A DNA stretch of 64,000 bases from Dictyophora rubrovolvata (Eukaryota > Basidiomycota > Agaricomycetes > Phallales > Phallaceae), in the NCBI GenBank assembly GCA_029959195.1, contig CP114124.1, forward strand, positions 2,055,102 to 2,119,101, read 5' to 3'. Under the pieces are notes generated by a model. That model saw nothing but the letters and a program-made list of their open reading frames with translations. It had not been told where the DNA came from and ran no database searches. A program made the translations under genes and the position numbers. How positions within the stretch are numbered: the stretch's first letter is position 1; the number at the start of each line of letters is the position of its first letter. Shown piece by piece: positions 1 to 64,000 of the stretch.

Positions 1-367
1 GTAAGGTCTTCTTTCAAGTGTATCTGACTGGGTTTTATTCACGAGCTTTTATTTCACCAGGTCAATATGATTCGACTAAGGTTCTGGATAATTTTTTTCT
101 GATTGTTTATTGGATCTAGCCAACTGACTATAATTACAACAGGGAGATTCGAGACGTGGAGAATCCATCACAGACACCTTTGATATTGCATCCCGTGTAT
201 AATTGAGCTGTGATCAATCCATTATTAATGACAAACGAGCCTTGATAACCTTTATCCTGCTGTTTATGTTTATGGCTTAAATGTATCATCATTCATTACC
301 CGTTGTATTACAGTTATCATCCATAGTCATGTCATAACCATGAGCGTGTTTATCGAATTGGGATCGG
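1..367. other. Intergenic stretch, window edge
   Basis: No gene could be supported here. The first 60 bases start with GTAAG and end with CACCAG, so they could be an intron of a gene running in from the left, but the sequence after it soon meets a stop and matches nothing I know. Confidence 0.4.
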
Positions 368-985
368 CTAGCCTTTCTTAAAGCCTATAAAGAATTCACG
401 GTCAGTGCCTTCAAACCCGGGTTATAAAAAGGGATATATACCTTGACGACGTCTCTCATAGAACAAGTCAGTCCTACTGGCGCCAAGATTCACAATTTTC
501 GGACACCCATCTCGGTCCTTCTCGAGCCTAGTACATTCCGCGCAATAGTACGCATCAGATATACCTAGGTCAAGCGTCAAATACTGTCGTTGTTATTTCC
601 AAAAGAGAATTGAGCTAACGTACCAGGGCCGCCACATATGGTACATTTCCCTCCATAGGAGCCGAAGTTGCATTCATCACATATACGAACTAAAGTTTCT
701 GGTCTGACGTATGAATCGCACACAGGACTAAATTTAGTATAAGCAGAAGGATCTAAGAGAGACTTCAATACTTCAGTCTCACTTACCATTTTCCATCACA
801 TTTTTCGCATAACCTCGCAATGGCTGCAAAAATGAGCTTAATTGGGTGGCATGACGCTAAGTAACGGACGCACCGATACCAGGTTGGCGACGACACATGA
901 TAAGATCTATTAAAAGCGTGGGATTGAGTTGGGTTTTTTAAAAACAAATCAGTTTTCAAGGCCTACCGGGATGATGCTTCGACAT
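368..985 (-). CDS. rds3: Splicing factor Rds3/PHF5A (SF3b subunit)
   Basis: PHF5A/Rds3 is a small zinc-binding subunit of the SF3b complex in the U2 snRNP; it helps recognise the intron branch point in the nucleus. Six exons can be placed on the minus strand: 967-985, 874-906, 787-823, 624-727, 442-564 and 368-384. They sum to 333 bases, an unbroken frame of 110 residues, the usual length of the family. The protein starts MSKHHPDLIMCRR and carries the family's CxxC pairs ([38 protein letters not shown]). It ends in the conserved [12 protein letters not shown]. All five introns are 50-62 bases with GT..AG ends. The first and last coding exons are only 19 and 17 bases, so simple ORF calling misses the gene. 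I see no disabling change. This is an ordinary single-copy host gene. Confidence 0.95.
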
Positions 986-1384
986 GATAGTTTAACGGGA
1001 AAAAGCACAACGCCACAAATGCCTAAGATTGCTTAGTAACGAGGCTAGCCAATGGCACGTGACCGACACCTCAATAGTCCCTACTTTCCCACGGTTAGGA
1101 AGCCCTAAGCGCTAGAGGCTGGTCTACCACTGCAGTGACGCCGTTCAAGTTGGAGTATGGAGTTTTTTTTTTGACCTTTTACGAGTATCTGCGAGTTACA
1201 TAGGTATTCGGTCTTTTTTTGTACTGTACGTTACGTAACGATTGGATTTGTTGAAAACAACCGGACATACTACAAAATTTTAATGTATAAGTATATTACT
1301 AAATTTCTTGAATGCAAGTAGCAACGCTGAACGAGTCCGTTTGCGATTTGTAGCTAAATAGTTTTACATAAATAGGCGCCACTT
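986..1384. other. Intergenic region between two minus-strand genes
   Basis: This is the presumed promoter region of the Rds3 gene and the 3' flank of the membrane-protein gene. It contains T-rich runs near 1160-1225. No gene was seen. Confidence 0.5.
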
Positions 1385-3047
1385 TTACACTTCTAAGACT
1401 TCCTCCCGGACCGTTCCTGTAGTAATCAGTAATGAGGAGTCCCGCTCTTCCATCTCAGCAGCGGAAGTCTCCGCTTCACCAAATTCGTTCTCTATTTGCG
1501 CCTGAATATGCAGCGGCGGAAACGACACAGTTCCTCGAGACCGAGGTTGGGATGCCGAGTATGGCGTCATTGGAGTGATCGTGCCAAATTGTAATCTGCT
1601 TATTGTTCTCTCTGTCCCACGGCGCGACATACGAGGCAAGTTTCGTTGTCGGAGAGACAAGAAGAAACGACAGGTAATTATAGTGGGAACTCTTGTGGTT
1701 TGGATCATATGATGATAAGGGGGTAAGACTCAAAGACAGGCGATGAACTTACGTTAGTGAGATAGGTTGCGCAGACTTTATGACATCAGCCTTTAAGTAG
1801 AATTAGGTCTAAACCAATGGAAAGTAAGACAATCCTGTTTATATACCCTTTCTGGATACATCTGAATACTCATAGACGTCAGAGAAAACGTGATTCAGGA
1901 TTACTATGAAACATAATTTTTTCTTACCTTCGCTAGAACATGCGCGGCGATGGGAATCATTATGATTACTCTATATAACAACGGGTTAGTAGTCGGTATC
2001 GAGGAATTAACTCCTTTACCCAAATGACATGGCACCCTGCTCAAAAATCATCACACTCAAGTTTTTGTCCTCGACTTTGCACCCAGATTTGCGTTTCCGA
2101 AAAAAAGACCAATTGGCATAAGTCGTATAAACCGCGACCAAAAAAGCAATGCTCTCAGCCGTAAGATTGAAAACGTCGTTCGCTATCAGTTCTGAGTGTT
2201 TTTGTTAATTCAATTGGGCAAAAAATAAGGGTTTTTCTCCACCTCTATGTTCAAATATGTAAGAAAACGACTTGAAGCTGAACGAAGGTTTAAAATTCCG
2301 TACTTAGCATTGTCAGATAATAGCTGTAAGGTGGCTTGCTTGCAAAATGATATGACCGTCTTATAAACCTCTGATGTTAGCCGATCGTGCTGCCACAAAG
2401 GAAATGAACATAATCTCACGGCAAATGAAATTACCTGTTCCACAAAACGGCCAATGTAGAGAGCCAGCAAAAGTACAAGAATGTAGAATTTTCGACCAGA
2501 TATCGCATATGTGCGTAAAGTCAACAATCCTTTTGTGAAGATGAAGGACCCGAATTATATAATGGAAATGCACCTACCGTGAAACCCAATGGTGACGAAG
2601 ATCGTTGACCACGACACGACAGTTTCCACAACGAAACAAGTTCTGTTACGAAAAAGGTATAAGATAAAACACCAGGGTCTAGACTATCCAGCTTTCAAAA
2701 TACTGCACGGGAGAAAGACATTTGAATATACATATACATTGAGAAAGAGACCTGAATATGATAGCGCACCCTAGTGTGTTCAATAGGCGGGGGCGAGAAT
2801 TGAATAAATAGGCTAACTAAAGTCCCATAACGAGTGAAAAGATAAAGCCAGGCTCCTGAGCTGAATTTTGTTCTCCAAACAATATTAATTTCTTGGTCGA
2901 ATGTGCATAGCGTATCCCATAACAGCAAAACTGTACATATTTCAATACAGGTCTGTTTTAGAACTAGAAATAACACCTACCCAGAGCGCTATAGAAAAGA
3001 AAACGTGTGGCTATCCTGTAGAGAGTTATTAAATCAGAGTTGAACAT
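1385..3047 (-). CDS. DUF6533-type multi-span membrane protein
   Basis: DUF6533 proteins are seven-helix-like membrane proteins greatly expanded in mushroom fungi; their function is not established. The chosen start (3045-3047) gives MFNSDLITLYRIATRFLFYS. The next exon, from 2930, holds the domain signature LLLWDTLCTFDQEINIVWR followed by a hydrophobic helix. Later exons are well supported: 2578-2642 (helix with VTIGFH), 2435-2529 (LLTLRTYAISGRKFYILVLL), one ending at 2020 (ESIAFLVAVYTTYANW, then a motif like the family's LLRDGLLYFG), 1928-1980 (VIIMIPIAAHVLA), and a last exon ending at 1385. The last exon codes PTIITCRFFLSLRQRN and a polar cytoplasmic tail of about 80 residues. The family order of helices is kept. 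Some exon edges, notably around 2200-2430 and 1730-1760, are uncertain, so an extra or missing exon is possible. I see no clear break. Confidence 0.75.
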
Positions 3048-4253
3048 CTGACATGGAAAAGAACAGATCTTACTCATTCTCGACGTTCAAAATTAGACCG
3101 GCGAGCTCGGGGCTGAGCGACATTAGTTTTTTAAATAAAATAGAGAGAGAAGAAAACAAAGGACTTGGGGGGGATCTCACTTACGTCGCTGGCTTCATAA
3201 CTTTACTGCTCGTCGGCGATCGGTGACCGGTGGCCGTGGGTTTGACACGCCCGATGGATTGAGCGCATCCCTGAGCCCTTCACCTTGTGCTTCCAATAAA
3301 CCCGCGGGTATGCACACCCGAGCCAAGTCACCGGTTCATCAAACGGTAAACCCAAGACGCGGCTCCTAGTCACGCTTTGACTTGTGAACGTTTGTGAACA
3401 TTGAACGTTTGAACACTTCCTCTCGCTATTAGCACTCATAGCTTTCTAAACGTTTCTTACCCCACGCACAAAATTACATACGTTCATTTATGTTGACGCA
3501 GCTTATGCCGCCTGCACTGTTTGCTCCCTCTGATCATAATGCATAACATGCATAATCGGATCTTTTTACATCTTTTTACTTTTGATCGTATTTTCAAAAC
3601 ATGGAATTTGGGGCCTAAATCGGTGTTGACTTTCAATTACCGCTGGGAAAATCTTGCCATTGTCATCGAAAACAATCGATCCGTCAGTAAATGGTTAGCG
3701 TACTCCTCTTGTTTGGAGAAACATCCTCTGCGAGCACCCGGTAGGTTAGAGCCAATGGTGGCCGTAGTGCCATGAGGTAAGGGTAGTCTGCCTCGTTCCT
3801 ACCCCACCTGTGGTTGGGTCAAGGGCTAGTGATCAACATACTAAGGAGCCACGGCAGGCTACGGCAACGGGATGGACGGCCGCCCCCCGCATCAACTGAG
3901 GAATGTTCAGTCCTTCAGAGTTCGGCTTTGCCAATGAAGCAGTAGCGAATTGAAATAACGTACGCCGACGAGGGGAAGAAAGGGTGGTTGAACTCAAGCA
4001 CTTCTCCCCGTGGTTGCGGTACGACCTTTGCAAGCCACCATGAAGGTTGTTCGGTAGCAAACAAAACAGCTCATAAATTGAGATTTTCAGGACGGACATT
4101 GCAAAATTACGCCAGTTCCCCGAATTGTCCTGATAATCTTAACAACTAACTTTGAACGTACGGCATATATATCTACCGGGTTTATTCGTAGTCAGGACAT
4201 TTGTTTCTTTCAATGAAGGGCTATCTTCAGCTACCCTGACCTGGGCCTCGTCT
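3048..4253. other. Intergenic region without a recognised gene
   Basis: Several short open frames exist on both strands (for example about 88 codons on the minus strand at 3833-4099), but none resembles a known protein or shows a convincing exon pattern. GC is raised locally at 3200-3350 and 3720-3960. Confidence 0.4.
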
Positions 4254-4814
4254 TCAGGCTCTGCTTCTCTGCCCCATGTTTCTTGCCCCAGACTGGTATG
4301 TCCCAGGGGTGACCGGTGTCTGTGAGTTTTGTGGACTGTGGAAGGGAAAGGGAATTTGTGGAATCGGAAAAGGCTGAGGCTTCCGAAACCGCTGATCATG
4401 ATCGCATTCTACTATTATGCAATTGTGGTAGTATTTAACCTCCTGTGCTGAGCTGTCGTTGAACATACTTTATAAGCATTTATACGCTATAAAGCAACTA
4501 TACTTACACTTGAAACGCATCTTCCACTTGGGCTTCGGTATTGGTCAAGATGGAGTCAGTGTTGTTGTCGCTTTGTATAGCCCGAAGAGCCTCTTCACTG
4601 AATTCCCCTGGAAATGTGTAAGTTGTCATTCCGAATCCTCATCTAGTGGCTGCTTACCGATGTAAGCATTGACGAGTCTTGTGTCAAATTTATGAAGGAC
4701 GTTGTGAGAATCTTGTCCGTATCTACCGTTGTAAACTTGGATGTATGCCTCCATGTCAACATGGTCTTTCAATCGTATGATGTATTGTTCCTTTTGGGAG
4801 TGCGATGTGTTCAT
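4254..4814 (-). CDS. I9-type peptidase inhibitor with novel tail (copy 1)
   Basis: Inhibitor I9 domains resemble subtilisin propeptides and block serine proteases; fungal stand-alone forms include yeast Pbi2 and Pleurotus POIA1. Three exons (4658-4814, 4508-4607, 4254-4452) total 456 bases, giving 151 residues. The first two code the domain, starting MNTSHSQKEQYIIRLKDHVD (typical first strand YIIRLK). They continue with NAYIGEFSEEALRAIQSD and DSILTNTEAQVEDAF, as expected for the second half of I9. Exon 3 adds about 66 residues not found in the simple inhibitors: SAQEVKYYHNCIIVECDHD followed by a proline-rich segment (PFPIPQIPFPF) and a polar end. No signal peptide is seen, so it probably acts inside the cell. 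The gene at 5717-6266 is a tandem paralogue with the same intron positions and a 100-base middle exon in both. A shorter form stopping at 4504 in an unspliced exon 2 is possible, but conservation of exon 3 between the copies argues for the long form. Confidence 0.8.
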
Positions 4815-5716
4815 GATGATGTTAGTCAGTGAATGCGATAAGCTGAGTGTGCAACAGAAATACGTTTGCTCGCGATGCTAATCTATAAAATAGTATGGCA
4901 ACCCCCACATTTTTTGCGCATCCGTAATCCTGTGAAGCTGCTTGAAGCAGTGTCCATATTTGACGTTTGCAAACTCACAATCCAATACACTGCATTGAAA
5001 CGAATATTGAAAAGCGTGAAAATTTGCCGATCTGATTTGCACCGCATCCTGTGAAAAAAAGATGGCGCGCCATGTTAATTGTACGGTGATCGCAGTGGCA
5101 AGCCAATGTCATAGGTTGGAAGGCGTCATGCCACTGCACCATCATATCTGTGAGAACAAACTTAAGTTTAGTCAATATGTAGAGCTGGCATTAGTGCGAT
5201 CGGTTATAACGGCACTGCTATTGACAGTGTGTACATATCATCCGAAGCTCTGGTGCTGGCGACGTCAACGATTGACTACAAGACAGGAAAGTTTACGTAG
5301 AAGTATTAATTGAACTCGATGATTTGTTACGCCATACGGATACCATATTACAAAATATCGTTTCTTATCAGCGGCCTCCGATCTCGGATGCATTTCTTTA
5401 CACGCTTAATCTGTGGAGAGGGCCACATGAATCATAATTGACAGCTGTGCAGAAGCACACTTCGTGGCTGTTCTGGGTCCTATCCGTTTTGAGCATTTCT
5501 ACTGTAATTCACGTAGACAGGTAATTGCGGTACGACGGACGGTTATTGATGTGGATTGATAAGCTGAAAATGACCATCGATTTATCGATTATGACTCGGG
5601 ATGGGGCTCGCAATCATTGGAAAGCCAAAGTTCCTTGACTTGGATGATTCTAGTCGTTCAGTGGTTTTATACACGAATACTACGATAGATGTGTATTGCA
5701 AATGCATGGTTGAAAT
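4815..5716. other. Spacer between the two I9 inhibitor genes
   Basis: Presumed promoter of copy 1 and 3' flank of copy 2. I found no third inhibitor copy and no other gene. Confidence 0.45.
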
Positions 5717-6266
5717 CTAAACCCTTCCCGTCCACGTCACTTTCTTTAAGTTAGTAACAACTCGAGCGCCGGAACCAATGGGGAAGAATGGCGGTAGGGG
5801 CGGTATTGGGGGAGGCCCGCGTTGAGGGTGATCACAGTCACATTTGACTATTATACAATTGTGATAAATTGAAACATTGGCTGCCGAACTGAAGTGAGGA
5901 TATGTGACGTTAGCGACTCTTTATGGTAGAAAAGATATGTCCGTACATTTCATCAGCGTGATTTACGTGGGTCTCAGTATTAGTTATGATAGAGTCTACG
6001 TTGCCATCGCTGCTTATTGCCATGAGAACGTCTTCAGTAAATTCACCTGAAAATATAAGGAGAACATATTCAAGTTGGAAACGGTTGACGAGCTATGAGT
6101 CGTTAGTCTCACCAACGTAGGCATTCACGAGTTTTGGGTTAAACTTATGAACGACTTTGTGAAAATATTGGCCAAATTTACTGTTGAGAACTTGGATGTG
6201 CGCGTCCATATCTACATGGCTTTTCAATCGTATGATGTATCGCTGCTTTTGGGTTGATGTGCTCAT
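5717..6266 (-). CDS. I9-type peptidase inhibitor with novel tail (copy 2)
   Basis: Paralogue of the gene at 4254-4814. Exons 6113-6266, 5947-6046 and 5717-5888 total 426 bases and give 141 residues in one frame. The start MSTSTQKQRYIIRLKSHVD matches copy 1 closely; the domain ends NAYVGEFTEDVLMAISSD and VDSIITNTETHVNHAD. The third exon codes SAANVSIYHNCIIVKCDCDH, which aligns with copy 1 through YHNCIIV.CD.D, then a proline-rich tail (PPPIPPLPPFFPIG). The two introns share position and phase with copy 1. Because exon 3 is kept in both copies while the introns and flanks differ widely, the tail is probably real protein. The role as a cytosolic protease inhibitor is inferred from the I9 family; the role of the tail is unknown. 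Confidence 0.8.
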
Positions 6267-7088
6267 GGGTGTGCGGATACGACAGTGTATGTTAATTAGC
6301 ATCAGACATTTATAGAATGACACCATAGGAAGTGGTGATACATACATTGCCCAGTTAAGAAGTTTAAACCTGTGCCAAACTGCCTTGATCATTATGTAGT
6401 TGATTCGTGCGCATTGCCGCAACACCGCATTATATACCGATTGGGACAACAGTCATTATGTTTGTAACTTCCAGGCTAATCATCCAGAAAATTGCGGTGT
6501 AAACAGATGAGCGCGGGGCGGTATGTTAACAACTTGAGCTAACGCAGATAGCTGTATGTAAAAGTTGTGACGCGTGACGTCGTCACGATCATTTTCCCGT
6601 ACGGCGCAACTCATCTGATATTCTCAATATTAAAGATCAACGCTTTGTACAGCATTAAACTGTGCTGGCCCAACTGAGGGCCATTAATCTATACGACAAC
6701 AACGATCGTGAGTTTGCTCAACCGAAGACTGGTAGTACAACCCCCTTGTGGAATACTACGGATCTTTGTGACGCGATGCCAAAATCGCATTTTGTTGAAT
6801 TCGAAGTCTTACTAAAGCAGAACAAACATTTTAGGTCAAAGGCCACTTGGCAACAAAGAAGTGTCAAATCAAATTCTTGCCAAAGAATTTTAGGCCTTCT
6901 TCATGTAAAATAACATACCACTATGGCGGTACTACCGTGTACATGTAGAACCGGTGGATATAAACTCTGCTCCCACATTATCCAGGTTTGGGTGCAAATA
7001 GTACTCAGATCCAATCAGGCATCTGTTGATTACTTTATAGAGATTGTTCATGGTTGCCACATCTTCTGTAAAGAACCCTTGCCAAAGA

Positions 7089-7108
7089 TTTTGCCAATAT
7101 TGGCAAAA
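7089..7108. repeat. Perfect 20-base palindrome
   Basis: TTTTGCCAATATTGGCAAAA reads the same on both strands and contains CCAAT in both directions. It could be a binding site for a dimeric factor or chance; there is no supported gene next to it. Confidence 0.5.
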
Positions 7109-7160
7109 GGACTTATTTCTTGTCTTGTACCTTATCATCGCTAAGGTCGCACTGGTAACG

Positions 7161-7491
7161 TCGGAGCGCCCGTTCAGCCTACTTCAAATTCCATTTTCAT
7201 GTCACGTAAGTATTTGACTCTGAAGGCATTCAATTAGTCTTATGCGATATCCTGTGTCAAAGTGGCAAACCCAGTCTGGAACAATGGACTTTTCTCCTTT
7301 TGGTAACGATACACGACAATCCACAGTTGTTGAATTTGCTGAGTATCTAATTATCCCTAGAAAGTTCTCGGAGCGCCCGTTCATCATTTTTCCCTGTGCA
7401 TGTCTTCAGGGTAACACGGTTGGCACCAACACGTTTGATAGATTCCCGATCCACCTTCTTATAATCAAGCACATTTCGGAGCGCCCGTTCG
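7161..7491 (+). repeat. Three copies of a 15-base direct repeat
   Basis: TCGGAGCGCCCGTTC occurs at 7161-7175, 7368-7382 and 7476-7490. The spacings, 207 and 108 bases, are both multiples of three, so all copies lie in one frame and read SERPF. The last two lie within a single open frame of 102 codons from 7242 to 7550, giving KFSERPFII and HISERPFVV. This may be a remnant of a repeat protein or a repeated DNA site. Confidence 0.6.
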
Positions 7492-9900
7492 TGGTCGTCC
7501 GTGCCTGCTTCGAACTTCCTTCAAACAATCACTCCTATACTTTGACTTGACACGAGCCCCTGAATGCTTCTGTTCACCTCCAGGTCACTCCCAGGCCCAC
7601 CTCCAGCAAAGATACCTCAGCATTCCCCCATTTGACAACAGCACCTGCGCGGTGTAAATACGCCAGAAGCAAGGAGTTCTTGTGAAGATTTTTTGACACA
7701 AGCATTTTGACAGATAGGTGCCATGTGTTATGTCATGACCATCTATAGCTAGATTTGCCTTAACTGCGCAGTCTTGAATGAAGTCGGGTTATACCTTAAA
7801 ATATATGTTCTCGCGCTTCCCGTTTTTGCATATCTTACACTTTGCGAATGACAGAAACCCGAAGTAATGGAGTCGGAAGTACCCAAATTTAACGAATTTT
7901 GCATCACGAGAAGAACATGTCATACTAACGGTGTTGCTTATTGCCCTAACCTTGCGTCACTGAATTTTGTCTCTATTTCCGGCTACAGACTCAGAGGACA
8001 ACAATGAGCCATGCAACGAAGGGAACAGCAGCCTCACGTTAATTAACATTAACCTATGGAAGCACAAATACACGAGCATATATCACCCGTTATTGATAAT
8101 GGGAGTGTCACTTGCTCTTATGTATTAACAAAACTTCCTTGCTGATTCGCTTACAGTTACAGGTTTTGAGTATACACAGTCTTGTTCTCACTCCACACGA
8201 TATAGCGTGCCTCAGTCCAGTTCATCAATATACACAAGCATTTCTGAAATTGGAAACAGTCTTATGGTCTAATTTGTTATCTCAAAGTTTCAAATATATG
8301 TTTTAAGCGAATTTTTTTCGAATCCTGGTATTGTTGTTCTTCGAAGTTGGGAGAATGTTGAACGCGAGAAAGTATTGTTATGTTGTTATGAAAAACGCCT
8401 TGCGAAAGCCTTGAATTCCAATTGAATTTTCATTCGTACTACAACCAATTATGGGAGAATAACAATACATTGAACAAGTTAAAAAGCTGTGTCTATTCAA
8501 GTTGTCAAAGAAGCAGTGTCCTCGTTTACGCTGTATTTCAAAATTAATTTAACCCCAAGGAACTTTCCGACTTAAATTTTCTCCTGGAAAAAAATTGCAC
8601 ATGTCCTGCTGTGAAAATGGTCTAGCATCGAAGAGTATGTCGATTATCTGGAGGTGGTGCACCTGCAGCCAGTCTGGAAGCATTTAGGGAAATGTCGAAA
8701 GAATTGATGCGATCCGGCATAACGGCAATGACTGATATCTCTGTGATCGATTAGATCGATGGTTTGAGGCCTTCTGAGGCACAGTTTGGAGGAGATCCGA
8801 AGTATACACGCCTCTGCCAGTGCGAACGGAAGTCGAATTCTTCCGTTAGAATTCGAATTATTTACTACAGCTTTGCGACAGCAATGTGGGGAAACGTGTA
8901 TATTATACCTGCCAATTCAACCCTCCCTGGCCCTGCTCCATTTCCCGATATGGTATGGCATCGTTTGGCAAAAGACTTGCAAGCTGAATGGATAAATATC
9001 AACGACAAGACGGCTCGGAGGGCATCTTAACATATTCCTTTCCAAAAAAGAAACGAAAGGCGTCTTGGAACAAAGGGCCATCCACGGGAGAAAGCTCATG
9101 CCGCCCCCGACCCGTGCAGTTATTGTCTCGGTTAATCTATCTATTGAATGACTTCGATTATCGTGAATAATCTATCAATGATTTGTGAGAAATAGAACCA
9201 AACTAACCAACGACAAGACAAGGGATTGATTCATACGTGTACCAAAATGAAAGGCCTTTGGCTTTCCTACCTCGTTTACACCTCGTCGAGTCGTCACATC
9301 CATTTCGGTGTATACCTCTTGTTTATACCGCTTTCTCGAATTATGTTGCTCATGAATTGAGAAGTTAATCTCGGACCGGCGTTCAAAACTTCTCTAGCTC
9401 TGGTGGCTTGGTTTATGAAGTGTGTGATATATGGCCTCAGAAGCTAATCACGTCATGATCTGGAGGTTTCGGGAACTAGATTGATACCTTGAAAATTCTC
9501 CACTAGGTGTCTGGAAGTGCGAATACCTCCAGCTCAGCCATTTGATGGACATAATGGGTGAACATGTCGAATGTGTGTGAGAAAGTCCCATTCAAAAACA
9601 GTCTACATCAGGAGAAATAAGAAGTCTCACCAATGTAACTGCACCTCGCTTTTTACTTATTTAGGAAACTTTTTAGGTGACAGAGGTCCTCGTTGTGATA
9701 ACCTAAATGTAGTTGCCATTCATAGATCGCCATCGGCCCTTCTTTGCCAAAAAATACCGGTTTCTTTCTCGGTTGCGCTAGAAAACAAACAATGAAGTTA
9801 AACAGGAAGAAAGTGGGTTATAGCTTACCTTTCTGCTTGCTTAAAGTCCCGCTGTGAATCTACTTCGCTTCCCCATTTCACCCAAATTTCACCCCCAAGT

Positions 9901-10417
9901 ATGGTTCTATCATCAGGATTCTACCGCACTCAATTTCAAGGCAAAACGCTCCATCTCGTTCAAAGTCTGAATGAGCCTGGTAATGTTCTAATTACTGAGA
10001 ACATTACCGAGGAGCACGCCAAGTTCCGCAAAGATAAAAGTGGTTGGCTCAGCATCGACGATGGTTTGTCCCAAAAATAATATTCGAATTAACCTTAGTG
10101 AAATGTGTTTTTGCTAGGTCTTCTTGGTAGATATGGGAACCCAGCGCACCTCCGGGCGCGCGTTAATGGTACTGTATATCGTATCTGGGTTGAACAACGC
10201 GGCAGAGATCAGGTCAGTTCTATAATTCCATGTATTGAAATCAAGCCTGACTTATATCAAGTTCGGGCTAATACCGACGAATGAGTCCGGAGAATATTCT
10301 AACAAGTTCATCGGGATCTCAAAAGACGGTGAATTGAAAGTAGAAGACGAGTGGGACTCTGAGAATGGGACAGTGTGGGTCGTCTCAAGCAAATTGGGAG
10401 GATCACCTGGCTTGTAA
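9901..10417 (+). CDS. Small hypothetical protein, possibly beta-trefoil
   Basis: Three exons (9901-10063, 10118-10212, 10262-10417) give 414 bases and 137 residues. Both introns have GT..AG ends and sizes of 54 and 49 bases. The protein begins MVLSSGFYRTQFQGKTLHLV, has no signal peptide or membrane segment, and ends WVVSSKLGGSPGL. Length, the GxY start and repeated short hydrophobic strands recall the small beta-trefoil inhibitors and lectins of mushrooms (for example the I66 serine-protease inhibitors), but I see no diagnostic motif and offer this only as a guess. The gene stands 1 kb upstream of the NRPS on the same strand with its own spacing; nothing shows that the two are linked in function. 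Confidence 0.7.
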
Positions 10418-11466
10418 ATCATATGTAGTTTGCTATACAGACGTCAATTCTTGATTATAAGGATATTTTTTTCCGATAATGACTTGCCAGACCGTCGTCC
10501 CTATGAGACCTTTAACCAGCGTCCCGTGTCGCGAAAAAGTATGAAACAGAGCTTCAATATACCCGTGTAAGAAACCAGTAACTAGTCGTTTTTAAAAACC
10601 AGCTTGAATTGTCATTAACATTCAGCGAAACTGAAGTCCAGTGATACAATCGTGTTCGATAGGCCGTACATATGAAAAACATCAGTTCGACGTTCGTTGT
10701 GAAACGTCCAGGGGCTTTCTAATGAAATTGCTAATGACATACGATTGAAGGCTATCGAACGCACGTTATTACTTTGACCAAAGGAGCGTTTGACACGGAA
10801 ATACCATCGTGGCTTCAGGTTCGCTGAAATCCTCGGGCCGATTACTCAGTATGGGGTGCGCATCCTTGTGTGTCAGCACTCTCAGTGATGTCGCCATCAC
10901 TAACAAAAAGAAGAAAAATGCTGTTCCGATTAAAATAATTAAATCTATAATTTAGTTTCTCGATTGGGAGGGTGTTTACGGGGGCTCGTGAGATTTAAGT
11001 CTGTCAAAGCAAGCGGGTTTGGTGGCTTACGTAATTTAGAGGAAAGTCCATTAACAGCTTCAAAAAGCAAAATAATTGCAGTCTCCAAACTTAACAGGTC
11101 GGATTCTTTATTCCAGCGAAATCAAAGGGAATTCTGGGGGTAAATTATGTATTGTGGCCACATGGATCCGTTAGCGACAATAACTTACCAATACGCGATT
11201 ACTGGAATCAGAAATGGGGTGAAAAAAAACTGCATTCTGGGCGACTCGGTTGAAACGGCATTAACTCTGTGGCCACATCTCCGTTCTCAAAGGTAGACGA
11301 TATGTTAGACTCTTCGATTCCCAAGCTTGATCTAGACGTTCCTTTATCGTTATCATTCACATACGAGTGCAGTATTTATACCGGGTTAAACACCACTTCC
11401 GTGGATCTATAACTCGTACACTCCGAGTCGAACTTATCATTCTTACCACATACAACCATCCCCGAA
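10418..11466 (+). promoter_or_regulatory. Upstream region of the NRPS gene
   Basis: No gene was recognised. A TATA-like stretch (GTATTTATACC at about 11372-11382) lies some 90 bases before the chosen NRPS start codon, a plausible core-promoter distance in fungi. The rest shows no recognisable motif. Confidence 0.35.
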
Positions 11467-12426
11467 ATGCAGCCTGCAGATGATGACAACGATGATCACA
11501 AAAACTTTAACCCAAACTTAAACCCTAATGGCCAATTCGACCACGATTCTTCCTTGGCCAACTTGTCCAACTTTGGCATTGATTACTGGCAAAAACGCTT
11601 TGCTACAGTAGCTCCTACTATCTACCCTTTGCGTTCTTCTTCTCATCCTGTTGTCGATGCTTCAGTCACTCGACGCTTTCTTGTGCCCAGTCAAGGTGTA
11701 ATCCTTGACAATGGAATTAAACTCTCAACTATCGTTGCATTGGCTTACGGCCTTGTCTTGAGAGCTCATTCCGACGCTCCAAACGAGGTCGTCTTTGGCT
11801 ACATTCGCCATCCAGATAGGTAGTGTAACTTTACATGGACATCATACACCATGGGTTGACATTCTTTGAATAGGACTAGTGTCTCCGTGACGGGTGACTG
11901 TCCTCTGATTGGTTTCATTCAGGATATTTCTTTCAACTGGAATCAAACTACTCTCCTCTCCCTTATCAATCTACAGAATGACATTCTCCAATCAGAGAAT
12001 CAACGACTGTTCGGCGCTGAAAAGCTAACTATTCCGGCAGAGATAGCATCCTTATTCCGGACGATTGTCTTCTTTCACTCAAATTCGACCATTAAAGCCG
12101 ACCTCAAGCTGGGCGTTGATTACGACTTGAGATTCAATGTCAAATTCATCAGCTTGGACGAGATTGAGGTTGAGGCCCAATTCGTTTCCAAAAGCGTATC
12201 GGAGCTGGAAATCGAAGCATTCTTGGACCATTTCAAAGTGGCATTCGAAAACATATTCTCAAATCTCACGAGTCCCCTCTCTGAGGTCAGCCTCGTTTCA
12301 ACCCAGGAGCAGCAACGTCTCATCGTTGATATCAATCCGCCACATCCTTACACATCGTTAAGCCATGCAAACAATGTGTCACAACTTATTGAGGAGCAGG
12401 CTCGCAAGACTCCTCAGAAGATTGCT
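11467..12426 (+). other. NRPS: partial starter condensation domain
   Basis: The N-terminus aligns with only the C-terminal lobe of the downstream C domains: DYWQKRFATVAPTIYP matches FWRKHLHNASPTPF, and FLDHFKVAFENIF matches the FLDHFE.A region before each A domain. The half holding HHxxxD is absent, so it cannot condense and is probably structural, as in other NRPSs with truncated starter C domains. The single intron (11820-11873) is at the same place as the intron after GRS in the full C domains. Confidence 0.85.
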
Positions 12427-15400
12427 GTGCGTTATCATGAATGTTTCTGACTCGTGCCGTTATTAAGATATCATCATACAGCTCCAACACGATCAGGATC
12501 AGTTTGTTACCTATAAACAGCTGGATTCGCTTGCCAACAACGTCGGTCACGCTCTGATCTCCAATGGCGCGAAGCAAGGTGATCTAGTTGGAATATACAT
12601 GGATAAATCTTGCGAAATGTTTATAAGTATCCTCGGTATACACAAGGCCGGGTGTAGTTACGTTCCGTTGGATCCAGCACATCCTTCTGAGCGTATTCAA
12701 ACTATCCTTAGGATCGCGAACATCAGTGTCGTACTTATTAGCAAGGCGTTCAAACCACATCTCGAATCCCAGAACTATGGGATCATGCTTCTGCCAATTG
12801 ACACTCATGATCTTTCTCCTGCTACAAAACCAGATGTGCACGTTACCCGAGATGACATCTCTCATGTACTGTTCACTAGTGGTTCAACAGGGGTTCCTAA
12901 AGGTATGAATGGCTGTTCTGGTTTCTGGCTCATGTCGTTCACTACTTACGCGTGATTTTGTTTTGTCAAGGCGTTATCCTCACACATGGATCCATCATTG
13001 AGAGTGTTCTCGGATCTCGGGACGTCTTTGGTCCTTTGAATGGCCGAGTGCTGCAATTCGCGAACTACACTTTCGATGTCAGCGTTTGGGTAAGTAAAAC
13101 GTTATGAAACGAGTAAATTGTTCTCAATAAGATTTTCAGGATTGGTGCGGTACTTTCTCTGCTGGAGGTACCTTGTGCGTTGTCCCAAGACAAAAACTGA
13201 TGGATAACCTCGGGGGTGTCGTCAGTAGCTTGGATGTGACCTTCTTGGAGACAACACCAACGGGTGGGGAAGATCGTGCATTTGATCATGGCGATAACAT
13301 ATTGATTTTCTTTTGAAGTTATGGCCCTTATATCGCCTGAGGAAGTTCCAACACTTCAGATGTTAGCACCGGGTGGTGAGCCTTTGACACCAGAGGTTCG
13401 CAATAAGTGGGCGAACGTGGCAAACGTCGTCAATGTGTGGGTGATCAAGCGCTTTATATTTTGAATATTAAACTCAAAGCCGAAATCTCAGATATGGTCC
13501 AACCGAAGCAAGCACAAACGTGACGGCACTTAAATGGGTCACTTTATCTACCGAACTTCCGAATATAGGGAGACCATTTGGTTTGAATGTCATCTATGTT
13601 TTGGATGAACGACTGCGACCTGTACCACTCGGCTGTGTCGGTGAACTATTCATTGGCGGACCTCAAGTAGCTCGTGGGTACTTGGGTGCTCCCGAGCAAA
13701 CGGCAAAGGCATTCGTCAGCGACCCCTTCCGTCCAGGCTCTATCATGTATGCTTCTGGGGATCTCGTTCGCATGAGTCCTGTCGATTACTCAATCACCTA
13801 TCTCGGTCGTCGTGATACTCAAATTAAAATCCGTGGCCTGAGAATAGAAATTGGAGAAATTGAAGCCGTCCTTAAAGAAGCAAGCACGGACATTGCTAAT
13901 GCGGTAGTTATCAAAGTGGATACTGGGAATGAAAGCCTGGTTGCATTCTTAGAATACTCCCTTCATATGGAAACCGATGACGTATCTATTGTTCATGAAG
14001 ATCAACAGGTCGTCGCATCGCTGAAACAGGCTGCCCGACAGAGACTCGCGCCGTATATGGTTCCAACTGTATACGTTCCTCTCACTCGTTTTCCGCTTGC
14101 AAGTTCCGGAAAACTGGATCGAAAGGCGTTGACTGCGTTCTTTTATGCACATCAGGACGAAATTAGGGACCTTCGACTCGACTTCGAAGAACTTCCATCT
14201 GTAGAAGCACCACGCGACGAGCTTCAAGCAACTCTAAGAACCCTATGGGCTTCAATATTGAATATCGGAGAGGAGCTGTTAAGCATTGATGTCGATTTCT
14301 TCGCCGTTGGAGGAGACTCGATTTCTGCAATACGGCTCGCAAGTGCTGCCCGCGACGCAGGCATCCACCTTCAAACAACAGACATAATTCAAAATCCCAC
14401 AATCGTCGAAATGGCAAGGATTGCTCGAACAGCCGTCATGGACTACAAATTCGACGACGACGAGACACCGTCTGTGACTCTGGATCAAATGAATCCCGAG
14501 GACCTCACGTTGCTGGATATTGACAAAACTCGACTCGACGTCTTCCAAAAGCAGTTGCTGTCTAAACATGGCTTATTGCCCACGTATGTTTACATTTCAT
14601 TCCATAACGCTGTTGACTAGCCTAATTGAAAGCCATTTTGTAGCGATGTGCTGGACATTTACCCATGCACGGCGTTACAAACCAGCTTCCTTGTAGCTGG
14701 TTTATTCGTTGATGACTCTTATGTCATAAGGCAGATTTATGACCTTCCCCCGGGATTAAGCAGTATTCGCATTAAAGAGGCTCTCGACGACTTTATCAAC
14801 CACCCCAATGGAACAATTTTCAGGACTATTTTTATTCTTGATGACGCTACCGGCCGCTACCTTCAAGTTGTGACCCGTCCTTCGTGGAAATCAATTGAAT
14901 GGAACACAATTGCAGTCACTACTGAGGCCGCGCTCGAGGTAGCCATACGCGAGTATCAATTCGGCCGCGGATGTCAGAAATTCGAACAGGGAGAACTGAT
15001 GACGAGAGCCTGCATTTTTGAACTGAGTGGTGTTCCGAGTGCACTTGTTTGGAGTTTACATCACGCGGTGGCGGACCATTGGAGTATAAACAATGCCGAA
15101 TGTGATATTGCAGACATGTTTTTCAAGCGGTCTCTACCTCATCGACGATCTTTCAAACCAATGATCAAATACCTCGAGAGCCTTGATCGTACACCCGGTC
15201 TGCATTTCTGGCAAAACCATCTTCTGGATGCAAATCCAACACCATTCCCTCAAAGTGTTCCTGATGGTTCCCGTGCTATCGCAAACACGGTGGCTTCTCG
15301 TGAGCTACATAAAGACCACACGTCGTTCACTCGCCACTTCGGTGTTACGGCCGCATCCTTGGCCACTGCTGCGTGGTCTGTTGTCATAGCTGCACACACA

Positions 15401-18400
15401 AGTAGTCCGGACGTTGTGTTTGGGCAAGTTGTTGCTGGACGAAGTATGTGCTCTTCCTGTGCAAAAGAGAGGAAGATAATTTACGCTTCGATTAGATGCG
15501 CCGATCAAGGATATTGACTTCATGGCGGGAAATACCATCAACACCGTGGCTCATCGCGTTATCTTGAAGCCAGAGGCTTCTATCCTCGATACCTTACTTG
15601 CAATCCAGCGGGATCAGACTGAAATAAGCAAACATGAACATATTGACCTCGCGGAACTCCGATCACAAGGCACACCTGCTGCTAGCCTTTTCAAAACTTT
15701 ACTCAATTTCACAAATCTTCCCGGAGATCAAAGAGACCCTGTGAACGCACACGGCCCCGCACCTGATTCTTGCCTGTGGATACGAAGGCAGGGAAGTTAT
15801 GATGGGTAAGACTACTTCAGATAAACGCAAACATAACAAATAACATCCGTACTTTTTTAAGCCAAGACATTCCACTCGTAAGTACAGGAAATAAACGCAT
15901 CATAGAGGCACTATAATTTGCTTTAGACGCTTACGGTAATACCGGTTACAACAAGTGACTTTTACATTGAGGCAAACTATAACGACAAGGTGCTTTCGAG
16001 GGCCGAGGTCTCTGTGATCATAGACCATTTCGAGTCAGCTCTGTGTTTTATGATAGATCACCCAAAGAGGCCTGTGGCTGATGTTGGGCTTATCAATGAT
16101 CAAGAGATGCAACTACTTGTCCCTCCACAAAAGCCATCCGTTCTGGAACCTAATGGAGGTGCAACCGACGATGGGTTTTCCTCGGTTCAGAGCGTGTCTC
16201 GACTCGTAGAACTTCAGGCTGAAAGGACGCCTGAACGGATCGCAGTAAGTTGATTTGGTCGATATTATGCTATCATATTGACATGTTGCAGCTTCAATTT
16301 GGTCAAGACGTGTTCATGACATATCGGCAAATGGATGCCTTATCGAACAATCTGGCTTATATGCTTATCAAAAGTGGGGTTGAGCGAGGAAACCTCGTCG
16401 CACTTTACATGGACAAGTCGATTGAGATGTTCTTGTCAATCCTTGCGGTGCACAAAGCTGGCGGTGCATACGTTCCCTTGGATCCAGAACACCCTGCTGA
16501 CCGTATCAATACCATCCTCCGCCTATCAAGGGCCGTCACTGTGCTTACAACCAAAGAACTTCAGGAACAATTAACTTCTATGCTTGTCGAAGCCAAAGCC
16601 AGTTTAACAGTAGTTGATTTCACGGAGCTCTCCGCTGATGAGAAACCTAATGTACATGTCACCCGCGACGATATATCTCACGTCCTTTTCACAAGTGGTT
16701 CAACCGGTATTCCCAAAGGTAAAAGTGTTGCGAAGCTTCATATTACTTGCCAGCTGATACGGTTTGTTTAAAGGTGTAATCCTCACACATGGATCCATCC
16801 TTGAAAGTACCCTCGGATCACGTAGTGTCGTCGACCGTCTTGACGGGCGGATACTACAATTTTCTAACTATACTTTTGACCTTTCCGTTTGGGTATGCCT
16901 TGTTTGATATGCTAATGGAATTACTAATGAACACCTCTTGCTCAGGATTGGGCGTGTACATTAAGTGGAGGGGGTACTTTGTGCATTGTACCAAAGCAAA
17001 AGTTGATTGATGACCTGGGCGGCGTGGCAAAGGGTTTGGACGTTACTTTTTTGCAGACTACCCCAACTGGTACGAAATATCGCATAATGAGAGTATTACC
17101 GCACAACACTGACTTATGGCCAATGCAGTTGCAATGTTAATATCGCCTGAAGAAGTTCCGTCTCTTCGACTTCTGCTATTAGGTGGTGAAGTGTTAACTC
17201 CCGAGGTTCGCAACGCGTGGACTGACTCGGTCACACTTATGAACGGGTATGTGACCAGATACTATTTCCTAGACCGAAACAAAGATTTATCAATGATAGA
17301 TATGGTCCCACCGAGGCTAGTACATACGTGGCCATGATGACACGGGTTACCTCGTCTACTGGTCTTTCCAACATCGGGAGATCCTTTGGTCTCAATGTAA
17401 CATATATTCTGGATGAACGTCTTCGACCTGCACCTCTCGGTTGTATTGGCGAGCTGTTTATTGGTGGTCCTCAGGTAGCTCGTGGATATCTGGGTGCTCC
17501 CGAACAAACGGCCAAAGTTTTCGTCAATGATCCCTTCCGTGCTGGTTCCATAATGTATGCTTCTGGGGATCTTGTTCGCATGAGTCCTGTCGATCATACC
17601 ATCACATATCTCGGCCGTCGCGATACGCAAATTAAAATGCGTGGACTAAGAATAGAAATCGGAGAGATCGAGGCCGTACTGAAAGAAGCCAGTACAGTTA
17701 TCGCCAATGCCGTGGTCATAAAGGTAGATATTGGGAAGGAGAGTTTGGTTGCTTTTGTGGAAGTCTCGTCCCATACGGAAACCGACGCAGTAGTTATCGT
17801 GCACGAGGACCACCACTTGGATGTCCCTCTAATCGCATCATTAAGACATGCCGCTCGGCAGAGACTCCCGCCATACATGGTTCCGAGTATATATGTGCCC
17901 CTCAACCGCTTCCCCCTCTCAAGCTCAGGAAAACTAGATCGTAAGGCACTTGGCGCATTCTTCTATGCCCATCAAGAGGAAATTAGAGACCTTCCACTCG
18001 ATTCGGAACAACTATCATCGTTGGAGGTACCGCATGACGAACTTCAGGCAACATTGAGATCTCTATGGGCTTCTACCTTGAATCTCAAAGAGGACTTATT
18101 GGGCATTGATGATGACTTTTTCGTAGTTGGAGGAGACTCGATTTCTGCTATACGACTAGCGAGTGCCGCTCGTGACGCAGGGCTTTCTCTTCCTGTAACG
18201 GACATCATCCGTAACCCAACCATTCGCAAAATAGCACAGATTGTTAGGTCTGCTGTTCCCAGCGACGATTATGACGATGACGAGACACCCACTATCACTC
18301 TTGATAGGATGGCTCCTAAAGACCTCACACTTCTCAGCCTCAATGAGGATGAACTTAATTCCTTACGCAATGACCTTCTTCCAAAATATGGTCTCTCTGC

Positions 18401-21400
18401 AAGGTAAATCATTCCTTTTATCAATGACTGTTGCTCAAGACATTATTTCCTAGTGATGTCCTTGACATATATCCTTCAACTGCTCCGCAGACCAGTTTCT
18501 TGTTAGCAGGTATGATCATTCATGACGCATATATTGTCACGATATCTTGGGACCTCCCTCCAAATACGGGTGTTATCCAACTCCAGGAGTCGTTCGACAA
18601 CTTCGTCAATCAAGGCAATGGGATGATGCTTCGTACAGTGTTTTTATTCCATCCTGTTTCAAACAAATGGCTCCAAGTAGTCGTCAAGCCTGAAACAAAA
18701 CGAATGGAATGGAACGTCATCACTGTCGCGAATGAGACTGACCTTTCTTTGCGCGTATCTGAATACGAACATAACCGCGGCAGCCAGCAATTTGAGGATG
18801 GGGAGCTTCTTACTCGCGCCTGCATCTTTCAGCTGAATGGCCATGCTCGAGTCCTTGTTTGGACTATACACCATGCTCTAGTAGACCATTGGACACTGGA
18901 ACATATGGTGTCCGACATAGACAGTGTATATGCGAATTATCCTCTTCCAACCCGCCGCTCTTTCAAGCCAATGATTAAATACCTACAACACATTGATCAT
19001 GCCGGCGGCGTGGAGTTCTGGCGGAAACATCTCCATGATGCCTCGCCAACACTTTTCCTTCAAAACCGTTCCAATGCTCGTCGCGTGACTGCTAGTACGA
19101 TCATATACCGGCATATTCAAACGATAGATACCGGCCTCCTCATCAGTCGCTTCGGTATCATGCCATCAACGTTGATAACTTGCGCTTGGTCGATAGTATT
19201 GTCGGTCCATAGCAACACCAGTGATGTTGTGTTTGGACAGGTTCTTTCGGGTCGAAGTATGTAACTCTAACTCGTTGCTACATTCAACTCAACGTCACTT
19301 CAGGTGCTCCTATCAAAAATATCGGGATTATGACTGGGATTATGATCAATACTGTTGCCCGTCGAGTTCTGTTAAACCCGACAGTCACAGTGCTTGAGAC
19401 ATTGCAACAAATACAGTCAGAACAGATTGAGATCAGCAAGCACGAGAGCATTTCCTTAGCGGAGCTACAGGCCGAGGGCGTTCCTGTCTCTTCCTTATTT
19501 AACACGATCCTTAACTTTAGGAACAAGGGTTTCAATAAGGTGATCGAACAAGATGGACGGCTAGCGAAGGACAGTTTGTTTGCCAAACCACGGACAGATG
19601 GTCGTGATAGGTATGCTATCCTAGCTTTCTGATACAACTAGGATCTAATCACAACGTCTAACCGAGGCTCGACTACCCTTTCGTAAGTGATAACATTGTC
19701 ACTCGTGTCGTCCCTCTCATTTTTTCCTTCAAGGCCTTGGACATCGACCTCGTTTCGACGGACGGCATTTCCATACGCGCACAGTATGCTTCTGAGAGCA
19801 TGTTCGAAGCCGAAGTCAACACATTCTTGGATCATTTTGAAACTGCACTACACTTCATCATAAATCATCCACAAAGCTTGATTGCCGATGTCGAACTCAT
19901 CAATGATCAAGAGAGACTGTTGCTCGTGCCTCCAGAGAAGATAATGGAGCTGGAGCTTGACATTCACGACCAGAGGTCATACTATTCCAACGATCGTTCA
20001 ATTCAGACTGTCGGTGGACTAATTGAGCTTCAAGCTGAAAGAACGCCCCAGCGCATTGCCGTGAGTGGATATATATAACTCGGTTTTTGGGTTTCAGTCA
20101 TACAATTTGACTTCCAGCTTCAATTCGGTCAAGACATATTCATGACATATCAACAAATGAATTCTCTTGCGAACAATTTGGCTCAGAAGCTTATCAGTAA
20201 TAATATTGAACGAGGAAACCTTGTCGCGCTTTACATGGACAAGTCGATCGAGATGTTCTTGTCAATTCTCGCTGTACACAAGGCTGGTAGTGGTTATGTT
20301 CCGTTGGATCCGGAACATCCCCCTGAACGTATCAATACCATTCTCCGCCTATCGAAAGCGGTAGTTATTCTCACAACCCAAGAGCTTCAACAACAACTCT
20401 CATCTGTGCTTGTCGAAGCTGAAGTCAGCTCGATGGTAATCGACTTCACGGGGCTCTCTGTTGATGCGAAACCTGATGTATATGTCACCCGTGATGACAT
20501 ATCTCACGTCCTATTCACGAGTGGCTCAACTGGCATTCCCAAAGGTGAAGCTGTTGCATTGTTACATGTTCTTGTTAGGAGCTGACGCAATTCCTTTGAA
20601 GGTGTTGTGCTCACACATGGATCTATTGTTGATAGTGCGCTCGGGTCGTTGAGCGTCACTGGCCGCCTTGACGGTCGAGTTCTGCAATTCTCTAATTACA
20701 CCTTCGATCTTTCCGTCTGGGTATGTTTCGTTCAATTGGTTAGTGGAATTACTTACCGTCTCGTGCTCAGGATTGGGCTTGTACATTGAGTGGCGGAGGC
20801 ACTTTGTGCATTGTACCAAAGCAGAGATTGATAGATGATCTTGGTGGCGTAGCAAAAAGCTTAGATATTACCTTCTTGCAAACTACCCCAACTGGTGAGT
20901 AGAGCTAATTAACATCGATCCCTCAATACTGATAGCTTGTAGTGGCAGCATTGGTGTCACCTGAAGAAGTTCCATCTCTTCAAATATTGTTACTCGGAGG
21001 AGAAGTGCTAACTCATGAGATTCGCAACACGTGGGCTGACACGGTGACCCTTATGAACGGGTAACTACTTGATTATGTGTTTCTTTGAGACAATACTCAT
21101 AGCGAATATGACAGCTATGGTCCTACAGAAGCTAGTACATATGTTGCTGCAATGAAGCGAGTCACATCGTCTACAGGCCTTTCTAATATCGGAAGACCTT
21201 TTGGTCTTAACGTCCTCTATGCCTTAGATGAACGTCTCCGACCTGTGCCGCTTGGTTGTATAGGTGAACTGTTTATTGGTGGTCCTCAAGTAGCACGTGG
21301 CTACTTGGGGGCTCCTGAACAGACCGCAAAGGCTTTTATCAGTGATCCCTTCCGTCCTGGTTCCGTCATGTATGCTTCTGGAGATCTCGTTCGGATGAGT

Positions 21401-24400
21401 CCTGTTGATCACTCTATCACATATCTTGGCCGTCGTGATACCCAAGTCAAGATTCGCGGATTGAGAATTGAAATTGGGGAAATCGAAACGGTACTCAAGG
21501 ATGCTAGCCCGGATGTCGCCAACGCGGCAGTCATCAAAGCCGACACTGGGAGCGAAAGTCTAGTCGCCTTTTTGGAATACCCTTCTGTTCCTGGAACAGA
21601 CGATGTCGTTATCGTGCGCGACGACCAGCAATTCATCGGCACACTCATAACATCATTACGACGTGCTGTCCTGCAGAAACTACCACCGTATATGGTACCG
21701 AGTATCTATGTTCCTCTCAATCATTTCCCGCTTTCGAGTTCTGGAAAACTGGATCGAAAGGCACTTAGCTCATTCTACTACACGAATCACGAAGAAATCA
21801 GGGACCTTCAGCTTGATTCAGAACAGCTATCGTCGTTGGAGCTACCTCATAACGAGCTTCAAGCGACGCTGAGGTCCCTATGGGCAACAATATTAAATCT
21901 CAAGGAAAGTTTATTGGGTATCGACGACGACTTCTTCATAGTCGGAGGAGATTCGATCTCTGCTATACGGCTCGCAAGTGCTGCACGTGATGCAGGTCTT
22001 TCTCTACCTGTAACGGACATCATCCGTACCCCTACTATTCGGAAAATGGCAGAGGTTGTTCAGTCAGCTACCTCAAGTGATGATTACGACGATGATGAGA
22101 CACCAGCTGTCACCCTTGACAAAATGTCTCCCGAAGACCTCACGCTTCTCAACATCGATTTTGTCGCACTTAATTCTCTTCGAAACGACTTGCTTCCGAA
22201 GTACAACCTTTCGGCCAGGTGAGCTCATTTTTTTCCTGTTGGTGCTGTATGCTCTTCTCATACAACATTTCTCAGTGACGTTCTCGATGTATACCCTTCC
22301 ACACCTCTCCAGACCAGTTTCTTATTGACGGGCATGATTGTTCACGACGCGTATATCGTCACGATGTCATGGGACCTTCCTCCTACAACAGACGCTGTCA
22401 GGCTGAAAGAAGCACTGAACGACTTCGTCAATCAGCCCAACGGAATGATGCTCCGGACTGTGTTTTTGTTCCAGCCTGCATTCAACAGCTGGCTTCAGGC
22501 CTTAGTCAGACCGGGGAAAAAAGGAATGGAATGTCAAATTATCACTGTCGCGGACGAAAAAGACCTTGAATTGCGCATTTCTGAATATGAGCACGGTCGA
22601 GGTAGTCAGCGGTTCAATGATGGAGAGTTTCTTACTCGTGCGTGCATCTTTGAACTGGATGGATATGCACGAGTACTTGTGTGGACTTTGCACCACGCCT
22701 TAATGGATCGTTGGTCAATGGAGAACATGGTGACCGACATAGAACGTATTTACGCGGCGCATCCTCTTCCACTTCGTCGCTCTTTCAAGCCAATGATCAA
22801 GTATCTTCAACACATCGACCGTATCAGTGGTATAGAATTTTGGAGAAAGCATTTGCATAATGCCTCTCCAACGCCTTTCCTTCAAGGTCGTTCCAATGCT
22901 CGTCGTGTTACTGCCAATACAATCATACTCCGTGACCTCCATGGAGTTGACGCCAGCTCGCTTACCCGTCGTTTTGGTATTATGCCATCAACGCTGATAA
23001 CTTGTGCTTGGGCAATGGTATTGTCAGCACACAGCAACTCTACAGATATTGTGTTCGGGCAAGTTCTCTCCGGAAGAAGTTCGTAAATTCTTATTCAATC
23101 GCGCGCTCTGTTTTACAAAGTAACTTCATAGATGCTCCTATCAGAAATATCGGATCAATGACCGGAATTATGATCAATACTATAGCTAGGCGTGTTATGT
23201 TTGATCCCAAACTCACGGTGCTTGAGATGCTGCAGCAATTACAGTCGGAACAGTTCGAGATTGGCAAGCACGACAGTATTTCTTTAGCTGAGCTACAAGC
23301 CGAAGGCATCCCCGTTACCAGCATGTTCAACACCATTCTTAACCTTTGGAATAGAGGATTTGATATTTCTCTGGAAAATGACCTGCCCGTAGAGGACCGT
23401 CTCTTTGGCAAAACTAGAAAAGATGGTCGAGGACGGTGCGTTGTCTCAGCTATTTAAAGAACTTGTGTTTGATTTTGATGTAAATTCAGACTCGACTATC
23501 CTTTAGTAAGTAAACGCGAAGTTGTAGTGATGTTTTTTTTTTGACAATTTCTAAGGTCGTTGATGTGGAATTGGGCTCTACCGATTTTATCTCTATCAGC
23601 TCGGTACACGCCTCTGAAGCTATTTCTGACGCGGAAACCCACGTCATCCTCGATCATTTCGAGTCTGCTATACGCTTCATGATAGATAACCCAGAGAAAT
23701 TGATCATTGATGTCAAACTCATCAATGATCAGGAAATGCAAATACTCGTACCCTCAGACACGGTCCCCGAGCCGAACGCGTATAGCCAGGCTTTATCGTA
23801 TCCATACGACTCACATCTTCTCTCAGTTCAAAATGTATCCCAATTAATAGAGCTTCAAGTTGAAAAGACGCCACAACGGATAGCCGTCAGTGAATTCGCT
23901 TCAGTTTCTTTCGCTGTGTATTGACTAGATCGCAGCTTCAATTCAGTCAAGACGTGTTTATGACATATAGACAAATGGATTCACTCGCAAACAATATAGC
24001 TCGAAAACTTATTAGGAGCGGTGTCGAGCGAGGAAACCTGGTTGCTATTTACATGGACAAGTCCATTGAGATGTTCCTGTCTATTGTCGCAATACACAAG
24101 GCTGGCGGTGGTTACGTCCCGTTAGATCCAGAATATCCGGCCGACCGTATCAATACTATTATCGGCTTATCAAAAACGCCAATTATTCTTACATCGAAGG
24201 ACCTCCAACAGCAACTAGCCTCTATACTTGGCGAAGCTGGAACCGGCCTAGTGGTGGTTGACTTCAGAGAGCTCTCTCCCGAAATTAAACCTAATGTTGA
24301 AGTTACGCGCGACGACATATGTCATGTTCTTTTCACTAGTGGTTCAACCGGTATTCCCAAAGGTATTGACCTTGTGTGCTGTTGTATTCCGTGGCTAACC

Positions 24401-27400
24401 TTGCCTTTGCCAAGGTGTTGTCCTTACACACGGATCCATCATTGAAAGTGCCCTCGGATCTAGAGAACATCTTGGTTCTTTTGACGGCCGAGTATTGCAG
24501 TGTGTGAACTACACGTTCGACGTCAGTGTCTGGGTAAGCATGATTCAATGGTTTCCCTCTGAATCTCGCATAAACAAAACTTTAGGACTGGAGTGTTACA
24601 TTGACCGGCGGAGGCACGATTTGCATCGTTCCAAAACAAAAGTTGATGGACGATTTTGCTGGCGTAGCAAATAGTTTCGACATAACTCTACTGGAAGTAA
24701 CACCGACTGGTAAGTCGCGTCATGCCCTAAGTCTTATTTCTTCTTATCAATACCTGCAGTTGCCGCGCTCTTATCTCCTGAGGAAGTGCCAACCCTTGCT
24801 ACAATGATATTGGGTGGTGAAATGCTGAGTCCTGAAGTTCGTAACAAGTGGGGTGACGCGGTAACCCTTATGAACGCGTGCGTAGTCCTCTTTGTCAATA
24901 GGAAAAGTGAATTATTTACTTATACGTTGCAGATACGGCGCTACCGAGGCCAGTACGAATGTGACTATAATGAGACAAGTCACACCTTCTATCGAAGTCT
25001 CTAACATCGGTAGACCGTTTGGTCTGAACTTCATTTATGTCCTGGACGAAAGTTTAAGACCTGTACCTCTCGGCTGCATTGGTGAACTCTTTATTGGCGG
25101 ACCTCAAGTAGCTCGTGGGTACCTAAGTGCCCCGGAACAAACTGCCAAAGTTTTCGTCAATGATCCCTTCCGTCCTGGTTCGATTATGTACGCTTCTGGA
25201 GATCTTGTCCGCATGAGCCCGGTCGACTACTCAATTACCTACCTTGGCCGGCGTGATACTCAAATCAAGATTCGTGGACTTCGGGTGGAAATTGGCGAAA
25301 TTGAAGCTGTTCTCAAAGCATCCAGCACGGATATCTCGAATGCCGCTGTCATCAAAGTGGATGCAGGAAGTGAGAGTCTTGTTGCCTTTTTGGAGTATTC
25401 TCCTAGTCCGGACTCTACGGATAGCGTTGCTATTGTACATGAAAACGAACAGTTCATTGGTACGCTCGTGGCATCGCTGAGACGTGCTGCCCAGCAAAGA
25501 CTTGCGCCATATATGGTTCCTACCGTATACGTCCCGCTTAATCGGTTCCCGCTTTCAAGTTCTGGCAAGCTAGATCGCAAAACTCTTACCGCTTTCTTCT
25601 ATGCCCACCTGGAAGAAATCAGAGACCTCCGGCTTGATTCCGAACTCTTCGCGACGCTATCGTCTCTCGAAATGCCACAAGACGAGCTGCAGGCTACGCT
25701 AAGGACGCTATGGGCCTCGATATTGAATCTTAGGGAAAACCTCCTGAGCATTGACGACGAATTCTTCTTGGTTGGGGGAGACTCTATTTCTGCGATTCGA
25801 CTTGCAGGTGCTGCTCGCGATGCGGGACTTTCTTTACCTGTGACCGACATCATTCGTAACCCGACGATTCGTAGAATGGCCCAGATTGTGCAATCAGTCA
25901 TTCCCAATAACGATTATGACGACGACGAGACGCCGACCGTCACTCTTGACGAGATGTCTCCTCAAGATCTTACCCTTTTAAACGTCAACCAAGACGAATT
26001 CGAATATTTGCGGAATGACCTGCTTGCTAGATCTGGAATTTTTGCTAGGTGAAAGTGCTCCTCTTATGGTATAAATTTACGAGGCTGATAGGAATGTCTT
26101 TTTTGCTAGTGATGTCCTTGACGTATATCCGGCGTCAGCTACACAAGCCAGCCACCTGTTGGCCGGTATGACGGTTCGCGACGCGTATATCGTTCCACTA
26201 TCATGGGATCTTCCTCCAAAGACAGACGTCGCAAAACTTCAAGAGGCAATCGACAGCATTATCAATCAACCTAACGGGATGATGCTCCGGACGGTGTTCC
26301 TGTTCCACCCTGTGTCGAACAAGTGGCTGCAGGTGTTAATTCGACCTGAAGGAAAGCGGATGGAGTGGCAGATTGTAACGGTTACTAGTGAAGCGGAACT
26401 TGATTTACGCGTGTCCGAGTACGAGCTCGGTCGAGGCAGCGAGAGGTTCGATGATGGAGAACTTCTTAGTCGGGTTTGCATCTTCCAGCTGGGTGGATAT
26501 GCCCGTGTTCTGGTCTGGACGGTACATCACGCTTTGATGGATCGATGGTCGATGGAGAATATTACGTCCGACATTGAGCGCGTCTTTGCGAATTATCCAG
26601 TTCCATCGCGACGGTCTTTCAAACCTATGGTCAAATATCTGCAACGGGACGACCGTACTGTCGATATTGACTTTTGGAAAAAACATTTGCACAACGCGTC
26701 GCCAACGCCTTTCTTGCAAGGTCGTGAGAGCTCGACGGATACAATCATGTTCCGCGATATTCATATCGACCACATTTCCCTTGTTCGTCGATTTGGTATT
26801 ATGCCTTCAACGTTGATTACCTGTGCCTGGGCGGTTGTACTGTCGGTGCATTGCAAGTCCACTGATGTCGTATTTGGACACGTTCTTTCTGGTCGAAGTA
26901 TGTGAAAGTCTTCTATTTATTCTCAACTTGTTAACTGAGATGTTCTCCCTCGCTTTTTTTTTTCAGACGCTCCTATTAAGGATATTGGGACAATGAGCGG
27001 AATCATGATCAACACGGTCGCTCGTCGAGTATCGCTTAATCCGAAATCCTCCGTCCTGGAGACGTTACAACAAATACAGTCAGACCAACTCGAAATCAGC
27101 AAACATGAGAATCTTTCTTTGGCGGAGTTGGAGGATGAAGGCGTCCCAGTTTCTACGTTGTTCCATAGTATCCTCAACTTCCGCAACAAAGGATTCAATC
27201 AGGTCATAGAACACGATGGAAGTTTGGTCGAGGACCGTCTATTTGCTAATCCTCGCAAAGCATCTCATGGCAGGTATGCTAACTCTTTCAAAAAATAAAA
27301 TCGGTTACGTTTCGTTGTTGTCTAATTGTTAATTTCTAGAATCGAGTATCCTTTGTGCTTAGATGTAGACCTCCGTCCGACGGGTGTTATCTCGATCAGC

Positions 27401-27640
27401 TCATTCCACGCTTCCGAAATAATTTCTGAAGCAGAGATGCAAACCTCTCTGGACCACTTTGAGTCTGCTCTACAATTCATGATTGGTTATCCGGAGAAGT
27501 CGACTTTTGAGCTCATCAGCGATTGGACAGAGCGTCAGCTCGGCATCAGTTCTGCGGCCATTGACCACGATAAACCAGGCTCAAAGGGAGCGGGATGGGA
27601 TGGGAAGGGAAGGGAATTTGTGGCTCAAAAGGAAGTTTAG
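11467..27640 (+). CDS. Four-module non-ribosomal peptide synthetase
   Basis: NRPSs load amino acids by adenylation (A), hold them on phosphopantetheine carriers (T) and join them by condensation (C), in the cytosol. The domain order is partial C, then four A-T-C modules. About 37 exons code roughly 4,700 residues; the 36 introns are short with GT..AG ends, and the exon junctions I checked keep the frame, so the gene looks intact. A-domain cores are present four times: FTSGSTG.PKG, YASGDLVRM, GRRDTQ.K.RGLR.EIGEIE and SSGKLDRK.L with the catalytic lysine. All T domains carry GGDSISAIRL with the serine that takes the cofactor. All four full C domains keep HHxxxD. There is no epimerase, methyltransferase, thioesterase or reductase. 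Ending in C recalls the cyclising terminal C domains of ascomycete NRPSs. The start was chosen because it opens the first coding frame after a TATA-like site. No tailoring gene is visible nearby. The product is unknown. Confidence 0.96.
12482..16244 (+). other. NRPS module 1 (A1-T1-C1)
   Basis: A1 spans about 12482-14150, T1 about 14200-14430 (GGDSIS near 14308) and C1 14644-16244. Aligned by eye to the GrsA numbering, the pocket residues at 235, 236, 239, 278, 299, 301, 322, 330, 331 and 517 are D V W E A G V T N K. I do not recognise this code. C1 has HHAVADHWS. Nine introns interrupt the module, including a pair that isolates a 16-base exon at 15862-15877. Confidence 0.85.
16292..20060 (+). 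other. NRPS module 2 (A2-T2-C2)
   Basis: A2 about 16292-17990, T2 about 18030-18260, C2 about 18455-20060 with HHALVDHWT. The pocket residues read D L W Q L G G T Y K, the same as module 3, so both should take the same substrate. Nine introns lie at the same positions as in module 1, and a 16-base exon lies at 19667-19682. Confidence 0.85.
20118..23885 (+). other. NRPS module 3 (A3-T3-C3)
   Basis: A3 about 20118-21810, T3 about 21850-22070, C3 about 22275-23885 with HHALMDRWS. The pocket residues D L W Q L G G T Y K equal those of module 2. The 16-base exon is at 23490-23505. Protein similarity to modules 2 and 4 is high throughout, pointing to fairly recent tandem duplication. Confidence 0.85.
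23936..27640 (+). other. NRPS module 4 and terminal C domain
   Basis: A4 about 23936-25590, T4 about 25680-25905, C4 about 26108-27640 with HHALMDRWS. The pocket code D V W E I G A T N K is close to module 1. One intron found in the other three modules is exactly missing after 27355, so the 16-base exon is fused to its neighbour. The protein ends about 40 residues after the FLDHFE-like motif (here SLDHFESALQFMI), with a short unrelated tail and no carrier or release domain; C4 itself is the likely release catalyst. Confidence 0.85.
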
Positions 27641-28368
27641 ACTTGGACTTTTTATTTTTCTCTAGGTTGATCTCGAACGTTAAACGTTAAACAATCATAT
27701 ATATTCCTTGCGTTTTTTTTGGTGTATAGCTACATGTATAGTTACGTGATATTGTTTTGAATTTGTTATAATTTATTATTTATTATGAATGTCCTTTTTT
27801 CTTTTGAAACGAAAACCGTTTGATTCTCAGTTTGAAGAATTTCGACTTCGCGGCCAACGTCGGTGCCAGAGGGTGATCCCACGTTGCAAGTGCGTTGGTG
27901 TTGAAAGGTGATTGGACGATCTAATCGCCGAATTTATGTATATATTAAACACGCCACCCATTTTCATAATTCTCATAATTCTCTCCGTACTTGACCTAAT
28001 GGCCGTCACCGAAAGACCCACTTACTCTGTACCCGTCCCAATCTGTCCCTTGGATATCTTGATGCGTCCACCTGGAGTATATGGTATATCTCTAGAAATA
28101 TTGAAACGGACCGAAGACACTCCTTTGCTTGAATGGGGTGCGTGTTCGCTTCCAGTTTTTTTGTGTCGGGAGAAGACAAATGTGATTTTTGTTCCACAGC
28201 GAAGGCGTATCGTTACATGTTTGAATAACAGCGGTTTCTATAAAAGAAGAGGGACAAACATTTATTCGAGCTTTCCTAATGTTACTACAGGGACGTTTGC
28301 TTGGTTCACCGGATAATGGTAAAAATTGTAAGAAGAACCTCCACTAGGAAGGAGGGTTTTTGTCATGT
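27641..28368. other. Intergenic region downstream of the NRPS
   Basis: The first 150 bases are AT-rich (TTATTATTTATTAT near 27770) and fit a 3' end. A single open frame of 134 codons (27912-28316, plus) with a hydrophobic N-terminal segment has no family resemblance that I know and no intron support, so I do not call it a gene. The LTR of the next element begins at 28369. Confidence 0.4.
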
Positions 28369-30964
28369 TGTCACAACCCACGTGCTTCGTAGTCCAAATC
28401 CGGGCTTCCCGTACTTTGTGCTCCGAACCCCGATCAATTCCCCAACCCCGAGATTCGCACGATGTCCGAACTTTATCTAGTCTCTATGCGGGGACCAATC
28501 GTCCGGTACTTATAAATAAGGTACACAACTCAATAGATAATTGTCTTGTACTCCGACTAGTGCATTCCATTTGTTTCGCCCGGAACTCCTTTTATCTGTA
28601 TCCCCTTATATTCTTTGATCTCAAATTCGTATATAAACTCATAGTTATTCCATATGTAAACTCTAGTCTGAATATTAGTTTATTTCTCCTCATACTCTTT
28701 CTGCTTCGTACTCCAATTACACTGTCGGGTTTGACTCGGACTTCATTCCAGTTGACTTGAACTTCATATCTTTGTCATTATAAATGACACTGACCTACTA
28801 TAGTCTGATTAGACATCAGTCTTTCTTGTACTTATATACTTTGTTGTAATCTGAAATCAAGGGATACAATAAGCTGGGCAAGTGGGTGCAACATCTAGTT
28901 GAAGCTGAGTCCCTCACCTCTGTACCTCATATTTGTTTCGGGACATCATCCATGCTCTGAACCTATCGGACTTAATTGGGATTGATCCAGAACACCACGT
29001 GTAACAACCCCCCTGACAAATACATGTTCAAGAGGAGATTCATTGATGGACTAGATGATAAAATTACTAGTGAAATCATTAAGCGAGGGTTCATGGCCGA
29101 GAACTCGTCAATGTAACATTTCATTACAGATAGTATAGCCCAGCTCTTATGAGTTCACAAGGTAACAGTGGAAAACTGTATATTCACAGGTAAACAGTAA
29201 GAAAGGCTACTGGCACCTTTACTGGCTAGTGGTATTTACATGATGTACGGTGCCTACATACTATTACATAATCATGCTACATAGTGCACATGCTAAGTCA
29301 TGCATCATAGTATAATGGACTTATGCCTAAGTCCATAGGTATGCATCCACTATAGAAGCAGAACTGTTACAGTCAATGAGACGACTGTACACCGCAGCCA
29401 ACAATGTTGAACAAGTGTTCAGTTACAATAAGGCATTGTCATATCATCGAACCACAATGACAGCAACGAGCTTGCACTCGAGCTTAGCAAGACAGGCATA
29501 CGAGAATAACCATCATTGTTATGTGCTGGAACGTGCGTACAAAGTCTGGCGAGGTTAATGTGAGAGATAAATAGTAGGCTTCAACTTGCTCTTGAGTTGC
29601 ACCCTCACTGTGCATGTCCGTTAACTTCAAGCCATGTGGTCGTGACATCTGACATGCGAGTGCATGGTTCAGATGACACATTATGATGTCAGGAGACATC
29701 ATTCTGAGCGAGACGGGGAATGTGGGTTACAACCACGTCGTACGATGGGTGTGAGAGTTTTGGTGACATCATGCACGTTGCCTCAAACATTGAGATAGAG
29801 ATTTTAAGATTTGAGATGAAATGTCGGCAGCATCTGTGATGCTGCCCGTGGTGAAACGAGAGATTAAGAAGAAGAGAAGGTGTTTCAAAGAAGCTTGGTG
29901 TAACAAGTAACAAGGCGAAACTTCTATTGATATCAGAACGGAAAAGTAGATACATTATTAAATCAATCCTTTTATAGAAATGAAACATGATGACAAATAT
30001 GAAAAAGGATGATGCAGACAAGTTTGGAAAACAGCAACTTCAGGGAGTTACCCAATAGGGACTGAGCAGGGTTTCAGGAAGTTAAGCGAGGTTACGTACA
30101 CACTAAGTGGGCATAACAATCATGCACATCTCAAAACTAGTGCAACTACTAATCATCCTGTAAAATCTGGACAGATATCAGGGAATCGACCCTCGACGAC
30201 GACCACTAGTAATAGACTGCTAGTAACTAGTATAGCCATGAGGGCAACTACCTCATCTGGACCAAGAGTGTCTGGCTCAGGAACACAGACGCGTAATAGC
30301 AGCACTGTAGTAAAGTGCTATGAGTGTGGACAGACAAGACACATGAGACCCAACTGTCCAAAGAAGACACAAATACATGCTAATGCTGGCCATATAGAAG
30401 AAGTGGAGGATGAGGCCCTCGATGCTGTAATAGATGAAGGGGAAGAAGCCAACATAGAAGACGGCACAGATGTCCCAGCAGATGAAGAGGCAGTGGGGCA
30501 GGATAATGACAAGCCAGTCAATTATGGTGGGGGGGACCACTATGAGTGGGATGATGACAACCCCAGGGCATATATGATGCTGATAACCGATGACCATGGT
30601 TATGACAATAGGAAACTCCTTGCCATCAGGAAGAACGTGCCTAAGAGTGGGATAGTGACTGCACAGGATGAACCCCTGTATAATCACATAATGAGGCCCA
30701 GAATTAGGACTCCCAAACATAAAAAGGGGCAATGAAACCTATGGAAGGTTTATGGTCTGTGAATGGCCAGTTGGCACATTGTCTCATAGACAGTGGTTGC
30801 CAGACTCGCAACAGGAGCAAAGACATTCAAACTGATAAACCAGTAGCACTGCAGCTGGCAGTAAAGGGTAGTAAATTCATAATACAGTACAGGATGTATA
30901 CCCACATAGAATTTGGGGAGATTAGTGTACTAGAGTACTTTGACATAGTCAACATTGATGTTAG
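28369..30964 (+). mobile_element. Broken Ty3-like LTR element (family E)
   Basis: An LTR of 638 bases (28369-29006, TGTCAC..TAACA) is followed by a decayed internal region. Recognisable parts are a gag-like stretch just after the LTR, a zinc-knuckle coding region near 30310-30360 and an aspartic-protease-like region near 30780-30960. The body is broken in many places, its pol is missing, and its 3' side is cut off by a family A LTR at 30965. About 1 kb in the middle (about 29110-30120) shows no clear coding and may be another insertion. The same LTR family occurs at 40545-41202 and, inverted and partial, at 33504-33689. This is an old fossil. Confidence 0.75.
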
Positions 30965-31370
30965 TGTCAGGGTATGCTAGCGTTGTCCCCTTATTTTCCT
31001 ACATTTATCTTCAGTTCTGGTCTATTTTATTTATTTCTATATTTCTCGTATTCTATCCCATCTCTTGCATTTCCCTCTCCTTCCGTATTCCCATTCTCCC
31101 TTCAACAGGCGCTGAGCATCCATTCTCATCAGAGCCATGGCCTAGGCCCTGGCTAAAAGTCCGGGACTGGCGCATATCCGCGCCCAGTCCATGAACCGAA
31201 GGCTGCGTGTGGCCTTCGCCGTTTTTCATAGTATATAGTTAGTAGCCCTAGAGGAGGGATCCCTAAGTTTGTTCTCTTAGGATCCCCTCCCTCTAGGTGA
31301 GTTAGTATTATTCCTAGAATATATTTTGCTTAGGATCCCCTCCCTCTAGTCTGAGTGAGTAGCCCTGACA
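30965..31370 (+). mobile_element. Solo LTR, family A (long form)
   Basis: TGTCAGGG..CCCTGACA, 406 bases, flanked by the 5-bp duplication GTTAG on both sides. It contains a TATA-like stretch, a hairpin at 31248-31296 and the extra 52-base segment of the long form. It interrupts the family E element. The short hydrophobic open frames inside it recur in all copies but are not considered genes. Confidence 0.85.
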
Positions 31371-31526
31371 GTTAGGGTGACTCAGGGCACACACCTAGAG
31401 GGAGGAAAACCTAAGAGAACAAGCTTAGGGTTTTCCCTCTAGGGATAGAGATTATATATACTACAGGACAAGCACTCGTAATCAATAGAAAGATCTCTGC
31501 AGGATCTGTGGTGATAAGTTTGAGGA
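31371..31526. repeat. Fragment related to LTR family A with hairpin
   Basis: The stretch 31395-31442 is an inverted repeat (arms starting CTAGAGGGAGGAAAACC and ending GGTTTTCCCTCTAG) with an 8-base loop, AGAACAAG. It has the same design as the hairpin in LTR family A, but the middle of both arms differs in a matched way. It is probably the remnant of a sister LTR family. Confidence 0.6.
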
Positions 31527-32387
31527 TGTCATGATCTGATTCATGACATCACTAGCGATACGGATTCCTTATTATATTCCCTTGTCTTATCGTACTTAAA
31601 CGTTATCTTATCACAATCGCTTCATAGATGTCACGACCGGAAGTCTTATCAGACTTCATCGCCGTTTTCACAAAGTCCCAGACGCCGTCGTCTTCCTAGG
31701 ACTTACAGTAAGCCGCGGATAGACCTTTGGTATATATTCTAGTTCCAAACCGCGCATGAGATCATCTATGACAGTCATAGGTCCTTATGTGCTTTCCCTT
31801 TGTTCTTGTTGCCTCATGTTTGCCACATGGCAAACTGACCCTGCATATACTTATGATACTCACAAATTGCTATGACATGTATACGTTCTCAAGTTCGTTA
31901 TCTATTTCGAACTGAGATTCAAACCTCTAGCGTACTTGTATATAAAGCCTCCTATACTTCGTAGCTAGACTTCTCTTCAGACTTAATATCGAACCTAGTT
32001 TGATATCTCAATATAGTCTTCATTTCCCAATAGCGCTACAGTCATTTCCAAACGCTTTAAATCTAAACCGTCCGTAGTGACAACGCCGTTCCGGCGTTGG
32101 ATCTGCTACTTCTTCCATCTCTTGTTCTTCTGCTTTCTAGTCGACGATCTATTCTACCAGATCGTTCTAGACTTCCTAGAGCTTCGACTCAATGATATTC
32201 TCTGACGACTCGAAGATCCCGAACAACGTCAAGACAAGTAGAGCCAACATCCAGAGGACTGTTGTGGTACAACCCACTCAGGCTGAGACCGCGCTCTATG
32301 ACATTATGGTGACATTTGTATCATTATTAAATACGATTATTAACGTTCATACATTTGTCGCCGATACCTGAGAATCGGTACTTAACA
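31527..32387 (+). mobile_element. Solo LTR, family B
   Basis: TGTCATGATC..GTACTTAACA, 861 bases, with the 5-bp duplication GAGGA on both sides. It contains a TATATAAAG promoter-like site. Near-identical copies lie at 49246-50106, 45682-46523 (inverted) and 63556 to the window end. Confidence 0.85.
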
Positions 32388-32455
32388 GAGGATCGCAGTG
32401 ATTTGAGAGTTTGATCAAAGATCGGACGAAGGAAATGGGGAGTGAATGGAAATAA

Positions 32456-33291
32456 CACTGGAGACATTGTAGGGTTTAGCCAAAAAGAAAAGCTTGATGA
32501 AATCATGGGTGGAGGCATAGACTTTTGATAATTTACAAAATTGCAAAATCACCTCATGAGTAATACTCAGACTAGGGGATTCTGAGTTGGAAAATTGTCA
32601 GTATACTGCTATAATAATCTTAATTCAATTATATAATAATTTTTAGTTATATAAACCTATACATAATTTTCTCTATTCAGTTAAACAGTATATAAAGTAA
32701 AACTTATATCAATATTGATCACATTTGAAAATTATATAAAAAAGTTTATTCAACTCCTTGTAAATATAGTATTCTATTATGATTTTGATGACATGGAAAA
32801 TATTGAGTTCATACATAATGAAAACTTGAGGTCACAGTTTGTGACATTAGAGTTTTCTTAACATTTTCCTGAAATCACTGTATTATTAGTGTTTTCTCAG
32901 GAAAAACTTTGATAATACAAGGAGTAACTTCATGCTTGAAATCAAGGTTTACCATGGCATCTAAATTATGATGAAATATTATTTTCACAAATGGTCAAGT
33001 AAATTTTCTGTATAATTTTTGAGTATCATTGATACTAATATATGTTTAACTCTGTACATATTTTTACTGAATGGATAACATTATTCACAGGCTTACATAA
33101 GTAAAATTTGTCAGATAATTTGATCAAGATAATAAAAGCAGCATATTGACAATTTAGCAAATCAGAATCCCTTGATCTGAGTATTAGTCATTATATAATT
33201 TTGTAATATCATAAATTATAGAAAGTCAATGCCTCAAACCATAATTATCTAATGATTTTCTTTATGGCTAAACCCTACAATGTCTCCAGTG
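32456..33291 (+). mobile_element. CACTA-like MITE, copy 1
   Basis: An 836-base AT-rich element without coding capacity. Its ends are inverted repeats of at least 36 bases starting CACTGGAGACATTGTAGGGT, flanked by the 3-bp duplication TAA. CACTG ends and a 3-bp duplication fit the CACTA (CMC) superfamily of DNA transposons, in non-autonomous form. A second copy lies at 61732-62541. Confidence 0.8.
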
Positions 33292-33689
33292 TAAGAGAAA
33301 TGGTTCGGAACGATGAAATGATCTGAACTTCAAAACTTCGAAGTTTGAGGAAGTGATTGAAAATGGAACAATGAACTAGCATACTCTGACACCACCCCCC
33401 CCTTCAACTAGGTGACATCCTGACACCTGTAAGGTCTCCCAAGGTCGGGTTGGATGGGGCCGAAAGAGAAGACCATTGATGGATCACGGAGCATCTGGAT
33501 GATTGTTACGTACGGTGGTCCAGGACTATATCCCAGATATCCCTGAGAAAGTCCAGACCACCAGGGAGATGGACGGAGGATGGAGTACGGAGTTATGGGA
33601 CAAGGGACTTGGCTTCAGCTTATAAACTGCACCCACTTGCCCAGCTTTATATATCCCTCAATTTCGGAGCAGCAGGGACTTAAGAGTAC
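33292..33689 (-). mobile_element. Inverted fragment of LTR family E and flank
   Basis: From 33504 the minus strand matches the 3' part of the family E LTR (ending ..CGTACGTAACA). It is cut at 33689 by a family A LTR. The preceding 33292-33503 is probably its internal leader region; no gene was seen. Confidence 0.6.
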
Positions 33690-34042
33690 TGTCAGGGCTA
33701 CTCACTCAGACTAGAGGGAGGGGATCCTAAAAGAACAAACTTAGGGATCCCTCCTCTAGGGCTACTAACTATATACTATGAAAAACGGTGAAGGCCACAC
33801 GCGGCCTTCGGTTCATGGACTGGGCGCGGATACGCGCTGGTCCTGGACTTTTAGCCAGGGCCTAGACCATGGCTCTGATGAGAATGGGCGCTCAGCGCCT
33901 GTTGAAGGGAGAATGGGAATACAGAAGGAGAGGGAAATGCAAGAGATGGGATAGAATACGAGAAATATGGAAATAAATAAAATAGACCAGAACTGAAGAT
34001 AAATGTAGAAAAATAAGGGGACGACGCTAGCGTACCCTGACA
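33690..34042 (-). mobile_element. Solo LTR, family A (short form)
   Basis: 353 bases in inverse orientation, without the 52-base segment. The flanks do not share a clear 5-bp duplication, and 34045-34058 repeats an LTR end, so rearrangement between copies is likely. Confidence 0.8.
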
Positions 34043-34047
34043 AGAGT

Positions 34048-34612
34048 AGCCCTGACAGATTTGCTGAATGATAAAATCCTAAGACCAGTATAATAATCTG
34101 AAGATAATAGCTAAATGTCGTAGCTATATATACAATTGGAAAAACTACAAAGATATTTGTTTGAGGCCATCTAGTCTCCATGGAGCGGGTCCTGGTGCTG
34201 ATTTCATGACAAGGAAGTGGTGGGGGAATAAATGATATAGCAAGTGTGCAAGCATCGATAACAAACCAAACAACAACAACAAATAAAATGATCCTAAGAT
34301 CTTGTGTGCGAGAGGGGGATGATAAATGTGAATTCGCAATAAAATGGTACGACAATATGCTGATGATAAAACAGTGATAGAAATCTGTTAAAGTTAGTAA
34401 GGCTTCAACGATGATACGAATCGTTGAGTTTATACTCCGAGGCCTCACTCAGAGTAATCCAAAGTAATAGACATGAGTGTAGAAATAGACTAGAGATGAA
34501 ACCTTGACTTGAACTTGACTTAAACTGAACTAAACTTGAGACAACTGTTCCAGTAGATTGCTGCTGTTATAATTATTTACATACAGTATATATACCATTT
34601 GGAAACATAGAG
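34048..34612 (-). repeat. Dispersed repeat C, copy 1
   Basis: About 510-560 bases also present on the plus strand at 50107-50620. On the minus strand it starts with a TATA-like GGTATATATAC, continues into TCAAGTTCAAGTCAAGG, and ends with a short conserved open stretch starting MKSAPGPAPWRLDGLKQ. The region looks like a promoter plus leader of an unidentified mobile element. Confidence 0.6.
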
Positions 34613-34739
34613 GAAAGCGGAATGATCACTCATCATTCGCCATGATAACAAAAAGAAAACAAAAAGACAACAAAGAAACAAAAGAAAAGGAGCATTGTGA
34701 GAGGATGACAAGGAGTACAATTACAGAAAAAGGGGAATC

Positions 34740-35303
34740 GCATATTGTTGCGCGTGAAAACACCATACAAGGAGAAACAGTAGAAATTGATGCTTCAGGC
34801 TTAGTACTACCTGAGCCGGAATAACCAATACTCGCACAGCCTGTCCCTCTTATATGCGCTGACATTGTGTTCCCTAAGACAATTATAAAGGCCGTGTCAT
34901 GTTTTTTTCTTGGTTTCACATTCCATTTTCATATTTTCCCTTATTTTACATTTTAATCACTTGGCGAAACCCTTTTCTTTCTCTTAAATTCCAATCCCCA
35001 GACCATGTATTCATTTTTCCACATGGTTTTACCTCATTTTGTTTACATTTAGATTACAAGTGTTCCGTTTTTCACTCGGACACTGAGCTACTCATGTATA
35101 TAAAAATCCATGGTTTTAAGACCAACAATATCATAAAATTCCTTAGTTTTGTATCGCAGCTTTTCCCTCAGTCTGAATTTGAGCAAATAAGCTTTATTTT
35201 GCTCCTCTACATTTACAATTCCTATCCTACACTATTTTCCTTGACTCACACTCATCCTTTGGTTCCCTTTCCTTCCTGTTCACTCCTGTTGTACATGTAT
35301 CAA
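34740..35303 (+). repeat. Dispersed repeat F, copy 1
   Basis: About 560 bases starting near TGTTGCGCGTG and ending near ACATGTATCA, matched in inverted orientation at 43245-43820. A stretch reading TELLMYIKI.GFKTNNII.F is conserved between the copies, so it may once have been coding. TG..CA ends and a weak ATAT flank duplication suggest an LTR, but the family is not identified. Confidence 0.6.
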
Positions 35304-35493
35304 TATGTAGTTAAGGGGAATAGGAGAAATATGTTGAAAGAAAAGAGAAACAAAAGAGAACAAAAGGAAAAATAAAAAGAGATCAAAAGGAAACGATGAA
35401 ACCGGACTCCCAGCATAGCTTTACCAAAATCACCATCTGGCACTTCTCGTGCTGCCTCTTACTCAAAACTATAACTTTACTATCCCAAACTTC

Positions 35494-36064
35494 TTACTGA
35501 TCTGATTCTTGTTGACGAGATCTTCTTCTTTGTGGCTGTGGCATAACAATAAAAGCCATGGCGACACTTAACAATATCAGATCTTGAATGAGATTGGATT
35601 GGAGATTAGAATAGGAAGGGAGGATTTGATTTCCAACGGTGTAGTTGGGAGGGGATGGGATAGTAGATAGAGGTGCGTCTATGAATAGGAATTGAGTATA
35701 ACTGGTGACAAAAAACCAGTCTCCAGATTGATTCTTCTTGATGATTTGTCGAAAGGAACTCGACAAACTTATATGATTTGTCCATGACATTGATGTTAGT
35801 TCATTTGTACAGGGTCAAAGCTCGTGGATATCCTATCTCCAGATCGTCATAAGGAATAGTAATCTCCATTAGTGGTAGTGGAGTAATCGGAAGCATTGTG
35901 GAGGGATCAACATTGATTTCGGAGACAAGAGTATTGTAAACGCGAAGTTGTGAGAGGAAATTAGGGTTGGGTCCGAATCTGAGAAAAGAACAATATTCAA
36001 AAGGGAAGAAAGGGAGTTGAAAAAGGGGAATAGGGGAAGTGGGATTATTGCTATTGTCTGACAT
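35494..36064 (-). pseudogene. Unrecognised small-protein family, copy G1
   Basis: Two open stretches on the minus strand. The first (36064-35801) starts MSDNSNNPTSPIPLFQLPFF and contains LRVYNTLVSEINVDPSTMLP and PYDDLEIGYP. The second (35790-35494) contains FLFIDAPLSTIP. Both align with the plus-strand copy at 48313-48849 (IRIYRISGTNIEVDESTLWP, PYEKLEFPENP, FLFMDAPTNAI). I do not know this family. G1 is followed downstream by a T-rich spacer and repeat C, as is copy G4, so the gene may travel with a mobile element. It looks decayed. Confidence 0.5.
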
Positions 36065-36170
36065 GATGATATGAGTTAACCAAAAATTTCAAGTGCTAAT
36101 GAAATGTCCAGAAAAGAAAGAAGGAGATGAAATATAAATCTAATTGCTTATCCTAAACAAGTTTATTGTT

Positions 36171-36803
36171 CTAAATTTGTCCAAGAAGATTTGAACAAAC
36201 GCAATGGATCTTCCGGAAGGATTGTCTGGATGGGGAAGAGGGGAGTGAAATCGGTTCTGGCGAATGAGGTGAAAAACGGGAAACATGTGGCTCTTCAGGA
36301 ATGAGATTTGCTGGTCTATAAGAGCTAAGTTTTTGCGTTCTCATGCCTTTCATGACAACCCAATGACTTGGCACATCTAATACCATAAATGTAAACTTGA
36401 ACCCATCTTGTGTTGCTAACCAAATTCAATATGAGTCTTATATGGCTGATTCGGGAGTAGAATAAACATTGATAATCGTATACCAATCTAGTCATTCCTC
36501 AATATATACCTTTTCTCCAAACATGAGACCGGGGTGAACCAAATCCGAACTTCTACATTGATGAATAATATGAGGTGGAGGGAACTTTGGGAGGTACGTT
36601 TCTTCATTGATGTCGAGACTTGCATACTGGGAACTATAAATATAGAGAGTTGTATGCAGATCCAAATCGTATGTCCTTGGACTGGTAGGTGAAAAACAGA
36701 AAGGTGATATAGATTCATCATCGGAGGGGGGTAATGACTCGGAGGGGGATGCTGGAATGGGCAAGGAGATTGATGATGTATAGTGAAATAAAAATGTGGC
36801 CAT
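36171..36803 (-). pseudogene. Unrecognised small-protein family, copy G2
   Basis: The main frame (36803-36492) starts MATFLFHYTSSISLPIPASP, with YDLDLHTTLYIYSSQYASLD and SSDLVHPGLMFGEKVYIEE. A later stretch has MVLDVPSHWVVMKGMRTQKL. It aligns along its length with G3 (HNLDIKTTLFTYYSPTPILE, SSDIVHPFMAFGREVYVE, MVLDIPSWWI). The TL..Y....xxLD..T.LP core is shared with G1 and G4. No known domain, signal peptide or membrane helix is seen. It is probably no longer intact. Confidence 0.5.
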
Positions 36804-36869
36804 CTTTTTTGTAAAGTTTTGTTTTCTAGAGGCTGTGATGTGTTGGTTAAGTTTTTGGTAGTTTTAAAA

Positions 36870-37562
36870 CTCCGCTTTGAACCAAAAATCAGAATGTTTC
36901 CTTATTAGGAAGATTTTGGTGCGTGACACCAGTTGGTGATTACATGTTGATAAGATCCACCAACTTGGAATATCAAGGACCATTATCACATATCCTAATC
37001 CAACTTGTATCGTTAACCAAACACGATATGAATCTTGTAAGGCTGATACTCAAGTAGAATAAACATGTGTAACTGTAAACTATCTTAATTCTCGTTCGAC
37101 ATAAACTTCTCTTCCGAAAGCCATGAAGGGGTGTACGATATCTGAACTTCAACACTTATGAATATCTCGGGGAATCTCGGGCGAGTAAATGGGGAGGAGA
37201 GTCATGGGATCAAGTTCAAGGATTGGAGTAGGCGAGTAATAAGTGAATAAAGTTGTCTTGATATCCAAATTGTGAGTGCGGGGACTATCATGAGTATAAT
37301 GAAATAACAGAGGAGTGACATCTTCTTCTGGGGATGGTTCTTGGGAAATAGAGGGAGAAGTAGGATTTTTGAGGGAAAGAGAGGACAATAGATGAAATTT
37401 GAATATTTTATTATTTCTGAATGAAGGAATTTGGGTAGTTGGAAGTTGTTTATCCAGGAAGGGGAATTTGAATGTCCGCTTTAGGAAGGACAACCTAAAT
37501 ACCAAATGGGGAAGATTTTGGTGTGTAACAACAGATAAGGAGGTAGAGGTGTAATCCTTCAA
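36870..37562 (-). pseudogene. Unrecognised small-protein family, copy G3
   Basis: The frame 37562-37149 includes HYTHDSPRTHNLDIKTTLF and LELDPMTLLPIYSPEIPRDI, then weaker similarity to G2 continues to about 36870. It is tandem with G2 and G1 on the same strand, spaced about 70-110 bases apart, as expected for local duplication. Confidence 0.45.
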
Positions 37563-37618
37563 GTGGTAGTAGTAGGCATTTGTCGATGTTTGCTACAGTG
37601 ACTGACCATATCATTTCC

Positions 37619-37891
37619 TCAACTAGCACTGGTTGATTCCTGGTGTGTCATACTTCTGACTGGACTCAGGAATATCAGCAACTTAGGCAGGATAGAAAAG
37701 GCCATCCAGAGCAGCTTCCACAGCTTGTAATCCTTAGCTAATTTGGCTTCAGTTATTGTATTGGGGACTTTAGATTTAACAGTATCAAGGTAACAAAGGG
37801 CTATTTGCAAGGCTGGCCACGCAGTTTTTGAATGATGCAAGATTTCATGAATGAAAGTGTGCAAAGGCATCTGAAGAGAAGGAGAGGACAT
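37619..37891 (-). pseudogene. Cyclin-like gene fragment
   Basis: The frame reads MSSPSLQMPLHTFIHEILHH, then SKTAWPALQIALCYLDTVKSKVP. This resembles the first helices of the Pcl/Pho80-type cyclin box of mushroom fungi (FI.E.LRRS.T....LQ.AL.YL...R..VP). The rest of the cyclin box does not follow in a continuous frame, so it is a fragment or pseudogene. It lies next to the tail of a Crypton element and may have been carried or left by rearrangement. Such cyclins partner Pho85-type kinases in intact form. Confidence 0.4.
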
Positions 37892-38099
37892 ATCTATAGT
37901 GAATGGTATCTTTGGCTGCTCTGAGGATGAAAATGTTTAGATCATGGGGGTGCATGGAGACGGGAGCTGAACAAGTGGCTGTTTTGGGGGCTAAGAAGTT
38001 CCTAATTTGGGAAAATTAATTATAGTGGATGGTGACAGGCATGCTGAGTGAGCAACATAGTTTGTCTTGTTTTATATACTCAGTAGTGTGCTGTACATG

Positions 38100-39292
38100 A
38101 CCTGCTAGCTACATAATTGTTTACTAACCAAAATACTCCTCTGCATCTTCCATAATCTTCATAGATATAGTTGCATTCAACTGTTGCATGAACATTCCAA
38201 TGACCCTGCTACTATTAGAATAGCACTCAGTGAGAAATTTCAGTGCTCATGGAATTGACCAGGAAGTGCGTTTGCTGAGTGTTTTAATTAATTCAATAGT
38301 CTTCTTCTACCTAGTGAATTTATTTTTCCTAGATTTTTCATTTCAATGCCAAGCCAGGTTGGCTGCCCAATACTCCTTTATTTCTCGAAATAGGAGATAT
38401 CCATTCAGGCCTTCTGTGTATTCATTTCAAAGCTCCTCAAAGGTCATTACCTTTTGAAAATCATGATGTGGAACTAGGTGGTTGTCAGGGCTACTCACTC
38501 AGACTAGAGGGAGGGGATTCTAAGCAAAATATATTCTAGGAATATTACTAACTCACCTAGAGGGAGGGGATCCTAAGAGAACAAACTTAGGGATCCCTCC
38601 TCTAGAGCTACTAACTATATACTATGAAAAATGGCGAAGGCCACACGCGGCCTTTGGTTCATGGACTGGGCGCAGATATGCGCTGGTCCTGGACTTTTAG
38701 CCGGGGCCTAGGCCATGGCTTTGATAAGAATGGGCGCTCAGCACCTGTTGAAGGGAGAATGGGAATATGGAAGGAGAGGAAAACGCAAGAGATAGGATAG
38801 AATATGAGAAATATGGAAATAAATAAAATAGACCAGAACCAAAGATAAATGTAGGAAAATAAGGGGACGACGCTAGCGTACTCTGACAGTGGTTCTGTTC
38901 CCAGTCCCAGGTATGAGTCAATAATTTATTGAAGTTGTATGTCTTCGTTAGCTCGATCCAATTTGACTTCCAAAGTGCTTGAGGATGGTGTTGAGAAGAT
39001 GGCCCCAGTTGTGGCAGTGGGATTGAATTCATAAGGGAGGGGATGGAACTTTCCTGTGGAGAATGTTGTTAAATCATGTGAATAAGAAAAAGGTTTGAAC
39101 AGACCTCGAGTGCCTCTGTGACAGTATTATAGGATTCTGTCAGAGGTCCTATCACATTATCAGGGCGAGGGATAATGGTCACTGTACCCTCATCTCCAAA
39201 GTGATCAACAGTTTCAGCATTGATTCTCTGAGAGTGATATGAGACTGCGGTAGGTATAATAGGAGCAGTGAGCATTGAATGAATAGGTTCTA
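38100..39292 (-). mobile_element. Crypton element, 3' part (GCR1_C-like domain)
   Basis: On the minus strand, stretches such as SYHSQRINAETVDHFGDEGT (39250-39190), LTKTYNFNKLLTHTWDWEQN (near 38890-38970) and, beyond a solo LTR, MTFEELWNEYTEGLNGYLLF (near 38400-38450) follow one another. The last resembles the DNA-binding GCR1_C domain that ends many fungal Crypton-type tyrosine recombinases. It continues the recombinase coded at 41563-44975; the two parts are separated by the Tc1/mariner element at 39293-41529 and the domain is further interrupted by the LTR at 38483-38888. Stops are present, so the gene is dead. Confidence 0.6.
38483..38888 (-). mobile_element. Solo LTR, family A (long form)
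   Basis: 406 bases in inverse orientation, with the 5-bp duplication GTGGT on both sides. It interrupts the Crypton 3' part. Confidence 0.85.
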
Positions 39293-41529
39293 CAGTCACA
39301 CACAAAACCGTACGCGCATCTGTCACTTTGGGAATGTACCTTAAATAAAAATCTTAATAAAATCCTTAAAATCACCAAATTATTTGAGAACATACCTGGA
39401 TATGGTGAGAACATAACTTGTTAAGATGACTTGTGCTCATCGTTTCTCACTCGCTCGTCTTTTATAAATTATTAGGCAGAGATCACGTATACAGTTTTGT
39501 GTGTTTTGAGTTTTGGAAAGTAAACTAAGGTTTTGCATTGCTCGTTTTCTATTGGCTTGGGGTCACATGACTGTATGCAGATAGGTAATATAATATTGAA
39601 GACTTTTGAGATGGAAAGGCCAGGAAAATTGAGCATGATTCGACTTCCTCAGGAAAGAGTAGACAGCATGCTCAGTCTCCTTAATTCGAAGGCATCGGTC
39701 AGGGAATAGCCAAAAGAGCTGGTGTTAGTCATGGGGTTATTACTAAAATTAGAAAAGAATATCAAAATGAGCTTGCCCGAGCCACCGGTGGTCATCCTTG
39801 GTCACTTTCTCCTACTGACATCCAGCAGGCTGTCCGTTGTCTTACTTCTGGAAAAGCAACCACAGCAGTAGATGCCTAGAAAATACTTCAAAATGTGAGT
39901 GATATATCATTTCATGCTATCACAATGCGACGCAGCCTCAAAAATTTTGGTCTTAAGGCAACAACAAAGGTGAAAAAGCCCCTCCTCTCATCCTGGCATA
40001 AGAAGGAGAGGCTTGATTGAATGATTGCACATGAAAATTGGACGATTGAGGACTGGAAATGGGTTGTCTGGTCAGATGAAACAAAAATAAATCGTCTCGG
40101 ATGTGATGGATGAAAGTGGGTTTGGAAACGGCCAGGGGAACCCTTAAATGATTGACTGGTGGATAAGACTGTGAAACATGGTGGTGGATGTATCATGATC
40201 TGGGGATGTTTCTCTTGGGAGGGGACAGGCTGGGCTGCCAAGATTGATGGGAAAATGGATGCTGATTTATATTGTCAAATATTGGAGAAAGAGTTGCAGG
40301 GATCTCTGGAGTATTTTGGGAAGGAAGTGGATGACTTCATCTTCCAGCAGAACAATGATCCAAAACACACTTCAAAAAAAGTGAAAGCTTGGTTTAATGA
40401 TTATGAAATCGATGTCATGGTCCTGACCTAAATCCAATAGAGCACCTTTGGGGGGTTGTGAAGTGGCAGCTTGCTGGGTATGAGACAGACCCTACCAGCA
40501 TACATGAACTCTGGGAAAGAGCCAAAGATGTTTGGTTGAACATGTGTCACGCCCCGTGTGACCCATAGTCCAAATCCGGACATGTCCAAACTCTGTACTC
40601 TATTCCGTCCCACTTCCTGAACTCCGTACTCCGCATTCTTGTCCATACCCCGTATCACAGAATTTCCTTATGAGGAATTCTGTCCCGCACACTTAGCAAC
40701 AAGGTACTTAGATTATAATATCATCATCTTGGCTTGCACTAGTCAATTCCCACTTTCCCTTATTTGTCACTATCCCCATTTACGTAGTTCCACTCCCTCC
40801 TATATTTAAACCCCAGCTCCCTCAGCTGTGGATCCTCAGTCTGAATATAATCAGTTTAATCAGTTACTCTCTCATCTCTAGTCCGTCTCGTACTCTTAAT
40901 CCGTATTGCGTAGTTTGGCTCGGACTTAATGTTTGAGTCAACTCGTACTTATCGTTCACGTCGTCTTCGATGACGTGGACTTGTACTCCGTCGTTGTATC
41001 ACACGTTATCGGACTTGTACGTACTTGCGTACTTCCTCGTATTCCGAAATCGAGGGATATCGTAAGCTGGGCGAGTGGGCGCAACATATAAGTTGAAGCC
41101 AAGTCCCTCACCCCGTACTTCAGTACTCCGTCTCCCGTCTGACCCTGTGGTCCGGACTTCTTCGGAACTATCTGGAATAGCTTTGGGCCACCGTATGTAA
41201 CAACATGGATGATAGGATTTGTCAGGATCTCATTGAAAGTATGCCAAGGAGGGTAGCAGCAGTGAAAAAAGCTAAGGGAGGGCATACAAAATATTAGATT
41301 TCTATATTTTTGATGACACGAACAAAACTGTACACATGTACATGTCACACAAAGTAGCCTATATTGTATCAACGGACAATAATTACCAAAAGTACTTATA
41401 ATAAACTTTGTAATTATTATATTCATGCATTCACACAATTTTTTTCGTGATTTAAAAGAATTTATTGAGCACACTGTGTTCATTATATACCAAAAGCAAT
41501 ATGCGCATGTACAGTTTTGTGTGTAACTG
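39293..41529 (+). mobile_element. Tc1/mariner transposon, decayed
   Basis: The ends are inverted repeats (left CAGTCACACACAAAACCGTA, right its near mirror) flanked by TA on both sides. A second, inner copy of the same motif in opposite direction lies about 200 bases in from each end (39492 and 41330). The transposase frame starts at about 39612 (MERPGKLSMIRLPQERV) and shows VVWSDETKINRLG, FQQNNDPKHTSKKVK and PDLNPIEHLWGVVK, i.e. the three acidic residues of the catalytic triad. Several stops interrupt it; at least three fit C-to-T change (CGA to TGA twice, CAG to TAG), and a frame slip precedes PDLNPIEHLW. A solo LTR is inserted near the C-terminal end, after which ESMPRRVAAVKKAKGGHTKY closes the frame. 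Without the LTR the element would be about 1.57 kb, normal for the family. Confidence 0.85.
40545..41202 (+). mobile_element. Solo LTR, family E, inside Tc1/mariner
   Basis: TGTCACGCCC..GTATGTAACA, 658 bases, flanked by the 5-bp duplication ACATG. It sits in the transposase frame of the Tc1/mariner element, so it is younger than that element. It resembles the LTR at 28369-29006. Confidence 0.85.
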
Positions 41530-43244
41530 TATATAAATTGCAGTCTAGTGATCAAAGAGTATTTAAGATGAGCACTTATGTGCCAAGTTCCTGTAGCCAG
41601 GGTTTTCGCCATTACCGCCTATGTTTTCATTCAGGTCTGAGTGGAGGGGTACTGCAGAACATATTAAAAAATAGAATAGATGTTTTAGTTGAAATTTACC
41701 AGCTTTCTTGGAGTTGGTTTTGTAATGTTTGTTTGGACCGTTTTCATGTTGTGCTTCCATGACACCTTGTATTTGGCTGAGCTCCACAGAAATCACTTTC
41801 AGATCTTGAGCTTGCTGATTGTCCTTTTCTTGTTGTTTATTCAAAAACAGCTGAATTGAACCTTGAAATGTTTGAGCTACACGTGCTGGCAGGTTTTGCA
41901 AGGCGAGTCAGGTGCTTTCTTTGCTTTCTTCAAGCAGGACAGAGGAGTTGATTGCAAAGTCCAGAAAAACTAACTATTGAAGGGAGGACAGGTGTAAATA
42001 TAACTTTCAGGAACCTTTTCATACAGAACTACGAGATCCTGAACCAGAACCTGATGCAAATTTTTTAGAAGGCCCAAAAATCCTTCGAGTGCCAAATCAA
42101 TTGCATGATGGTTATTGCCAGCATGGGCTACCAATGTTGCCAGTTCACTTTCAACCCAGGGAAACAATTGAGACATGATTTCAGGTGGAGGTTCTAGATA
42201 GATAGATTAGATTAGGGTGATCAAAGTAATAGAAACATGAGCATACCAAGTGAGTCGCACACGCAAAAATGTGTCTCTGGTTTTCGGACATTGTACATGG
42301 CAGTACCAAGGAGAGCCTTGATTGGCAATTGCCGGTCATAAATAGAGTTGTACGAGTCACCACAACTCCAGCCCATTGCTCTGGTGGCTTCCTTATCTGC
42401 ACCATGATTCTGCATGACGAACGCTGCAGTGTACTGCTGTGCATGTGTGACCTTCGACAAAACAGCACCAGTTCTCTGGTGAAGCTTGTGTATGCAGGTA
42501 GAATGATCTACATGAATGTCAGAATGTGCATCACATTTGAATCAAATTTAAAAAAGTTACTCTGATATGTCATTGGTGATGATCTTGAGTCACCTGGGAA
42601 TACTTTATATGTATGCCATTCGCGGTGGCCATAAATCCCATGTCCTTCTGCCTAGGCAGCAGTCGAAAAATCAGAACTCTAATTATATAGCTGTTCCTCA
42701 TCGACGAGATGAAAGCGGACAAAGAAATAAAGGGCCAAAGCCCCTATGGAGCACAGTTCAACAAAGCAATGGCATATAGCTCCTTGCTCCTCTACCTTCC
42801 CAGATTGGTTATGCTTCGCATTATCATAAAGAATTTTTAGACACTATACAAATGTCAGCAATAACACTATTTCATCCTCGATCTATGAATTTACCATTAT
42901 TTCCTTGTCAAGTGAAGTTTCAAGAATCTTGACGTTCTGCGAGAAAAGGTCTGATAATATGAGATTGCGTATGTTATCTCCATGAAAAGCTGTACTCAGT
43001 GGCAGTAAGTACAGTGCATGATTGCACACAGCCAGGGTGAATTTTTCTCTATAATCAGACATGACAAAGATATCTCAAACATCTGCTCGCGAGTGTATGT
43101 GTCTATGAAATAACCCAGGATAAGCATGTTGGGGAAACTGAAAGATGTAAATCATACCAGCAGATGTCCCCACTGCTTTTCTAACTTGAGATAAGAGAAC
43201 TCAAAACGGCTTGTTATGTTTAATGGCAAATTCAATTCTCTTGA

Positions 43245-43820
43245 TCTGATGATACATGTGTAACAGGAGTGAACAGGAAGGAAAGGAAACCAAGTGGTAA
43301 GTGTGAGTTGAGGAAAATAGTATAGGATAGGAATTGTAAATATAGAGGAGTAGAAATAAAGCTTATTTGCTCAATTTCAGACTGAGGGAAAAGCTGCAAT
43401 ACAAAACTGAGGAATTCAATGATATTGTTGGTCTTAAAACCACGGATTTTTATATACATGAGTAGCTCAGTGTCCAAGTGAAAAATGGAACACTGGTTAT
43501 CTAAAAGTGATTGAAACAAGGTAAGACCATGTGGAAAAATGAATTCATGGTCTGGGGATTGGAATTTAAGAGAAAGGAAAAGGTTTCGCCAAGTTATTAA
43601 AATGTAAAATAAGGGAAAAATATATAGTAAAATGTGAATACTAAGGAAAAGCTAAGTTTAAAGGCAACACGGCCTTTATAATCATCATATGGAACCCAAC
43701 CTCAGCGCATATACAATGGACGGGCTGTGCAAGTCTTAGTTATTCTGGCTCAGGTGGTACTGAGCCCAAAGCATCAATTTCTACTGTTTCTCCTTGTATG
43801 GCGTTTTTGCACGCAACACC
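43245..43820 (-). repeat. Dispersed repeat F, copy 2
   Basis: Inverted match of 34740-35303. It interrupts the Crypton frame between LQSD and the following coding stretch; the hexamer TCAGAT at both edges may be the target duplication. Confidence 0.6.
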
Positions 43821-43916
43821 GATCATCTGACTGAAGGTTGACTGTAGCACCTTTGTCATTTGGATAAAGGTGGGCATTGCGACTGCATTCCCATTCGAGA
43901 GCACTGATTGTGTTCT

Positions 43917-44271
43917 TGTCAGGGCTACTCACTCAGACTAGAGGGAGGGGATCCTAAGAGAACAAACTTAGGGATCCCTCCTCTAGGGCTACTAACTATA
44001 TACTATGAAAAAACGGCGAAAGCCATACGTGGCCTTCGGTTCATGGACTGGGCGCGGATACACACCAGTCCTGGATCTTTAGCCGGGGCCTAGGCCATGG
44101 CTCTGATGGGAACGGGTGTTCAGCGCCCGTTGGAGGGAAAGAAGGGAATACGGAAGGAAGGGGGAATGCAGGGAGTGGGATAAAATACGAGAAATAAGGA
44201 AATGAATAAGATAAACCAGAACTGAAGATAAATGAAGGAAAATAAGGGGACGATGCTAGCATACCCTGACA
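43917..44271 (-). mobile_element. Solo LTR, family A (short form)
   Basis: 355 bases, inverse orientation, 5-bp duplication GTTCT on both sides. It is inserted in the Crypton and lacks the 52-base segment. Confidence 0.85.
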
Positions 44272-44975
44272 GTTCTGGATAGTTGCCCAGCCGATGGTCA
44301 TGCTCAATATCTCTATTCCCGAAGCAGAACGCTAAAATAAAATTTTATTATGACCTAAATACAATGCAGATGAATGGGTGAATGTACCTTTGGTCACTTC
44401 ATAGTATAGTCTAAAAATAACACTACCTTTGCCAGAGTGATAGGCATTGGTGGGATGCACCTTCAATTTGGATTCTGTTGCATGAGATTGAACTCCCTTT
44501 TTTCCCACCAGTCCATGTAATCTTTTATATAAAGTTTATACTGGCGGTATGTGGTCATGTCTGCTAGACATCTCTTTTGAACCTGATTGTGGATCTCATA
44601 CGACAACATGCTGATCTCCTGAACTTCAGCATCGTCTTGGGTGATTTCTTCATATAGTGCTTCATGCTGGTTCAGCTCTAAAAGTTGTCTGTTTGGAGGC
44701 AACAAATTTAATGGAAATGGCACAGCCATCGCAGAGAGACTTGGCCAGGATGTCTGGAGTTGATTCATTGTGCAGGGTGTTTGGAATTTAAGTGAGGATA
44801 AATGAGAGGTGGGGTGTTGGTGTGGCATTAAGGGGTTTTTATCTGTAATAGATGACATGGGCATTGCATTATTCGGACCTGGACATAGGCCAAGAGTGGT
44901 TGTAAGGGGACCCTCCAAGCAGTTTGGGACTCCAGCTTGTTTAGTGCATCGTGTAGTTTTTTTTCCTCCCCGCAT

Positions 44976-45254
44976 CCTGGTCAGCTGTGAACAAGTGAGA
45001 TGGATGAAGGGAGAGCAAGAAACTGAAGAAAAAATAAATTGCTTGCTTACGATAATATTTCACCCATGAAGTGAGATATGTGCATGAGCGCTGGCTTTTT
45101 CTGTGGTGTTCATGGTTCTAGTTGAAGCAACACAAATATTTTCTTTGAGACTGAAAAATTGAATTTGGAATATATAGCATCAAAACACTGCTAATTTACA
45201 ACATATAAGGGCAGGTGCGATTATTGTAGCTAAAAAAAGAATATTCTCTGAAAC
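44976..45254. other. Flank of the Crypton element
   Basis: No gene was seen. It may hold the Crypton promoter and 5' end; Cryptons have no inverted repeats, so the edge is not visible. Confidence 0.35.
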
Positions 45255-45607
45255 TGTCAGGGTATGCTAGCGTCGTCCCCTTATTTTCCTACATTTATCT
45301 TCAGTTCTGGTCTATTTTATTTATTTCCATATTTCTCGTATTCTATCCCATCTCTTGTGTTTCCCTTTCCTTCCGTATTCCCATTTTTCCTTCAACGGGC
45401 GCTCAGCGCCCGTTCTCATCAGAGCCATGGCCTAGGCCCCAGCTAAAAGTCTGGGACTGGCACATATCCGCGCCCAGTCCACGAACCGAAGGCCATGTGG
45501 GGCCTTCGCCGTTTTTCATAGTATATAGTTAGTAGCCCTAGAGGAGGGATCCCTAAGTTTGTTCTTTTAGGATCCCCTCCCTCTAGTCTGAGTGAGTAGT
45601 CCTGACA
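45255..45607 (+). mobile_element. Solo LTR, family A (short form)
   Basis: 353 bases with the 5-bp duplication GAAAC on both sides; no 52-base segment. Confidence 0.85.
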
Positions 45608-45681
45608 GAAACGAGACTTTGAATCAGTCCCATCAGATTCGGAAAAGATGGAGAATATGAGCTCACCTTATGTACCCTCCT

Positions 45682-46523
45682 TGTTAAGTACCGATTCTTG
45701 GGTATCGGCGACGAATGTATGAACGTTAATAATTGTATTTAATAATGATACAAATGTCACCGTAATGTCGTAGAGTGCGGTCTCAACCTGAGTGGGTTAT
45801 ACCATGACAGTCCTCTGGACATTGGCTCTACTTGTCTTGATGTTGTTCAGGATCTTCGAGTCGAAGCTCTAGGAAGTCTAGAACGATCTGGTAGAATAGA
45901 TTGTCGACTAGAAAGCAGAAGAACAAGAGATGGAAGAAGTAGCGGATCCAGTGCCGGAACGGCGTTGTCGCTACGGACGGTTTAGATTTAAAGCATTTGG
46001 AAATGACTGAAGCGCTATTGGGAAATGAAGACTATATTGAGATATCGAACTAGGTTCGATATTAAGTCTGAAGAGAAGTCTAGCTACGAAGTATAGAAGG
46101 CTTTATATACAAGTACACTAGAGGTTTGAATCTCAGTTCGAAATAGATAATGAACTTGAGAACGTATATATGTCATAACAATTTGTGAGTATCATGAGTG
46201 TATGCAGGGTCGGTTTGCCATGTTGCAGACATGAGGCAACAAGAACAAAGGGAAAGCACATACAAGGACCTACAACTGTCATAGATGATCTCATGCACGG
46301 TTTGGAACTAGAATATATACCAAAGGTCTATCCGCGGCTTACTGTAAGTCCTAGGAAGACGACGGCGTCTGGGACTTTGTGAAAACGGCGATGAAGTCTG
46401 ATAAGACTTCCGGTTGTGGCGTCTATGAAGCGATTGTGATAAGATAACGTTTAAGTACGATAAGATAAGGGAATATAATAAGGAATCTGTATCGCTAGTG
46501 ATGTCATGAATTGGATCATGACA
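45682..46523 (-). mobile_element. LTR, family B, inverted
   Basis: 842 bases (TGTTAAGTACC..GGATCATGACA), inverse of the family B consensus. The flanks (CTCCT and GGGTG) do not match, so one side was probably lost by recombination. Confidence 0.8.
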
Positions 46524-47626
46524 GGGTGTTAGAGACTGGCCTGTCCCGAGAAACGTCACTGAAGTTCAATCCTTCCTCGGTTTTGCTAACTTCTATCATC
46601 GTTTCATCAAAGACTTCTCTCATATTGCGCTTCCAATGTTCAGTCTGACCAAAAAGGACACCTTGTTTGTCTGGTCCGACAATTGTCAGCAAGCCTTCGA
46701 TGCACTCAAGCTCTTGATCACTTTGGCTCCCATCTTGCTCATCCCAGACCCTGCTAAACCCTACAAAGTTGAGGCAGACAGCTCCGACTCTGCTTCTGGC
46801 GTGGTTCTCTTGCAGTTATCAGATGAGGACAGTAAATGGCACCCAGTCGTGTTCTTCTCGAAAGCCCTGAGCCCCATAGAACGCAACTACGAGATTCATG
46901 ACAAGGAAATGCTGGCAATAATTCGAGCCTTGGAAGAATGGTGACACTTTCTCGAAGGCGCAAGTCACCCCATTGACATTTGCACTGACCATAAGAACTT
47001 GGAGTACTTTATGACCGCTCGCAACCTCAATTGTTGACAAGCTCAGTGGTTAGTCTATCTTGCTCGATTCAACTTCACCCTCCAGCACATCCCGGGTAAG
47101 TCAATGGGGAAGCCCGACAGCCTCTCTCAACGTGCAGATCACGGATCGGGAAAGGATGACAACCAAGGGATCACCCTTATCCGACCTGAGATATTTGCAA
47201 TCAATGCCCTGCAAACATTCCATATCCGAGGAGAAGAGGAAGACTTCCTACGTCAGATTCACAAGGCCAATCAAGAAGGCAAGTATGAGGATAGCGTCTC
47301 CAAAGCCGTCACTTCTCTTTGAGCTCTCGGTGGTCATTCGGTGCATACCAGTAAATAGTCTGAAGATCAGGATGTTCTCTACTACTGTGGTAGGATCTAC
47401 ATTCCCAATGTCGAGGATCTACGATGAGAAATTATTGCACATCATCATGATACCAAAGTTGGTGGTCACCCTGGTCGTTTCAAAACTCTGGAGCTGGTCT
47501 CTCGAACCTTTTGGTGGCCGGGTGTGTCTCGGTACATCCAATGATACGTCAAAGCCTGTGATCTCTGCTTGCGTACGAAAATAGCTTGCCACACACCCTT
47601 TGGCAAGTTGCGCCCCACCGAGACAC
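46524..47626 (+). mobile_element. Ty3 pol fragment
   Basis: A fossil piece of a Ty3-type pol region. Similarity to the end of reverse transcriptase, to RNase H (near 46750-46940) and to the start of integrase (near 47400-47600) follows in order. It has several breaks and both ends are bounded by LTRs of other families (B on the left, A on the right) rather than by its own. It is old and partial. Confidence 0.8.
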
Positions 47627-48032
47627 TGTCAGGGCTACTCTCTCAGACTAGAGGGAGGGGATCCTAAGCAAGATATATTCTAGGAATAATACTAACTCAC
47701 CTAGAGGGAGGGGATCCTAAGAGAACAAACTTAGAGATCCCTCCTCTAGGGCTACTAACTATATACTATGAAAAATGGTGAAGGCCACACGTGACCTTTG
47801 GTTCATGGACTGGGCATGGATACATGCTGGTCCCGGACTTTTAGCCAGGGCCTAGGCCATGGCTCTGATGAGAATGGGTGCTCAGCGCCCGTTGAAGGAA
47901 AAATGGGAATACAGAAGGAGAGGGAAATGCAAGAGATGGGATAGAATATGAGAAATATGGAAATAAATAAAATAGACCAGAACCGAAGGTAAATGTAGGA
48001 AAATAAGGGGACGATGCTAGCATACCCTGACA
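47627..48032 (-). mobile_element. LTR, family A (long form)
   Basis: 406 bases in inverse orientation. The flanks GACAC and AAATC differ, so this copy may mark a recombination or deletion point. Confidence 0.8.
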
Positions 48033-48312
48033 AAATCCTATTCCAAAAGAGCCTAAAGCATCTTTCAATTATCCTTCGTTCCCTCATTCCCCAACTTCAT
48101 CCAATCTAACCATACAACCTCCCCGATATCAACAAACCCTTCACACACTTCAACGAGTCTGTTCTAGTTTCCTGGAACAAACTTGAACAGTTTTGGAGTA
48201 TAATAAAGAACAAATAAAATGAATACAGACATATTTTCTTTTGTTCTCTAGTTTCTTCCTGATTCGGAGCTTAAAAATTTAATTTCATCCTTTCTTATCC
48301 TCCCCTCTCATC

Positions 48313-48849
48313 ATGAATTCTATGCTACCTCTTGGTTATGAATTGCTTGCCCCTACTTCTTTCCTTCCTTATCCTTATTATCCTTTTACCAGGATAACTT
48401 CTGATAAATGATATGCTAATTTCATATCAACAATACGGATCTACCGCATCTCTGGCACAAATATCGAGGTAGATGAAAGTACATTATGGCCGCCTTCTCT
48501 GGTCCCTATCCAGGAATACCAGGTACCCTACGAGAAACTGGAATTCCCCGAAAATCCAAAAATGAATGAAACACTCCATATCAATATACTGGCACGTTCA
48601 TATGAATTGGTTTGGATTCACCAGTTTCTTCATAGTGAACAATCTGTTTGGCAGTTCATATTCCATCAACCACTTTTATATCATGATGAATTCCTTTTCA
48701 TGGATGCACCCACAAATGCGATCAACAATTACCCTGCCCCTGCCTATTGTCCACTAGAGGTCAATATGTCCCAACCGCTTCCCAAGTATCTTGAACATAG
48801 ACCTCTAGTTTCATACGATTGGAGCCCTTTAACGAGAGTTCAACAATGA
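48313..48849 (+). pseudogene. Unrecognised small-protein family, copy G4
   Basis: The plus strand reads MNSMLPLGYELLAPTSFLPY, then IRIYRISGTNIEVDESTLWP, PYEKLEFPENPKMNETLHIN, SYELVWIHQFLHSEQSVWQF and LLYHDEFLFMDAPTNAI, ending SPLTRVQQ. The order and spacing match G1 on the other strand 12 kb away. No known domain is seen. A T-rich spacer and repeat C follow, as for G1. Confidence 0.5.
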
Positions 48850-49245
48850 AACACATGTATACATATGGCAGCGGCAAATGCACATTGTTTCCAAGGTTAG
48901 AGGAAGAGAATGGAAATCAATCTTGAGGCTGTATAGCGCTTATCAATGGTGATGTCTAATTTTGGGATAATTAGTAAGGATATTACCTCCTATTTTCATT
49001 GTTCCATTCTCTTTTGCCTTTTTGATCCTAATTCTCTTTGATTATATCATGCTGTTTGTTCTTTTTGTCATCTCTTTAAATCCATTTGTTTTTCCCTCTA
49101 TGTAATTGTATAGCTTTGCTGACTCATCCATTCCCCTATTTATCCATCCAATTCTTTATTTCCTTCTTTTACAAATCTGGCATACAATTACTAATTGTAT
49201 TGCCACTCAAACTCCAAAAATATTTCTTTTTGTTCAGAACGGTAT
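48850..49245 (+). repeat. T-rich spacer of the G4 unit
   Basis: Rich in TTTGTTCTTTT-like runs, similar in composition and place to the spacer beside G1 (34613-34740 and 35304-35490 on the other strand). No gene was seen. Confidence 0.35.
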
Positions 49246-50106
49246 TGTCATGATCCGATTTATGACATCACTAGTGATACAGATTCCTTATTATATTCCC
49301 TTATCTTATCATACTTAAACGTTATCTTATCACAATCGCTTCATAGACACCACGACCGGAAGTCTTATCAGACTTCATCACCGTTTTTATGAAGTCTTAG
49401 AGGCCGTCGTCTTCCTAGGACTTACAGTAAGCTGCGGATAGACCTTTGGTATATATTCTAGTTCCAAACCATGCATGAGATCATCTATGACGGTCATAGG
49501 TCCTTATGTGCTTTCCCTTTGTTCTTGTTGCCTCATGTTTGCCACATGGCAAACTGACCCTGCATATACTTATGATACTCACAAATTGCTATGACATGTA
49601 TACATTCTCAAGTTTGTTATCTATTTCGAACTGAGATTCAAACCTCTAGCGTACTTGTATATAAAGCCTCCTATACTTCGTAGCTAGACTTCTCTTCAGA
49701 CTTAATATTGAACCTAGTTTGATATCTCAATATAGTCTTCATTTCCCAATAGCGCTACAGTCATTTCCAAACGCTTTAAATCTAAACCGTCCATAGCGAC
49801 AACGCCGTTCCGGCGTTGGATCTACTACTTCTTCCATCTCTTGTTCTTCTGCTTTCTAGTCGACAATCTATTCTACCAGATCGTTTTAGACTTCTTAGAG
49901 CTTCGGCTCAACAAGATTCTACGACGACTCAAAGATCCCGAATGACGTCAAGACAAGTAGAGCCAACATCCAGAGGACTGTTGTGGTACAACCCACTCAG
50001 GTTGAGACCGCGCTCTACGACATTACGGTGACATTTGTATCATCATTAAATATGATTATTAACGTTTATACATTCGTCGCCGATACCCGAGAATCGGTAC
50101 TTAACA
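49246..50106 (+). mobile_element. Solo LTR, family B
   Basis: 861 bases with the 5-bp duplication GGTAT on both sides. The insertion split the TATA-like start of repeat C (GGTAT then AAATAC). Confidence 0.85.
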
Positions 50107-50620
50107 GGTATAAATACTGCATGTAAATACGTGTAACAGCAGCAATCTACTGGAACGGTTGTCTCAAGTTTTTAGTTCAGTATAAGTCAAGTTCAAGTCA
50201 AGGTTTCGTCTCTAGTCTATTTCTACGCTCACATCTATTTCTTTGGATTACTCTGAGTGAGGCCTTGGAGTATAAACTCAACGATTCGTATTGTCATTGA
50301 AGCCTTACTAACATTAAACAGTTTAATATTGCTGTATTATTGACAGCGTATTGTCATACCATTTTTATTGCAAATTCATATTCATCATCCCCTTCATGCA
50401 CACAAGATCTTAGGATCGTTATTTTTTTGTTGTTGTTGTTGGTTTAATATCGACACTCACTCACTTGTTACATCATATTACCTCCCACCACTTCCTCTTC
50501 ATGAAATCAGCACCAGGACCCACTCCATGGAGACTAGACGACCTCAAACAAGTATCTTCGTAGTTTTTCCAATTGTATATATAGCTATGACATTTAGCTA
50601 TTATCTTCAGATCATTACAC
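50107..50620 (+). repeat. Dispersed repeat C, copy 2
   Basis: Inverse match of 34048-34612, with TCAAGTTCAAGTCAAGG and the short open stretch MKSAPGPTPWRLDDLKQVS. The shared order G gene, T-rich spacer, repeat C on both strands suggests one composite element. Confidence 0.6.
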
Positions 50621-51077
50621 TGTTGCCTCTGCTGTCTAAGGAGAATGTTCATCACAGCTCTTATTTTGGCTACACAATTAGTGGTATGCCACTAACCTGC
50701 TCGTTGAGTGATAGTGTAGTTTTGATAGGTATGTAACAATTCACATACTGATGATTTGTTGGCTGACCTTCACTCTGTGTTCAAGTGTTCATCTTCAATG
50801 GCTAACCTTGACTTGATACTATCACGATCTGCAGCATCACTGTTGTTTGTCAACTTCAACCACCACTTATGCTGAGTGATCCCACAACAATGATACTAAC
50901 CCCAGTCAACGCTGATCTTGATGCAATGGAATCAGAATGTGGCAGTGATAACACCAGTGCTGATAATAACAGGTTTAATAACAGTACCCCTTCTTTAGTA
51001 TACTCTTCAGACTTGGCCCACACACGCCATTTTGTTTTTTTGAATTGATTTAAAAGCAAATCAACACTGTATCCAAG

Positions 51078-51745
51078 CTAATCAGAATCACTTGAAATAT
51101 ATACAATCTTGTCAAGAGCTTTGGTTTTGAAATTTTTCTTTAGAGTGAACAAAAAAGGGAGGTGAGGTGGACATACACAAGTTTTCCTTCGAACTACTTT
51201 GAACAGAAATGGCAGTAATAATTGATGTGTGCACCCAAAAGCATTCCAGTTCGTTGGGTTCATTAAGAACTTGGTTTTTATTCTTGGCTCTCCATGGCAA
51301 ATTTATAGTATCCCCATATAATGGACATGGCTGGAAAAAGCCGTCTTTGATGGCTTGTATAAATGGTGTGGTAGAGATCTGAATTGAGATACAATTTGCT
51401 TTGGCTTTCGGCTGGTGTTTTCTAGGAATGACTTTAAATGGTGGCTCTGGAGCAAACTGATATAACACACACTATCAGAAAAAAATACACGCATATCATA
51501 GAACTTTAAAGAACTGACTGTCCCACCATCAATGGTTCACATTCAGGCTAGCAGGACATGCAGAACGGCATCTGGCCATACTAGACTCTTGAATGTTTTG
51601 AGTATTCCTCTTTCGTCCAAGCTCTACTCAAATTTGTTACAGCAAGCAATGGCTAGTTTTGATAGATCAAGTTTGTTTTTCCACAGATTTTTAGAAATAT
51701 GGAGGAGTTCGTGAATATTGAGAATTTCTGGGTCCAAGTATGCTG
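51078..51745 (-). pseudogene. XPG/GEN1-like nuclease, 3' part
   Basis: This continues the gene whose 5' part is at 59317-60804. The minus strand from 51745 codes LSAYLDPEILNIHELLHISK, then LDLSKLAIACCNKFE and TFKSLVWPDAVLHVLLA, matching the helical region after the XPG-I domain in mushroom GEN1-like proteins. A later frame (51468-51112) has TPFIQAIKDGFFQPCPLYGD and LECFWVHTSIITAI, and a short acidic end IVYISSDSD lies near 51078. The junction at 51745-51750 with the Ty3 element carries the ATAAT duplication, so the split is due to that insertion. In-frame stops are also present, so the gene is dead. Confidence 0.65.
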
Positions 51746-51750
51746 ATAAT

Positions 51751-52058
51751 TGTAAGGGATCTGGGATCCATTACCAAGCATCATCACAACTCATAACACC
51801 CACCTTGTTCAACCAAAAGCGGCTTTGTTTTCTTTATTCTCTTAATTAAGCTTATTTTCCTTTATTGGACAAATTAAGGACTATTATCCTTTGTTCTCCT
51901 TTTTAGTAGTTATAACAAAGTCTAATTAGTATAAATACGCGAGTGTAGATAGTGTTAGAGGCGGGCTTCGTAACACGGAGACTTTTGAACACTCATTTCT
52001 AACGTGTGAAACTTAAGTCTTTTATCCTCGTTGCTTCGTGAAGTATACAAACTTCACA
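51751..52058 (+). repeat. 5' LTR of the Ty3 element
   Basis: 308 bases, TGTAAGGGATC..AACTTCACA, with a TATAAATA promoter-like site near 51930. Confidence 0.9.
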
Positions 52059-55000
52059 TTTTTTTGAGTGAGTAACTCTTCATATTAAGTTACTGAATTA
52101 TCTACACCAGTGCCGGATTGATCACCCAAACGCTTTCTTTGGAATATGTCGACTGATATTATAATAAATGCATCCCCCTCTCCTAACCTGCCAACCACCC
52201 CTCCTACTCTCAACCCCGCAGACTTTACCGACCCCAGTTCTATCGCACGCGAATACCACCAGACTCGCAGTGGTATTGTTCGACCTGAAACTGTTACAAG
52301 GGACAAGTGAAAGTATACGAAGCGAAAGGGTGCTGAAGGTGACGGAGAGGACAAGGAAGAGGCTGAGAGGGAGGTTGGGAAACATGAGGAAGAGATTTTT
52401 GGTGGATCCAACAAGAAGGAGACGTCACCCGAGGCAGATACCGACGACAGGCCTAAATCTCTTGTGAACCGCTTAAGCAATGCCGATTTCCTAGCAAGTG
52501 TTGTAATCGAAAATGAGGAAATTGAGAAGAAACGAGAAGAGATGGAGAGGAAGATCCATGAACGATTGGACCAGGAAGGATTCGTTTATCATAGGAAACC
52601 AGCGAGAGTGCAACAGACATCAAGCGGAGTGAGCCTCACTGGGAGGAAATATTTCCTGAGTGACTTCGGGGACGCGCCTGCAGAGGGCCCTAAGTAGGAG
52701 GACGCTAATATTCATGTTAAGAAAGGTGGCGAGGTTGAGGAAAAGAGGGAAACTTATGCCACAATCACTGCCAACAAGAGCAAGGCCTCTGGGGGCAAGA
52801 CCAGTACCCAGGAGAAAGGAAAAGAGGTTATGGAGGGCGAGAGGACCAAAGACAGTGGCTCATCCAAGGACTCCAAGAGGAGGAAGAAGAAAAATAATAA
52901 GAAGAAGGGAAGGAAGTCAAGGTTTACGCGAGAATGCTCCCTTATGCCAGAGGGTGGATTTTTTGCGAAGATCAGTGGACTGGCGGGCAACCCATCGGAC
53001 AGTAGCTCATCCTCAGGCTCCAGCGACTCAGACTCCTCAGACTTGGATTCTGATGACGATAACAAAGGGACTCATAAACTGCCAGAGACTAGTCAGAAAC
53101 AAAACATCTCGGCATTGAAGGTTAAGGACCCACCGACTTATTACGGAGTTATGAATCTAGATACATACGACCACTGGGTTTACAACGTCACTTTGTGGGC
53201 AAAACTTCATAAGTTGGAGGATGAATTTGCAGTCCAGATGCTGGGGAATTTTTTAGCAGGAAAGGCAGGAATTTTCTATATGAAGTATGTAGTTATGAAA
53301 CCGAAGAAGTGGACACTACCTACCATCTTTCCGGCACTTTTCGACTATTGTTTCCCACCTGACTACAAGGAGGAATTGAGGACGCAGTTACATGATTCAA
53401 GGCAAGGGCAGAAGCATTTTAGGGACTTTGCCCAGGACGTTGAGGTACTGGCCGAGCGATTCCCTGATGTGACTAAGCGACAATTAGTGGAAATTATATG
53501 GCGGGGTGTGGTGAATTACTTACAGAAGGAATGGTCCAGGGCAGGGTTGTCCAGGGAGAAAACATTGTTGAAGGAGCTAGTTAAGCAAGGCATCAGATTC
53601 GAGACCGCAGAAAGAATAAGTTGAAAGGACCTGTGGATGAACCGGAGGTCATTCCTGACTGAGAGAACGCCAGGAGCATCACCCAGAGCTGAGGCTGCAG
53701 CTGCGACACCCCCTTCAGCTTCAAAGTTTAGATCAGCTGGAGGGTGTGAGAACACCGGTAAGGGTCAAACAGCAGTTAAGTTGGACAACAGAAAACCTAA
53801 GGAATACAAGCCAAGACTCACCAAGCAGGAGCTGAACAAATTGAGAGCCCAAGGACGTTGCTTCGACTGTCGAAAGGAAGGGCATGACACGTGGAACTGC
53901 CCATCCCGACACACAGCCCCGGCCCCAAGGATACACTCAAGTGCTGTAAATTTCAAAACATTGGAGAGATTAGCATATGAGAGGGACAGCATTGCAGTAC
54001 ATGCCTGTTCAATAAAGGAGTGGGGTAAACGTCTCTTTAAGAAACCACCTAGTAAGGAGGAGATCTGCGAGGAGATTCAATCCTGTTTCATGGAATTTTT
54101 CAGAGGGAACACTTACACTGATGAAAAGGGCAATACAGAGACTCGATTCACTGTAATGGATTATGGAGAAGACTTCCAAGTAACTGACTGGACCGATTTA
54201 TCAATTTCACATTTAGTGAAGAAGCAGGACCTGGAAAGTGGATGGGACATACTGTCGATTTTGGACCGTACTCGGAGTATTAGAGAAGACCTGAAGATGG
54301 ACAAGAAGACAAGAGCAGAACAAGACGCGGAGGTAGTCTTTTTAAATGTAGCCAGGATCAAGAGCGCTAAGAAGATGTCACGGGTGGAAGAGGAGAAGCT
54401 TGAAAATATCGAACGTACCGCAATGAAGGTAAAGGACTTCACCCGGAAGCTTCCCAAACCAGTTGTGGCAGAGGTTTACATCAACGGCAAACCCGCCCAA
54501 GCACTGATTGATAGTGGATCCTTGGCAGACTTCATGTCAACAACTCTGGCGGATCAGTTGAAGCTAAAAAAGGATGTACTTGCGAAACCATTGACGCTCC
54601 AGATGGCTGTACAGGGCTCGCGATCCAAGATCAACTGTAGCATGCTGGTAGACTTCCGGTATCAAGGCATCGAGTCCAAGAGGCGTTTTGACGTGGTTAA
54701 TCTTGACAGTTATGATGTTATATTGGGAACCCCATTCATCTATCAACATCGAGTACTGCTGGGACTAAATCCAACTCAGGTGATTGTAGGAATGGAGCAG
54801 CCAGAATTATTGGATGGTGAAGAAGTGGCGACCATTCTCTCAGCAGCAGCAGACGTACTGGAGGATGAGTTAGACAAGCTAAGAGGTCAACTAAAAATGG
54901 AGGCTACTGACTTGTGCACGAGTGCCGAGGACACTGAGCTACCACCACTCTGCGCAGTTAATCACACTATCCCATTAATCGATGAGGACAAGGTTTACTC

Positions 55001-58000
55001 TTGGAGACCAAGTCACTGCCCCGAAGCATTAAAATCAGTTTGGCAAGCGAAGAAAAATGCTTACTTGAGGAATGGATGATGGAGATTGGCAACAGGTACA
55101 AACACATCACCATTGCTTATTTTGCCGAAACCACCAAAGCCAGATGGGACGCTTCGGATCCGGACAGTGGTTGATAAGAGGGAACAAAATGCCAACACAA
55201 AGAAACTGAGGACACCACTGCCGGATATTGATGTCATTCTAAGGAACGTCATTAGACACAAGTATAGGAGCATAATCGACGGAAAGGATGCTTACGAGCA
55301 AATTAGAATAGTGCCGGAGCACGTAAATAGGACACTGTTTACGACACCCGATGGATCTATGGAGAGCTTAGTCTTACAACAAGGAGATTGCAATGGACCG
55401 GCGACTTACCAAACACTAATGAATTACATTTTCGCACCACATATTGGAGTTTTTATGGATGTGTACCTGGACAATATAGTTATTTACTCAGACACCATAG
55501 AAGACCATGTTAAACACATACGCACAATATTCAAGATCTTGAGGAAGGAGCGATTGTTCTTAGCAGCAGACAAAATGTATTTCTTTGCGACGGAACTGAA
55601 GATCCTGGGACACGTGATTGATGGCAAGGGCATTAGGATGGATCCTCATAAACTCGACGGAATCAAGAAGTGGAAGGAACTGACGAATAAAGACATGCTT
55701 CTGAGTTTTCTGGGGTCAGTAGGATACTTAGCAGATAACTGCGAAGGGATTCATATACCTATGGCTACACTGGCAGCAAGATTGGGGACAACCAGCACTT
55801 GGAGATGGGGTTTCACAGAGCAGAGAGCCTTTGAGGAAGTCAAGCGAATTGTTAGTGATCATAGAGATAAGTACCAAGTTGCACTGGACTACTCACTGGA
55901 GGCAGGACCAATCAATCTCGTCACGGACGCATGTCTGACGGGAGCTAGCGGAGTTATCTCACAAGGCGAAGATCTGAGCACTGCAAAGGTGGTCAGCTTC
56001 TGGTCTGGAAAGTTCAACCCAGCACAGCAAAATTACCCAGTACATGAGCAGGAATTGCTGACGATCGTGGAATCTCTAAAAAGGTTCACACCACAGTTGT
56101 TGGGGACAAAATTTCGAATCTGTACGGATCATAAGGCATTGGAGTTTATAATGACGCAAAAGCACCTCTCACCTAGACAGCACCGTTGGGTGGACACGCT
56201 GAACCAATTCAATTTTGTGATTTACTATATCCCTGGAGAAACAAATGTATTAGTGGATGCATTATCAAGAATGTACAGCGACGAACCGGTAGGAATAGTT
56301 AGGGCTTCAAGCGAATATGTGGAGGATGAGTTTGAGATGGACAAGATAGCTGGCAGAATTCAATTGCTAGTAGCATCTTTGGCGGAATTATCAACACCTG
56401 TATACACGGGACGAAACGGACTTTTAAACTCACCATGACACTCGAATTGGATTGCGGAGCAACAAGTACGCCCACAAGACACAATGATCCAGAGAAATAT
56501 CAAGACACCAGTGGCGGATAGATTGGTGGGAGATGTAAAGAGAGGATGGGGAAGACCTCGTAAGAGACCTCTGAGCCCCGGAGGGCGCAAGGAGGTGGAA
56601 GAACTGTTGAATCGTATGAAGGAGACTGAAGGAAATTTAAGTACAGATACGGAACCGGAGAAGAGCGACTCACCTGACTTCATGGTAGAGAAGACTGAAA
56701 ACGTGGTCGCACCCTCATTGACAGAAGTGATCACAGACGCCGAACCAGGATTCAACATTGCTAAAATCATACGGAATAAATATCATCAGGATTCGTTTTT
56801 CAAGGATATAATCAGAAGACTGACTCACTTTAAGGATTTTAAATTAGAAGACGGGCTGATTTTTTTGATAGCAGGAGCACGAAAGGCCTTGGGAATACCT
56901 GACGTGAAGGTGAAGCTGAGAAGGGTACGGGAAGTTATCATAATGCACGCACATTCCATTTTGGCTCATTTGGGGGCATGGAAAACACTGAACTATCTAA
57001 AAGAAGACGTGTGGTGGCCGAAAATGATAGACGACGTGGTGGCATTTTGCAAATCCTGTAGCACATGCGCAATGAGCAAGTCAAGCATGCAGGCACCAAT
57101 GGGATTACTACGCACCTTGGAGGTGCCGAAGAGACCATGGCAGGCGATTGGCATTGATTTTGTAGGACCCTTACCAACATCTAGGAATAGACATGGCGAA
57201 TTCGATCAAATCTGCGTGATAATTGACCATTTAACATCTATGGTCCACCTGGTAACAACGAAGACAACATACAAGGCTACAGACATGGCTGAGGTTATAT
57301 TCGACACTGTTTACAAACAACATGGCTTACTGGAACGGATTATCAGCGACCATGATTCATTATTCACTAGCACTTTTTGGCAAGAGCTACACCGACTGTT
57401 AGGGACGGAATTGAGACTGTCATCTGCATATCATCCACAGACAGATGGTGCGACCGAACGTGCAAACCGCACTATGACACAAATGCTTCGTCAATGCGTG
57501 GCGATGGATCAGAAGGATTGGGCGACACGCTTACCATCAATTGAGCTTGCGATGAATTGCGCAAGATCGGACACAACAGGGTTTTCACCATTCTTCTTGA
57601 ACTATGGGAGGATGCTGAGACCTTTGATTTGGAACGCGGAATCGGAGTACCCAGGAGTGGAAGTGTTTGCACAGAAAATGAAAGATGCGATCATGGTGGC
57701 CCACAACCAAATCATTGAAGCACGAGTGAAGCAAACATGCCAGGCCAACAAACATCGCAGACAGGCGGAATTTGCTGTGGGAGACCTGGTATATTTGTCT
57801 ACTAAGAATCTGAGACTACCGAAGAACAGAGCGTGAAAACTCACACCGAAATACATTGGACCATTTCCAATAATCAAGGTTGTCGAACCTGGAGCGAGTT
57901 TTAAATTGGAAATAAGCCAAGATCTGAAGAAATGGGGGATCCATCCAGTTTTTCACGCCTCATTGTTACGAATCCACATACCGAACAATGACAGGCATTT

Positions 58001-59008
58001 TCCTGGACGACAATACAACCAGATTCCTGGATTTGGAGGAACAGTGGAGGAATGGGCTGTGGATCGCATCTTGTCTCACAGTGGACAAGGAGAGGACACT
58101 TTGTTTGAGGTATTATGGAAATCTGGGGATGTCACGTGATTAACATTTGGCGAAGCAAAACACTTGGAACCTCGCAATAGGTATCAGGAACCCAAAAAGG
58201 TTACCAAAGGGCAAGACACCTATGCCCGACATTCTGGTGACGACAGCGACAATGTCCATAATGAACGAACAGTCACAACCAAACAACAAGACTGAGACAT
58301 TGACCCAAGGGTACAAGAAGGGGCAGTCAAGCAACGAACACAACACAGATATCATCACACCCCCCATGCCAACCAGACCCAACAAGATCAAGTTAACGCA
58401 TGACGAACTCCTCGCCATGATGGCGATAGGCCCTGATTGGCTCAAAGAAATCAGTTTGGCATTGACCGCACCCAGTAAACAGCAGAAAGAGCAAGAGGAG
58501 ACAAGAGAGAGGTCAGTGGAGTATGACAAGGGGCGCACAACAGGTAATGGACGACAAACCCCCGATGGCCCATGCAGTACCAGAAGAGGGGAATATCGCA
58601 CACCACTTGAAGAATGTATGTGTGCAACACCTCGATTCACCAGGAGTTCGGATCGACCACTGTCTTCGCGACTATCCGAACGTCAGCAAGACAACTGGAA
58701 ATACCGCAGAACATCTATACCGAGAGGAGAGACCTTTAGGACGAGATATGAGACCTCAGAAGACACTAAAGCAGCAATGAAGGCAAAGGAAGAGAAGGAA
58801 TTTGCAGATTATATAGCAGAAAGGGACCGAGCGGCGAAGGCACACATGGAGCAAGCAAGGAAGATACAGATCCCGGGTTTTAGTGATCGGATTCTGGATC
58901 TAGACGATGACGAAGAGTTTGTTAGCGACGGAGAAGGAGGAAAGATTGGTTATTAACTACCAACCGTTGCTTCCAATGGATTGCACTCAGCGAGTGCAGA
59001 AGGGCGAA

Positions 59009-59316
59009 TGTAAGGGATCTGGGATCCATTACCAAGCATCGTCATAACTCGTAACACCCACCTTGTTCAACCAAAAGCGGCTTTGTTTTCTTTATTCTCT
59101 TAATTAAGCTTATTTTCCTTTATTGGACAAATTAAGGACTATTATCCTTTGTTCTCCTTTTTAGTAGTTACAACAAAGTCTAATTAGTATAAATACGCAA
59201 GTGTAGATAGTGTTAGAGGCGGGCTTCGTAACACAGAGACTTTTGAACACTCATTTCTAACGTGTGAAACTTAAGTCTCTTATCCTCATTGCTTCATGAA
59301 GTATACAAACTTCACA
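59009..59316 (+). repeat. 3' LTR of the Ty3 element
   Basis: 308 bases, about 97 percent identical to 51751-52058; followed by the ATAAT duplication. Confidence 0.9.
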
Positions 59317-60804
59317 ATAATACCCCAAACTTCAGAAAGTCATTTGTGAGGTTGTCTGCAGCTTGCCAATTGACTTGTCCATCTCCAGATGCTTTGGACA
59401 AAAGTTCTGTTTTCACCTCATTTCACCACACAGAGAGGAATGTCTGCCATGCGCTATAAGAATTCAGTCGATTATTCCAACATTCCACAAGGCATTTTCC
59501 AAACCCAAGCTGACAGAAATTGACAGCTGTTGTAATGCCGCATCCAGTGATTTTCTATATACATAGTTTGAATACAAATAAAACGGAGAATAAATAATAG
59601 TAGCCTCACATGATCGTAATCGCCACCACATATGAGGGCTACCAGCAAGAGCTCATCATGAGAAAAATGCGAGTCCTCAAGTCTTTGACTCCTGTAAACA
59701 TCGAGAGACTCTATGTATTTTGACCTAGAGTGGCTTTTAACACTCCATAAAACTGTTTGCACTCCAAATAAAAAGCAGTCTACATCATCAGAAAGGATGC
59801 CATCAATTAAACCAGCAGCTGTCAGGGTATGCTAGTATCATCCCCTTATTTTCCTTCATTTATCTTCGGTTCTGGTTTATCTTATTCATTTCCTTATTTC
59901 TCATATTTTATCCCACTCCCTGCATTCCCCCTTCCTTCTATATTCCCTTCTTTCCCTCCAACGGGTGCTGAGCGCCTGTTCCTATCAGAGCCATGGCCTA
60001 GGCCCCAGCTAAAGATCCGGGACCAGTACATATCCGCACCCAGTCCATGAACCAAAGGCCGCATATGGCTTTCACCATTTTTTCATAGTATATAGTTAGT
60101 AGCCCTGGAGGAGGGATCCCTAAGTTTGTTCTCTTAGGATCCCCTCCCTCTAGGTGAGTTAGTATTTTTCCAAAATACATTTTGCTTAAGATCCTCTCCC
60201 TCTAGTCTGAGTGAGTAGCCCTGACAGCAGCATTCAATTGGGATAATGTTGCCTCAGCTTCGCCCGGTGCCTTAAAGTTCAGAGAGATTGCCATTTAGGT
60301 CAGTCAGACTATTGCATATGACAAAGACTACTCACTGTCAGAGATTCAAACCCAAAAGCAGTTATGAGCTTCTGAATATTGCTAAGTTGGCTGTCTCCCA
60401 TTTTTTTGACCATTTTGTCTCTTTTTATTCCTGGGCGGTCCAGACTGTCAAAGACAAACAATGGAGCGACAGGAATAGCAAGCAGCCTTGAGAACAGATC
60501 AACAATTTCTTGGTGAATTAGAGAACTTATTTACCTGTAACAGTGGTGGAAAAACATCTGCAATTCCCCATTTCTTATTTTGCCTGTGATTTTATGAGCA
60601 TAGTAAAACCATAATGAGACATTGATGCCAATTTAATATGTGCGCTGTCTGTTTACATTGGCTAAAAAACCATGTTCCACAGTGAAGTCTAGAAGTGGTT
60701 GCTCTGTCTCTGATTTAGGTAGATACTTGAGAAAGAGTAAATTTTAGGATCAGATAAGCTCTCACCAAAGTCTGACTGGCCTCCCACAAACTGTCAATTC
60801 CCAT
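59317..60804 (-). pseudogene. XPG/GEN1-like nuclease (PIN fold), 5' part
   Basis: XPG/Rad2 nucleases cut flaps, bubbles or Holliday junctions; GEN1-like members are expanded in mushroom fungi. The minus strand starts at 60804 with MGIDSLWEASQTL (XPG-N start), then FTVEHGFLANVNRQRTY and VSLWFYYAHKITGKIRNGEL, LLAIPVAPLFVFDSLDRPGI and FGFESL. XPG-I follows: APGEAEATLSQLNAA, then after the solo LTR GLIDGILSDDVDCFLFGVQT and HDELLLVALICGGDYDH with its acidic metal-binding residues, then FCQLGFGKCLVECW and TNDFLKFGVL up to the Ty3 insertion. At least two in-frame stops (after NRQRTY and after TFLSVW) and two insertions make it a pseudogene. It ran on into 51078-51745. Confidence 0.75.
59820..60226 (+). 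mobile_element. Solo LTR, family A (long form)
   Basis: 407 bases with the 5-bp duplication GCAGC on both sides. It interrupts the XPG-I coding region of the nuclease gene. Confidence 0.85.
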
Positions 60805-61404
60805 TCTCTAATTATATGAGACGAACAGTCAGCAAGCCCAAATGTTGAATGAATGGAGGAAGATACGGACGAAGATACACTTTCTCCTCTCCCCCCCTTT
60901 TCATTCACAGGGGTAAACTGTACCTCCATCTGCTCTTTCTTGGTCAATCTCATGGATGCCGGAAGAAAACACCAACATGCTTCAAAACTTTGAAATTGAA
61001 TTCAGTCACTGGTTGTTCTCTCACTTTATCACTCGCAAAAAAACTGGAGGGAGAGAAAAAAAACATGAATGTAAATTGAGAGCAGGCAGGGGACGGATAA
61101 AAAGTACAGGATTTGGTACCAAACTCAGTGCTTGATTGCAGGTCCCCAGCACAATCATGGCATACTTTCGTCCTTTCTCACTGGGTGTCAATCTGACTTG
61201 CCAACTAATCGGCATGCTGGGATTGGTTCCGGGCAGTGCTTAACAGGTCATCCAATGGGGACAGGTTACATAAGCCGGAGCCTCTCAAGCTGTCCCCACA
61301 GTTGTGATACATAGGGTCAAATTCCCTCTTAGCTTTAAACCAACCCTGATACGGTCTCATTAGATTGGGTTCACAGTGCCTTGTGCACATTTAACAATTA
61401 GGCA
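60805..61404. other. Upstream flank of the XPG-like gene
   Basis: Presumed old promoter region. Short open frames on both strands (for example 61021-61215, minus) match nothing I know. No gene was seen. Confidence 0.4.
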
Positions 61405-62816
61405 TGTTGTCAAGATCCAGATCTACCGATAAACCCGCTGATCTGATATTATTCTGAATTACAACTCCGAAGATTATGAAACTTATGTCACATCAGTTAT
61501 GCTTATGTTTGCTCCGAAATAATCCGTTAAATCCAAGATATCCGAAATAGAATACAATAACTGATTGTATTCCAAATCTGCTCATTCCTGTTTTAGTCTT
61601 ATTGTTTTATTGTAATCCAAATCGCATTTATTGTTAAACCGCTTTTATCAGTGCTGACAAACTAGTACATTCCCATAGTATAAATAACCCCAAATCATGT
61701 ATCTAGTTCCTCAGTTCTGAAATCAAACTAGCACTGGAGACATTGTAGGATTTAGCCATAAAGAAAATCATTAGATAATTATAGTTCAAGGCATTGACTT
61801 TCTATAATTTATGATATTGCAAAATCATATAATGACTAATACTCAGATTAAGGAATTCTGATTTGCTAAATTGTCAATATGCTGCTTTTATTATCTTGAT
61901 CAAATTATCTGACAAATTTTACTTATGTAAGCCTGTGAATAATGTTATACATTCAGTAAAAATATATACAGAGTTAAACATATATTAGTATCAATAATAC
62001 TCAAAAATTATATAGAAACATTTACTTGACCATTTGTGAAAATAGTATTTCATCATAATTTAGATGCCATGGTAAACCTTGATTTCAAGCATGAAGTTAC
62101 TCCTTGTATTATCAAAGTTTTTCCTGGGAAAACACTAATAATACAGTGATTTCAGGAAAATGTTAAGAAAACTCTAATGTCACAAACTGTGACCTCAAGT
62201 TTTAATTATGTATGAACTCAATATTTTCCATGTCATCAAAATCATGATAGAATACTATATTTACAAGGAGTTGAATAAACTTTTTTATATAATTTTCAAA
62301 CATGATCAATATTAATATAAGTTTTACTTTATATGCTGTTTAACTGAATAGAGAAAATTATTATATAATTGAATTAAGATTATTATAGTAGTATACTGAT
62401 AATTTTCCAACTCAGAATCCCCTAGTCTGAGTATTACTCATGAGGTGATTTTGCAATTTTATAAATTATCAATAGCCTATGCCTCCACCCATGATTTCAT
62501 CAAGCTTTTCTTTTTGGCTAAACTCTATAATGTCTCCAGTGTAGTCATCTGACTCGTGGTTATTCTTGTTTGATTCTTTCATCTCTAAAATCTGACCGTT
62601 AAATCTGGACTCACTCCAAACCCTATCCTGAACCTCTGACTGATATATCCGCTATCTGTGGAGTGTTGTGAAGCAAATTGCTGAGCATGTACAAGTGAGT
62701 GGTGCAACATATAAGTTGAAGCCTGCTCAGTATACCGATCGTCTGTGACATTGGTCCCATGAGTCTGCCTGAGCTAACTGAAGTCCGGTATCTTCGGTAA
62801 CCTCAGGAACTTAACA
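61405..62816. mobile_element. Probable old LTR interrupted by a MITE
   Basis: The stretch begins TGTTGTCAAG and near 62700-62730 shares GTGCAACATATAAGTTGAAGC with the family E LTRs, so it is probably a related, older LTR. The CACTA-like MITE at 61732-62541 lies inside it. Its right edge is uncertain (TTAACA at 62816 is one candidate) and no flank duplication was found. Confidence 0.4.
61732..62541 (-). mobile_element. CACTA-like MITE, copy 2
   Basis: 810 bases, inverse of copy 1 at 32456-33291 and similar along its whole length. The terminal repeats start CACTGGAGACATTGTAGGAT. The 3-bp duplication TAG lies on both sides. No coding capacity. Confidence 0.8.
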
Positions 62817-63059
62817 CTTATGATGAATTCTGAGAGCCTGGGTTTGGCACAAACCCCAGAAAGCTCCACTTTATTCTACAAAGGGGGAGCTCGAGTCAGA
62901 GTGTGAAGGGAGTAGAGCCGCCGTCCCACAAGCACTCAATATGATGCAAGTGACACCTGATAAAGAACACAGAACAAGTCCTAGGCATAGAAACAGAGAA
63001 TTAGAACATACCTAAATATATTGTGCAATTTCTTTACTTGAAATTTCATTGGAGCTCAC
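62817..63059. other. Short unique stretch between repeats
   Basis: No gene or repeat was recognised. Confidence 0.35.
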
Positions 63060-63465
63060 TGTCAGGGTACGCTAGTGCCGTCCCCTTATTTACCTACATT
63101 TATCTTCGGTTCTGGTCTATTTTATTTATTTCCATATTTCTCATATTCTATCCCATCTCTTGTGTTTCCCTTTCCTTCCGTATTCCCATTTTCCCTTCAA
63201 CGGGCACTGAGCACCCGTTCTCATCAGAGCCATGGCCTAGGCCCCGGCTAAAAGTCCGGGACCGGTGTGTATCTGCGCCCAGTCCATGAACTGAAAGCTA
63301 CATGTGGCTTTCGCCGTTTTTCATAGTATATAGTTAGTAGCCCTAGAGGAGGGATCCCTAAGTTTGTTCTCTTAGGATCCCCTCCCTCTAGGTGAGTTAG
63401 TATTATTCCTAGAATATATTTTGCTTAGGATCCCCTCCCTCTAGTCTGAGTGAGTAGCCCTGACA
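63060..63465 (+). mobile_element. Solo LTR, family A (long form)
   Basis: 406 bases with the 5-bp duplication CTCAC on both sides. Confidence 0.85.
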
Positions 63466-63555
63466 CTCACTTATAAAATTCTACAATAAACATTCCGTTG
63501 CCTGGCTCGGAGTTTGGCGGTAGGCCGAGTGGAGCCGTGTTTTATTGGCTGCTGG

Positions 63556-64000
63556 TGTCATGATCCAATTCATGACATCACTAGCGATATGGATTTCTTA
63601 TCATATTCCCTTATCGTATCGTACTTAAACATTATCTTATCACGATTGCTTCACAGACGCTACAACCAGAAGTCTTATCAAACTTCATCGCCGTTTTCAC
63701 GAAGTCCTAGACGCTGTCATCCTCCTGGGACTTACAGTAAGCCACGGATAGACCTTTGGTCTATATTCTAGTTCCAAACTGCGCATGAGATCATCTATGA
63801 CAGTTGTAGGTCCTTGTATGTGCTTTCCCTTTGTTCTTGTTGCCTCATGTTTGCCACATGACAAACCGACCCTGCATACACTCATGATACTCATGAAATG
63901 TTATGACATATATACGTTCTCAAGTTCGTTATCTATTTCGAACTGAGATTCAAACCTCTAGCGTACTTGTATATAAAGCCTTCTATACTTCATAGCTAGA
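63556..64000 (+). mobile_element. LTR, family B, cut by window end
   Basis: Matches the first 445 bases of the 861-base family B LTR (TGTCATGATCC..); the rest lies outside the window. Confidence 0.8.

What the first reader, a model, noticed from the sequence alone, without database searches (positions are those of the whole stretch)
11467..27640. Four-module NRPS with an A-B-B-A' specificity pattern and a terminal C domain
Seen: by eye-alignment to GrsA numbering the ten pocket residues are DVWEAGVTNK, DLWQLGGTYK, DLWQLGGTYK and DVWEIGATNK for modules 1-4. Modules 2 and 3 are identical and 1 and 4 close. The last domain is a C with HHALMDRWS and there is no thioesterase. Known: terminal C domains of fungal NRPSs can close peptide rings; non-siderophore multimodular NRPSs are uncommon in Agaricomycetes. 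Inference: the product is a tetrapeptide with two equal central residues, probably cyclic. The T-C-T-C tail usual for ferrichrome-type synthetases is absent, so it is probably not one.
Basis: partly seen in the sequence, partly recalled or inferred. Interest (0 to 1): 0.82.

Follow-up and report, generated by a model that had tools for sequence, protein, structure and literature searches.

The report
Mushroom four-module peptide synthetase
A fungus, probably a mushroom relative, carries one large intact gene for an enzyme that builds a small peptide without ribosomes; the enzyme looks like one three-part unit copied four times in a row, and its product and release step still have to be shown at the bench.

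Summary
A spliced gene runs from ATG 11467 to stop 27640: 37 exons, 36 GT-AG introns of 47-69 nt, 4735 residues, one open frame. It encodes C0(truncated)-(A-T-C)x4; no thioesterase was found.

New here: the modules look like tandem copies of one ~3.8-kb A-T-C unit with up to nine introns at the same positions and phases (9, 9, 9, 8; 28 of 35 placed without using homology). A domains are 69-79% identical; dN/dS is 0.04-0.13 in the 13 of 18 pairs where estimable. Identical codes in modules 2 and 3 fit this history.

The inference is only partly supported. A ferrichrome synthetase is unlikely: no T-C-T-C tail, all four carriers read VGGDSI. Equal residues 2 and 3 is reasonable. Equal residues 1 and 4 is weak (11 of 17 pocket residues; other pairs 9). 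Cyclisation by C4 is possible but unshown: C4 is a sibling of C2 and C3, shares C3's motif, and is no closer to TqaA's cyclising domain than C1 or C3. No tailoring genes were recognised.

The parts
11467..27640 (+). complete NRPS gene, 37 exons, 4735 aa, C0-(A-T-C)x4
   Evidence: splice model; frame check; which introns were edited
11467..12366 (+). C0: truncated N-terminal C domain, C-terminal half only, no HHxxxD
   Evidence: Pfam Condensation 316-455 of 456, 27.9 bits below cut-off; coordinates
12409..14218 (+). A1, code DVWEAGVTNK
14207..14581 (+). T1, VGGDSI, Ser at 14318
   Evidence: Pfam PP-binding
14582..16184 (+). C1, HHAVADHWS at 15059; most divergent of the four full C domains
15862..15877 (+). 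16-nt microexon in C1 (found by the unaided model)
16227..18038 (+). A2, code DLWQLGGTYK
18027..18401 (+). T2, VGGDSI, Ser at 18138
18402..20000 (+). C2, HHALVDHWT at 18869
19667..19682 (+). 16-nt microexon in C2 (set by homology to C1)
20043..21853 (+). A3, code DLWQLGGTYK, all 17 pocket positions equal to A2
21842..22216 (+). T3, VGGDSI, Ser at 21953
22217..23825 (+). C3, HHALMDRWS at 22691
23490..23505 (+). 16-nt microexon in C3 (set by homology to C1)
23868..25683 (+). A4, code DVWEIGATNK; A5 motif NAYGATEAS
25672..26046 (+). T4, VGGDSI, Ser at 25783
26047..27637 (+). C4, terminal C domain, HHALMDRWS at 26525; stretch homologous to the microexon is fused to the next exon (one intron absent)
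   Evidence: Pfam Condensation 114 bits

Best explanation
An intact fungal multimodular NRPS, made by tandem duplication of one intron-rich A-T-C module, that works as a linear four-residue assembly line. A1 loads residue 1 on T1; C1, C2 and C3 join residues 2, 3 and 4; A2 and A3 activate the same amino acid. C4, a duplicated elongation-type C domain at the end of the line, then moves the T4-bound chain onto a nucleophile, most simply its own N terminus, giving a cyclic tetrapeptide X-Y-Y-X'. Shown here: gene structure (as a model), domain order, intact motifs, codes, homology of the modules and their introns, low dN/dS. Inferred: linear use of each module once, identity of the residues, and release by C4 with ring closure (I put ring closure itself at about 0.45).
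For: One open 4735-aa spliced frame. A, T and C motifs in all four modules, catalytic His and carrier Ser present. Nine introns at identical alignment columns and phases in modules 1-3 and eight of them in module 4; at four of the nine columns all four modules were placed without homology, at the others one or two modules were edited. Unit spacing 3803-3835 nt in 14 repeat families. dN/dS 0.04-0.13 in the 13 of 18 module pairs where dS could be estimated. A2 and A3 identical at 17 of 17 pocket positions. No TE or extra carrier copy found downstream. PMC2823734 passages name a terminal C domain as one of the two main fungal release routes; PMC4041764 passages describe a fungal NRPS whose terminal C-PCP is proposed to close cyclic tetrapeptides.
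Against: C4 is not distinguishable as a cyclising domain: same C3 motif as internal C3, same 95-aa T1-C1 spacing as the other three modules, TqaA score lower than for C1 and C3. None of six code stems searched was found in a relevant paper and the code is unreliable in fungal siderophore synthetases. dS is not estimable in 5 of 18 pairs and above 1.2 in the rest, so dN/dS is rough. No expression data. No fungal reference genomes could be searched, so orthologues are unknown.
Confidence: 0.6

Rival explanations
1. The enzyme works iteratively or non-linearly: C4 couples two chains, or a chain to a free amine or another carrier, giving an octapeptide, linear amide or depsipeptide instead of a cyclic tetrapeptide. 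(The rivals overlap, so their odds are not exclusive.)
For: Fungal NRPSs with terminal C domains are often iterative or non-linear (PMC10192304 passages; PMC10212144 passages). C4 resembles elongation domains C2/C3 more than TqaA.
Against: Each module has its own A, T and C with intact motifs, so no module needs loading from another. No extra T or T-C unit such as SidC carries.
Confidence: 0.25
2. A siderophore synthetase: A1/A4 activate a hydroxyornithine derivative and the product binds iron.
For: A4 matches two AHO codes at 6 of 10 positions. Acidic residue at position 278 in A1 and A4, as in 4 of 8 AHO rows of PMC2644324 Table 2.
Against: The acidic 278 is just as common in Gly rows (4 of 8), A4 also matches a Gly-assigned code at 6 of 10 and GrsA at 5 of 10, and the best A1 match is 4 of 10. 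No T-C-T-C tail; carriers VGGDSI. SidN scores 99 bits below GrsA. No ornithine monooxygenase or acyltransferase recognised among 55 distinct non-NRPS segments of the window scanned against Pfam, but such genes can lie elsewhere.
Confidence: 0.1
3. C4 is a passenger of the last tandem duplication and does not release the chain; a separate thioesterase or spontaneous attack does, giving a linear or cyclic peptide.
For: The duplicated unit is A-T-C, so a C is left at the end whatever its use. The C4 branch is somewhat longer than those of C2 and C3 (0.35 against 0.21 and 0.25, in an unresolved tree).
Against: C4 keeps HHxxxDxxS and has dN/dS 0.085 against C3, though dS 3.2 is near saturation and C4 against C1 or C2 could not be estimated.
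Confidence: 0.2

Closest known systems
Cyclosporin synthetase SimA and the CYCLO subfamily (PMC2823734: section 8 and passages; PMC3688495: passages)
   Same: Multimodular, modules arisen by tandem duplication; CYCLO A domains are grouped with bacterial NRPSs apart from SID/EAS, and here too GrsA and TycA score above SidN. One basidiomycete member (Phanerochaete chrysosporium Phchr1_2706) was reported.
   Different: Four modules; no methyltransferase-sized insert in the 509-519 aa A domains (that SimA carries such domains is recalled); the P. chrysosporium gene is described with a TE. Clade membership could not be tested.
HcpA, fungisporin synthetase of Penicillium chrysogenum (PMC4041764, passages)
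   Same: Fungal tetramodular NRPS, terminal C proposed to help close a cyclic tetrapeptide.
   Different: HcpA has E domains, a non-linear order and a C-PCP tail; this enzyme has a regular (A-T-C)x4 order, and its 95-aa T-to-C spacing leaves no room for an E domain.
Ferrichrome-type synthetases (PMC2644324: abstract, passages, section 22 part 1; PMC10212144: section 10 and passages)
   Same: Fungal, multimodular, A-T-C modules, terminal C domain.
   Different: No T-C-T-C tail, carriers VGGDSI instead of ACP-like XGXDSL, codes at most 6 of 10 alike.
TqaA terminal condensation-like (CT) domain (PDB 5dij, 5dlk, 5egf, 5ejd)
   Same: C domain at the C terminus, no TE.
   Different: C4 scores 47 bits to TqaA and 94 to the surfactin synthetase C domain; it is a sibling of its own internal C domains.
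Type VI basidiomycete siderophore synthetases, CsNPS2 class (seen only as cited in PMC8358039 passages; the original paper is not held)
   Same: Basidiomycete NRPS.
   Different: The Ganoderma relative carries HHALYDG and code DTSVGISKRK. A single A domain in the class is recalled; here four.

Membership tests
Multimodular NRPS | A, T and C domains with core motifs in each module | tested here: met
   Pfam; TIGR01733 AA-adenyl-dom matched in 4 of 4 A domains (370 bits against cut-off 317 for A2); motifs. AMP-binding_C is above its Pfam cut-off in 2 of 4 modules and slightly below in 2
Ferrichrome-type synthetase (SID) | T-C-T-C tail | tested here: not met
   Protein ends in C4; tblastn of all domains finds no further copy in the window (best E 0.06)
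Ferrichrome-type synthetase (SID) | CT-A type C domains beside carriers with an ACP-like XGXDSL motif (PMC10212144) | tested here: not met
   4 of 4 carriers read VGGDSI
Ferrichrome-type synthetase (SID) | A-domain code of AHO type | tested here: inconclusive
   A4 6 of 10 with two AHO codes and with one Gly code; A1 best 4 of 10; A2/A3 best 5 of 10 (23 table rows including GrsA)
Fungal CT (cyclising terminal C) domain | Position at the C terminus without TE | tested here: met
Fungal CT (cyclising terminal C) domain | Grouping with CT domains apart from elongation C domains | tested here: inconclusive
   C4 is 61-65% identical to C2/C3; TqaA 47.3 bits for C4, 54.8 for C3, 54.9 for C1.
Fungal CT (cyclising terminal C) domain | Long T1-C1 spacing (86 aa for CT against about 60 for LCL, PMC10212144) | tested here: inconclusive
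   95 aa by my motif borders, but the same in all four modules
Fungal CT (cyclising terminal C) domain | Ring-closing activity | not testable with these tools
   needs product or enzyme assay
[quoted passage not shown]
   no fungal reference A domains held beyond PDB chains; PDB scores fit the bacterial-like group
Dual E/C domain | Extra HH[I/L]xxxxGD motif (recalled) | tested here: not met
   0 matches in the protein

The most novel reading that the evidence does not exclude
A basidiomycete lineage of NRPS outside the described fungal subfamilies, in which the chain-releasing terminal C domain arose anew, by tandem duplication of an ordinary elongation C domain, and not from the known CT clade; its tetrapeptide would be a new mushroom product class next to RiPPs.
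Probability: 0.3. Interest if true: 0.65.

Novelty: new member of a known kind. Interest (0 to 1): 0.45.

Why it matters
Basidiomycetes have few multimodular NRPSs outside siderophore synthesis, so an intact four-module line is a direct entry to an unknown product. Its four modules share intron positions, a readable record of how an NRPS grows by copying a whole module in a eukaryote. The identity of the terminal C4 and the internal C3 motif makes the question of what turns an elongation C domain into a release domain testable in one protein.

Tried and rejected
No whole genome is held for the window, so paralogues, the rest of a cluster and the species could not be examined. Bacterial origin: the 20 best plasmid rows listed are 37-40% identical to A2 (2179 of 2179 records under 60%) and the seven bacterial loci (of 83 pattern matches) 30-36%, so recent transfer from bacteria is not supported; an old one is not excluded. 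A literature search for six code stems gave two irrelevant papers. A subdomain swap or gene conversion at the pocket was tested: informative sites favour A1A4|A2A3 by 7 of 8 in the pocket segment (columns 190-300, bounds set after seeing the sites) against 18 of 49 elsewhere (Fisher 0.010), but without the code columns it is 4 of 5 (0.08) and a free-placement scan is reached by 79 of 1000 shuffles. I do not claim it. The tree with 12 bacterial A domains groups A1 with A4 (98/97); its root is for drawing only. The C tree, with three bacterial rows, is unresolved within the window domains. A thioesterase or fifth carrier hidden downstream was sought and not found. Tailoring or siderophore genes: 55 distinct non-NRPS segments scanned against Pfam (57 entries; window:30013-30732 was given twice, the small 9.9-kb gene once as a fragment and once longer). 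They cover 24 of the 25 ORFs of 75 aa or more in 1-11400 directly and the 25th through the small gene, and 10 of 10 in 27641-33800; beyond 33.8 kb only larger or better-scoring ORFs were taken. Matches above cut-off were transposon domains, DUF6533 and NDC10_II; the rest were below cut-off (DUF3301, CD47, Phasin_2, NDK, Ogr_Delta, Retrotrans_gag, and some of the protease and integrase models). Short exons could have been missed. Rfam found nothing at gathering threshold in the window.
Full report
What was checked. A spliced-frame dynamic programme anchored only at ATG 11467 ended at the stop 27638-27640. Five of its 34 introns were then replaced by seven after comparing modules (one place, four), leaving 36 introns of 47-69 nt, all GT-AG, and 37 exons. 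Twenty-nine introns stand as the programme found them. The frame holds 4735 residues; the other five frames of the same spliced sequence hold 153-357 stops.

Domain order. C0-A1-T1-C1-A2-T2-C2-A3-T3-C3-A4-T4-C4. Pfam finds PP-binding in the four module exons tested and Condensation in C4 (114 bits); AMP-binding_C is above its cut-off in two of four modules and slightly below in two. The N-terminal exons of C1, C2 and C3 match Condensation at 66, 62 and 71 bits. TIGR01733 is matched by all four A domains. C0 is the C-terminal half of a C domain, 25-29% identical to C1-C4 and below Pfam's cut-off; truncated, presumably inactive C domains are drawn in other fungal NRPSs (PMC10212144 passage). tblastn of every domain against the window finds no believable copy outside the gene (best E 0.06). 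The 10 ORFs of 75 aa or more between 27641 and 33800 gave no TE or other biosynthetic domain above cut-off.

Codes. Anchored on FD235, 278 before TPT, G301 before GE, Y323 in YGxTE and K517 in SGKLDRK (recalled anchors, in line with the residue numbers printed in PMC2644324; no alignment to GrsA itself was displayed), the codes are DVWEAGVTNK, DLWQLGGTYK, DLWQLGGTYK and DVWEIGATNK. Over 17 pocket positions A2 and A3 agree in 17, A1 and A4 in 11, all other pairs in 9. So B-B is firm and A-A' is weak. Against 23 rows of a published table (22 ferrichrome-synthetase domains and GrsA) the best matches are 4, 5, 5 and 6 of 10; A4's 6 are shared by two AHO codes and one Gly code, and A4 matches GrsA in 5, so these values are near background. 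The acidic residue at 278 in A1 and A4 occurs in 4 of 8 AHO rows but also in 4 of 8 Gly rows, so it says little. PMC2644324 states in its abstract and text that the ten-residue code failed for the fungal domains it examined.

Origin of the modules. Direct repeats recur every 3803-3835 nt through the gene. Introns lie at nine identical columns and phases in modules 1-3 and eight in module 4. Of the 35 module introns 28 come from the unaided model; at four columns all four modules are unaided, at four more one or two modules were edited, and the ninth, after the 16-nt microexon, was found unaided only in module 1. So the shared pattern does not rest on the edits, but the microexons of modules 2 and 3 do. 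In C4 the homologous stretch is fused to the next exon (sequence). A domains are 69-79% identical, T 60-80%, C2-C4 61-65%, C1 44-47% to the other full C domains. dN/dS is 0.04-0.13 where dS could be estimated (13 of 18 pairs). The simplest reading is repeated tandem duplication of a whole A-T-C unit that already had its introns, followed by long purifying selection. The identical codes of modules 2 and 3 follow naturally, since these are also the closest pair (79%). Whether modules 1 and 4 share pocket residues by common function or descent is unsettled: A1 pairs with A4 in the tree (98/97) and the signal is densest in the pocket (Fisher 0.010, bounds set after seeing the sites), yet it weakens to 0.08 without the code columns and 79 of 1000 shuffles reach the scan value.

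Relatives. By PDB profile search (60 of 157 matches listed) the A domains score highest with bacterial NRPSs (LgrA about 230 bits a domain, tyrocidine synthase 1 311, GrsA 305), SidN 206, the fungal hybrid PsoA 178. The C profile scores surfactin synthetase 146 and TqaA 69. Plasmid and bacterial genome relatives are at most about 40% identical in the rows listed. In the survey of PMC2823734 (Table 1) nine Basidiomycota rows hold one CYCLO gene, three SID genes and no EAS gene. No fungal genome could be searched here, so I cannot say whether orthologues exist. That this enzyme is undescribed rests only on the ten paper searches, in which I saw listings, and on passages or single sections of the papers named here.

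The terminal C domain. C4 carries HHALMDRWS, identical to internal C3. Searched singly, C4 gives surfactin 93.7 and TqaA 47.3 bits; C3 95.8 and 54.8; C1 104.2 and 54.9 (C2 was not run alone). The spacing from carrier motif to C1 motif is 95 aa in all four modules by my borders, nearer to the long fungal and dual types (82-105) than to LCL (59-70) in PMC10212144, so the long linker is not special to C4. C4 is therefore terminal by place, not by any sequence mark I could test. It keeps its active site, so release by C4 is my preferred mechanism, with ring closure at about 0.45.

Surroundings. Upstream there is a small gene at about 9.9-10.4 kb without database match and a DUF6533 fragment at 2698-2976 minus. 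From about 30.9 kb to the end lie dispersed repeats and retroelements, among them a gypsy-type element with 97% flanking repeats at 51751-52050 and 59009-59308 (domains). No tailoring, transport or siderophore gene was recognised among 55 distinct segments scanned.

Verdict. New member of a known kind, with an unusually clear duplication record.

Noticed in passing
51751-59308: Gypsy-type retroelement with 97% identical flanking repeats (51751-52050, 59009-59308) and protease, RT, RNase H and integrase domains between them.
   Followed up: partly
41976-42206 (-): NDC10_II domain (40 bits), as in Crypton-type elements (that link is recalled).
   Followed up: no
about 9901-10418 (+): Small intron-containing gene, about 138 aa, no Pfam family and no significant PDB match; hand-spliced, one junction residue guessed.
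   Followed up: partly
2698-2976 (-): DUF6533 fragment (51 bits).
   Followed up: no
15862-15877, 19667-19682, 23490-23505: A 16-nt microexon in three modules (unaided in the first, set by homology in the other two), fused to the next exon in the fourth.
   Followed up: yes
30.9-64 kb: Dense nest of dispersed direct and inverted repeats, many over 90% alike.
   Followed up: partly
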